DNA of 44,561 bases from Cellulophaga sp. BC115SP (GTDB lineage Bacteria > Bacteroidota > Bacteroidia > Cytophagales > Spirosomataceae). Below the pieces are notes generated by a model. It saw nothing but the letters and a program-made list of their open reading frames with translations, was not told the origin of the DNA and ran no database searches. Below are positions 1 to 44,561 of the stretch, piece after piece; the stretch's first letter is position 1, and each line of letters opens with the position of its first letter. The stretch lies in assembly GCF_009905545.1 (NCBI RefSeq), contig NZ_JAAALB010000047.1, forward strand, positions 1 through 44,561, read 5' to 3'. A program made the position numbers and the translations under genes.

Positions 1-6
1 TAAAAT

Positions 7-38
7 AAAAAATCCACCCGTATTTGAGTGGATTTTTT
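7..38. terminator. Intrinsic terminator at left edge
   Basis: The inverted repeat AATCCAC (11-17) / GTGGATT (28-34) encloses a 10-base loop and is flanked by an A run (7-10) and a T run (33-38). The A and T runs extend the stem and would let it work in both directions. It lies beyond the terminator of the receptor gene, so it may belong to a gene left of the window or be a second terminator for the minus-strand receptor. Confidence 0.65.
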
Positions 39-98
39 GTAGGCCTTCGCAGGAAAAAGTAATTTTCAAGGGAAGCCTATTTAACCCTACTGCAAATA

Positions 99-128
99 AA
101 AATCCCGCCCTTGTGAGGCGGGATTTTT
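99..128 (-). terminator. Terminator of the TonB-dependent receptor gene
   Basis: A GC-rich 9-bp stem, AATCCCGCC (101-109) / GGCGGGATT (117-125), has a 7-base loop. Read on the minus strand it lies about 30 bases after the stop codon at 155-157 and is followed by a T-rich run (the A run at 97-102). This is a standard intrinsic terminator. The T run on the plus side suggests it could also stop transcription entering from the left. Confidence 0.8.
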
Positions 129-154
129 TGTGTGTTAAGTCGTCAAATATTCTA

Positions 155-3100
155 CTATTCGAAGATATAACGAATACCGAATTGTGCTTGCCATACGTTG
201 TTTACGTTGATACTCTTAACAAATGAGTCACGCAACAAAATAGTTTGGTTAGCTCCAGTAGCATCTTGTACTACTTGAGTACCTAATGTATAAGTTACAG
301 AACCGTCTGTAGCAACAGTTGCTCTCAATGGGTTCAAGTTAGTAGCAACCCAACCTACACCCCATTTGTTATCAATTAAGTTACCTACGTTCAAGATATC
401 AGCACGCAAACGGATGATGTTTTTCTTATTTTTACCAGTTTTTACATAGAAATCTTGTTCAACTGTAAAGTCAAAACGAGTCAACCAAGGAGAGTATCCA
501 CCGTTACGTTCAGCATACTGACCACGACGAGTTTTCAAGTAGTCGTTACCTTCGATGAATGCATCAAATGCAGCTGCTTGCTCAGCACCAGTATAAACAC
601 GACCACTGATTGTTTGGTTAACAAAGTTCAAATCCGAACCTTTGTTTGGAACAAAGATCAAGTCATTGATTTGACCATCGTTGTTGAAGTCGTTACCAAA
701 TGTATAAGATTGTCTAAATCCACTGTTAGATACCATACCTAAAGTAAACATTGTAGAACCACCCATTTTACCACCGTAGTTCAAACGGTAGTTTACATAA
801 CCTACAATACGGTGACGCAAATCGTTATCAGAGTAAGCAGCAGTTAAGTAGTTTTGACCAGCAACTGTAGGAATGTTAGCTTGAACAGTTGAACCAACTG
901 ATTGAAGGTCTTTTGCAACTGCATAAGTATAACCCAACATACCACCGAAACCATCTGTAGTTGGTTTTTCTAATTTAGCAGTAAATGAGTAAGACTCACC
1001 TTTGTCTGTATTAGAAAGAACAAAAACGTTAGTAGTAGCACTGTTGATAAATCTTGTACCAGTGAATCTGTCACGAGTATCAACACCTGTGAATTTGGTA
1101 GTAGGAGCATTCAAGTTAGCATCGATATAACGCAATGCGTTGATATTCTTGTTATAGATAGCTTCAACTGTACCAATCAAACCTAATGGTAATTTCTGGT
1201 CAATCGCGATGTTTGACTTCCAAATCATTGGGTTTTCCAAATCTTCTTTAGAAGCATTTACTACATAAGCAGGCAATTTAGTAATATCTGTAGTAGTCGG
1301 CTTGTAAATGCTAGGGTCCAAAGTAAATGGATATTTCAATCTGTCAGCAGCTGTTGTAGGGCTAATCAAAGCAGTGTTTACACCGTTATTACCCAATTGG
1401 TTTGAAACCAATACTTGAGGAATACGAGAAACGAAGATACCTGTACCACCACGAATTTGAGTAGTTTTATCACCTTTAACATCGTAGTTAAATCCGATAC
1501 GTGGAGAAACTAACAATTTTGCAGTTGGGAATGCACCAGTGTTTACTTTCAAGTTAGCACCGTTCTCATCTTTGTAAGTCAAACCAGCAACAACAGGGTT
1601 GTAGAATGAAGCTGAAGTTGAGTTATCATAGCTGAAAATATCGAAACGCACACCACCTGTCAATTTCAAACGATCGTTAACTTGGAATTCGTCTTGTACG
1701 TATGCAGAATAAGTAGAAATCTTCAAAGTTTGAAGTGGCTCTTCTCCGTTAGGCAACAATGAATATCTGTAGTTGAAACGAGCGATAGGCACAGGAGATG
1801 TAGTCAAGTTTGGATTAGCTTTGTAAGCTAAAGCAGCAGTTTTGAAATCATCAATTGAGTTATATACCCAAACACCGTTTGAAGATGGGAAGAATACGTT
1901 ATTTGATGTGAAGTATTCGTAAGCAAGACCTAATGTCAATGTGTGGTTACCCGCATAATAAGACAAGTTGTTTGTTAAATTCAAAGTAGAATAGTTCAAC
2001 TTGTTATTTGGCGTAAATGGATCCATACCTAAAGAAGTATAAGTAGAACCATCTTTCAAGATGTCAATTGTTGGAAACAAACTTTGTTGAACACGGTCTT
2101 CAGTTTGTTTGTTGTAAGTTGCAATAAAGTTGTTAGCAAACTTGCTATTGAACGTAGAGTTTAATTCAGCAACAATTGAACGAGTGTTATCTTGAATTAC
2201 ATAACCAGTGTTTTGCATCGATAATGCAAGAGCAGAGTTAGTTCTGTTACCATTACCAGCAGTGTTACTTGAGTTTGAGTTACTGATGATAGAACCAGAT
2301 TGAGAATCATGGTGAGAGTAACGAACAGACAATTTGTGGTTGTTGTTGATGTTATAATCCAAACGAATCAATGCTTTTGCAGAAGTTACATCGTTGTTGA
2401 AGTTATCGATGGCACCTCCATCCCAACCGAAGTTGGTTTTCATAAAGCTACTCAAATCTTGCAAATCAGCAGCTGTAACACGTGATACGTTACCAGTAGC
2501 TCCAGCACGGTTTGCTGACCAGCTCAATGCAGGCGTTGAACTTTTGAAGTTTTCGTAGTTAGCGAAGAAGAACAATTTATCTTTAATGATTGGACCACCA
2601 ACTCTGAAACCTGTAGTTTTCTCATCAATATTTACAGTCGGTAAATCTCTACCATCAGCTTTTTTACCTACAAGATTGCTACCTCTAAAAATATGGTATG
2701 CAGAACCAGTAAATTCGTTAGTACCTGAGCGAGTTACTGCGTTGATACCAGCACCAGCAAAACCAGATTGACGAACGTCAAATGGAGCGATGTTTACTTG
2801 TACTTGCTCGATAGCATCTAAAGATACAGCCGTTGTACCTGTACGACCACCCGCTTGTGAAGAGCTACCTAAACCAAATCCGTTGTTGAATACAGAACCG
2901 TCAATAGTAAAGTTGTTGAAGCGGCTATCTTGACCACCAAAAGAACGACCATTACTGTAAGCATTGTATTTAGTAATATCATCGATTGTACGACCAATGG
3001 TAGGCAAACTGTTAATAGCACCAGTACCAAAGGTTGCAGCTGCACCTGTACGACCAGAACTAAATACATCTGAACGAGAAGTTTTTACAACTACTTCATC

Positions 3101-3472
3101 CAATTGCTTTCCACCATCTTCATCCATTGTGAAGCTGGCGTTAGTTGCAGTACCGAGAGTTGTAAATAAGTTTTCTCTTACTTGTTCTTTGTAACCTACA
3201 AATGTTACTTTAATTGTAAAAGGACCGCCAACACGTACCCCTGGAAGAGTATAGCGACCTGATGCGTTTGTTGATACACCATAGCGTGTACCAGAAGGGG
3301 TGTGTACAGCAATTACACTTGCTCCAGGAAGTGCTTCACCTTTCTTATCAGTAACAATACCAGAAATTGATGAAGATGTAACCTGTGCAAAAACCTGTAC
3401 ACTTGAAATAGTAGCAGCAATCGCAAAAAGCAATGTCAAAACTACGTTAGTGGTAAAGATTCTTTTCAACAT
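155..3472 (-). CDS. TonB-dependent outer-membrane receptor, Oar/CarboxypepD_reg type
   Basis: This 1105-residue protein is predicted to sit in the outer membrane and import a substrate using TonB energy. Residues 1-29 are a Sec signal peptide ending VFAQ. A carboxypeptidase-regulatory-like domain (about 35-115) follows, with the typical [17 protein letters not shown] start. Next come a plug region (about 120-245, with [13 protein letters not shown] and [17 protein letters not shown]) and a long beta-barrel ending in ...FGIRYIFE with a C-terminal aromatic strand. The plug and barrel wording is closer to Oar-like receptors than to SusC. No SusD partner follows, because the next gene is divergent. 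The substrate cannot be read from the sequence. The gene is monocistronic, with its own terminator at 99-128. Confidence 0.93.
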
Positions 3473-3873
3473 AGTGAATTTGGAATTTAGTTAGAAACTG
3501 AATGGATGATTTGGCTACAAAATAACAACAAAAAATTAGTAACAACAAAATTCGAAAATTAACTGAATGTAAATTTCCTTACTGTAAGATACTGATTTAT
3601 AAGTTTCGGCCATCAGACCTCTTAAAATAATACTAATTTTTATACAAACAGTTTAACTAAAGGAATTCTAAAGCAAGTAGATTTTGTTAATCTATAAGAT
3701 TAGTATTTTTTAAAGATTCTTTAAAATTGATGTATATACCTATATTTCATGATAAAGGTTTTAAATTTGCTACTAGTCAAGTCAATTTTAAAGATGACCT
3801 AATCTAAATTTTATTTCATTTTCTACGGCTTCCTAAATCTTTTCAACAAACCCTTTTAAAAATCTTTTGAGGA
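3473..3873. other. Divergent intergenic region, receptor / GDPD
   Basis: This AT-rich 401-bp region must hold the promoters of both flanking genes. A TAAATTTG box at 3762-3769 fits the Bacteroidota -7 consensus TAnnTTTG for the plus strand, about 105 bases before the GDPD gene, but no TTG lies at the expected -33 spacing. No consensus box is visible for the receptor. An imperfect inverted repeat is described separately (3621-3715). I see no gene here. Confidence 0.5.
3621..3715. repeat. Imperfect inverted repeat upstream of the receptor gene
   Basis: The left arm at 3621-3645 contains AATACTAAT and the right arm at 3691-3715 contains ATTAGTATT. The arms match over roughly 25 bases with a few mismatches, around a 45-base spacer. 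It lies 150-240 bases upstream of the receptor start on the minus strand, so it could be a regulatory stem-loop or a pair of operators. Function is not known. Confidence 0.45.
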
Positions 3874-4710
3874 ATGAATACTGCTCGAAATTTTATTTTC
3901 CTGATTACTTCCATTATACTACTATTTAGTAGCATAAAAAGTTTTACACAGAATCTCAAAATCTGTGGACATCGTGGAGGATTTTATCAAAATATTCCTG
4001 AAAATAGTCCCACACTTTTTAACCATACTTATAAAAATACCAGTTCCTCCCCTATTATTCTTGAGTTAGACATTCGAGAAAGCCTCAATGGTTCTCTATT
4101 TATCTTGCACGATACAAGTCTCGAGAGAACAACAACGGCAACAGGACTCCTCAAAACATCTAGTGACTCGTTACTTTCAAAAACTTTTTTAAAAAATAGT
4201 CAAGGTGATATTACAAAAATACCTATCCCCACCTTCGATGAGATGTTGGTTTGGCTCAAAAATCATCCAAACGCATGGCTAATGCTCGATGTAAAAGGTG
4301 GCTTATGGAAAAAAGTGTACGATGCTGTACACCAATACAAACTCGAGGCGAGAGTACTTTTTCTTACTTTCAAACCCGAAGATACCAAGGAGGTTTTTCA
4401 ACTTTCACCTACTACACATATATCTGCATTAATTAGAAATGAAGATGATTGGAACAGTATCCAAGCTTTTCAGCCTAATTTCAAACAGCTAATTGCCTAT
4501 GTCAATCCTCAAACTCCTATATCCCTTATTTCGGCACTAAAAGCTAAAGGTATTCGGCTTATGGCTGATTGTAGCGAAAACGCTAAGAATCACCCTAGTC
4601 CTTTTGAGCCTTCATTTTATCTAAATTTAGCTCAAACTATGCAATTAGATATAATGATTACTGATTACCCTGTCGAGGTAAGTCGTATCTTTGCAGAAAA
4701 AAACAAATAA
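3874..4710 (+). CDS. Exported glycerophosphodiester phosphodiesterase family protein
   Basis: The 278-residue protein matches the GDPD TIM-barrel family, which hydrolyses glycerophosphodiesters (deacylated phospholipids) to glycerol-3-phosphate and an alcohol. The catalytic signature is complete: GHRGG at 32-36, ENS at 43-45, ELDIRES at 64-70 (metal ligands E64 and D66), HDTSLERTT at 79-87 and DVKG at 139-142. Residues 1-25 form an N-terminal hydrophobic signal, so it is exported to the periplasm. The ATG start follows a short GAGGA. The downstream hydrolase gene is 77 bp away on the same strand and may be co-transcribed. The exact substrate is not known. Confidence 0.88.
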   Translation: MNTARNFIFLITSIILLFSSIKSFTQNLKICGHRGGFYQNIPENSPTLFNHTYKNTSSSPIILELDIRESLNGSLFILHDTSLERTTTATGLLKTSSDSLLSKTFLKNSQGDITKIPIPTFDEMLVWLKNHPNAWLMLDVKGGLWKKVYDAVHQYKLEARVLFLTFKPEDTKEVFQLSPTTHISALIRNEDDWNSIQAFQPNFKQLIAYVNPQTPISLISALKAKGIRLMADCSENAKNHPSPFEPSFYLNLAQTMQLDIMITDYPVEVSRIFAEKNK

Positions 4711-4787
4711 CATTCCTTCTTAGATTTTAGCAGATAAACGCTTTTTATTTGGAATGTACATTTAGTAGACAGCTCTCATATTCAAAA

Positions 4788-5558
4788 ATGAAACTATATT
4801 ATAGAAAAGCTGGCGAAACTGGCCAAGCAATTATTATTCTTCATGGTATTTTTGGTTCGTCAGACAACTGGCTTACCATCGGAAAAGTTTTGGCCGATAC
4901 ATATCAGGTATATATGGTCGACCAGCGTAATCATGGTCAGTCACCAAGAAGTGACGAGTTCAATTACGAAGTAATGTCTGCCGACTTAAAAGAATTTATC
5001 GACGATCACCAAATCGAGAATCCAGTAATTATCGGTCACTCAATGGGTGGAAAAACTGTTATGCAGTTTGCGCTCAATTATCCAGATTCATTTTCAAAAA
5101 TGATGGTAGTTGATATTGCACCCAAATTTTATCCAGTTCATCACCACATGATTTTGCAAGGGCTTGCCGCTGTTGATCTCCCGAATCTTACAAGCCGCAC
5201 CGAAGCCAACGAGATATTAAAACGCTTTGAGGAAAAAGAAGGAGTTCGTCAGTTTTTGATTAAAAACCTTTGGAGAAATCCAGAAAAAGGAAATCAATTT
5301 GATTGGCGTATTAATGTCCCTGTTATCACCAAGAATATCGATGTTGTTGGACATGAATTAAATAACGAGCACGTGGTAGACCAGCCTGCATTATTTGTTC
5401 GTGGCTCCGAATCACACTATATCCAACCAGAAGATGAACGTCGTATTTGGGAAATTTTCCCCAATTATGAGTTAGTTACGGTAGAGGGTGCTGGTCACTG
5501 GATACAGGCCGACAATCCACAAGAATTTATCAGAATCACCAGAGAATTTGTACAATAG
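4788..5558 (+). CDS. Alpha/beta-hydrolase, YbfF/ABHD11-like esterase
   Basis: This 256-residue cytoplasmic alpha/beta-hydrolase has the oxyanion region LHGIFGSSDNW (18-28), the DQRNHGQS turn (45-52), the nucleophile elbow GHSMGG (83-88, Ser85) and a late GAGHW carrying the catalytic His. This set resembles the YbfF/ABHD11 esterase group, which acts on short acyl esters. I start at ATG 4788. A longer reading from TTG 4749 adds 13 residues that do not resemble the family. It ends 7 bp before the next gene, so the two are almost certainly in one operon. The physiological substrate is unknown. Confidence 0.86.
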   Translation: MKLYYRKAGETGQAIIILHGIFGSSDNWLTIGKVLADTYQVYMVDQRNHGQSPRSDEFNYEVMSADLKEFIDDHQIENPVIIGHSMGGKTVMQFALNYPDSFSKMMVVDIAPKFYPVHHHMILQGLAAVDLPNLTSRTEANEILKRFEEKEGVRQFLIKNLWRNPEKGNQFDWRINVPVITKNIDVVGHELNNEHVVDQPALFVRGSESHYIQPEDERRIWEIFPNYELVTVEGAGHWIQADNPQEFIRITREFVQ

Positions 5559-5565
5559 CGAGTAT

Positions 5566-6261
5566 ATGACCTTATATCTTATTCCAACTACGCTGGCACC
5601 CAATACCGCTCAGCAGGTATTGGCACCACAAATATTGGAGGTAGTCAAACAAACAAATTATTATTTTGTAGAAAATATCAGAACAGCTCGTAGATGTATT
5701 AGCGAACTCAAACTAAGTAAAGTCATTGATGAGCTAGTATTTTTCGAATTAGATAAAGATACCACTTCTGATAAAGTTCGTTCTTATTTTAAACAAATTC
5801 CAGCCGATGCCACAATTGGCGTAATGTCCGAGGCAGGCTGTCCTGGCGTAGCCGACCCTGGCGCTGTAGCAGTACAAATAGCACACGAATTAGGAATAAA
5901 AGTATGTCCCTTAGTCGGACCATCCTCTATCCTATTGGGCTTGATGGCATCTGGTTTCTCAGGACAATCTTTTGTCTTTCATGGGTATTTGCCCATTGAT
6001 AAAATTGAAAGACAAAAGGTTTTGAAAAACTTAGAAAAAAGTGCTCAGAAACTCCAAACACAGATATTTATGGAAACACCATTCCGTAATAATCAATTTT
6101 TGGAGGATATTTTACAAACTTGTCAAGGCAATATCAAGCTTTGTATTGCGAGTAATGTAAGTGCTGAGGATGAGTTTATCCAAACCAAAACTATTTCAGA
6201 ATGGAAAAAACAAAAGCCCGATTTGCACAAAAAACCAACCATGTTTTTGATGAGCGCTTGA
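5566..6261 (+). CDS. SAM-dependent methyltransferase, RsmI/tetrapyrrole-methylase fold (short Bacteroidota form)
   Basis: This 231-residue protein belongs to the RsmI (rRNA 2'-O-methyltransferase) branch of the tetrapyrrole methylase fold. The N-terminus MTLYLIPTTLAP is the family's first strand. GVMSEAGCPGVADPGA (residues about 85-100) and VGPSSILLGLMASG (about 119-132) form the SAM pocket, and FMETPFRNN (about 167-175) matches the ETP/YR segment. It is shorter than E. coli RsmI (about 286 residues) and lacks its C-terminal extension, as is usual for the second, short paralogue in Bacteroidota. The ATG lies 7 bp after the hydrolase stop, so they are translationally close. Whether it methylates 16S rRNA cannot be told from the sequence. 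Confidence 0.82.
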   Translation: MTLYLIPTTLAPNTAQQVLAPQILEVVKQTNYYFVENIRTARRCISELKLSKVIDELVFFELDKDTTSDKVRSYFKQIPADATIGVMSEAGCPGVADPGAVAVQIAHELGIKVCPLVGPSSILLGLMASGFSGQSFVFHGYLPIDKIERQKVLKNLEKSAQKLQTQIFMETPFRNNQFLEDILQTCQGNIKLCIASNVSAEDEFIQTKTISEWKKQKPDLHKKPTMFLMSA

Positions 6262-6266
6262 TGGAT

Positions 6267-6456
6267 AGGTAAGTATGAGTGCAAAATAAGATTTAAGTTA
6301 TGTGTTTAGGCACTAGGCAACAGGCACTAGGCTAAGAGTGTTAAAATGTTTTTTAATAACCACAGTCATGCTTTTTTCCAAAGCCCACCGCCGAAAGCCG
6401 ATACCTGAAAGCCTAAAGCACAAAAATTATATTCTATTTTGCGCACTAACTTAGGT
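6267..6456. repeat. Large imperfect inverted repeat (mosaic palindrome E1)
   Basis: This is most of a 287-bp gap behind the methyltransferase gene. The outer left arm (6267-6310, with GTGCAAAATAAGATT and GTGTTTAGGC) matches the reverse complement of the outer right arm (6411-6456, with GCCTAAAGCAC and CTATTTTGCGCACTAACTTA). Inside are shorter TAGGC-type phrases: GGCACTAGGC occurs twice in direct repeat (6309-6332), facing GCCGAAAGCC on the other side. The whole could fold into one long interrupted hairpin. It is non-coding, and I see no transposase. Confidence 0.7.
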
Positions 6457-6513
6457 GTTTATTCAAATCACTGATATACTGTTAACTAATAACTTCGTTT
6501 TACTTAATTTTTA

Positions 6514-6521
6514 TAACTTTG
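6514..6521 (+). promoter_or_regulatory. Bacteroidota -7 promoter box
   Basis: TAACTTTG matches the Bacteroidota primary-sigma -7 consensus TAnnTTTG exactly. It lies 27 bases before the ATG of the metallo-hydrolase gene, giving a leader of about 20 bases. A TTC at 6494-6496 is a poor -33 match at slightly short spacing. This is inferred from consensus only. Confidence 0.5.
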
Positions 6522-6548
6522 TCGATATAGACTTATTCTTACAAGAAA

Positions 6549-7190
6549 ATGATTCAGATAGAAATATTTACATTTAATCCTTTCCAAGAAAACACCTACA
6601 TTTTATGGGATGAAACCAAAGAATGTGTCATCATTGATCCGGGTTGTCACGTGTATGAGGAACGTAAGGCATTGACAGATTTTATTTCAGAGAAAAAGTT
6701 AAAACCAGTCAAGCTACTCAATACACATGCTCATATTGACCATATTTTGGGTAATGCTTTCATCAAAAGAAACTATAACATTAGCTATTTTTTACACGAA
6801 AAAGATCTTCCAGTATTAAACTCAGCACCTGATAGAGCAGCTTTCTGGGGATTTCCTGCCTACGAACATTCTTCAGTAGATGAGTATTTGGAGGAAGGTA
6901 AAGACATAAGCTTTGGAAATAGTACCTTACAGGTTTTCTTTACGCCAGGACACGCGCCTGGGCATGTAGTGTTCTATGCCCAAGAGCAAAACTTTGTGAT
7001 TGGGGGTGATGTATTATTTAAAGGTAGCGTAGGGCGTACTGACTTACCTTTATGTAGCTTCGCAGATTTAGAAAAAAGTATCAAAACAAAACTTTACACC
7101 CTTCCCGACCAAACCGTAGTTTACCCTGGCCATGGATCAAGTACGACAATTGGTTTTGAGAAAAAAAATAATCCATTTGTCAGACTTTAA
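6549..7190 (+). CDS. Metallo-beta-lactamase fold hydrolase, glyoxalase II-like
   Basis: The 213-residue protein has the full two-metal site of the MBL superfamily: THAHIDH at 59-65, PGHAPGHV around 138-145, GGDVLFKGSVGRTD around 157-170 and PGHG near the C-terminus. It is a short, single-domain form similar to YcbL-type glyoxalase II-like thioesterases. The C-terminal substrate-binding helical domain of true GloB is absent. It is cytoplasmic, with no signal peptide. The pssA gene follows after 12 bp, so the two form an operon. A role in S-lactoylglutathione-type thioester hydrolysis is possible but unproven. Confidence 0.88.
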   Translation: MIQIEIFTFNPFQENTYILWDETKECVIIDPGCHVYEERKALTDFISEKKLKPVKLLNTHAHIDHILGNAFIKRNYNISYFLHEKDLPVLNSAPDRAAFWGFPAYEHSSVDEYLEEGKDISFGNSTLQVFFTPGHAPGHVVFYAQEQNFVIGGDVLFKGSVGRTDLPLCSFADLEKSIKTKLYTLPDQTVVYPGHGSSTTIGFEKKNNPFVRL

Positions 7191-7202
7191 GCACAACATA
7201 GC

Positions 7203-7952
7203 ATGTTTTCAATCAAAAATCATATCCCTAATGCTCTCACATGTGGAAATTTACTTTGTGGAATTTTTGGGTTAAATATTGTTCTTTCCACGCCTGATTT
7301 TATTGATCAGCCCGATAAATTAATTTTGCCTTCAATCCTTATTGGTGTGGCATTAGTTTGTGACTGGCTCGATGGTTTTATCGCTCGCTTGGTCAATGCA
7401 CAATCTCCTATCGGTAAAGAGTTAGACTCTTTAGCAGATATGGTAACTTTTGGTGTTTTGCCAGCCTTTATCATGCTCAAATTGATTGAAGGAAGTTGCA
7501 CAACAGGTACTTGTACAGTAGGATTATTTGGTTTTTATAAACCCTATATTGCTTTTGCTCTAGCAGTGTTCTCGGCATTACGATTGGCCAAATTTAATGT
7601 AGATACCCGTCAAAGTCATTCCTTCATTGGAGTGCCTACACCAGCCAATGGTATGGTAGTGGCGTCGTTGCCATTAATTTTGGTGTATCATCCCGAATAC
7701 CGTGAATATGTGCTCAATTACAATGTTTTGATTATTTATTCAATTGTAATGTCGTACTTATTGGTAGCCGAGCTACCGCTCTTTGCCTTGAAATTCAAGA
7801 ACTTTGATTGGAAATCCAATCAGGTTAAATATATCTTTTTAATACTTTCTTTAGCCCTAATTTTGGTCTTCAAGTTTGTTGCAATTCCGTTGGTTATCTT
7901 TATCTATATTTTGATTTCGATTGCTGATAATTTGATGGGAGAGAAAAAGTAA
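7203..7952 (+). CDS. pssA: CDP-diacylglycerol--serine O-phosphatidyltransferase
   Basis: The 249-residue integral membrane protein makes phosphatidylserine from CDP-diacylglycerol and serine, the first step to phosphatidylethanolamine. The CDP-alcohol phosphotransferase signature is intact at about residues 57-84: DWLDGFIAR, then G, then DSLAD, matching DGxxAR-x8-G-x3-D-x3-D. IPNALTCGNLLCGIFG near the N-terminus and six to eight hydrophobic segments fit bacterial type II PssA. It follows the MBL gene by 12 bp and is closed by a strong terminator at 7971-8010. Confidence 0.92.
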   Translation: MFSIKNHIPNALTCGNLLCGIFGLNIVLSTPDFIDQPDKLILPSILIGVALVCDWLDGFIARLVNAQSPIGKELDSLADMVTFGVLPAFIMLKLIEGSCTTGTCTVGLFGFYKPYIAFALAVFSALRLAKFNVDTRQSHSFIGVPTPANGMVVASLPLILVYHPEYREYVLNYNVLIIYSIVMSYLLVAELPLFALKFKNFDWKSNQVKYIFLILSLALILVFKFVAIPLVIFIYILISIADNLMGEKK

Positions 7953-7970
7953 CTATTCCCAAAATCATGA

Positions 7971-8010
7971 AAAGAGCTTCTTTTAAACAAAAGTTTGAAA
8001 GAAGCTCTTT
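7971..8010 (+). terminator. Terminator after pssA
   Basis: A perfect 13-bp stem, AAAGAGCTTCTTT (7971-7983) / AAAGAAGCTCTTT (7998-8010), has a 14-base loop. It starts 18 bases after the pssA stop and is followed by TATATTTT. It closes the MBL-pssA operon and separates it from fabH. Confidence 0.85.
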
Positions 8011-8197
8011 ATATTTTAGGTATGATGGATTTCTAATACTTTTTGTTTAAACAAGCACTACCACTGAAAAAGATAATTTTTTCATACTTTTACACAAAAT
8101 ATTAATAAAAATTGAGAAGATAAGATTTTCGAAATAAGAATACGCTCTTGCTATTTTTCATTCATATCAACAACAAACTAATTCACTTGGCAAAAAT

Positions 8198-9199
8198 ATG
8201 TATTATTCAAAAATTGCTGGACTAGGACATTATGTTCCTGAAAATATCATTTCAAATCAATACCTCGAAAGCATCATGGATACCAACGATGCTTGGATTA
8301 CCGAGCGAACTGGTATTAAAGAACGTCGCTATTTTACTTATGGAAAGGACACTAATGCCTCAATGGCTACCGAAGCCGCTAAAATTGCGATTGAACGAGC
8401 AGGATTGACGCCTCAAGAAATTGATTTTATTGTTTACGCTACAATTACTCCCGACTACTATTTCCCTGGACCAGGCTTTGTATTGCAACGTAATTTGGGT
8501 ATGCAAAACATTGGAGTCCTAGATATTCGTGATCAATGTTCGGGATTTATATATGCGCTTTCAACTGCCGACCAATTTATTCGTTCGGGGATGTATAAAA
8601 ACATTTTGGTCATTGGTGCCGAAATACAATCCACTTTTCTCAATCACTCGACAGAAGGTCGAGGCGTTGCTGTAATTTTTGGAGATGGTGCAGGTGCTGC
8701 GGTAGTACAAGCCACTACCGACTCATCGCATAGAATTCTTTCAACACACTTACACGCCGATGGAACGTATGCCGAAGATTTGTATGTAAAAGACCCTGGC
8801 AGTAGCCGTCCAAAGCGTTTTTATGATGATTTATTCGAAGATAAAAACACTGGAGAAGTGATTATGAATGGAAATATGGTGTTCAAACACGCCGTAGTTC
8901 GTTTTCCAGAAGTAATTAAAGAGGCCTTGGAAAAAAATAATTTATCTCCTGAAGATATTGACCTATTAGTACCACATCAAGCTAATCTTCGTATTTCGGA
9001 ATATGTGCGCCAACAAATGAGCTTGCCAGAAGAAAAAGTGATGAATAATATCCAAAAATATGGTAATACCACCGCAGCATCCATCCCAATTGCTTTAAGT
9101 GAAGCTTGGGAAATGGGTAAAATTAAAGACGGGAACTTGGTATGTCTAGCTGCCTTTGGTAGTGGCTTTACATGGGGTTCTGCTTTAATTAGGTGGTAG
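8198..9199 (+). CDS. fabH: 3-oxoacyl-ACP synthase III family (FabH-type ketosynthase)
   Basis: This 333-residue thiolase-fold enzyme condenses an acyl-CoA with malonyl-ACP to start fatty-acid synthesis. The Cys-His-Asn triad is complete: C114 in RDQCSGF, H260 in PHQANLRI and N290 in YGNTTAASIP. The length and the WITERTGIKERR segment fit FabH. It stands alone, away from the plsX/rpmF genes that often flank the housekeeping fabH, so it may be a paralogue with its own starter preference, for example in branched-chain or pigment (flexirubin-like) lipid synthesis. A near-consensus box TACTTTTA at 8086-8093 may be its -7 element. Confidence 0.9.
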   Translation: MYYSKIAGLGHYVPENIISNQYLESIMDTNDAWITERTGIKERRYFTYGKDTNASMATEAAKIAIERAGLTPQEIDFIVYATITPDYYFPGPGFVLQRNLGMQNIGVLDIRDQCSGFIYALSTADQFIRSGMYKNILVIGAEIQSTFLNHSTEGRGVAVIFGDGAGAAVVQATTDSSHRILSTHLHADGTYAEDLYVKDPGSSRPKRFYDDLFEDKNTGEVIMNGNMVFKHAVVRFPEVIKEALEKNNLSPEDIDLLVPHQANLRISEYVRQQMSLPEEKVMNNIQKYGNTTAASIPIALSEAWEMGKIKDGNLVCLAAFGSGFTWGSALIRW

Positions 9200-9204
9200 T
9201 TATT

Positions 9205-9397
9205 TAATTTGAAGATTAGTTAATTTGAAGACTAATCAATTTGAAGATTTGAAAATGTTTCGTAGATAGAGAATAAGGTCGATAAATAGAGCTAAACAAC
9301 CTCATATTTTTTATCAATCCTTTCAATTATCATTAAATTTCCCAATTAGCACATTTTCAAATCTTCAAATTTTCAAATTAGCACATTTTCAAATTAG
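9205..9397. repeat. Inverted repeat of TTTGAAGATTTG phrases (mosaic palindrome E2)
   Basis: This lies between the convergent fabH and CoA-binding genes. A perfect 20-bp inverted repeat (9238-9257 and 9352-9371, beginning AATTTGAAG and ending CTTCAAATT) is flanked on both outer sides by further copies of ATTTGAA/TTCAAAT phrases, giving arms of about 50 bases around a 94-base centre. The right arm runs into the stop codon of the CoA-binding gene at 9394-9396. It may serve as a two-way terminator. Confidence 0.75.
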
Positions 9398-9756
9398 TAC
9401 TGTCCTGTTGAGAGTAATACCAAAGTACAAGCTTCTTCTACGTCTATTCCTTTACTTTGTGCCAAAGTCTCAAACTCAGGGTTTTCTGTACCAGGATTAA
9501 ATACAATTCGTTTGGGATGCAAGCCCAGAATATAATCATAATATTCTGCCTGATGTTGTGGTCCGATATACATGGTAACTGTATCAATATTTTCCAATGC
9601 TGGAAAACCATTTTGGATAGGAATAGAAGCCACCTCTCCTTTTTTTATTCCTAAAAGCGCTACTTCGTGTCCGTGATTCAAAAGCATATTGGTTGCGATG
9701 TAGGCATATCTTGCAGTATTGGTCGTTGCGCCAATCACTAATGTTTTTTTTGCCAT
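9394..9756 (-). CDS. CoA-binding (Rossmann) domain protein
   Basis: The 120-residue single-domain protein matches the CoA_binding family (YccU-like). It opens with a nucleotide-binding strand-loop (KTLVIGATTNTARYAYIAT, residues 4-22) and continues with NHGHEVALLGIKKGEV and GLHPKRIVFNPGTENPEFE, which are characteristic of the fold. These proteins resemble the CoA-binding domain of succinyl-CoA synthetase, and their role is poorly known. It is cytoplasmic and monocistronic. Its 3' end is embedded in the E2 inverted repeat, while its 5' end faces the glycosidase gene divergently. Confidence 0.85.
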   Translation of the reverse strand: MAKKTLVIGATTNTARYAYIATNMLLNHGHEVALLGIKKGEVASIPIQNGFPALENIDTVTMYIGPQHQAEYYDYILGLHPKRIVFNPGTENPEFETLAQSKGIDVEEACTLVLLSTGQY

Positions 9757-9922
9757 AAGTATTTATATATCATTTGCTTACTCTACTACTTAAAGTAATA
9801 TCAAAGGCAAAAAATATGTAATTTTCAAGAATTTGTTTACTTTTAAAACAAATTTAAGAGAACTAATAGTTTCAGTATTGCTGACATTTGTTACGTTCCA
9901 TTATCCATTTTTATATTAATCT

Positions 9923-11965
9923 ATGAACATCCCAGATACACATGATGGTTTTTGCCAGCTTTGGGCAAACAATCAGCAGCACTTAATTGCGCCCTATCTC
10001 AATGGGCAAAGCCAATTCATACCACATCTTTTGCCCGAATTGGCGGTTAAGATTCCAACCGCCCAAATAGCTTATTTGCTAGAACGAAAGCTAGGGCAAG
10101 CAACTTTCTATCAAGCCATTAACCCCAACAATACCGTAGATAGCCCAGTTAAATCATTACCCGATGGACAATGGCTCAAAACGGTAAATATGGTCGGTAT
10201 CAATGTTCGAACGATTCAGAGTTTTTGGAATGTAGTAAAGTATTCTCTCACGCTGCCTGCTTCGCAATCTTCAATTCACTTGTTGCCAATTTGGGAATGC
10301 GGCGTGGTAGCAAGTTTGTATGGTATGGCTGGGTGGAATATCAATCCAGAGTTTTATGATGCCGAGTTGGCAAGCTATTATCCTCATTTGGATACTGTCG
10401 AAAAGCAATTAAAAGTGGTAGTCAACATACTTCATGCCTTAGGAAAAACAGTGGGTATGGATGTGATTCCGCATACCGACCGTTATTCGGAAATTGCGCT
10501 TGCCAATCCTCAGTATTTTGAATGGTTGCAACGAAAAGAATTTGAGATTTTAAACCATGAAGAAAATCTACATCTAAAAGTTCAAGAGCGTATTTTTGAG
10601 TTCTTACAACATGTAGGAGCTTCGGTAGAAATGCCTTATCCAGACAATGTGGAGGCTTTTTTTGATAATTCTCAAATCAGTGAATCAGATAGAATTTTAG
10701 TATTATTTGGTCAGAAAAAAGACCTTTGGGGACGAAACGGACGCCGTAATCAGTTTATAAGCTATTTGTTTGAAGAAGGTTATGAGCCTGTGCCTGCCAC
10801 TATGGCTCCACCCTATCGTGGTTTGGTAGTAGACCCACACGACGATGCAAAGACTGTTGATGAAGATGGTAGAGTATGGCGTGACTATGTGATTGCGAAA
10901 CCACAAAATATGTCTCGTGTCTTTGGTCCGTTAGGTAGATTTAAACTTCATGAGGCTAAAAACAATAATGCTGACTGGGAAATTGATTTTGAAAAACCAC
11001 GTATAGAAGTTTGGGAGTATGTAGCTAATCGTTACTTATCTTTTGCACTCGATTTCAATTTTGATTTTATGAGAGGCGATATGTCACACGTGCAGATGCG
11101 TCCAGAAGGTACGCCTAGTAACCCTGATTTGTATTACGATATTCATAAATATATCAAACACTTTATTCGTCAACATAAACCTTCGTTTGGATATTTTGCT
11201 GAAAGTTTCTTGGCTCCACCTAACGAAATGGCTTATGGCATCGAAGAAGAGCATTTGGAAGGCTCAGATACTGACTCTACCCTTGGCGACTTGCAGTCGA
11301 TGGTCGTAGGCTCAGCACGATTTATTGCAGAATTTGCACGTTATCATGAATTGGCACAAACTCGCAGTTTTGCGCCTAATTTTACCATCATGACCGCAGA
11401 CAAAGACGATCCGCGTTTTGATGAATTTTATCTTAAAGGAAACGAGTTGCGTCTTTTTCTGGCATTCTTTTTAACAGATATGCCATCGTACATGAGCTTA
11501 GGTTATGAACAGCGCGACCCGCATCCTATACCTGCTCCAAACGAAAATTATACCAAACTATATGTTTTCCAGCTCGATGAAGGACCAAAAGCGACCCATG
11601 GTCCATACATTTGGGGTAAAAATGGAGAATTATTCCATAATTTAGAGCAAATAAAAACAATCGCTGATCAACTAATGCCAGGTATTCTTCATCAAAAAAT
11701 ACAGTGGTTGATTAGCCCATCAGTAGAAAATCAACATAAGGTAATTGCTTGGAAAATTAAGGGAGATACCGACTACGTATTTCTTGCAAATCTAGATATT
11801 GAGCAAGATATTACAGCTATTGAGCTAAAAGGAGCATTAAACGGTACAGAACTCAAAAATATTTTTTCAACTTTTGCATCACCATTGCAAAATATTATGC
11901 AATCAAATGATGTGTTTATCGTTAATAGTCTATTGGCAGGAGAATGTAAGATTTTTAAATTATAA
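9923..11965 (+). CDS. Divergent alpha-amylase-family (GH13-like) glycosidase
   Basis: The 680-residue protein has no signal peptide and is presumably cytoplasmic. Four regions can be aligned by eye to GH13 TIM-barrel motifs: GMDVIPHTDRY (178-188, region I), FMRGDMSH (382-389, with D386 as nucleophile candidate, region II), YFAESF (424-429, E427 as acid/base candidate, region III) and MTADKDD (490-496, region IV). The usual DVVxNH, GFRxDxxxH and xxHD wordings are altered, and a long insertion lies between regions I and II. The C-terminal 100 residues look like a beta-sandwich domain. Such proteins could act on an internal alpha-glucan or a glucosyl ester, but no substrate can be named. It is a single gene with its own promoter region. 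Confidence 0.72.
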   Translation: MNIPDTHDGFCQLWANNQQHLIAPYLNGQSQFIPHLLPELAVKIPTAQIAYLLERKLGQATFYQAINPNNTVDSPVKSLPDGQWLKTVNMVGINVRTIQSFWNVVKYSLTLPASQSSIHLLPIWECGVVASLYGMAGWNINPEFYDAELASYYPHLDTVEKQLKVVVNILHALGKTVGMDVIPHTDRYSEIALANPQYFEWLQRKEFEILNHEENLHLKVQERIFEFLQHVGASVEMPYPDNVEAFFDNSQISESDRILVLFGQKKDLWGRNGRRNQFISYLFEEGYEPVPATMAPPYRGLVVDPHDDAKTVDEDGRVWRDYVIAKPQNMSRVFGPLGRFKLHEAKNNNADWEIDFEKPRIEVWEYVANRYLSFALDFNFDFMRGDMSHVQMRPEGTPSNPDLYYDIHKYIKHFIRQHKPSFGYFAESFLAPPNEMAYGIEEEHLEGSDTDSTLGDLQSMVVGSARFIAEFARYHELAQTRSFAPNFTIMTADKDDPRFDEFYLKGNELRLFLAFFLTDMPSYMSLGYEQRDPHPIPAPNENYTKLYVFQLDEGPKATHGPYIWGKNGELFHNLEQIKTIADQLMPGILHQKIQWLISPSVENQHKVIAWKIKGDTDYVFLANLDIEQDITAIELKGALNGTELKNIFSTFASPLQNIMQSNDVFIVNSLLAGECKIFKL

Positions 11966-12356
11966 GTAATTTTTAATTCTCTTTTTAATATATTTACTCA
12001 AGCAGTTCGTTATATTTATGACGAATTGCTTGAAACAAAATCACTGATTTTATAGTTATCCTAAAGTGCTATATTTGATTAGACCTAACCCGATAAAATG
12101 ACAAACTCTCGTAATCTTATTGTTGGATTGCTCGCTACAATAAATCAATTATCATTGACAATGCTTGATTTAAGGTTATTACATGAGGTTTACTAGTTGC
12201 ACTAGATGAGTAGCATACACCCTAAGCTTCAAGACGTTACCCTATAAATCATATTAATTACGTTACTTACTTTATAAAATTTAATTGATTAGAAACAAAC
12301 CAATTACACAATAGGTTTAGTCCATGTTATTTGTATAATCCTTAATCTTTACACCC
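11966..12356. other. Intergenic region, glycosidase to NUMOD4/HNH gene
   Basis: This 391-bp AT-rich gap holds a hairpin right after the glycosidase gene (11999-12032, listed separately). It also holds an exact TAnnTTTG box, TATATTTG at 12070-12077. If used, that box would give the NUMOD4/HNH gene a leader of about 270 bases, or drive a separate small transcript. No -33 TTG is seen at the right spacing. A 32-codon reading frame at 12098-12196 has no recognisable features. No tRNA or known riboswitch is recognisable. Confidence 0.5.
11999..12032 (+). terminator. Hairpin after the glycosidase gene
   Basis: A 12-bp stem, CAAGCAGTTCGT (11999-12010) / ACGAATTGCTTG (12021-12032), contains one G-T pair and has a 10-base loop. 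It begins 33 bases after the stop. The downstream tail is A-rich rather than T-rich, so it is a weaker terminator candidate, or one that protects the 3' end of the transcript. Confidence 0.5.
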
Positions 12357-12953
12357 ATGACAGAAAAGAAAACAGCGTTGAAAATCAACAAAATCAGTAG
12401 TTTCTGGAACGAGAAATGGGTGGATATTCCGTTCACTGAAGTAGAAAATCCTCCTCGTTATCAGGTATCCAACTATGGAAGACTTAAAAGTTTCCAAAAT
12501 GACCCTGTAAATGGCGAAATTATTGCTGGCTCCAAAATACAAGGATATAAGTCTTTGAATATCAGAGCAAAAGGCAATAAGTCTTTAAATCGCTATGTAC
12601 ATAAACTTGTAGCTGAGTTCTTCTTGAAAAAAGACTCAGATGAAAAGAAATTTGTCGTCCACCTTGATCACGACAAGCTTAACAACCACTGGGAAAATTT
12701 GAAATGGGTAACACGTGATGAAATGACCATTCATAATCGTGACAATCCAGCCGTGAGAGACAAAGTAATTCCAAGAAGAACTAAAAACTATAAGCTCACA
12801 GAAAGTAAGGTTTTGATGATTAAAAAGATGCTTCGCTCAGACAAAAACCGTCTGAAAATGATTGCAAAGCAATTTGGCATCACTCACACTCAACTCAATC
12901 GCATTCGTTCTGGTGAAAACTGGGGCCATGTAAAGTTGGATGATGAAAAATAA
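12357..12953 (+). CDS. NUMOD4 - HNH endonuclease - HTH protein
   Basis: The 198-residue protein combines three modules found in phage and intron homing endonucleases. These are a NUMOD4 DNA-contact motif (about 18-65: W..IPFTEVENPPRYQVSNYGRLKSF), an HNH nuclease core (about 80-125: YVHKLVAEFF, HLDHDKLNNHWENLKWV, with His102 and the NN at 109-110) and a C-terminal helix-turn-helix of the NUMOD1 kind (ITHTQLNRIRSGENWGHV, about 175-192). It is free-standing, not inside an intron or a prophage here. Base composition looks like the neighbours. It may be a domesticated DNA-binding protein or a solitary homing nuclease. The stop codon overlaps the shared terminator at 12951. Confidence 0.83.
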   Translation: MTEKKTALKINKISSFWNEKWVDIPFTEVENPPRYQVSNYGRLKSFQNDPVNGEIIAGSKIQGYKSLNIRAKGNKSLNRYVHKLVAEFFLKKDSDEKKFVVHLDHDKLNNHWENLKWVTRDEMTIHNRDNPAVRDKVIPRRTKNYKLTESKVLMIKKMLRSDKNRLKMIAKQFGITHTQLNRIRSGENWGHVKLDDEK

Positions 12954-12987
12954 AAAGCGGTCGGAGATTAACTCCGACCGCTTTTTA
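12951..12987. terminator. Bidirectional terminator, GCGGTCGG type
   Basis: The perfect 15-bp stem AAAAAGCGGTCGGAG (12952-12966) / CTCCGACCGCTTTTT (12972-12986) has a 5-base loop, with A and T runs on both sides. It lies between the convergent HNH and histidine-kinase genes and overlaps the HNH stop codon, so it must end both transcripts. Its GCGGTCG core recurs in the terminators at 28301 and 40151. Confidence 0.9.
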
Positions 12988-13002
12988 TTTTTATAGATCG
13001 TA

Positions 13003-16000
13003 TTATTGATTCAAAGGCAAGGTAAAGTAGAATGTTGAACCTGAGCTAGTTTGCGTCTCGAACCAAATGCTACCTTTGGCATTATCAACAACCCATTTTG
13101 CTAAGGCAAGTCCTACACCAGAGCCTTGTTCCTTCGTACTAAAATCAAGCATAAAAATTTTACTACGGTCTTCTTCAGGGATACCTATACCGTTATCGGT
13201 TACACTAAACGTTATAGCCTCGATTCCTCTTATGAGACGTACCGTAATAATCGGACTACGATGTGAAGGCACTGATTGAATCGCATTTACAATCAAATTT
13301 TTGATAATATTCCCCGTAAGATGTCTATCGCCTACCACGTAAATCGAATTGGCAGGAATATCCTTAATCAAGCGAATAGTTTTATCCTCTAAGAATAAAT
13401 TAATCACCATAGTTGCTTCTGCCACTATGTCAAAGACTTCCTTCTTAGGAATAGGCATTCGAGCAAAATCTGAGAAAGAGTTGGCAATGTATGATAGATT
13501 ATCTATCTGACCTGTTAATGAATCTATTTGGTCTTTTATTTGAACAGCATCAATCGTTACCCCACGTGAAAGCTTATGTTGCAATAATTGCAAAGATAAC
13601 TTCATTGGCGTCAAAGGGTTCTTGATTTCGTGCGCTACCTGTTTTGCCATTTGTTGCCACGCCGACTGCTTATTTGAATCTGCCAAAGCAATTTTTGACT
13701 CCTCCAACTTGATAAGCATTTGATTATACGCTTTTATCAAAACGCCTATTTCATCGTCCGAACGCCAACTCAATGCTTCATTGGTTTTACTCAAATCTAT
13801 TTTCCGTAGTTTATTCGTAATAATCCGTAATGGAACAGTAAGAGCATTCGAAGCAAAGAATGACAAGAGTAACAAGATTACAAAAATGGTAGTAAAGGCA
13901 TTTAATAACGAACCGATTACAGCACTTACTTCTTTCTCATACCACACTTTTGCGTCATAAAAAGGAATACTGATAATACCTAATAAGCGACCTTCGTTGG
14001 AGCGCATACCTAGAAATGAATTGGTAAATGTTAGATTACCCAATTGTTCACTCAAACTTACTTTTAGTTCTTTTTCTTCTATCAACTTGGTATAAGCCAA
14101 TGGATTCAAGTATTTTGAAACCATGTTAGTTTGATAGATTAAGTTTTTATTGGTTGCTAATAACTTTCCTGTTGTATCAAAAATGCTGACGAACTTCTTA
14201 CTATTCGAAACAATTTTTGTCAAGGTATCAGATAGGAACTCTTCACTCATTTTGCCTTGAGCATATTTTTCCACCGCTGGCCAAACGCTAATACTGACAT
14301 TTTCGGTCTGACTCAAATATGACTGCGATTGACTTTCGGCCAATTTTGTTCCAATAATACTCAGGGTTATCCCTACCACTAATATCAGCGGAAGCAAAAA
14401 CGCAACATTCAAATAAATTTGTATTTTAGTTGCCAAACTTACATTCATGCGGGTAAAACCATATCTAACCGAATACAGTAGCATCACACAAATAATAGTG
14501 ACAACTAACACTAAAAACAAGAATGAAAAGTTAGAATATAACCCAGAAGGAGTCATTTCTTCGGAAGAAACAATAATCTTTCGATTGTTTTTACCTGTTA
14601 CACCTAAGTGTTTGTAGCCGCTGTTGGTAAGTCCTTCGGTAAATAAGAGAGGGTTATTCAGGATAGACAAAGGCATTTTACGCTCATAATTATACCCCTT
14701 TCCACCAGAATTGACGATATGTCCATTTTCATATACGGCAAAACTAAAGTTACCAAGTTCCAACTGAGAACCATCCGACGTTGTCAAATCAGAAAAGGCA
14801 TCTTTTGTGATACCATCTCTTTCTCGAAGATCCAAAACGATATACCCTACTTTTTCATCAAAATTGGTTGCCAAAGGAATAAACTCAACATATTGCTTTA
14901 CAAACCCATTGCGCGGTTCGTTGATAAAAAACAAGTCAGGATAATTGGTTTTATATTTAGGCTTGTTATACTCTTTTTCATACATAGCATAACTTGAAGA
15001 GCCATCTACGTTAGATAGTGAATTGCCTGATGGGTCAAATACGGATATTTCCACATCATAGTAATCAAAATAGTTGTCTAACAGAGATTTTTTGAAGTAA
15101 TTCTGTACTTCTTCTCGTGGCAAAACAGCTTTTCGTGCAATTTTCAATAGGGCTGTATCTTCTTTAACTTGGGTAATAAGTTTGCTCAATAGAAACTCCC
15201 CTATCTCATCGTTTTCGGCCAAGTACTTTTTCCCTAATTGTTGTTTCATGACCAAGTCTCTCCGAATGGCCTGCTTATAGACTACATTGGTAGCCATAGC
15301 CGCACAAATAATCGATGCCGAAAAGAAATAAATCGTAGTTTGGTATCTAAAAGTATAGAGATAACGAGGAAACTGCATCCAACAAATCAGCCCAATATAC
15401 AACCCATGCAAGCTCAATACACCTATTCCGATGTCCAACAGCAAAGCCCAAAACACCATACAAAGCAAGGATACCACAAACAATAAGCCCATGTAAATCA
15501 GTGGTTTTGTCAAACGCAAAAGCTTGATAAACAAATTTATGAGCACATGCGTTGCCAGGAAATACACTAAGCTCACCAGCAAAAAGATACCAATACAAGA
15601 AGTTTTGAGGGGTCTGTCCCAAAAATCAATACTTAAGGATAGGTCTAGTCGGTACTGAGAAAAGATATATATATTGACTAAAACAAAATAGAGGCTTTTG
15701 TAAATATAGAAACTCAAAAAGACAAGAATGCTAGCAATGGTTATTTTTAGACTTTGCGAAACGTGCATTACCCAAAGATAAAATTTCATTTTGTAGTAAT
15801 AATTCACCAAGTATAACAATAAGAAAAACACTACAATCAAATTGAGCATTAAATCACCTAGAGAAGGTACAACAGCAGATGACGCATAAAATTTGGGATT
15901 GAACAAGTTACTTTCATAGAAAATAAACGGCAAGGAATAAAACAACATTACCCCTCTCAAACCCAATAAAAAAACACCCAAAAGCACAAAGGCTTTTTCA

Positions 16001-16749
16001 TATTGATGCTCGTGATTGAATACCCAAATCACACTCAACACAAATACTGTCAATAAAAACAGCCCTAATACACCAAGCACAATCACATTGACAGGAATGG
16101 ATTGATTTTTTAAGCTATCCGCCTTAGGCGGTGTAACAACAAATAAGAATATCTGATCTTCGGTATGGATATTTAAGTGTGGATTATTAGACTTTTCTAC
16201 ACTTAAATTTTGTGGGTCAATCGAAAAAATAGCAGGGTTATAGGTAGACTTCAGATGATTGGTCTCTGATTCGTATAAGCGAAATAGTTCTATTAGTGAA
16301 AATATTTCATACTCGCCTGTTTGCCCATGATTTACCACAAATTTATTCCTGTCTATTTCAAAAGAACGAGCCGTATAAGTTCCTCTTACTTTTTCATATT
16401 CAGGGACAAATCTTGAGTCTGACCAATAAATCAGTTCGTGGTTCTTGAAAATAAAATATGGATGTGACGCCTGAAAAGCAAATTGAGAGAATTGTGGCTT
16501 AGGTCCTAATGTTTGTAGCGTAGCGATTATTTTTCGTAAATCTTCCTGCGAAACATTTACCTCTTCCTGTACCTTTTGCTGAACGTCATACAAGTACTTA
16601 TCCTCGGTGGCGCTTACGGGTCCCTTTTCACTTAAAAAATAGACTAAAAAGGCCAAGCCAAAAGTCAGCAAAGCCAGTCCAAGAAATATTTTTCTCTTTT
16701 GTACTATAAATCGTATGAAGGATTGTAAATGTATTACCATGTATGACAA
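13003..16749 (-). CDS. Very large membrane sensor histidine kinase, NtrY-like
   Basis: This 1248-residue orphan kinase is far larger than typical NtrY (about 750). In order it has: TM helix 20-40; an extracytoplasmic region (40-215); a block of about eight TM helices (218-495); a second extracytoplasmic region (500-735); TM 740-760 and 775-800; a third sensory region (805-940); TM 945-968; HAMP (about 969-1015); HisKA with H1040 in AHEIKNPLTPMKLS; and a HATPase domain with N-box NLIVNA (1151-1156), G1 DNGIGI (1195-1200) and G2 GSGVGLAL (1209-1216). The HEIKNPLTPMKLS wording is that of the NtrY group. No response regulator is adjacent. M4 (codon at 16738-16740) is an equally good start. It probably senses envelope state, but the signal is unknown. 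Confidence 0.9.
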   Translation of the reverse strand: MSYMVIHLQSFIRFIVQKRKIFLGLALLTFGLAFLVYFLSEKGPVSATEDKYLYDVQQKVQEEVNVSQEDLRKIIATLQTLGPKPQFSQFAFQASHPYFIFKNHELIYWSDSRFVPEYEKVRGTYTARSFEIDRNKFVVNHGQTGEYEIFSLIELFRLYESETNHLKSTYNPAIFSIDPQNLSVEKSNNPHLNIHTEDQIFLFVVTPPKADSLKNQSIPVNVIVLGVLGLFLLTVFVLSVIWVFNHEHQYEKAFVLLGVFLLGLRGVMLFYSLPFIFYESNLFNPKFYASSAVVPSLGDLMLNLIVVFFLLLYLVNYYYKMKFYLWVMHVSQSLKITIASILVFLSFYIYKSLYFVLVNIYIFSQYRLDLSLSIDFWDRPLKTSCIGIFLLVSLVYFLATHVLINLFIKLLRLTKPLIYMGLLFVVSLLCMVFWALLLDIGIGVLSLHGLYIGLICWMQFPRYLYTFRYQTTIYFFSASIICAAMATNVVYKQAIRRDLVMKQQLGKKYLAENDEIGEFLLSKLITQVKEDTALLKIARKAVLPREEVQNYFKKSLLDNYFDYYDVEISVFDPSGNSLSNVDGSSSYAMYEKEYNKPKYKTNYPDLFFINEPRNGFVKQYVEFIPLATNFDEKVGYIVLDLRERDGITKDAFSDLTTSDGSQLELGNFSFAVYENGHIVNSGGKGYNYERKMPLSILNNPLLFTEGLTNSGYKHLGVTGKNNRKIIVSSEEMTPSGLYSNFSFLFLVLVVTIICVMLLYSVRYGFTRMNVSLATKIQIYLNVAFLLPLILVVGITLSIIGTKLAESQSQSYLSQTENVSISVWPAVEKYAQGKMSEEFLSDTLTKIVSNSKKFVSIFDTTGKLLATNKNLIYQTNMVSKYLNPLAYTKLIEEKELKVSLSEQLGNLTFTNSFLGMRSNEGRLLGIISIPFYDAKVWYEKEVSAVIGSLLNAFTTIFVILLLLSFFASNALTVPLRIITNKLRKIDLSKTNEALSWRSDDEIGVLIKAYNQMLIKLEESKIALADSNKQSAWQQMAKQVAHEIKNPLTPMKLSLQLLQHKLSRGVTIDAVQIKDQIDSLTGQIDNLSYIANSFSDFARMPIPKKEVFDIVAEATMVINLFLEDKTIRLIKDIPANSIYVVGDRHLTGNIIKNLIVNAIQSVPSHRSPIITVRLIRGIEAITFSVTDNGIGIPEEDRSKIFMLDFSTKEQGSGVGLALAKWVVDNAKGSIWFETQTSSGSTFYFTLPLNQ

Positions 16750-16794
16750 TTATCTCTTATAGGAATTTTGCAATGAATTTAGATTCTATTGTCT

Positions 16795-16802
16795 CAAAAA
16801 TA
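16795..16802 (-). promoter_or_regulatory. Candidate -7 box for the histidine kinase
   Basis: On the minus strand these bases read TATTTTTG, an exact TAnnTTTG match, about 45 bases before the kinase start. No TTG is found at -33 spacing. It is a consensus match only, in AT-rich DNA, so chance is possible. Confidence 0.35.
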
Positions 16803-16888
16803 AGCAAGTAACTTGGATTCTTTGAGTAATTCACGATGAAACTGTTTAAATGGTTTTGAAAACCGCTTTTCTTTTATGAATTAGCATT

Positions 16889-16921
16889 AAAAAAAAGAGG
16901 CAGGCTCCAAGAAGCCTACCT
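16889..16921 (-). terminator. Terminator after metF
   Basis: On the minus strand this is a 9-bp stem with one mismatch (arms 16913-16921 and 16898-16906), a 6-base loop and a run of eight T (the A run 16889-16896). It lies 25 bases beyond the metF stop. It isolates metF from the histidine kinase downstream. Confidence 0.85.
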
Positions 16922-16946
16922 TTCCTTTAGTTTTTATTTGCTATTT

Positions 16947-17900
16947 TTAAAAAATTGCTTGAGCAATTTTTTGAGTACTTTCTGATTTTGACATGGTGTA
17001 AAAATGTAAAATCGGCGCACCAAAATCCATCAACTCTTTACATTGTTGAATACACCATTCGATACCCACTTGTTTGACATCTTTATCCGATTTACAGGCA
17101 TTTACCGCATTCACTAAATCAATCGGAATATCCAAATGAAATATTCTCGGCAATACTGTCAACTGCTTACGAGTTGCCAAAGGTTTAAGTCCTGGAATAA
17201 TAGGAACGTTGATTCCTTCTTCACGGCATTTTTTCACAAAATCAAAATACTTTTGATTGTCAAAAAACATTTGAGTGACGATATAATCAGCTCCTAATGC
17301 AACTTTTCTTCTCAAATACTCAAAGTCGACTTGGAAATTGGGAGCTTCAAAATGCTTTTCGGGATAACCTGCCACACCAATACAAAAGTTTGTTGGCGCA
17401 CTTTCGGTTTCCTCATGCAAAAGCTTTCCTTGATTCATACTTACAACTTGCTCAAGTAATTCACTAGCGTAAGCATGACCTCCTTTTTCTGGCACAAAGG
17501 CAGCATTGCCTTTCACAGGGTCGCCACGTAGCACCAATACATTATCGATACCGATATAGTGTAAGTCAAACAAAAAGTCTTCGGTTTCTTCCTGCGTAAA
17601 TCCTCCACAAATCACGTGTGGCACAGCATCTACCTTGAATCTGTTCATAATAGAAGCACAGATTCCGACCGTTCCCGGGCGTTTACGAGTAGGGATTTTC
17701 TCGATTCTTCCATTGATGACCTTCTCAATAAATTCTTCTCGGTGATAGGTAACTTCGATAAAAGGAGGCTGAAACTCCATCAAAGGCTCAATATTATTCA
17801 TCAATGTTTGAATACTTTCACCTTTTACAGGTGGAATAATCTCAATTGAGAAAAGTGTTTTCCCTTTTGCTTCCTCTATATATTTGGTAATTTTCGTCAT
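16947..17900 (-). CDS. metF: 5,10-methylenetetrahydrofolate reductase
   Basis: The 317-residue flavoenzyme reduces methylene-THF to methyl-THF, the methyl donor for MetH, which is encoded at 36296-40066 in this window. Family marks are FSIEIIPPVKGES (17-29, with the catalytic Glu of the FE.xPP strand), EVTYH (49-53), VLRGDPVKG (about 128-136), ALGADYIVTQMFFD (about 204-217) and PIIPGLKPL (about 236-244). The length is close to E. coli MetF (296). It lies 26 bp downstream of the small gene at 17927-18220 and shares its transcript. The terminator is at 16889-16921. Confidence 0.95.
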   Translation of the reverse strand: MTKITKYIEEAKGKTLFSIEIIPPVKGESIQTLMNNIEPLMEFQPPFIEVTYHREEFIEKVINGRIEKIPTRKRPGTVGICASIMNRFKVDAVPHVICGGFTQEETEDFLFDLHYIGIDNVLVLRGDPVKGNAAFVPEKGGHAYASELLEQVVSMNQGKLLHEETESAPTNFCIGVAGYPEKHFEAPNFQVDFEYLRRKVALGADYIVTQMFFDNQKYFDFVKKCREEGINVPIIPGLKPLATRKQLTVLPRIFHLDIPIDLVNAVNACKSDKDVKQVGIEWCIQQCKELMDFGAPILHFYTMSKSESTQKIAQAIF

Positions 17901-17926
17901 TTGTAAGTCGTAATTAAAAATTAAAT

Positions 17927-18220
17927 CTATCGTTGTAGTTCAACCACTAAGTTTTCCCATTCTTTTTCTAATGAATAGGACGGCATTTTGGACTTGGCAC
18001 GTGAGTACCAATAGTTGGCATTCCAATTGTCGCCTTCCTTACGATGCAGATAGGCGTGTAAGCGGTCATAGGGTTGACTTCCTTCGTTTGACTGAGCTAT
18101 TTCGTGTGCAGATTCCCAATCGCCCTTTGCATCATACCAAAGTGCTTTCAGAAATATATTACAATCTTGCGGAGGAAATTCTTCCGACAAGGTACTTTTC
18201 AAATAAGAGGCTGTAATCAT
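17927..18220 (-). CDS. Conserved small protein, TPR-like, upstream of metF
   Basis: This 97-residue soluble protein has no named function. The phrases LKALWYDAKGDWESAHEIAQ (24-43) and DRLHAYLHRKEGDNWNANYWYSRA (52-75) look like one and a half helical (TPR/SEL1-like) repeats. I recall a similarly worded family of uncharacterised proteins in many proteobacteria and Bacteroidota, which argues that it is real. It precedes metF by 26 bp on the same strand, so a joint transcript is likely, but a link to folate metabolism is not shown. Confidence 0.8.
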   Translation of the reverse strand: MITASYLKSTLSEEFPPQDCNIFLKALWYDAKGDWESAHEIAQSNEGSQPYDRLHAYLHRKEGDNWNANYWYSRAKSKMPSYSLEKEWENLVVELQR

Positions 18221-18459
18221 TGTTGTGTATAGGATTCCATTTTGAAGCTGGAAAGTTACGCTATATGGTCAATTCAATAAAATATTTTTCAGAAAATCTG
18301 ATTGCAACTATTAAATTTGGCATAAAAGGAATTCTATCCCTTCCTTGACTTTTGCACACTTTTTTGTACCTTGTTTATGAGACTTTCACACATAAACACG
18401 TCATAAGCTTACTAATTGACTTTTAAATTTATTTGAACCTTTAATATTCAATCCGAACC

Positions 18460-19209
18460 ATGAAACACATTTTCCTAGCCTTTATTACACTTTTAGGCTT
18501 CGGAGGTTTTGCTCAGACAAATCCTTCTTTTTACGCTAAACAATTACAGTTTCCTCGTGTGCGAGAAGCTGTCAAACTCAAAGGAAAGGCTGTGGAGGAT
18601 TTATTAAAATCAAAAGGTATCAATACACAAAAGTATGATATGTTTATTCGTGCATTTAAAAAAGAGCGAATCCTTGAAGTTTGGGTTAAAAACCAAGAAA
18701 GTGCACAGTACACTTTAGCTAAAACCTATGATTTTTGTGCCACTACAGGCGTATTAGGACCTAAACGCCGTTCTGGTGACAGACAAATGCCAGAAGGTTT
18801 TTATACCGTAAATGCGTTCAATCCTCAAAGCGAATATATTTTATCCTTTCGGGTAGGTTATCCTAATGCTTCTGACTTGAAATTTGCTGACCCTGTAAAC
18901 CCAGGCGACAATATTTTCATTCATGGTTCTTGTTTGACCATTGGTTGTATTCCTGTCGGTGACGAGCTTATCAACGAACTATATTTGTTTGCGATTAAAG
19001 CAAAAAATAGCGGTAATGATATTCCTGTGCATATTTTTCCTACAAAATTGAGTGACGACAATTACAATGCTTTAAAACAAGAATTTAGTTCAAACAAAGA
19101 CTTAATCGAATTTTGGTCTTGGCTAAAACCAGGGTATCAGTACTTCGAAACTACTCATAAACTCCCTAAAGTGACTATTGCCTCAGATGGGAAATACGTA
19201 GTAAACTAA
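18460..19209 (+). CDS. Periplasmic L,D-transpeptidase, YafK-like
   Basis: The 249-residue exported protein (signal peptide 1-19, ending FGGFAQ) has the L,D-transpeptidase (YkuD-type) active site in the YafK variant: IHGSCLTIGC (154-163), with H155 and catalytic C163. MPEGFYTVNAFNP (110-122) is the strand before the active site. These enzymes form 3-3 crosslinks in peptidoglycan or attach or remove proteins from it. It is a single gene closed by a strong hairpin at 19238-19284. Confidence 0.87.
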   Translation: MKHIFLAFITLLGFGGFAQTNPSFYAKQLQFPRVREAVKLKGKAVEDLLKSKGINTQKYDMFIRAFKKERILEVWVKNQESAQYTLAKTYDFCATTGVLGPKRRSGDRQMPEGFYTVNAFNPQSEYILSFRVGYPNASDLKFADPVNPGDNIFIHGSCLTIGCIPVGDELINELYLFAIKAKNSGNDIPVHIFPTKLSDDNYNALKQEFSSNKDLIEFWSWLKPGYQYFETTHKLPKVTIASDGKYVVN

Positions 19210-19237
19210 ATTAAAAAGCCCAGAACTTAATATTTCC

Positions 19238-19284
19238 ATAAACAACAGGAGGCACGATAAAAGCTCGTGCCTCCTGTTGTTTAT
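19238..19284. terminator. Very stable terminator after the L,D-transpeptidase
   Basis: A perfect stem of about 20 bp (19238-19257 / 19265-19284) contains CAGGAGGCACGA / TCGTGCCTCCTG and has a 7-base loop. It lies 28 bases after the stop. It has no long T run, so it may act mainly as a 3'-end stabiliser or by its sheer stability. Confidence 0.8.
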
Positions 19285-19348
19285 AAGCGATATATCTCGT
19301 AATATTCGCAACTAATACCTTCATTCAAGCTCTGAATCAAATCATTTT

Positions 19349-20050
19349 ATGAAAAATATTATATCTATTGACGCTATCAAAAAATTTGGATTTGAATTTC
19401 TATCTATCTTCATTGGTGTTTTTGCAGCCTTTGCACTCGATAGTTGGAACGAAACACGGAAAGATAAGTATGTCGAAATCAAGATTTTATCGGAAATTAA
19501 TAATGGTTTAAAACAGGATATTCAGGATATGGAGCTCAATATGTTGGGACATAAAGAGGGAATAGAAGCTACTACCTTCTTTCAAAAAGCTATCCTATCA
19601 CTACCTATCAATCATGACTCGACCAATGTTTACTATTTTAGATTGTTTCGCGACTTCATTTCAACCCAAAACTCTTCTGGTTATCAAACACTTAAGTCGA
19701 AAGGATTAGAAATTATCGATAATGATTCTCTTAGGTTTCAAATACTTTCTCTCTATGAAAACGACTATAATTCTATTAGAAAATTAGAAGAGGAATATTC
19801 AGAATTACAATTTCATAAAAACTACTATGCTAAATTTAATGACTGTTTTGCTGAAAACTTGATTTTTGATACCAAAGGTGTAGTAAGAGGTATTAATAGC
19901 CCGATTGTTCTTACTACCAAACAAAAAAACATTCTACTTCTTGACCTTTACAGAATCAAAAGAAATAGAATGTTTGTCTTGAATTTTTACGAAGATATCA
20001 TTGTAAAAATCAAAGCTCTTCAACAAAGCATTGAGGAGGAATTACAATAA
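19349..20050 (+). CDS. Membrane-anchored protein of unknown function (DUF6090-like)
   Basis: The 233-residue protein has one N-terminal membrane helix (about 13-32: FEFLSIFIGVFAAFALDSWNE) followed by a charged, helical, probably coiled-coil cytoplasmic or periplasmic part. The helix followed by the SWNE motif is how Bacteroidota proteins of the DUF6090 type begin, and I assign it there tentatively. No enzyme motif is visible. It converges on the beta-barrel gene with only 13 bp between the stops and no clear terminator. Confidence 0.7.
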   Translation: MKNIISIDAIKKFGFEFLSIFIGVFAAFALDSWNETRKDKYVEIKILSEINNGLKQDIQDMELNMLGHKEGIEATTFFQKAILSLPINHDSTNVYYFRLFRDFISTQNSSGYQTLKSKGLEIIDNDSLRFQILSLYENDYNSIRKLEEEYSELQFHKNYYAKFNDCFAENLIFDTKGVVRGINSPIVLTTKQKNILLLDLYRIKRNRMFVLNFYEDIIVKIKALQQSIEEELQ

Positions 20051-20063
20051 AGTACTTTGCTTT

Positions 20064-20543
20064 TTAAAACGTATATCTGAAAGATAAAGCAAACTCATCG
20101 CCCCAAAATCCAGAATAGTTGATAATGTTCACTGTAGGTTTCCAGTCTAAACTTATCGCCAGAGGGATTGTTCGTACTTTACCTTCCAAACCCAGAATAC
20201 CATCTAAACCCAATACCGTACGTTTATCGCCAGTCAACCAGCTTGGTCTGTCGTCGCCCCATGTATAAACGTGGCCACCGCCACCAATAAACCAGTTGAA
20301 ATCTCTTGAATTGAAGGCTCTTCCATGAACTTCATACAAACCTGTTAGACCAAATCCACGATAGCGGAAAGTACCAATGGCTTCAAAGGCAGCATTTTTG
20401 TTTACAAATGTTTTGAAAGTGATACCATTGGCAGCTCCCAAACGCAAGCCCAAAGCTGACTTGTATAATTGTGCACTAGAGCGGTAACTGATTGTAGATA
20501 CTAAGGCAAATACGAGAGCTAATAATAAGAATTTAGTTTTCAT
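20064..20543 (-). CDS. Small outer-membrane beta-barrel-like protein
   Basis: The 159-residue protein has a signal peptide (1-24, ending YRSSAQ) and then alternating amphipathic strands rich in Gly and aromatic residues (LGLRLGAANGITFKTFV, AAFEAIGTFRYRGFGLTGLYEVH, WFIGGGGHVYTW). It ends in ALSFRYTF, where the terminal Phe is typical of outer-membrane barrels. Its size suggests an eight-stranded OmpA/OmpX-like barrel. Function and ligand are unknown. It is convergent with 19349-20050. Confidence 0.75.
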   Translation of the reverse strand: MKTKFLLLALVFALVSTISYRSSAQLYKSALGLRLGAANGITFKTFVNKNAAFEAIGTFRYRGFGLTGLYEVHGRAFNSRDFNWFIGGGGHVYTWGDDRPSWLTGDKRTVLGLDGILGLEGKVRTIPLAISLDWKPTVNIINYSGFWGDEFALSFRYTF

Positions 20544-20689
20544 AAAAGTAAGATGTTATAAGCAATAAAATTAAAAATGTACAAAAGCTAATCGAGTGGA
20601 ACTGTATCTAAGTAAGGACTTCAACAACTCCACTTCTATAAAGGATAAACAATAGATATTAGTATATAAAATTGAGTATTCGGACAAAA

Positions 20690-21679
20690 CTAACGTTTTA
20701 AAAGCTGTTGAAATTCTTTTTCTGAAACAGTCAAAAGCCCTACTTTAGGGAGTCTTTTAGTCATTTCTAACCAGTTAGTATCCTTTGCATAAATCTTTTT
20801 TAGCATCGCACTTGCTTTCAATGTTTGATGACTATTGGCCAGAGCTATAGCTGTCCAATATTGCATTTCTAAATTATTGGGAAACATTTTCATCGCTGCT
20901 CCGTACTCCTCCATCGCTTTTTTCATATCGTTTTTTTCCACTGCCAAATCTCCCTCATTCATGTGCTCATAAGCTCGTTGAACTTTCAACAATCGCGCTA
21001 ACTCGACAAGTGGTAAAGCGTGGTCATCGACCCGTAAATCCACTTTATGGTTGTCATCCCAAGGTTTTCCTGTGTCTGTTGCGTTTACCACTAATAATGC
21101 AGCAGATTGTTTTCCACGGATATCTCCTCCTACAGCTTGAGCGGCTTCCATTGCTTTTAAAACTCTTTCGGCAAGCGGTAAATTAGCACTTGATTCAAAA
21201 GCTTTTGCCATGGCAGCAGGTACTTTATCTGTAAGCATCATATTACTTTGTACTGAAAACTGAGTCCCCTTTACATGACCTGCATAATCCACACAATTTT
21301 TGCCAGTATGTACAGCCACATTTCCTTTTTGATCAACAATTCCAACCTGACGTACTTCCTTTCCTGCGTCATCAGATAGTAGTATATCCAGTGTTTCTTG
21401 AGCTGTTTTTCCAGACTTCAGCAACGATAATCCTCTAATGCCAAAAGATTTGTTTACAAAACTTTGAGTAGCAATAGCTCCAACGCCTGCCTCAGCCCAT
21501 GACACCGTTGTCCCAACACTAAACCAATGACTTTGAACACCAACCGCCATATCACCCGTTTGAGGGTCGCGTGCTACTATCGAAAATGTATGGGCGAATG
21601 CTTCATTCTGTTGTGTTTTTTGAGCTAGACTAGCCCAGCTCGTAAGGCAAAAGGTGATTAAGTAAAATAATTTTTTCAT
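20690..21679 (-). CDS. Exported DUF1028 protein with TPR tail
   Basis: The 329-residue protein has a signal peptide (1-19) and then a DUF1028 domain (about 28-235), recognised from HTFSIVARDPQTGDMAVGVQSHWFSVG and WAEAGVGAIATQSFVNKSFG. This is a putative Ntn-hydrolase-like fold of unproven activity. The C-terminal third (about 240-329) has helical TPR-type repeats (AMEEYGAAMKMFPNNLEMQYW). The domain pair occurs in other bacteria. Its promoter region also holds the kdsB terminator upstream, so it starts a separate transcript. Confidence 0.85.
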   Translation of the reverse strand: MKKLFYLITFCLTSWASLAQKTQQNEAFAHTFSIVARDPQTGDMAVGVQSHWFSVGTTVSWAEAGVGAIATQSFVNKSFGIRGLSLLKSGKTAQETLDILLSDDAGKEVRQVGIVDQKGNVAVHTGKNCVDYAGHVKGTQFSVQSNMMLTDKVPAAMAKAFESSANLPLAERVLKAMEAAQAVGGDIRGKQSAALLVVNATDTGKPWDDNHKVDLRVDDHALPLVELARLLKVQRAYEHMNEGDLAVEKNDMKKAMEEYGAAMKMFPNNLEMQYWTAIALANSHQTLKASAMLKKIYAKDTNWLEMTKRLPKVGLLTVSEKEFQQLLKR

Positions 21680-21771
21680 TGTTGTTTGTTATTTGAAGTT
21701 GATTTAGAATTTGTACTGCAAAAGAATGGTTAGAATATATCTCTTTGTATAAAAGGAGAACATTGGTGCAT

Positions 21772-21802
21772 AAAAAAGGTTATCAAAACATTATTGATAA
21801 CC
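21772..21802 (-). terminator. Terminator after kdsB
   Basis: Read on the minus strand, the stem GGTTATCAA (21794-21802 side) / TTGATAACC (21778-21786 side) has a 7-base loop and is followed by six T. It lies 9 bases after the kdsB stop. Confidence 0.85.
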
Positions 21803-21811
21803 TGAAGTATA

Positions 21812-22564
21812 CTATTTCTTAAGTCTTTCAACGGCCTCTTTTAAATCCGCAGGTACGTCGATTCCAAAGCTATCATACGGGGTAATAGCGACTTTGATTT
21901 TATATCCATGCGCTAGCCATCTCAATTGCTCTAAAGATTCGGCTTTTTCGAGAACAGCCATGGGAAGCGAGGTGATTTTATCTAAAATATCTTTTCTATA
22001 AGCATAGATACCAATATGTTTATAAAAATCATGAGCATTGAGCCATTCACTTTGCTCAATTCCACGCAAATGCGGAATAGTCTGACGTGAAAAATAGATA
22101 GCCTCATTCAACTCATTAAAAATCACCTTCGGAGTATTGATATTAAATAAGGTTATTTCATCTTCGATTTTTTTAATCAAGGTTGCTAATTCTGTGTTCC
22201 CATCTAAACAACCCGCCAAAATTTCAATTTGCTTTGGTTGAATAAAGGGTTCATCACCTTGTATATTAATCACATAATCAAACACTTCATTAAACTCTAG
22301 TTCTACTTTTTGTAAGGCTTCGAAACAGCGGTCTGTACCACTAGGATGCTCCGTTGAGGTCATGACTACAGCCCCACCAAACGCCTGAACGTGTTCAAAA
22401 ATACGTTCGTCATCGGTAGCTACAACCACTTTTGACAATACCTCTGCTGAACTTGCTTGCTCATAAACACGTTGAATCATTGATTTCCCTCCAATATCTA
22501 CCAAAGGTTTAGCAGGGAATCGAGTAGAAGCATATCGCGCAGGAATTATTCCAAGAATTTTCAT
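21812..22564 (-). CDS. kdsB: 3-deoxy-manno-octulosonate cytidylyltransferase
   Basis: This 250-residue enzyme activates Kdo as CMP-Kdo for lipopolysaccharide core synthesis. The start MKILGIIPARYASTRFPAKPLVDIGGKSMIQRVYEQ holds the nucleotide-binding loop. VVVATDDERI, SGTDRCFEAL and VINIQGDEPFI (metal-binding Asp) follow in the expected order, with YRKDIL and ESLEQLRWL near the end. I choose the ATG at 22562-22564. An upstream in-frame extension to 22657 adds 31 residues that do not fit the family. The gene ends in the terminator at 21772-21802. Confidence 0.95.
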   Translation of the reverse strand: MKILGIIPARYASTRFPAKPLVDIGGKSMIQRVYEQASSAEVLSKVVVATDDERIFEHVQAFGGAVVMTSTEHPSGTDRCFEALQKVELEFNEVFDYVINIQGDEPFIQPKQIEILAGCLDGNTELATLIKKIEDEITLFNINTPKVIFNELNEAIYFSRQTIPHLRGIEQSEWLNAHDFYKHIGIYAYRKDILDKITSLPMAVLEKAESLEQLRWLAHGYKIKVAITPYDSFGIDVPADLKEAVERLKK

Positions 22565-22971
22565 ATCATTAGTTTTCAATAAAATGAGCTTAATTTTACA
22601 TTTCTCTCCGTAATTAAACAAGAGTTTGACATATTTGTTGTTACTTAAAAGATACACCTCGAGATGGAAGTATTATTTTAAATAAGATTTATTCAAACTC
22701 GAAGGTACTATACGTTTTTGGCATCAGAATTGATTATTAATTGATATTTGAGATGGCCAAAAGCATTTTTCAATCAGGGCGTTAAATTTAAGGAAAGGGT
22801 ATTGATAAATAAAGTACTTTGTTAGTAAAGTCTTAATTTTGTATGAAGATGATAGTACAACAAATCTTGAGTATTTGTCAAAAAAGCAGAAAAACAAACT
22901 GTCTCTCCAAAAATTAGGAGTACATTATTCATACCTAAAACCTTTTTTCTTCGTTAATCAATTACTTGTTT
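22565..22971. promoter_or_regulatory. Divergent promoter region kdsB / DUF4905-like gene
   Basis: This 407-bp gap lies between divergent starts. TAATTTTG at 22834-22841 is an exact TAnnTTTG -7 box on the plus strand, giving a leader of about 125 bases before the GTG at 22972. No well-spaced -33 TTG accompanies it. A short frame at 22839-23027 overlaps this box and the next gene and is not supported. Nothing else is recognisable. Confidence 0.45.
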
Positions 22972-23631
22972 GTGAAAAAACTATTTGCGTTTACATTTCA
23001 AGAAAAAATCTGGAATATTCAACTTAGTGAGCACCATTTAGTTGCAGAGCTAAGAAATGAAACACTTCGAAAAGTGGAGCTCATCTGTATAGATTTAGTC
23101 AATGCAGCGCTCATCTGGAAGCAAGCTAGCCCTATCAATACATGGTGGCAAAGTCTTGGGAAACTTAATAATGACCTAGTGGAACTCATCGAGTTTTCGG
23201 AAGAAACTAAGCCACAAGTTACCCAAAAACATTATTTAAACATACAAACAGGCGAAATATCGGAGTACATACCTCAAATATCAGATAATTTTTCCAGCCA
23301 GTCTTATCGTCATTTGCAACCAATTCATTATACGGAGCAAAACGAATATTTTCCAGCGATTCATCGATTCCTTTACCGTTTATTAAATGTTGATATTCAA
23401 AAAGGAGTAGATTATTTAGAATATAAAGACAAGATTATTATTTCTTACTATCTTTACCAAGAAAACAAACTCTGGAATTACCTTCTAGTGGTGAACAATC
23501 GTAAAAAAGTATTGCTCAACGAATTACTTACTGAATCAGAGGGATTGGGTCTAGGCACCTTCACTGTTAAACCAGAAATTTTACTATATGTTAAGAACAA
23601 AAGCCAATTACACGGTTATGAGCTCAATTAA
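22972..23631 (+). CDS. Conserved Bacteroidota protein, DUF4905-like
   Basis: The protein has about 219 residues and starts at GTG 22972 (a TTG at 22966 is the alternative). It is soluble and rich in beta strands, with the pattern KIWNIQLSEHHLVAELRNETLRKVELICIDLVNAALIWKQ, where an IW and then an LIW follow at intervals as in beta-propeller-like blades. I recall similar wording in DUF4905 proteins from Cytophagales, but hold this loosely. It overlaps the following LysM gene by 14 bp, which indicates translational coupling. No active site is visible. Confidence 0.68.
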   Translation: MKKLFAFTFQEKIWNIQLSEHHLVAELRNETLRKVELICIDLVNAALIWKQASPINTWWQSLGKLNNDLVELIEFSEETKPQVTQKHYLNIQTGEISEYIPQISDNFSSQSYRHLQPIHYTEQNEYFPAIHRFLYRLLNVDIQKGVDYLEYKDKIIISYYLYQENKLWNYLLVVNNRKKVLLNELLTESEGLGLGTFTVKPEILLYVKNKSQLHGYELN

Positions 23632-24610
23632 AAAATCCATTAGTGAATTAACATTTACCTGCTTGGTTTTGACAGGTTCAGCCGTTGTTGCTGAAGCCAA
23701 AGAGGTAGTAAAAGATTCTTTGGGTTTGATTAGAGAAGGAGACAAAACTTTTGTTAAATATAAAGTGGATCCTAAGCAAACTTTGTTCTCAATCGTAAAG
23801 AGATTTGGTAGTAATGTGCCAGAATACAAGGCTGCAAACCCAGGGGCACCAGATGGTATTAAGGTAGGAGATATTCTGAAAATTCCATACAATAGAACTT
23901 TGCGTACTATGGGAAGCTCATCTACTGCATCGACACCTCCTGCACGTAAGCCTGATCCTGCACCACAGTATCCAACTACGCCACCTCAACAGCAAGTTCC
24001 TTCTAATACAAATGCTCCTAAAATGGTTACGCACCTTGTAGAACCAGGACAGGGTTTGTATGGAATTGCAGCAAAATATCATATTGCGGTAGCTGATATT
24101 CGTAAATGGAATAGTCTTTCTTCTGACAATTTGGAAGTGGGTCAAGTATTGATTATTGATCCCGCTGAAGCCAATAAAAGAAACAATACAGAAGCACGAA
24201 ATTTTATTCAAAAGGTAGATGTTCAGCCCAATTATCCAACAACCCCGGCTAACACTCAACCTACCTCTAGCACGCCAGTGAATACCTCAGAGCCAGAAGT
24301 AAAACTTTCTTCTGAAGTAAGTCGCTCTCAATCAGGATTTAAGAAAACCATAGAAACAGGCTTGGCTGAGCTTATAGATGTAGAAGATAAATCAGGAAAA
24401 TATCTAGCGTTACATCGTTCTGCTCCAGTGGGAACTTTAGTGAACGTCAAAAACGTTGCTAATGGACAAAGTATTTGGGTAAAAGTTATTGGTCGATTGC
24501 CAGACCTTGGTGCCGACAAAGTGGTGATTAAATTATCGCCTCGGGCTTTTGAAAAACTCAATCCCGTTGACAAACGAATCAAAGCAGAAATTAATTATAT
24601 GACTCCTTAA
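23618..24610 (+). CDS. Exported LysM protein with RlpA-like double-psi beta-barrel
   Basis: The 330-residue envelope protein has a signal segment (about 5-27, ending VVAEAK), LysM domain 1 (about 47-91, VDPKQTLFSIVKRFG...GDILKIP), a Pro/Thr-rich linker, LysM domain 2 (about 138-181), a second linker, and a C-terminal DPBB domain (about 245-327, with ASGL-like ETGLAELID, LALHRSAPVGTLVNVKN and VKVIGRLPD). LysM binds peptidoglycan. DPBB/RlpA domains are either lytic transglycosylases or inactive binding modules. I choose the ATG at 23618. An in-frame ATG at 23588 would add ten polar residues before the signal peptide. It overlaps the upstream gene by 14 bp. Confidence 0.88.
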   Translation: MSSIKKSISELTFTCLVLTGSAVVAEAKEVVKDSLGLIREGDKTFVKYKVDPKQTLFSIVKRFGSNVPEYKAANPGAPDGIKVGDILKIPYNRTLRTMGSSSTASTPPARKPDPAPQYPTTPPQQQVPSNTNAPKMVTHLVEPGQGLYGIAAKYHIAVADIRKWNSLSSDNLEVGQVLIIDPAEANKRNNTEARNFIQKVDVQPNYPTTPANTQPTSSTPVNTSEPEVKLSSEVSRSQSGFKKTIETGLAELIDVEDKSGKYLALHRSAPVGTLVNVKNVANGQSIWVKVIGRLPDLGADKVVIKLSPRAFEKLNPVDKRIKAEINYMTP

Positions 24611-24662
24611 TTCGAGCAAGGGATATTTACGGAAGTAACTATCCCTTGTTTGTTTTTATATT

Positions 24663-24833
24663 ATGCCAAGACAAAAAAGACCACTGACAACTGGAGGAAT
24701 CATTTTTAATATCCTCTACACATTAGCTTTTCCAGCTATTGCTACTTTTGCATTTTTATACACGGTATTGGTGTGGATTTTATCTATTCCATCTAAAATT
24801 ATTGCCTTTGTGGCATCAAAAATCAAAAAATAG
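24663..24833 (+). CDS. Small membrane protein, 56 residues
   Basis: This complete ATG-to-TAG frame encodes 56 residues. It begins MPRQKRPLTTGG (basic), continues with a hydrophobic stretch from about residue 13 to 50 broken by prolines (one or two membrane helices), and ends in ASKIKK. The basic-hydrophobic-basic layout, the plus-strand position 52 bp after the LysM gene and 28 bp before the TIGR02757 gene, and the absence of any competing gene make it a likely real gene too short for usual gene finders. Function is unknown. Confidence 0.62.
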   Translation: MPRQKRPLTTGGIIFNILYTLAFPAIATFAFLYTVLVWILSIPSKIIAFVASKIKK

Positions 24834-24861
24834 CAAGCCTTTTATTCCTATCGCCCTTATA

Positions 24862-25632
24862 ATGAACTCATTTGTGATAGAACTCTTGGAAGAAAAATTC
24901 CAAGAGTTTAACCAACCTAATTTTATACCCAACGACCCTATCTGTATTCCTCACTCTTTTAGTCAAAAACAAGATATTGAAATTATGGGATTTTGGGCCT
25001 CAATACTTGCTTGGGGACAACGTAAAACCATTATCAATAAATGTAATGAACTTATTACTTTGATGGATGGAGCACCACATCAATTTATTACCCAACATCA
25101 ATCTTCTGACCTAAAACGCTTCCTCAATTTTAAGCATCGAACCTTCAATGCTACCGATACCCTTTATTTTATCGAATGGTTTAAAGAATATTATGCAAAA
25201 TATGACTCCCTAGAGGATGCTTTTGCACGATTTTTGCGTAGTACTGATCATACAACAGAAAATGCACTGATTGGCTTTCATCAACTATTTTTTAGCTTGG
25301 AAGACTATCCTCAAAGAACCCAAAAGCATATTGCAACGCCATTGCGAAAATCTACTTGTAAGAGAATTAATATGTTTTTGAGATGGATGGTTCGCCAAGA
25401 TAACAAAGGTGTTGACTTTGGTATTTGGACTCGTATCAAACCTGCCCAACTGATTTGTCCTTGTGACGTTCATGTGGATCGTGTTGCACGAAAATTAGGC
25501 TTGATACAACGTCAAAAAACAGATTGGCTAACGGCATTAGAGCTTACCGAAAATTTAAGAACTCTTGACAAAAACGACCCTGTCAAGTACGACTTTGCTT
25601 TGTTTGGTCTCGGCGTGGAAAAAGAAATGTAG
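24862..25632 (+). CDS. TIGR02757 / DUF2400 family protein
   Basis: The 256-residue cytoplasmic protein matches the TIGR02757 family of Bacteroidota and some other phyla, which has no assigned function. Marks are DPICIPHSFSQKQDIEIMGFWASILAWGQRKTI (about 24-56), CKRINMFLRWMVRQD (about 166-180), PAQLICPCDVHVDRVARKLGL (about 192-212) and KYDFALFGLGV near the end. The pattern of a WASxLAWGxR helix and a CPxDxHxxRxAR segment recalls helix-hairpin-helix DNA glycosylase folds, which is only a suggestion. The ATG at 24862 fits the family. A longer frame from 24739 overlaps the 56-residue gene and is not supported. Confidence 0.85.
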   Translation: MNSFVIELLEEKFQEFNQPNFIPNDPICIPHSFSQKQDIEIMGFWASILAWGQRKTIINKCNELITLMDGAPHQFITQHQSSDLKRFLNFKHRTFNATDTLYFIEWFKEYYAKYDSLEDAFARFLRSTDHTTENALIGFHQLFFSLEDYPQRTQKHIATPLRKSTCKRINMFLRWMVRQDNKGVDFGIWTRIKPAQLICPCDVHVDRVARKLGLIQRQKTDWLTALELTENLRTLDKNDPVKYDFALFGLGVEKEM

Positions 25633-25953
25633 ATTTCCGCCACAAAATCTGCACTACTTTTATCTTTTCATTGACTTTTTAACAACATTCCTAGTCTAAA
25701 GTTGTACTAATTTCACAAATGCAACTTTTTCTAAACTAGGGCTGTACATTTTTATATTTCTATAGTGTATGCTATAGAAGCTTACTTCCTATTTTCAAGT
25801 AGTTTAACCATTAATTTTTATGACTGTAAATCCGAACTTATTAACTCCTCTGCTCCTCTATTTTGATACAACAGTAATGTATTCAGGCACATAGCGCCTA
25901 TCCGTATTGATTAAAATAGCTTAAACCACACTTGTAGCATCTAACTTTAATAC
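25633..25953. other. Intergenic region with two hairpins
   Basis: This 321-bp AT-rich gap holds two stem-loops. The first is an interrupted stem CCTAGT...AAAGTTG / CAACTTT...ACTAGG (25690-25740), 58 bases after TIGR02757, which could end its transcript. The second is a perfect 8-bp stem TTCTATAG / CTATAGAA with a 6-base loop (25758-25779). No gene or known RNA is recognised. The promoter of the FGE-fold gene should be here, but no consensus box is placed correctly. Confidence 0.45.
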
Positions 25954-27111
25954 ATGAAACTGATTACAGCGCTATTACTGTTTGGTTCGATGTATGCCAG
26001 TGCCCAAAGTATCCAACATGTTGATTATAAAATCGATAACGACCAAGTAGTTGTGGATTATGACCTTATGGATGGTGGTGCACAAAATATATCTCTCCAA
26101 TATAGTATCAATAACTCCATCTGGAAAAGTGTTCCATTGCATGCATGTAATGGCGACCTTGGAGTTGTAGAAACTGGTAAAGGCAAACGCATTGTTTGGT
26201 TACCACTTACACACCTAGAAAATCTTTCGGGTCAATTAAAAGTAAGAGTCTACGGCACCAATCTCCCTCAAAGTATCAATACCTCCATGCTATTAGTCAA
26301 AGGAGGGTTATTTCTCATGGGTAACCTTCAAGGGAAAGAAGATGAAAAACCTATTCGATATGTAAAAATCAATAACTTCTACATTAGCAAATTTGAGGTA
26401 ACCGTTAGCGATTTCCGTGCGTTTATCAATTCTACTGGCTATAAAACAGACGCTGAAAAAAAAGGCGGTAGCTATATTTTTAATGGAGAAAGATGGGAAT
26501 TAAAAAAAGGAGTCAACTGGAAATTTGACCCATCAGGAAGTCCAAGAACTGACATGGAAGACAACCACCCAGTGGTTCACGTTAGTTGGAACGATGCCCA
26601 AGCCTATTGTAATTGGTTGAAGAATTCTACAGGCAAAGCCTACCGACTACCCACCGAAGCTGAGTGGGAATATGCGGCAGGAAATGCCGATAAACATACC
26701 AAATTTAGCTGGGGTAATTACCAGCCTTTTAATATTCGGGTGAGTAACCTTGCTGACGAAAATACCGCCAGCGTTTTGAAATGGACTAAAAGTAGTGATA
26801 GAATTTTTTGGGGTTATCAAGACGGTTTTGTGTTTACAGCACCAGTTGGTTCATATACACCCAATGACCTAGGGATTCACGACCTAACAGGTAATGTCGC
26901 CGAGTGGTGTTCAGATTGGTATTTACCAAACTATTATAATCAGAACCAAAAAGACAATCCACTAGGACCGCCAAAAGGACATGCCAAAATAGTGAGAGGA
27001 GGTAGCTGGGAATCCTCCCCAAAAGAGACCCTGACCTCAAGTCGAAGCTATCAACAGCCTGAATTTAGGTCATGTTTTATTGGATTTCGCATCTGTTATT
27101 CGGACTACTAA
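25954..27111 (+). CDS. Exported formylglycine-generating-enzyme (SUMF1) fold protein
   Basis: The 385-residue protein has a signal peptide (1-17, ending YASAQ), an N-terminal beta-domain (20-105) and an FGE-sulfatase/SUMF1 domain (about 110-383). Fold marks are [12 protein letters not shown] (112-123), [51 protein letters not shown] (230-242), [18 protein letters not shown] (306-323) and [18 protein letters not shown] (348-365). The paired active-site cysteines of true FGE after GGSW are absent, so it is more likely a binding or other oxidoreductase variant of the fold. It is followed 147 bp later by the exported caspase-like gene. Confidence 0.85.
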
Positions 27112-27258
27112 TAGGTAAATCAGCAAGTAAAACAAAGGCCTTAATAATCGTATTTATCTGACAATAAACATAATAGCCTTAAAGATATTGCTCCAACACT
27201 ATTACCTATTTCCTTGCTTTCAGTTTATTTTAGTATTATTCTAAATCATCCTTATCTC

Positions 27259-28215
27259 ATGAGAATACTGATATGTTTACAAGTTTTATTCCTGCTCATA
27301 CTAGGAAAATTTGACTCAGAGGCACAATATATCTCGATTCAGGGCATAAGTCCTGTTCATGCGGTTAATATTACAAAGAAAACCACTACCAATAAGCAAA
27401 CTACACCTGCCAATGCAGCTCCAGTAACGCTATTGCCTACTCCTGCTAGCCAAGTTGTAAGCTCAAATCCATATCTCAACAACACCCCTATGCCGAGCAG
27501 AGGGCGACGTATTGCGCTATTGATTGGTAATGGCACCTACAATTATGGAGGTAGTTTGGGCGAAAACCCCAAAAACGATGTTCAGGATTTGGGTAAAGCA
27601 TTAACCGCTTTAGGTTTTGAAGTAAAAATTTTAGTTGATGCAAATTTGCTAAATGTCAAACAAGCCATTAAAACTTTTCAAGAAAAAATTACTGGTGCAG
27701 AAATGGCCACTTTTTTCTACGCAGGTCACGGAATGGAAATTGCGGGCAAGAAATATATTATTCCTGTAGATGCCCAACTTAAGCGCCCTGAAGATTTAGA
27801 CGATTTTGCCTACAATATTGACTTTTTATTTAGAAGACTTAAAACAGGCGGTGCCAAACATAACCTGATTGTATTAGACGCTTGTAGAAATGACCCATTT
27901 CAGATTCAAGCCAGAGCCAATATTGAAACAGAAAGAGCGTGGAAAGATGCTAATGTCTTTAGTCCTATCCAACTCAACAGATTTAATGCAGGTAACGTAT
28001 ATTTGGCTATGGCAACCGACTGGGGCAATAAAGCGAAAAACGGATACGGTCGAAACGGGGTTTACACAACACAACTATTGAAGTTTCTAAAATCCGGAGA
28101 GCGCCTTGAAAGAGTTTTTGACTTGACAGGTATTCAAGTAAAAAGAGAAACGCAAATGGAACAAAACCCTCAATTCTTCAAAGAAGTATCTATTGCGGAT
28201 GAGTTCATTTTCTAG
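27259..28215 (+). CDS. Exported caspase-like cysteine protease (peptidase C14)
   Basis: The 318-residue protein has a signal peptide (1-22, LQVLFLLILGKFDSEAQ), a Thr/Pro-rich linker (about 35-78) and a caspase p20-like domain (83-290). The catalytic dyad is complete: H157 in FFYAGHGMEI and C209 in LIVLDACRNDPF. RRIALLIGNGTYNYGG (83-98) is the first strand. Such metacaspase/paracaspase-like enzymes usually cut after basic residues, but specificity cannot be read here. I choose ATG 27259, which places the signal peptide at the N-terminus. It follows the FGE-fold gene and is followed by a repeat element with a terminator. Confidence 0.88.
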   Translation: MRILICLQVLFLLILGKFDSEAQYISIQGISPVHAVNITKKTTTNKQTTPANAAPVTLLPTPASQVVSSNPYLNNTPMPSRGRRIALLIGNGTYNYGGSLGENPKNDVQDLGKALTALGFEVKILVDANLLNVKQAIKTFQEKITGAEMATFFYAGHGMEIAGKKYIIPVDAQLKRPEDLDDFAYNIDFLFRRLKTGGAKHNLIVLDACRNDPFQIQARANIETERAWKDANVFSPIQLNRFNAGNVYLAMATDWGNKAKNGYGRNGVYTTQLLKFLKSGERLERVFDLTGIQVKRETQMEQNPQFFKEVSIADEFIF

Positions 28216-28239
28216 ATTTTTTGATTATTTAAACGTTGT

Positions 28240-28344
28240 ATTCTAGCCGTAGAGACGCAATACTTTGTGTCATAAGCCAAGTCAGACATAGCATAGTAGT
28301 ATCAAAAAAGCGGTCGAAAAATATTTTTCGACCGCTTTTTTGAT
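28240..28344 (+). repeat. Mosaic repeat element E3 (about 105 bp)
   Basis: The element reads TTCTAGCCGTAGAGACG... through GCCAAGTCA to the palindrome ATCAAAAAAGCGGTCG.... The reverse complement of 40151-40253 is the same element with roughly 80 percent identity by eye. Both copies lie just behind plus-strand genes. The GTAGAGACGCAA module can fold into a small hairpin, and the 3' half is the terminator palindrome. No coding capacity. Confidence 0.82.
28301..28344. terminator. Perfect 44-bp palindrome, GCGGTCG terminator
   Basis: The left half (28301-28322, starting ATCAAAAAAGCGGTCG) is the exact reverse complement of the right half (28323-28344, ending CGACCGCTTTTTTGAT), with no unpaired spacer base. 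With T and A runs on each side it is a symmetric two-way terminator, located 85 bases after the caspase gene. Confidence 0.88.
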
Positions 28345-28563
28345 GAATAATTGGGCTATAAACCTAATACTAAAATTCGAGATGAGACAAGCCTATTTGG
28401 TTTACTTATTTCGAATTTCTTTAAAATAATCTTTCTTTTTGATTCCCTGTTGCATGAGTTTTAGGTCTACATTTGTGCGTAACGATTGCTACTATCGCCT
28501 TAAAATCAGTGGATTTATCTGCATCGTTATTGCATAATTTTATTTTCACAAATTCTAAATCTC
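28345..28563. other. Upstream region of the P-type ATPase gene
   Basis: This region is the last part of the 348-bp gap between the caspase and ATPase genes. It is AT-rich. TAATTTTA around 28535-28542 is one base from the -7 consensus and sits about 25 bases before the ATG. No clear metal-regulator operator palindrome is recognised. Confidence 0.35.
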
Positions 28564-30540
28564 ATGACTCAACATACACATACGTCACATGGTCACACCT
28601 GTTGCCATGACGACGAACAGGCTGAACATATCCATCATAATCACGAACATAACGAGCATGACCATGCAGGTCATTCGCATGATGGAGAAGTATCTTTTCT
28701 GCCTGCCATTATTTCTTTCATTTTATTGGGTATTGGTCTTACGCTCGACAATTGGATACAACCTACATGGTTTACGGGTTGGATACGAATGGCTTTATAC
28801 TTGGTTGCCTATATCCCTGTGGGCTTACCTGTTATGAAAGAAGCTTGGGAAAGTATATTGAAAAAAGATATTTTCTCTGAATTTCTCTTGATGAGTATTG
28901 CCACTGTTGGAGCTTTTGGCATTGGCGAATATCCTGAAGGGGTGGCAGTAATGCTGTTTTATGCTGTGGGAGAAAGTTTTCAGTCTTTGGCGGTAAAAAG
29001 AGCTAAATCAAATATTAAAAGCCTCCTCGACCAGCGCCCAGACACCGTAACAGTGGTGGAAAATAACCAGCCTATTGTAAAAAAAGCTATGACTGTTTCG
29101 GTTGGGGAAATTATCCAATTAAAAGCAGGCGAAAAATTAGCCCTAGACGGCGAACTCGTTTCCGAAACTTCTACCTTCAATACCTCCGCCTTGACTGGCG
29201 AAAGTAAGCCAGATACCAAGAGAAAAGGTGAACCCGTATTGGCTGGAATGCTCAATCTAAACTCGATTGCTTTAGTAAAAGTTACTACAGCGTATCAGGA
29301 CAGTAAATTGAGTAAGATTTTGGATTTAGTACAAAATGCCACTAAGCAAAAAGCGCCTACGGAGCTTTTTATTCGAAAATTCGCTAATATTTATACTCCA
29401 ATTGTAGTTGGTTTAGCAGTAGCGATTACGCTTCTACCCTATCTATTGGTGTCAGAATATCATTTTCAAGAATGGCTATATCGAGCATTGATTTTCTTGG
29501 TTATTTCTTGTCCTTGTGCCTTGGTCATTTCTATTCCTCTAGGGTATTTTGGCGGTATTGGTGCAGCCTCAAAAAATGGTATTTTGTTTAAAGGAAGTAA
29601 TTTCTTGGATGTAATAGCCACTATTCAACATGTTGTAATGGACAAAACGGGAACACTCACTGAAGGAGTTTTCAAAGTACAAGAAGTAGTCATTAAAGAT
29701 AATTTTGACAAAAATCATCTACTACAAATTGTAAATGCGTTGGAAAGTAAAAGTACACATCCTGTCGCTACAGCTATTCATGAATATGTTGGCAACATTG
29801 ATTACAATATCGATTTACAAGATATAGAGGAAATTGCAGGATATGGGCTCAGCGCAACGGTGGAGGACAAAGAGATTCTTATTGGTAATTTTAAATTATT
29901 AGAAAAAAAGGGGATTACTTATGATATTGACCCATCTCAAATAGTTTATACCGTACTCGCAATTGCGTATTCAGGTCAATTTGTGGGATACATTACTATT
30001 GCAGATAGTATCAAATCTGATGCCTCTTTGGCCATTCAACAACTTCATAAGTTAGGGGTAAAAACAACCATGTTGAGTGGCGACAAAAATTCGGTTGTAC
30101 AATACGTAGCTAAACAAATAGGCATTTCGGCTGCCTTTGGAGATTTGTTACCAGAAGATAAAGTCAATCAGGTAAAAGCCATCAAGGCGCAACAGGAAAC
30201 GGTAGCATTTGTCGGTGATGGTGTCAACGACGCTCCGGTAATTGCCTTGAGCGATGCAGGTATTGCGATGGGTGGTTTGGGTAGCGATGCCACCATAGAA
30301 ACTGCCGATATTGTCATTCAAGATGATCAACCTTCAAAAATAGCAACAGCTATTATCATCGGAAAAGAAACAAAACGTATCGTATGGCAAAATATCACGA
30401 TGGCCTTTGTGGTAAAAGCCTTTGTACTTGTACTTGGTGCAGGAGGTTTAGCAACTATGTGGGAAGCGGTTTTTGCTGATGTAGGTGTGGCATTGTTGGC
30501 TATTTTGAACGCTATTAGGATTCAACGTATGAAGTTTTAA
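28564..30540 (+). CDS. Zn/Cd/Co-type P1B ATPase with His-rich N-terminus
   Basis: The 658-residue metal-exporting ATPase of the ZntA/CadA group has TPVG-like membrane helices, an actuator TGES (211-214), the membrane metal site CPC (316-318), phosphorylation D360 in DKTGT, an HP motif (STHPVA, about 397-402) and GDGVNDAPV in the hinge. Instead of a CxxC heavy-metal-associated domain it starts with about 44 residues packed with His plus a CC pair (TSHGHTCCHDD), a likely Zn-binding tail. CPC with this His tail points to zinc, cadmium or cobalt rather than copper. It is a single gene ending in a strong terminator. Confidence 0.93.
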   Translation: MTQHTHTSHGHTCCHDDEQAEHIHHNHEHNEHDHAGHSHDGEVSFLPAIISFILLGIGLTLDNWIQPTWFTGWIRMALYLVAYIPVGLPVMKEAWESILKKDIFSEFLLMSIATVGAFGIGEYPEGVAVMLFYAVGESFQSLAVKRAKSNIKSLLDQRPDTVTVVENNQPIVKKAMTVSVGEIIQLKAGEKLALDGELVSETSTFNTSALTGESKPDTKRKGEPVLAGMLNLNSIALVKVTTAYQDSKLSKILDLVQNATKQKAPTELFIRKFANIYTPIVVGLAVAITLLPYLLVSEYHFQEWLYRALIFLVISCPCALVISIPLGYFGGIGAASKNGILFKGSNFLDVIATIQHVVMDKTGTLTEGVFKVQEVVIKDNFDKNHLLQIVNALESKSTHPVATAIHEYVGNIDYNIDLQDIEEIAGYGLSATVEDKEILIGNFKLLEKKGITYDIDPSQIVYTVLAIAYSGQFVGYITIADSIKSDASLAIQQLHKLGVKTTMLSGDKNSVVQYVAKQIGISAAFGDLLPEDKVNQVKAIKAQQETVAFVGDGVNDAPVIALSDAGIAMGGLGSDATIETADIVIQDDQPSKIATAIIIGKETKRIVWQNITMAFVVKAFVLVLGAGGLATMWEAVFADVGVALLAILNAIRIQRMKF

Positions 30541-30570
30541 TAGATTTGGTGCTTTAGAGTGACTATCTTA

Positions 30571-30614
30571 AATTTGCTTTCTGGTCTTGCACTTGACCAG
30601 AAAGCAAATTTTTA
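30571..30614 (+). terminator. Terminator after the P-type ATPase
   Basis: A perfect 16-bp stem (30571-30586, ending TTTCTGGTC; 30595-30610, starting GACCAGAAAGC) has an 8-base loop and a T tail, 31 bases after the ATPase stop. It also shows that the epimerase cannot start at an upstream frame beginning at 30587, because that codon lies in the hairpin loop. Confidence 0.9.
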
Positions 30615-30691
30615 CTTACCTTAAAGTAGGAACAGTATTCATGAAGGATATAATCCATCGCCCCTGCTTACTAACTATTTCAAAAACTCTC

Positions 30692-31633
30692 ATGAAAATC
30701 ACCCAAAGTACCTTTGGACTATTCAATGAATATGTTCTTCAAAATCCTTCTACTAATGAAGCCGTACATATCTTACCTGAATTAGGAGGAATTATTCATC
30801 AATTAGTCTTAAAAACAGAGACTGGTTTACACAAAATCATTAACTGTGGCAATACCCCTGAAGAGCTACTTTCGAGCCTGTTATCCTATCCTTCTACACA
30901 TTTGTTTCCTTGGGGAAATCGTGTAAAAAGTGGTCAATATGAATTTGAAGGTGCTAGTTATCAATTGCCACTCAATGAAGTAGGTTTACAAAATGCCCTT
31001 CATGGATTTGTGTACACGTCTCCTTTTAAAGTGTATGAAACTACCGAATCTGAAACTGAAGCAGTCTTAACGTTAGAATATCTATACAAGGGTGGTTATG
31101 TAGGTTATCCTTTTCCTTTTCAATTATTGATCAAGCATACCTTAAATGCAAAAGGATTAACACTTAGTTATACAATTAATAATATTGGTTCTGGAAATCT
31201 CCCAGTTAGCCTTGGCTGGCATCCGTACTTTAGTATTGAAGGCGAAACCAAAAATGATTGGACTGTTAGTTTCCCATCGACACACCAATACTTACTCGAC
31301 GACCAAATGTGTCCAGTAGATAGAACGCCAAAGCATTATGCAGAAGGTTTTAATTTGGATGGGCAGATTTTAGATGCGGTTTTTGCCGTAGAAAAACAAG
31401 AAATTGTAGAGGTTATTCTCAAATCTAACAAACAAGATTTGTCGATAATAGTATGGCAACAAGCAGGAGAGCAACAATTTAATTATAGCGTTGTGTACAC
31501 GCCACCAACAGGAGACCGCATTGCTATCGAGCCAATGACAGCCCCTACCAATGCACTTAACTCAAAAGAAAATTTGTTGATAATCAGTGCAGGAGAATCT
31601 TACACTGTAGAATGTGGAGTAACGGTATTTTAA
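30692..31633 (+). CDS. Aldose 1-epimerase family protein
   Basis: The 313-residue galactose-mutarotase-fold enzyme interconverts sugar anomers. The key residues are H104 (NALHGFVY), H177 (GWHPYF) and E280 (AIEPMTAPTNAL), the expected His-His-Glu set, together with the early FPWGNRVKSGQY segment (73-84). It has no signal peptide and acts in the cytoplasm. I start at ATG 30692, because the longer upstream reading crosses the ATPase terminator. It converges on the exopolyphosphatase-family gene, with the E4 inverted repeat between. Confidence 0.88.
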   Translation: MKITQSTFGLFNEYVLQNPSTNEAVHILPELGGIIHQLVLKTETGLHKIINCGNTPEELLSSLLSYPSTHLFPWGNRVKSGQYEFEGASYQLPLNEVGLQNALHGFVYTSPFKVYETTESETEAVLTLEYLYKGGYVGYPFPFQLLIKHTLNAKGLTLSYTINNIGSGNLPVSLGWHPYFSIEGETKNDWTVSFPSTHQYLLDDQMCPVDRTPKHYAEGFNLDGQILDAVFAVEKQEIVEVILKSNKQDLSIIVWQQAGEQQFNYSVVYTPPTGDRIAIEPMTAPTNALNSKENLLIISAGESYTVECGVTVF

Positions 31634-31635
31634 AT

Positions 31636-31857
31636 AATTGTGAGTTATGAATTGTGAATTAGGGGTGTACGAAGGATTTCCAATAATTGCGGATTTGGGA
31701 TTTCTGATTTCGGAAATAAAGAAAAATACCTCTATTTTTTACAAAACATAAATGATTACACTTCCGAAATCCAACATCCGATATCCGAAATAGACAGTTT
31801 TAGAATCATTCGTACAGTTATGAATTGTGAGTGATTCACAATTCATAACTCACAATT
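31636..31857. repeat. Large inverted repeat between convergent genes (mosaic palindrome E4)
   Basis: It fills the 227-bp gap. The outer arms (31636-31659 and 31834-31857) are a perfect 24-bp inverted repeat built of GTGAGTTATGAATTGTG. Further in, GTACGAAGGATTT (about 31667-31679) faces AATCATTCGTAC, and GGATTTGGGATTTCTGATTTCGG faces a diverged CCGAAATCCAACATCCGATATCCG. In addition 31816-31830 and 31836-31850 form a perfect 15-bp local hairpin. It may end both convergent transcripts. No coding capacity. Confidence 0.82.
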
Positions 31858-31860
31858 ACC

Positions 31861-32754
31861 TTATTTGTCTCTCTTTCGATTCTGGATTTTTTCGTAGACC
31901 ATCTGGATAATTCCATCTTTCAATCCTAAATCTGGTACGATAATACTTTTAGCTCCAGCCCATTTCATGGCGTTGAGATATATTTCGGCAGCTGGCACAA
32001 TTACATCGGCACGGTCAGCATTCAAACGAAGTTTATTAATTCGCTCTTCGTAAGTAAAACCAGCCACATATTCTTTAATCTTTGTCAACTCCTTCAAACT
32101 CATCGATGTTTCGGTATCATGGTTCGAAGCAATATTAAAGAGTTTATTTATATTACCTCCTGTACCCACAGCAGTTACCTGAGATTTAGACGGGTCTACG
32201 TGCATCTCAATCCACTTACGCATTTTTTCCCAATCACCTTCACGCTCTTTGTGTTCAAGCAAACGTACAGAGCCAATTTTGAATGAACGAGAAGCTACTT
32301 TCTGACGATTCATGTAGATATTCAACTCTGTCGAACCACCACCTACATCGATATGCAAATAATTGCTATCATCTAAAGCCTGAACCACCACATCATTAAT
32401 CAATTCAGCTTCTTTCGAACCATCGATGATATTGATTTTCATATCCAAAATTTTATGGATACGCGTGATAATAGCCTCAGCATTTCCAGCTTCACGCATG
32501 GCAGAAGTAGCACAAATCATGTAATCTTTTACTTCGTGCAAGTCCATCAATAATTTGTAGGCATTCAATAATTTGAAAATACGCACCTCTGATTCAGGGC
32601 TAATTTCTCCTTCATTAAATACATCGTGTCCAAGTCGAAGCGCAAAACGAACGTATTCTACCTTCTTAAAACTAATTTTTCCGTCATTCTCTAATACCTT
32701 CGAGATTTGCATTCGGGCGGCATTAGAGCCTATGTCAATCGCTGCAATTTTCAT
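31861..32754 (-). CDS. ppx: Ppx/GppA phosphatase family (exopolyphosphatase-like)
   Basis: The 297-residue protein has the ASKHA (actin-like) ATPase fold of exopolyphosphatase/pppGpp phosphohydrolase. Marks are AAIDIGSNAARM (3-14, phosphate 1), ATSAMREAGN (about 82-91), HIDVGGGSTELNIY (about 134-147, phosphate 2) and AVGTGGNINKL (about 195-205). It lacks the C-terminal HD-like domain of E. coli Ppx and is the short form common in Bacteroidota. It cleaves polyphosphate or (p)ppGpp-type substrates, and which one is not decided here. It follows the A-type carrier gene by 31 bp, so they are co-transcribed. Confidence 0.88.
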   Translation of the reverse strand: MKIAAIDIGSNAARMQISKVLENDGKISFKKVEYVRFALRLGHDVFNEGEISPESEVRIFKLLNAYKLLMDLHEVKDYMICATSAMREAGNAEAIITRIHKILDMKINIIDGSKEAELINDVVVQALDDSNYLHIDVGGGSTELNIYMNRQKVASRSFKIGSVRLLEHKEREGDWEKMRKWIEMHVDPSKSQVTAVGTGGNINKLFNIASNHDTETSMSLKELTKIKEYVAGFTYEERINKLRLNADRADVIVPAAEIYLNAMKWAGAKSIIVPDLGLKDGIIQMVYEKIQNRKRDK

Positions 32755-32785
32755 GCTTTCTTCTTTCTATGCAGTAGCTTTTTGC

Positions 32786-33076
32786 TTATTTATTAAACGT
32801 AAATCCATTTCCATCTTCCTCAAAATCAAGCTCTACGCCGATTAGGTACATAAGGTGATGTTTGTTGATAATGAGTTGAATACCATCTATTTCGTATAAC
32901 TCATCGTGATCCTCTTTTTTATCAAATCCAATCAGATAACTTGCACTACAGGCGCTTCCTCTCAAACCTACTCTCAAGTAATAATCCTCAGGAATTCCTT
33001 TGATGGTAAGTGCTTTTAGAATTTCTTGTTGAGCAATTTCAGTAATCGTAATTGGAATTATTGCTGGACTATTCAT
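32786..33076 (-). CDS. HesB/IscA-type Fe-S carrier fold lacking C-terminal cysteines
   Basis: The 96-residue A-type carrier domain has PITITEIAQQEILKAL (8-23), DYYLRVGLRGSACSASYLIGFD (about 31-52) and IDGIQLIINKHHLMYLIGVELDF (about 63-85). It ends in GNGFTFNK. Canonical relatives continue with NPN...CGCGxSF, which supplies two of three cluster-binding Cys. Here the frame stops right after GFTFN, and no CGCG is found in any frame just downstream. Only the GSAC Cys region remains. It may have lost cluster binding or carry another role. It is first in an operon with ppx. Confidence 0.85.
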   Translation of the reverse strand: MNSPAIIPITITEIAQQEILKALTIKGIPEDYYLRVGLRGSACSASYLIGFDKKEDHDELYEIDGIQLIINKHHLMYLIGVELDFEEDGNGFTFNK

Positions 33077-33215
33077 TATTCGTGTCTAAAAACAATTCGG
33101 TTGATATGACTGACTTTGTACACAATTTGCTTCTTCTCAAACGAAGCTATACAGTTCAGGGCGAAAATACTTATTTTTGAAAGATTTTCCACAAAACAAC
33201 GTTAATAACCCTACA

Positions 33216-33241
33216 TTACAAAATGTATTTAATCATTTGTA
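33216..33241. repeat. Short near-palindrome upstream of 33291 gene
   Basis: TTACAAAATG (33216-33225) faces CATTTGTAA (33234-33242 region) with one bulged A and an 8-base centre. It lies in the divergent promoter region between the A-type carrier gene and the next plus-strand gene, so an operator is possible. No regulator can be named. Confidence 0.35.
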
Positions 33242-33290
33242 AAACTGATAAAGCTCTTGGCAGAAAGTATTACAGATAAACCCCAACTTT

Positions 33291-33812
33291 ATGGAAATAG
33301 TTGCCGATTTAATTAAAGTATTAGTACCTGCTAGTTTAGTCCTTTGGGCTATGTACTTGACATTGAGTTCTTTTTTGAGAAAAGAATTTGCACAAAAAAA
33401 TCTTGAACAGCGTTTTGAAGCTCAAAAAACGGTATTACCCATTCGCCTAGAGGCTTATGAGCGTATCTGTTTATTACTAGAACGAATGTTACCCAACAAT
33501 CTCCTCATTCGCTTGTCTAATCCCGAGTTCAATGTTGTAAGCTTTCAGCAAGTATTAGTTGCTGAAATTCGTGCAGAGCTAGCTCATAATTTTTCACAAC
33601 AATTATACGTCAGTGACGACGCATGGTTAAGTGTAAAAAATGCCTTGAACGAAACCATTTCAATGATTAATCTCTCGGCTCAAGAACTAGACCCGAATGC
33701 CCCATCAATTGAATTATCTAAAAAAGTAATCGAAAAGGTCTTACAAAATCAACATTTCAGTACTGAGTCTGCTTTGGCATTTGTAAAAGACGAAGCTCGA
33801 AAATTATTTTAG
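33291..33812 (+). CDS. Conserved Bacteroidota membrane-anchored protein, unknown function
   Basis: The 173-residue protein has one N-terminal helix (about 7-28, IKVLVPASLVLWAMYLTLSSFL) and then a mostly helical soluble part. LPIRLEAYERICLLLERMLPNNLLIRL (about 48-74) and EIRAELAHNFSQQLYVSDDAWLSVKNA are well-formed amphipathic helices of a kind I recall from uncharacterised Bacteroidota proteins. No catalytic motif is visible. It is followed 125 bp later by the MFS gene on the same strand. Confidence 0.7.
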   Translation: MEIVADLIKVLVPASLVLWAMYLTLSSFLRKEFAQKNLEQRFEAQKTVLPIRLEAYERICLLLERMLPNNLLIRLSNPEFNVVSFQQVLVAEIRAELAHNFSQQLYVSDDAWLSVKNALNETISMINLSAQELDPNAPSIELSKKVIEKVLQNQHFSTESALAFVKDEARKLF

Positions 33813-33937
33813 CATATTGTGCACCCATTCTTCCTTTGTAACTAGAAAAGGAATCACTAAATTACTGTAGTAAAAAGAGTAGTATTCAACTCGAGTTTCT
33901 CTTTATGAAAAACAACATATAATCAAGTCCCTAAACT

Positions 33938-35182
33938 ATGCAACAAAATCTTTCTCAGAAAACCAACTTACAGCATCTTTTCAGTATTCCTGTGATTGTA
34001 GCCGCCTTAGGTTACTTTGTCGATATTTATGATCTATTGCTTTTTGGCATTGTACGTGTACCAAGCTTACAAGATATGGGGCTTAGTAAGGACGAAATCG
34101 GTGTTATTGGCAAAAATATTCTTAACTGGCAAATGGGCGGTTTATTATTGGGAGGTATCTTATGGGGTATCTTAGGTGATAAAAAAGGTCGTTTGTCGGT
34201 ATTGTTTGGTTCCATTCTTACCTACTCTTTGGCCAATATTGGTTGTGGTTTTGTCAAAGACCCTACCACTTATGCGCTACTACGTTTTGTGGCGGGCATT
34301 GGTTTGGCTGGCGAACTTGGCGCAGGTATCACCTTGGTGTCAGAAGTATTACCCAAAGAACTTCGTGCTATTGGAACCTCTATTGTAGCTGGTGTGGGTT
34401 TGTTTGGCGCCGTGGCGGGGTATTTCACCGTAGAATTATTTGGTGGCTGGCGTACAGCTTACTTTGTAGGCGGGGGCTTAGGAGTGATTTTGCTATTACT
34501 TCGTATTAGTGTTTTCGAATCAGGTATGTTCGAAAATATTAAGCATCAAACGGGGGTTAAAAAAGGGAATTTCTTTGCACTTTTCACCAATGCCGACCGC
34601 TTGTCACGTTACTTAAAGTGTATTGCGATTGGTATGCCAACGTGGTTTGTGATTGGTATTTTGGCAACATTTGCGAATGAGTTTGGGGAAAAATTAGGCA
34701 TTGCTGAAGAAATCAAACCTGGGAAAGCTATCATGTTTTGTTATATAGGTCTGGCGATTGGTGACTTGGCAAGTGGTTTTATTTCTCAGTTTTTAAGCTC
34801 TCGTAAAAAGGCCGTTTCCTTATTACTTGTACTTACCTTGATTTGTAGCATTTATTACCTTTATGCAGGTATGAACTCTGCACAGGAATTATATACCGTT
34901 TGTGTATTTGCAGGCTTTTCTGTTGGTTACTGGGCCATGTTTGTGACCATAGGAGCAGAACAATTTGGTACCAACCTCAGAGCCACAGCCGCTACAACGG
35001 TACCTAACATGGTTCGCGGAACGGTGATTGGTATGACTTCGCTTTATTCTGGTCTTAAACCAAGTTTGGATGTATTTAACGCAGCTGCTATTGTGGGCAT
35101 TATTTGTTTTGTACTAGCCTTCTATTCTATACTAACTATTCCAGAAACACATAACAAAGATTTGGATTATCTGGAAGAGTAA
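33938..35182 (+). CDS. MFS transporter (metabolite:H+ symporter type)
   Basis: The 414-residue protein has 12 predicted membrane helices. The loop 2-3 signature is GILGDKKGRLSVLFGS (about 78-93), and RFVAGIGLAGELGAGITLVSEVLP (about 117-140) matches the helix 4-5 motif of the metabolite:H+ symporter/sugar-transporter branch. FVDIYDLLLFGIV in helix 1 (about 27-39) places charged Asp residues where proton-coupled members have them. The substrate is unknown. It converges on the Lrp/AsnC gene, with the large E5 palindrome between. Confidence 0.88.
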   Translation: MQQNLSQKTNLQHLFSIPVIVAALGYFVDIYDLLLFGIVRVPSLQDMGLSKDEIGVIGKNILNWQMGGLLLGGILWGILGDKKGRLSVLFGSILTYSLANIGCGFVKDPTTYALLRFVAGIGLAGELGAGITLVSEVLPKELRAIGTSIVAGVGLFGAVAGYFTVELFGGWRTAYFVGGGLGVILLLLRISVFESGMFENIKHQTGVKKGNFFALFTNADRLSRYLKCIAIGMPTWFVIGILATFANEFGEKLGIAEEIKPGKAIMFCYIGLAIGDLASGFISQFLSSRKKAVSLLLVLTLICSIYYLYAGMNSAQELYTVCVFAGFSVGYWAMFVTIGAEQFGTNLRATAATTVPNMVRGTVIGMTSLYSGLKPSLDVFNAAAIVGIICFVLAFYSILTIPETHNKDLDYLEE

Positions 35183-35189
35183 AATAAGT

Positions 35190-35545
35190 GTAGAGTTTTG
35201 AATGCGGAGTAAATGATTTAGTGAATGGTGGTTGAGTGAATGAGTGATTAATCTTTAAGTCCACATTTCAGCAGTAGAGACGCAATGCTTTACCTCTAAA
35301 AAAAAGGCGTTCGAAATGAGTTTTTCGAACGCCTTTTTGATTGAATGTCAGGATATTTCTATGAAGGTAAACACCTGTTTGATGAATACACACTATTTAG
35401 ACGCAAAGCATTGCGTCTCTACAAGCGAAAATCATGTAAAACAATCACTAAATCACTCAACCACCATTCACTAAATTCAAAAGGACTCATGGATAGAATA
35501 GCCGTGAATAATAAAACTCTGCATTCAACACTCAAAACTCCGCAC
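35190..35545. repeat. Large nested inverted repeat (mosaic palindrome E5)
   Basis: This fills the 366-bp gap between the convergent MFS and Lrp genes. Three modules occur on each side in mirror order. Outermost are AGAGTTTTGAATGCGGAGT (35192-35210) and its diverged partner ending ACTCCGCACTC (about 35516-35548). Next is the phrase with GTGAATGGTGGTTGAGTGA (35221-35239), with its reverse complement at 35443-35476. Then comes GTAGAGACGCAATGCTTT (35274-35291), with its partner AAAGCATTGCGTCTCTAC (35405-35422). In the middle is the terminator 35301-35338. A 71-codon frame inside is spurious. Confidence 0.85.
35301..35338. terminator. Terminator, GCGTTCGAA type, inside E5
   Basis: The perfect 16-bp stem AAAAAGGCGTTCGAAA (35301-35316) / TTTCGAACGCCTTTTT (35323-35338) has a 6-base loop. 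The same stem, with a different loop, appears at 41773-41811. It can act in both directions between the convergent genes. Confidence 0.88.
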
Positions 35546-35548
35546 TCC

Positions 35549-36007
35549 CTAGATTTCTAATGCTGTTTTGGATTTTATTTCGCTCATCACGAAAGTACTA
35601 TGCGTACTGCCAATATTATCGAGAGAGGCGAGTCGATTCATCAAAAAACTCTGATATTCACGCATATCTTTTACCACAATTTTCAGCATAAAATCGTATT
35701 CGCCTGAAATATTGTAACATTCCATAACCTCCTCTAATTGAACCACATCACGCACAAATCTAGCGCCAGCCTCTTGGGCATGTTCTTTTAAACGAATATT
35801 ACAGAATACCATCAAGTCTTTCTCCACTTTTTCTCTGTCTACCAACGCCACATATCCTTTAATGACTCCCTCTTTTTCAAGTCTTCTTACCCTTTCGTAC
35901 ACAGGTGTAGGCGACAAGTTGAGCCGATTCGAAAGTTCTTTGGTGGTAAGATGAGCATCTTCTTGTAGATTTCTAAGAATCGCTTTGTCAATTGAATCGA
36001 GTTTCAT
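35549..36007 (-). CDS. Lrp/AsnC-family transcriptional regulator
   Basis: The 152-residue protein has an N-terminal winged HTH (about 4-60: LDSIDKAILRNLQEDAHLTTKELSNRLNLSPTPVYERVRRLEKEGVIKGY) and a C-terminal RAM ligand domain (about 65-145, CNIRLKEHAQEAG, GEYDFMLKIVVKDMREYQSFL). These proteins bind amino acids and form octamers or dimers. It is divergent from metH with 288 bp between. An inverted repeat (36080-36128) lies in that gap and is a candidate operator, so it could regulate itself and methionine synthesis, which is an inference. Confidence 0.92.
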   Translation of the reverse strand: MKLDSIDKAILRNLQEDAHLTTKELSNRLNLSPTPVYERVRRLEKEGVIKGYVALVDREKVEKDLMVFCNIRLKEHAQEAGARFVRDVVQLEEVMECYNISGEYDFMLKIVVKDMREYQSFLMNRLASLDNIGSTHSTFVMSEIKSKTALEI

Positions 36008-36079
36008 AGCCGTTATTTTTTCATTTTTCTAGTGAAAACACTTCAATATTTAGATAAACTCTCTAAAATATTTTTATTT

Positions 36080-36128
36080 AAAGATAATACATCTAATTTA
36101 AAAGAAGCAATAAACAAATATTATCTTT
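36080..36128. promoter_or_regulatory. Candidate operator: spaced inverted repeat
   Basis: AAAGATAATA (36080-36089) and TATTATCTTT (36119-36128) are exact reverse complements 29 bases apart. The second arm ends 5 bases before the metH -7 box at 36134. Spaced half-sites between divergent genes fit an Lrp-type regulator wrapping DNA. Binding is inferred. Confidence 0.45.
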
Positions 36129-36133
36129 TGATG

Positions 36134-36141
36134 TAACTTTG
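36134..36141 (+). promoter_or_regulatory. Candidate -7 box of metH
   Basis: TAACTTTG matches TAnnTTTG exactly. It would give metH a leader of about 148 bases. I could not recognise a cobalamin, SAM or SAH riboswitch in that leader. No TTG lies at the -33 distance. Confidence 0.5.
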
Positions 36142-36295
36142 TAGAAGTAGATTCGAGTTGTAGGCTTTTAGCTAGAAAAATGAAGTAATACAAGGATACT
36201 ATTTCAGTATGGTATAAACTAAAATAGTTATTCTTTTGGCTACTAGTCTATTTGAAAACACATTACCGATAAAATTATAATTAACCAGAAAACTG

Positions 36296-39200
36296 ATGCG
36301 TCCGAACATCCGTGAAATCTTAAAAGATAGAATCCTTGTACTAGATGGTGCAATGGGTTCTTTGATCCAACAATATAAATTGACTGATGCTGATTACCGT
36401 GGTGAAAAATTCAAAGATTTTCCGCACGAAGTAAAAGGCAACAACGATATGCTTTCGATTACTCGTCCTGACGTAATCAAAGAAATTCATGCCATGTACT
36501 TTGAGGCTGGGGCTGATATTGCTGAAACAAACACGTTTTCGGCAACGTCTATTGCCATGGCTGATTATCACATGGAAGAATATGTGTATGAACTTAATTA
36601 CTGCTCGGCCAAAATTGCTCGTGAAGTAGCAGATGAGTTTACGGCAAAAAATCCTGCTAAACCTCGTTTTGTAACAGGTTCTATCGGACCAACTAACCGT
36701 ACTTTATCCCTTTCACCTGATGTAAATGACCCTGGTTTTCGCGCAGTAACATTCGACGAATTAGTAGAAGCTTATACGGAACAAATTCGTGGTTTGGTAG
36801 ATGGCGGTGCAGATGCATTATTGGTAGAAACAATTTTCGATACCTTAAATGCCAAAGCTGCCCTATTCGCAATTGATTTATTCTTCAAAAATCACCCCGA
36901 AAAAGAATATCTTCCTGTAATGGTTTCAGGAACAATTACGGATGCTTCGGGTCGTACGTTGTCGGGACAAACAACTGAGGCATTTTTGACTTCTGTTTCG
37001 CACATGCCATTGTTATCTATTGGCTTAAACTGTGCCCTCGGTGCCGATTTGATGCGTCCTTACGTGCAGACACTTGCAGTAAATGCTCCTTTCATGGTTT
37101 CGGCTCACCCAAATGCAGGTTTGCCAAACGAAATGGGAGAATATGACCAGTCGCCTGAGCAAATGAGCGAGATTGTGGAAGACTTCTTACAACATAGCTT
37201 TATTAATATTATCGGAGGTTGTTGCGGAACAACTCCAGCACATATTAAAGCTATTGCAGATGTTGCGGCAAAATATCCTCCTCGTCAGCTTCCAGCGCTT
37301 GAGCCTGTTCAAAAGCTTTCAGGTTTGGAACCTTTGAAAATTACGAAAGAAACCAATTTTGTGAACGTTGGAGAGCGTTGTAATGTAACTGGTTCGAAAA
37401 AATTTGCTCGTTTAATCCGTGACAATAAATACGATGAAGCGATTGCCGTTGCACGTGAGCAAGTAGACGGAGGAGCACAGGTAATAGATGTGAACATGGA
37501 TGAAGGGATGATTGATGGTGTGCAGGCTATGACCAAGTTCATGAATCTCTTGATGGCTGAACCTGATATTGCTCGTTTGCCAATTATGATTGACTCTTCG
37601 AAATGGGAAGTGATTGAAGCTGGGTTGAAATGCGTACAAGGAAAGTCTATTGTAAACTCGATTTCATTAAAAGAAGGCGTTGAGAAATTCATAGAATCTG
37701 CCGAAAAAGTAAAACGTTACGGTGCCGCTGCGGTAGTAATGGCATTTGACGAGCAAGGACAAGCTGACTCTTACGAGCGTCGTATCGAAATCTGCGAGCG
37801 TGCCTATCGTATTTTGGTGGATGAGGTACATTTCCCTCCTGAAGACATTATTTTTGACCCTAATATTTTGACTGTTGCAACAGGTATCGACGACCACAAC
37901 AATTATGCGGTAGACTTTATCAATGCAACTCGTTGGATTAAAGAAAACCTACCTTATGCTAAGGTATCAGGAGGTGTTTCGAATATCTCATTCTCTTTCA
38001 GAGGAAATGAACCTGTAAGAGAGGCAATGCACACCGTATTTTTGTACTATGCCATCAAAGCAGGTATGGATATGGGTATCGTAAATGCTGGTCAACTAGG
38101 CGTATATGACGATATTCCAAAAGATATGTTGGAGCTTTGCGAAGATGTTTTATTAAACCGTCGTCCAGACTCAACAGAGCGCTTGGTAACATTTGCAGAA
38201 ACGGTAAAATCAAAAGGTAAAGAACAAGTTGTAGACAATAGCTGGCGTCAATTGCCCGTAGGAAAACGCTTGGAACACGCTCTTATCAAAGGACTTACCG
38301 AATTTATTGACCAAGATGTAGAAGAAGCTCGTCAGCAAGTAGAAAGACCTTTACAAGTAATTGAAGGGCCACTGATGGACGGTATGAACGTAGTAGGTGA
38401 CTTGTTTGGTGAAGGAAAAATGTTCTTGCCACAAGTAGTAAAATCGGCACGTGTAATGAAAAAGGCAGTGGCTTATCTCCTTCCATTTATTGAAGAAGAA
38501 AAAGCAGGCGGTGGAAGTACTAGTGCAGGTAAAATTTTGTTAGCAACGGTAAAAGGCGATGTTCATGACATCGGTAAAAATATCGTTTCGGTGGTATTGG
38601 GTTGTAACAACTACGAAGTGATTGACTTAGGTGTAATGGTGCCAACTGACAAAATCTTGGCAGCAGCCAAAGAACATAATGTCGATATCATTGGGCTATC
38701 GGGTTTGATCACTCCTTCATTGGACGAAATGGTTGGAGTTGCCAAAGAAATGGAGCGTCAAGGTTTCACCATGCCATTATTGATTGGTGGTGCTACTACG
38801 TCTCGTATCCATACAGCAGTAAAAATCGACCCACATTATCACGGTCCAGTAATTCACGTATTGGATGCCTCTCGTTCGGTTCCTGTGGCGGGTCGCTTGA
38901 TGCAAAATGAAAAAACGCACCAAGAAATTTACGACGAAATCAAGACAGAATACGCTCGTCTTCGTGACGAACATGCAGGTCGTAAACGTGATAAAAATTA
39001 TATTTCTATCGATGCCGCTCGTGCAAATAAAACGGCGATAGATTGGAGTAATTTCCAAGGTACAAAACCAAAATTCTTGGGTACGAAGGTATTTGAAGAC
39101 TATGATATTGCCGAAATCGCCAAATATATCGACTGGACTCCATTCTTCTCGACTTGGCAATTATCTGGAAAATATCCAAAAATATTTGAAAACGAAGTAG

Positions 39201-40066
39201 TAGGCGCGGAAGCCAAAAAACTCTATGAAGATGCACAAAAAATGCTTCAGAAAGTGATTTCGGAAAAAAGCCTCAAAGCACGTGCAGTAATTGGTTTTTA
39301 TCCTGCCAACTCTATCGAAGATGATATTATTCTTCATCCTTTCGAGGAGTACGAATATGATGCCGCAGGACAAGGTGCATTGAAAGGGAAAGGCTACAGA
39401 GTGTTGAGTAATACAGCTGTAAATAGCAATGGAGAATTGGTATCTCCACAAGCACAAACGGTATTACATCATTTGCGTCAACAAGGACAAAAAGCTTCTA
39501 AGTTGCCAAATATCTGTTTGTCTGACTTTATTGCTCCCGAATCAAGTGGTAAAGAAGATTATATTGGTGCATTTGCTGTTACCGCAGGTTTGGGTATCGA
39601 AACTTTGTTGGAACAATACGAAAAAGACCATGACGACTACAACTCTATCATGCTCAAAGCTATTGCCGACCGTTTGGCAGAAGCATTGGCAGAATTGATG
39701 CACGAACGAGTTCGTAAAGAGTTTTGGGGATATGCCAACGAAGAAACATTCTCGAATGAAGAACTGATTTCGGAAGAATATCAAGGTATTCGCCCTGCGC
39801 CAGGCTATCCAGCTTGTCCAGACCATACTGAAAAACGTACGTTATTTGATTTGTTACAAGCAGAACGAATCGGCATTACGTTAACAGAAAGTTTTGCCAT
39901 GTATCCTGCTAGTTCAGTTTCAGGATGGTATTTCTCTCATCCAGATGCTAAATATTTTGGTTTGGGCAAAATCGCTAAAGATCAAGTAGAAGACTATGCC
40001 AAACGTAAAGGTATGGATTTGGAAACTGTAGAAAGATGGCTTGCTCCAGTGCTGAACTATGAATAA
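36296..40066 (+). CDS. metH: Cobalamin-dependent methionine synthase
   Basis: The 1256-residue, four-module enzyme moves the methyl group of methyl-THF to homocysteine through B12. In order it has: a homocysteine/Zn module (1-330, [17 protein letters not shown] and [10 protein letters not shown] as Zn ligands); a pterin module (about 350-620, [17 protein letters not shown]); a B12 cap and Rossmann module (about 640-890, [25 protein letters not shown] with the cobalt-ligand His); and an AdoMet activation module (about 930-1240, [15 protein letters not shown]). Length matches E. coli MetH (1227). MetF at 16947-17900 supplies its methyl donor. It is followed by repeat element E6 with a terminator. 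Confidence 0.97.
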
Positions 40067-40077
40067 TTAGATTTATT

Positions 40078-40253
40078 GATTGAATAGAGATTGAGTGAAT
40101 GAGTGATTATTCCTTACATCTACGTTTTATTAGTATAACGATATATTACCATCAAAAGCGGTCGGAAAGTAATTTCTGACCGCTTTTTTGATATTTCTAC
40201 AGTATGTTTGACTTGGCTTAAGACGTAAAATATTACGTCTCTACGGCTAGAAT
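40078..40253 (-). repeat. Mosaic repeat element E6
   Basis: This lies behind metH. It starts with the phrase TTGAGTGAATGAGTGATTA (about 40091-40109) shared with E5 and E7. The part 40151-40253 is an inverted copy of E3 (28240-28344), read on the minus strand from TTCTAGCCGTAGAGACG to the terminator. Its AGACGTAA / TTACGTCT hairpin (40221-40240) differs from AGACGCAA / TTGCGTCT in E5 by a compensating pair. Confidence 0.82.
40151..40192. terminator. Terminator after metH, GCGGTCG type
   Basis: The stem ATCAAAAGCGGTCGGAAA (40151-40168) pairs with TTTCTGACCGCTTTTTTGAT (40173-40192), with one G-T pair and two extra A/T on one side. The loop is 4 bases. It starts 84 bases after the metH stop. Confidence 0.85.
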
Positions 40254-40560
40254 ACCAATTCTTTCATAATCATTAGATAAAATTGAGGAACGAAATCCCC
40301 CCTGAATACTTTTTGGTGTTTTGTCCAGTAATCTCAACTATGGCACACGTTCCTTATGATTCGTTAATGCCATTAACTGATATGCTATTAACAAATAACT
40401 TTTTTTTATTCAAAAAAATAAAATGAATTTTTATTCATTATTCTTGAACTCAAATTCACTTTATTTTGTCTGTACTAAAGCGAAGTAATAATTCGTCTAT
40501 AGCAATGCTTAAAATCAAGTAGTTAAAACTTTTATTACTGAGATTTCGAACTCTTTCTCT
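40254..40560. other. Upstream region of NAPE-PLD-like gene
   Basis: This AT-rich segment holds the 15-base string TTTTGTCCAGTAATC (40319-40333), which recurs exactly at 44457-44471 in another intergenic region. TTTATTTTG near 40460 is one base off spacing from the -7 consensus. No gene or structured RNA is recognised. Confidence 0.4.
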
Positions 40561-41676
40561 ATGTTACAAAAACTTAAAAAAATGATTATTTACGTATTGG
40601 TATTTCTAGTTGTTGTTGCGCTAGGAATTTATATATTTATGCAACAAGCACAATTTGGACAAGAACCACAAGGAAAAAGACTTGAACGTATTCAAAAATC
40701 GCCTTATTACAAAGATGGTGCTTTTCAAAATCTGAGCCCCACTCCTGCTTTGGCTGAAGATGCCTCTTACTGGGACATCATCAAAGCTCAACTCCAAACC
40801 ATCCCCAATAAAGAACCCAAACAAACAATTCCATCTGTAAAAACAGACTTGAAAAATCTATCGAACGATAGCACGAAAATTATTTGGTTTGGACATTCTT
40901 CTTATTTGATTCACACCAATGGAAAAAATATTTTAGTTGACCCTGTCTTTAGTGGTAATGCCTCGCCTGTTTCTTTTTTTGGAAAAAACTACGAGGGGAG
41001 TAATGTCTACAGCGTAGAAGATATGCCTGAAATTGATATTTTACTCATTACCCACGATCACTACGACCATTTGGATTATCCAACTGTGACAGCCTTGAAA
41101 TCAAAAGTTAAGAAAGTCGTAACATCTTTGGGTACTGGTCAACACTTTGAATATTGGGGCTTTAACCCTGACAATATTATAGAATTAGAATGGTGGCAAA
41201 ATGCTCAACCTATCGAAGGATTTGAAATTACGTCAACGCCTGCCAGACATTTCTCTGGACGTAAGTTTACTCGTAATTTGGCGCTTTGGTCGTCGTATGT
41301 TTTAAAAACGCCAACAGAACAATTATACTTGGGTGGAGACTCAGGATATGATTCGCACTTCAAACAAATCGGAGAAAAATTCGGAAGCTTTGATTTGGCT
41401 ATTTTAGAATGTGGTCAGTATAATTATTACTGGAAATATATTCACATGATGCCAGAAGAAGTAACTCAAGCTGCAAAAGATTTGAATACCAAAGTACTTA
41501 TGCCTGTTCACTGGAGTAAATTTACGTTGGCTTTGCACCCTTGGAAAGAGCCTATCGAACGTGTAACCAAATCCGCAAAAGAACTAGGTCTACCATTTAC
41601 CAACCCAAAAATTGGCGAACCTGTTGTCATAAACGGTTCATTATTACAAAATCCTTGGTGGAAAAATGTAGAGTAA
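40561..41676 (+). CDS. Membrane-anchored MBL-fold hydrolase, NAPE-PLD-like
   Basis: The 371-residue protein has an N-terminal helix (about 8-28, MIIYVLVFLVVVALGIYIFM) that anchors it in the membrane or exports it. The MBL domain shows WFGHSSYLI (about 109-117), NILVDPVFSG (about 123-132), the metal site THDHYDHLDY (about 164-173), PARHFSGR (about 225-232), LGGDSGYD (about 259-266) and MPVHWSKF (about 315-322). This is the N-acyl-phosphatidylethanolamine phospholipase D / UlaG-like branch, so a phospholipid-type substrate is plausible but unproven. It is a single gene between E6 and E7. Confidence 0.88.
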   Translation: MLQKLKKMIIYVLVFLVVVALGIYIFMQQAQFGQEPQGKRLERIQKSPYYKDGAFQNLSPTPALAEDASYWDIIKAQLQTIPNKEPKQTIPSVKTDLKNLSNDSTKIIWFGHSSYLIHTNGKNILVDPVFSGNASPVSFFGKNYEGSNVYSVEDMPEIDILLITHDHYDHLDYPTVTALKSKVKKVVTSLGTGQHFEYWGFNPDNIIELEWWQNAQPIEGFEITSTPARHFSGRKFTRNLALWSSYVLKTPTEQLYLGGDSGYDSHFKQIGEKFGSFDLAILECGQYNYYWKYIHMMPEEVTQAAKDLNTKVLMPVHWSKFTLALHPWKEPIERVTKSAKELGLPFTNPKIGEPVVINGSLLQNPWWKNVE

Positions 41677-41680
41677 ACCA

Positions 41681-41862
41681 TTAAGTGATTTAGTGTTTGA
41701 GTGAATGTGTGATTATTTTTAATTGTAGAGTCGCAATGCTTTGCGTCTGAAAGATGGGAACACATTAATATCAAAAAAGGCGTTCGAAATATGTTTTCGA
41801 ACGCCTTTTTTAATGAAAGTTTTTCTGCCTAATGCCTACGGCTTACAGCCTAAAGCTTACCT
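41681..41862. repeat. Mosaic repeat element E7
   Basis: This lies between the convergent MBL and TMEM220-like genes. In order it has TGATTTAGTG...TTGAGTGAATG (41690-41707) as in E5, GTAGAGTCGCAATGCTTTGCGTCT-like module B (41725-41748), terminator 41773-41811, and a run of GCCTAATGCC / AGCCTAAAGC phrases (41827-41856) resembling those in E1. The last part overlaps the end of the TMEM220-like gene. Confidence 0.8.
41773..41811. terminator. Terminator, GCGTTCGAA type, inside E7
   Basis: The stem AAAAAAGGCGTTCGAAA (41773-41789) pairs with TTTCGAACGCCTTTTTT (41795-41811) around a 5-base loop. It is nearly the same hairpin as 35301-35338 and sits between convergent genes. Confidence 0.88.
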
Positions 41863-42206
41863 AACTTACTTTTCAGTAAAAATACTACATACGTACCTGT
41901 ACAAATCCATAAACCGCACGCTTCACGAGCTAATTCTTGGTTCATGGTTTTCATAGAAATACCTTCACCTTCTGAGAAAAAGCCTTCCCATGCTGTCATC
42001 TGCAACCAAGTATTGAGTCCTGCTACAAAAGACATAATCGTTAGCACTACCAACAACTCGGTATTATATTTTCCTTTAAACGCTTGTACACATACATAAA
42101 CAGGTACCAAATACACTGGAATCCATAACACAGGATCTGGGTCATTATATTGCCACCCAGCAAATAGCAGAAAAATCAAGGCAAAAAGCAACGCAAAATA
42201 TTTCAT
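41850..42206 (-). CDS. TMEM220-like small membrane protein
   Basis: The 118-residue protein has about four hydrophobic segments. The opening FALIFLLFAGWQYNDPDPVLWIPVYLVPVY (about 7-36) carries the WQYNDPDP..W motif of the transmembrane-220 family, found in bacteria and animals, whose function is unknown. Its last codons lie inside the E7 repeat. It is divergent from the Tyr/Gly-rich gene. Confidence 0.85.
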   Translation of the reverse strand: MKYFALLFALIFLLFAGWQYNDPDPVLWIPVYLVPVYVCVQAFKGKYNTELLVVLTIMSFVAGLNTWLQMTAWEGFFSEGEGISMKTMNQELAREACGLWICTGTYVVFLLKSKLGKL

Positions 42207-42379
42207 TGTGATTGAATAAAGGGATATTTGTGAAAATCAGACTGTTTACAATAAAGTCGCATTTATCGACACTTATTGTTAATGATTGTTAAGGACTTTA
42301 AAATTAAAAAGATTCCCTTCATATTTCCGAAGAAAAACGAACACAATTTCGTTATAAGAGTAAATTATCATTTTTTATA

Positions 42380-44248
42380 ATGACACAGCCCATGGAAGTT
42401 CAATCTCATTCAGCAACTTTAGCTTTATCCATAGAAAAACCAAACTATGGCTACTATCGCTTTATACTTTCGGCTTTACTGATTTTAGTAACGAAAACAC
42501 TTATTTTTTCCCAAAATAATCAACTCGAAACAGATAAAGGGCTTTTGCAATCTATTGCTCCTTACAGCTCGGATGTTCGTCAGTCGATATTGATGGCTAG
42601 TCAAAATCAAAACGTTTTAGACAGAGCACAACAAATTCGTACTCGTAGCCAAAAGTCTTTTCAAGATTTAATTAAAGGTTTTGGTCAAAAAGAGCAAGGA
42701 TACTTCTATGAAGTAACTCGTTATCCAAACGTTTTGAACACATTTGCCACAAACACTAATCTTCGTCGTAATGATGTAGATGATTTAGTAGCCAATACAA
42801 GTTCGATTCTGAAAGATAATGCTTGGTCTTTATATCGTAGTAATCGTGATGTGATTGTTCAAATCTATCAACTTAATCAAAATGCTGACCAAGAATATCA
42901 GCAAATGATTCAAAGCCTTGACCCTAGTACACAGTCTGCCTTTCGTCAATTGGCCAATTATCCTGATGTCATGACATTAATGTCTGATAATAGAGATTTG
43001 ACTGCTCGTTTGGGTGAACGCTATACCAACGACCGTGAAGGTTTGAACAAAGAATTGTCTGAGTTACATGACTCTATGGTGGCACAACGTCAGTATGACG
43101 TAGCCGAGTACAAGAAAAAACTTAACGACAATCCAGATGCAGCCAAAGAATTAGATCAAGCTGCTGAAGAGTACGCTCAAAGTAATAATTACGTTTTGCC
43201 CAATCGCGACCAAGACGTCTATATCACCAATAACTACTATAATAACAACCCAAGTCGTGCCTACTACTCAAACCCATATTCATATTGGTGTGGTTATCCT
43301 TACTGGTACACTACACCACTTTGGTACCCAAGCTCCTATTGGTATGATTTCAGATTCTCATTTGGTATAGGTAGCGTGGGTCTTTATGGCTATGCCTCGT
43401 ATGGTTTTGCAGATTGGTTCTATTATGGTGGTTATTATCGTCGTTATCCTGTGCTTTATGGCTCGTTTGGTAATTATTACCGCAACTATGTAAACTATTA
43501 TTACGGCCGTCCTAGTAGTTATTACTATGCTGGTCGCCCAATGCCATATCGTAATTATGACCGTGATAGATATTATAGCAATAATGGTCGTTCGAATAAT
43601 GGTTATTATCGCAATTCTAACCCAAATTATGGAGGAAGTAACCGTGGCAATGATTATAGTTATGGAAATCGTGGCAACTACGGAAACAATAGCCGCTCTA
43701 ATAGAGATTATAACAATGGTAGAGGCAATGGATATAGCCCACGCAGTGGAAACGCCGAACGCCCTTCTGATGGAAATGTAAATAGCTGGAGAGACTACAG
43801 TAACAATGGCGGCAGTCGCGGAGGAAACAACGCTGACAGAGGAGGAAGTTCTTACGGAGGAAGTAATAGTGCCAACAACGGAGCCTATAATGGCAATGGA
43901 GGGAATCCTTACAACGGAAACGGTGGCGGACGTTCAGGCGCAGAAGCTGGTCGTAGCGGTGGCGCATACAACAGTGGTGGGTCGTTTGGTGGTGGAAATG
44001 CAGGAGGACGCTCAGGCTCAGAAGCTGGTCGTAGCGGTGGCGCATACAACGGCGGTGGGTCGTTTGGTGGTGGAAATGCAGGAGGCCGCTCAGGCTCAGA
44101 AGCTGGACGTGGCGGTAGCTCATACAACGGCGGTGGATCATTTGGTGGTGGTGGAAATGCAGGCGGACGTAGCAGTGGTGGCGCAGGAAACGGCGGAGGA
44201 CAAAGTTCGAATGGTGGAGGCGGCGGTCGCTCACGTGGACCGAGATAG
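42380..44248 (+). CDS. Exported Tyr-rich and Gly/Asn-rich repeat protein
   Basis: The 622-residue protein has an unusually long polar leader (1-26) before the signal helix (about 27-45, FILSALLILVTKTLIFSQ). A helical domain (about 50-270) contains two diverged repeats, around RYPNVLNTFATNTNL and NYPDVMTLMSDNRDL. Residues 275-400 are very rich in Tyr and Trp (YSYWCGYPYWYTTPLWY). From 400 to the end it is Gly/Asn/Ser-rich, with three near-perfect 26-27-residue repeats (516-594). It is probably a surface, matrix or outer-membrane-attached protein. No enzyme motif is seen. Confidence 0.82.
   Translation: MTQPMEVQSHSATLALSIEKPNYGYYRFILSALLILVTKTLIFSQNNQLETDKGLLQSIAPYSSDVRQSILMASQNQNVLDRAQQIRTRSQKSFQDLIKGFGQKEQGYFYEVTRYPNVLNTFATNTNLRRNDVDDLVANTSSILKDNAWSLYRSNRDVIVQIYQLNQNADQEYQQMIQSLDPSTQSAFRQLANYPDVMTLMSDNRDLTARLGERYTNDREGLNKELSELHDSMVAQRQYDVAEYKKKLNDNPDAAKELDQAAEEYAQSNNYVLPNRDQDVYITNNYYNNNPSRAYYSNPYSYWCGYPYWYTTPLWYPSSYWYDFRFSFGIGSVGLYGYASYGFADWFYYGGYYRRYPVLYGSFGNYYRNYVNYYYGRPSSYYYAGRPMPYRNYDRDRYYSNNGRSNNGYYRNSNPNYGGSNRGNDYSYGNRGNYGNNSRSNRDYNNGRGNGYSPRSGNAERPSDGNVNSWRDYSNNGGSRGGNNADRGGSSYGGSNSANNGAYNGNGGNPYNGNGGGRSGAEAGRSGGAYNSGGSFGGGNAGGRSGSEAGRSGGAYNGGGSFGGGNAGGRSGSEAGRGGSSYNGGGSFGGGGNAGGRSSGGAGNGGGQSSNGGGGGRSRGPR
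43925..44161 (+). repeat. In-frame tandem repeat (78, 78 and 81 bp)
   Basis: Three units, 43925-44002, 44003-44080 and 44081-44161, each encode a version of GGRSGSEAGRSGGAYNGGGS followed by FGGGNA. The first two differ at a few codons, and the third has one extra Gly codon and more changes. The lengths keep the reading frame, so copy number can vary without a frameshift. Confidence 0.92.
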
Positions 44249-44561
44249 ATAAGCAATTAATTTAGAAAAGGCATTGAGGTTCAGGATTGAAGCATTATTT
44301 CTTACTTCAAAATTGAATTTCTGTGCCTTTTGCTTTTCTCATTTTTATAATTGCTGTTACTTTACTAGTTCAAGACTTTGTCTTGGACGCATTTTTTTAA
44401 CAGTTTGAAACTATTTTATATAAAATTTAGTAAAAAAGCCCTATCATACTTTCTCATTTTGTCCAGTAATCAGATAGCATTAACCTACTATACCCAGCTT
44501 TTTTAAGTAGGCATATTTTTTTGATAATGAGACATTTGCATTTTTATCCATCTTAAAAAGC
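44249..44561. other. Right-edge intergenic region
   Basis: This segment has no gene. It holds the long hairpin at 44266-44331 (listed separately), the second copy of TTTTGTCCAGTAATC (44457-44471), and a weak hairpin CCTACT / AGTAGG (44484-44511) followed by a T run. Confidence 0.5.
44266..44331 (+). terminator. Long hairpin terminator after the repeat protein
   Basis: AAAAGGCA (44266-44273) pairs with TGCCTTTT (44324-44331). Inside, a further stem of about 19 positions (44274-44292 with the matching side up to 44323) contains G-T pairs and a few mismatches, around a 12-base loop. It is followed by a T-rich tail. It most likely ends the 42380-44248 transcript. Confidence 0.65.

Follow-up and report, generated by a model that had tools for sequence, protein, structure and literature searches.

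Three short modules (A, B and C) that recur in four intergenic gaps of the window, the whole 44,561-nucleotide stretch of DNA analysed, are inner parts of a MITE of about 210 bp with terminal inverted repeats (TIRs) of sequence (A)AACATGAGTCATCCC, and it is this whole TIR-bounded MITE, rather than any of its modules, that constitutes the mobile unit. We consider it likely that the repeats represent a terminator-targeting MITE moved by an insertion sequence (IS), the terminator hairpin at the target being swapped on insertion. On this explanation, the MITE ends are those of a 1.46-kb IS whose IS4-like DDE transposase would move the MITE in trans; IS and MITE would target intrinsic terminators at gene 3' ends, the outer A/T tracts of the terminator remaining in place while the element replaces the stem-loop. 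Because the MITE has its own two-way terminator hairpin at its centre, the site would probably retain a terminator and the insertion be tolerated, above all between convergent genes, and this hairpin may itself be targeted when the IS or MITE inserts again, generating nested, shuffled arrays.

Structure and abundance of the element

The modules lie at the four gaps (E3, E5, E6 and E7) where the original prediction had placed them, with small corrections to positions, and all four sites match a 211-position profile HMM of the element (E values of 2e-38 to 1.5e-26) whose seed was a single copy not in the window and which was then refined with the copies it detected, those of the window included. 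E3 (28222..28388, plus strand, E 2.1e-38), which starts 7 bp past the stop codon at 28215, is a decayed copy comprising an alpha arm, hairpin C and a gamma arm; the arm holds module B, a REP-like, GTAG-headed palindrome (28249..28272, plus), and module C (28301..28344) is a two-way intrinsic terminator hairpin with the core GCGGTCG, predicted from sequence and pattern, while module A is absent from the sequence of the site. E5 (35213..35491; E 1.1e-25 on the plus strand and 1.3e-28 on the minus strand) separates convergent genes and has A and B in both arms around a single hairpin: the exact module A 18-mer lies at 35232..35249 (plus), the left B at 35274..35297 (plus), the predicted terminator hairpin with the core GCGTTCG at 35300..35341 and the inverted right B at 35399..35422 (minus). 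The suggestion that the full set occurs here twice in mirror image applies to A and B, which are mirrored about one palindromic C. E6 (40085..40272; E 1.5e-26 minus, 9.3e-15 plus), 19 bp past the stop codon at 40066, contains the exact module A 18-mer (40091..40108, plus), a predicted terminator hairpin with the core GCGGTCGG (40150..40191) and a variant of B (40221..40244, minus). E7 (41686..41822, plus, E 1.1e-26), between convergent genes with stop codons 10 bp and 27 bp off, contains variants of A (41697..41714, plus) and B (41725..41748, plus) and a predicted terminator hairpin with the core GCGTTCG (41770..41814). The exact A matches come from the sequence and a pattern scan, and the E5, E6 and E7 hairpins from the sequence and the hairpin set. 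The module B 12-mer GTAGAGACGCAA is exact at 28249, 35274 and 35411-35422 (minus strand) and has one-base variants at 40221-40244 and 41725; the A 18-mer is exact at 35232 and 40091 and has one change at 41697. Elsewhere in the window, a C-like hairpin without arms is present at 12953, and scanning the window against Rfam and for tRNAs gave no matches.

Within the MITE, module A is the arm sequence from TIR to B, module B is a REP-like palindrome inside the arms (gamma and delta arms lack it) and module C is the predicted central two-way intrinsic terminator hairpin. C has a GC-rich stem followed by a T tract, with conserved pairing, and the A and T tracts that flank it on either side make it two-way as judged by its sequence. 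In the covariation set, from which three of 43 hairpins were dropped for want of any arm, 37 to 40 of the remaining 40 are Watson-Crick paired at each of 12 stem positions, with two-sided changes at positions 2, 3, 5, 7, 9, 10 and 11; these hairpins were picked with both-strand seeds, which favours paired stems. What had been described as module shuffling is mostly the presence of different arms (alpha, beta, gamma and delta) around the hairpin, together with nesting and decay. Random shuffling of arms was rejected: both arms could be classified in 25 of the 43 hairpins and not one had a same-type pair, so that the arms are not randomly drawn, and loss of long perfect palindromes is a possible reason for the missing pairs. 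Arm turnover, assessed by pairwise identity, gave no clear signal at 36 orthologous occupied pairs; the copy at C110:90217 has the opposite orientation in G001, by alignment only.

The profile detected 46 sites in 1,244,561 bp, which would scale to about 262 in the genome were this sample representative. The sample is non-random: besides the window, it takes in three large contigs (C1, C110 and C130), part of C2 and a stretch of C35 selected because it holds the RAYT gene. Twenty-nine MITE copies of 156-298 bp have TIR pairs and no transposase gene, and the TIR ACATGAGTCATCCC, with at most one mismatch, is found at 113, 98, 131, 89 and 1 sites in G000, G001, G002, G003 and G004, respectively, against one each in the reversed control. 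Target site duplication is usual, though not universal, for bacterial MITEs; a direct repeat of at least 4 bp flanks just 4 of the 29, with no constant length.

It is scarcely credible that the sites are ordinary terminators made alike by a common host bias and accompanied by AT-rich chance neighbours. Terminators share A/T tracts by nature, and the arm-less hairpin in the window resembles C, but the C core is found in only 24 of the sample's 64 terminator-like hairpins, the other 40 being mostly unrelated stems with a few C variants. The reversed 1.24-Mb sample gave no profile match at E<=1; genome-wide, module B is present 159 times (control with the pattern reversed, 0), module A with up to two mismatches 220 times (control, 4) and the strict C hairpin pattern at 59 sites (control, 0), the last being seen in 4 of 119 genomes, all within the genus. 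Chance similarity of AT-rich sequence, named in advance as grounds for abandoning the idea of a family, is thereby excluded. We also regard as highly improbable a REPIN- or BIME-type family of A, B and C moved by a RAYT transposase, the kind of mover that had been suggested for checking. Module B has the REP hallmark of a GTAG head followed by a palindrome, and its copies form inverted pairs in the genomes of other Cytophagales; however, a single RAYT (NF047646) was detected in this genome, surrounded by another palindrome, GGTGCTGGAT, and the B core is present in none of 31 RAYT loci scanned (30 of 50 matches in 15 chosen genomes, plus this genome's own). The mobile boundaries are, moreover, the TIRs of an IS, outside A and B, and two of the arm types lack B. 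RAYT was thus rejected as the mover, and a REPIN identity was rejected for the whole element, of which module B is merely one part.

Placement at gene ends and the probable parental IS

With genes defined as script-chosen, uncurated ORFs of at least 90 amino acids, 29 of 43 intergenic copies lie between convergent genes, 14 between tandem genes and none between divergent genes, compared with 139 convergent, 612 tandem and 144 divergent among 895 background gaps (p 3e-14 for convergent and 5e-4 for divergent); the copies lie a median of 20.5 bp from gene 3' ends. The expectation of dozens of copies biased to 3' ends is therefore borne out. A second MITE family has no such bias (9 convergent, 27 tandem and 7 divergent of 43). 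At 38 of 53 IS ends the nearest ORF presents its 3' end (Flectobacillus, 23/33; Emticicia, 6/7; Spirosoma, 3/4; others, 6/9), the remainder lying inside an ORF (5/53), facing a 5' end (9/53) or having no ORF (1/53).

Nine complete copies of the 1.46-kb IS, from several Bacteroidota genera, share the TIR of the MITE. Their proteins are 55-100% identical and ACATGAGTCATCCCGAATTTT stands at both ends in seven of the nine, L197 and L209 differing at one end; in G001, the transposase gene is enclosed by TIR pairs 1464 and 1465 bp apart. L209, with stops in frame, was excluded from the protein work, and L161 was kept with its transposase frame broken. The transposase is of the DDE type with a YREK motif: D130, D231 and E361, and Y354-R357-E361-K368, are invariant in all six aligned sequences. 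The Y(2)R(3)E(6)K motif is that of the IS4 family, and the closest solved structure is that of the Tn5 transposase (E 5e-4, residues 329-400). All matches to curated models fell under their cut-offs, the best being NF033590 (50.9 bits; cut-off, 160) and PF01609 (20.6 bits; cut-off, 23), and the predicted structure was poor (mean pLDDT, 58.9). IS4-family elements typically duplicate about 9-12 bp of target; nine complete copies here had no duplication other than one 4-bp match, in a set that differs by one member from that used to compare TIRs (L190 versus L182). The mover of the MITE is presumably this IS, its IS4-like (Tn5-like) DDE transposase acting in trans. G002 has no IS with this protein despite its many TIR sites, and its mover must therefore have been lost or be a different one.

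Empty alleles, nested copies and the proposed replacement of terminators

Empty sites in close genomes, a check advocated at the outset, were found at 14 loci (27 of 99 one-way comparisons among congeneric genomes), and these differences in presence, together with the genome scan, uphold the view of one mobile, terminator-linked family. At seven of the 14 loci, an ordinary terminator occupies the place of the MITE in the empty allele and is missing from the MITE allele, and the stems of these terminators are unrelated; at four of the seven, the MITE is present in one genome and a homologous terminator is common to the other two. At the other seven (C110:90217, C110:284717, C130:134119, E5, G001 C1:79818, C20:197241 and C75:93968), a terminator was not found in the empty allele, C20:197241 and C75:93968 being counted here with weak partial matches. 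The fit at replacement loci is clean on both sides at C130:198073 only; C130:206947 and C130:167334 have a boundary with extra or changed bases, and the boundaries at C20:50342 are untidy. None of the seven replacement loci lies in the window, where the E3, E6 and E7 sites are occupied in both relatives, so that the replacement evidence is drawn from other loci. In orthologue alignments, related sequence stands at the E3 site in both G001 and G003, and by alignment only the left arm of the G001 copy is a different one; the E6 copy has lost half in G001, the E7 site is occupied in both, and the E5 site is empty in G003, where there is another palindrome and no terminator, and retains just a single B palindrome in G001.

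In convergent gaps of 25-700 bp, a terminator-like hairpin lies outside the MITE in 2 of 28 MITE-bearing gaps but is present in 50 of 100 MITE-free gaps (p 2e-5), half of the latter thus also lacking one by a similar rule; in 6 of the 28, no terminator-like hairpin was scored within the MITE. Retention of the residual stem base as inverted flanks was considered and rejected: flanks of 38 elements are weakly complementary (mean run, 2.18 versus 1.79 permuted), with no signal over the first eight bases (410 of 2,000 permutations reach the observed value), and thus do not define the exact cut point.

Nested copies provide a further view of the target. Among 54 IS ends (56 TIR ends less two set aside as MITE ends), seven adjoin MITE arms with scores of 22-32 (shuffle 99.5% limit, 13; maximum, 15), and three more score 13.5-14; none of these ten alignments extends to the GCGGTCG core. 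One BAB-3569 site can be read as a succession from a native hairpin (in G000) to a MITE and then to an IS within the MITE, and the left flank of L222 retains a scrap, GACCGAAA.

A two-step origin, in which a MITE lands beside a native terminator, through preference or the tolerance of 3' ends, and the redundant hairpin is later deleted, appears unlikely. Selection alone could explain the 3'-end bias, most MITE copies are old (27 of them have a median pairwise identity of 0.68), the IS copies L221 and L224 adjoin an intact palindrome or hairpin and the MITE gap at C1:38417 retains a terminator beside the element. Against this, the BAB-3569 IS copies are of recent origin (over 300 bp, 78 pairs have a median identity of 0.993 and a minimum of 0.877), yet the core is lacking at all ten arm-flanked ends and on both sides of the IS at L181, L215+L204 and L222+L202, and second hairpins are scarce in MITE-bearing convergent gaps (2 of 28). 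We therefore favour replacement of the hairpin by the IS or MITE, and infer that its removal accompanies insertion in the same step. The target stem may be recognized by its structure, and hairpin C probably terminates transcription in vivo. The fullest version of this proposal, in which the DDE transposase identifies terminators from the folded hairpin and not from its sequence, excises the stem-loop and inserts its own element in a single step, as a terminator-swapping system that, with its MITEs, has rewired 3' ends at about 260 sites in one genome and targets its own progeny, is advanced tentatively, with slightly less than even confidence.

Relation to known systems

These observations connect an IS, the MITEs related to it and the host's transcription terminators, which are ordinarily encountered separately. 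If the hairpin swap is true, it would offer a transposon a harmless mode of landing and one repeat a route to becoming a common terminator of a genome; it would also be a new outcome of transposition, with a target hairpin lost instead of a target site duplicated, and might lend itself to structure-guided insertion. Among the matches listed from the open PMC literature, titles and the beginnings of abstracts contain no description of the IS or the MITE, nor of any insertion that replaces a hairpin.

The SPRITE repeat of Streptococcus pneumoniae resembles the MITE in being a small, dispersed, Rho-independent-terminator-like repeat, enriched between convergent genes and near 3' ends; its description gives 30 copies with AAAA/TTTT ends only and reports no comparable empty site (PMC3049150). 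The MITE differs, in a comparison by description rather than homology, in its long TIRs, empty sites, parental IS and native terminators in empty alleles, and it provides SPRITE-like terminator repeats with a parallel for which empty sites and a candidate mover are at hand. Module B is akin to GTAG-class REPs and REPINs in combining a GTAG head with a short palindrome and, in other Cytophagales genomes, in often being paired in inverted orientation, but differs from these elements in having no RAYT link found and in riding inside a TIR-bounded MITE (PMC3733652). The IS is like the IS4 family (Tn5/IS50 group) in its DDE triad and YREK motif, but scores under the cut-offs of the curated models that it matched. 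ISRm22, an IS4-family element that inserts in REPs, shares with it the use of palindromic targets; direct repeats are described for ISRm22 (PMC1525189), whereas the IS here has no regular target duplication and the sites that it has entered lack the target hairpin. Group IIC introns are mobile retroelements that target terminator stem-loops (PMC7923331), and thus, although different in kind, they share with the IS and MITE described here the terminator stem-loop as a target.

A dispersed element enclosing the three modules

The three short modules that the original prediction assigned to four intergenic gaps between 28 and 42 kb of the window (E3, E5, E6, and E7) were all found where it had placed them, a few as one-base variants. 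They recur far beyond these gaps: in the whole genome, module B, a REP-like palindrome, occurred 159 times against 0 for the reversed pattern, module A (at ≤2 mismatches) 220 times against 4, and the strict hairpin of module C 59 times against 0. Sequence flanking B and C is shared on both sides and terminates in oppositely oriented ACATGAGTCATCCC. A 211-position profile, seeded with the intact copy C130:156218-156429, matched all four sites (4/4) and identified 46 sites in a 1,244,561-bp sample of the genome, with 0 matches in the reversed sample sequence; simple scaling gives approximately 262 sites per genome. Given these common ends and the match at all four sites, A, B, and C are internal segments of a single element, and we conclude that they belong to a real, sizeable MITE family, for which a 1.46-kb insertion sequence (IS) with the same terminal inverted repeat (TIR) is the likely parent.

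The central hairpin is flanked by arms of several types. Modules A and B are present in the alpha and beta types and absent from gamma; a fourth type, delta, recognized by eye in copies from the related genomes G001 and G002, is similar to the IS leader. Both arms could be classified in 25 of 43 hairpins (alpha/gamma, 14; alpha/beta, 7; beta/gamma, 4), with no same-type pair among them. Nesting of MITE in MITE was noted at 3 of 53 TIR ends, 1 of them weak. In 40 copies, 37 to 40 were Watson-Crick paired at each of 12 stem positions of C, with two-sided changes at seven positions, in a set found with seeds on both strands, which favor pairing; the median folding energy of all 43 was -24.0 kcal/mol. 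As A and T tracts flank both sides, C is predicted from its sequence to terminate transcription bidirectionally. Between convergent ORFs at 12953-12989, the window also has a terminator whose core is GCGGTCGG but which lacks a MITE arm; it may be a chance resemblance or may represent the kind of hairpin that the MITE originally acquired.

Of 119 genomes, only 4, all of this genus and the window's own among them, had the strict C pattern; B is present in 45 of the 119, and in the four other genera inspected it forms inverted pairs and C is absent. In other Cytophagales genera (G030, G032, G100, and G086; L102-L121), these pairs are inverted GTAGAGACGCAA palindromes with a center of variable length. 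The sole RAYT gene found in the window's own genome (C35:56505-57056; L021 1444-1995; NF047646, 97 bits) lies among another palindrome, GGTGCTGGAT..ATCCAGCACC, of which GGTGCTGGA has 17 matches in the sample, and the B core was absent from every RAYT locus scanned (n = 31). Other recurrent palindromes, of the TAGGGTGCGACTTAAGTCGCACCCTA type, occur near MITE or IS copies (G003 C20, approximately 50250-50310; L164, L165, and L224).

Placement at gene ends and terminators in empty alleles

Of the 46 sites, 43 are intergenic with genes on both sides, 2 lie in a called ORF, and 1 is at an edge. The 43 gaps comprise 29 convergent, 14 tandem, and 0 divergent, against a background of 139, 612, and 144 among all 895 gaps, and the sites lay a median of 20.5 bp from the 72 neighboring 3' ends and 194 bp from the 14 neighboring 5' ends. 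A second MITE family in the same sample showed no such bias (n = 43; 9 convergent, 27 tandem, 7 divergent), so the bias is no general property of small repeats in this genome. That family (approximately 160 bp; ends TGTACGAA/TTCGTACA; 47 sites in the sample), whose placement matches background, has one copy at 31658-31816, which sits at the center of a longer AATTGTGAGTTATGAATT palindrome; in the related genome G003 this palindrome is empty.

Comparison of orthologous intervals for 53 MITE sites among the window's own genome (G000), G001, and G003 scored 27 of 99 one-way comparisons as empty, representing 14 loci. At 7 of the 14, an intrinsic terminator occupies the place of the MITE (C130:156219, C130:167334, C130:198073, C130:206947, G001 C23:24776, G003 C20:95178, and G003 C20:50342); none was seen at the other seven. 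By eye, the seven native stems are mutually unrelated; their folding energies range from -17.8 to -28.8 kcal/mol (eight alleles), and none of these stems is present in the MITE alleles at the seven loci. Both empty genomes carry the same terminator at four loci (C130:156219, C23:24776, C20:95178, and C20:50342), where the MITE is therefore the newcomer. The cleanest junction, at C130:198073, reads AATAAA[stem-loop]TTTAT in one allele and AATAAA[MITE]TTTAT in the other; the other six fit more poorly at one or both boundaries, and C20:50342 is untidy. Among the 28 convergent gaps in the sample that hold a MITE, 2 had a terminator-like hairpin outside it, compared with 50 of 100 MITE-free gaps that had one; in 22 of the 28, a hairpin was scored within the MITE.

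The window's own sites gave no evidence of replacement: E3, E6, and E7 are occupied in relatives, and the empty allele of E5 holds another palindrome. E5 is enclosed by a further inverted repeat (GAGTTTTGAATGCGGAG; 35199-35213 and 35513-35546), which alone is left in G003, an arrangement of palindromes nested in palindromes.

The insertion sequence and the probable exchange of hairpins

In G001, MITE-type ends 1464 and 1465 bp apart flank a transposase gene. A search of named genomes yielded 45 loci, in Flectobacillus, Emticicia, Spirosoma, Phaeodactylibacter, Flavilitoribacter, a Lewinella MAG, and a Bacteroidota MAG; the TIR ACATGAGTCATCCCGAATTTT is intact at both ends in 7 of 9 complete IS copies, one end deviating in L197 and L209. 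The window's own genome has only a partial copy, at a contig end. The transposases, with identities as low as 55%, carry a DDE triad and YREK spacing as in the IS4 family and are similar to that of Tn5. Since they score under curated model cutoffs and the IS leaves no regular target duplication, we call the transposase IS4-like without assigning it to the family. In one F. longus copy (L160, approximately 1126-1140), five extra residues (DNA around GCGGCGGCCGCC) set the transposase apart from the other five in the alignment; this insertion may be an assembly or adapter artifact. The IS leans toward gene ends in the same way, an ORF 3' end being the nearest neighbor of 38 of 53 IS ends (Emticicia, 6/7; Spirosoma, 3/4), with 9 facing a 5' end, 5 inside an ORF, and 1 without an ORF.

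Some IS copies have entered MITEs: of 54 IS ends across all genera scanned, ten adjoined MITE arms (7 with a strong match, 3 with a weak one), and every one of these was in BAB-3569. In no case did the arm alignment extend into the stem core of C, and hairpin C was absent from both known flanks of three insertions (L181, L215+L204, and L222+L202, the latter two each paired via a common G000 orthologue). At the L215/L204 site G000 retains a native hairpin, so that a series from native terminator to MITE to IS within MITE is visible at one place. Slow loss of the hairpin after insertion would give the same absence; the MITE-adjoining copies in BAB-3569 have diverged little (identity as low as 0.877, with a median of 0.993), and this youth argues against it. 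Intact hairpins beside the IS at L221 and L224 indicate that hairpin loss is not an absolute rule. We regard a combination of a MITE family, a likely parental IS, and exchange of terminator hairpins as the probable explanation, with the exchange as its strongest new point; that exchange proceeds in one step guided by structure is a more tentative proposal, to which we give slightly less than an even chance.

Relation to known systems

Among the literature matches listed, none described an IS replacing terminator hairpins. An IS4-family element inserting into REPs is described (PMC1525189), terminators serve as targets for group IIC introns (PMC7923331), and a review considers terminator formation by MITEs conceivable (PMC10969869). 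Closest in kind are the SPRITE repeats of pneumococcus (PMC3049150), which are terminator-like and convergent and for which the paper reports no empty site.
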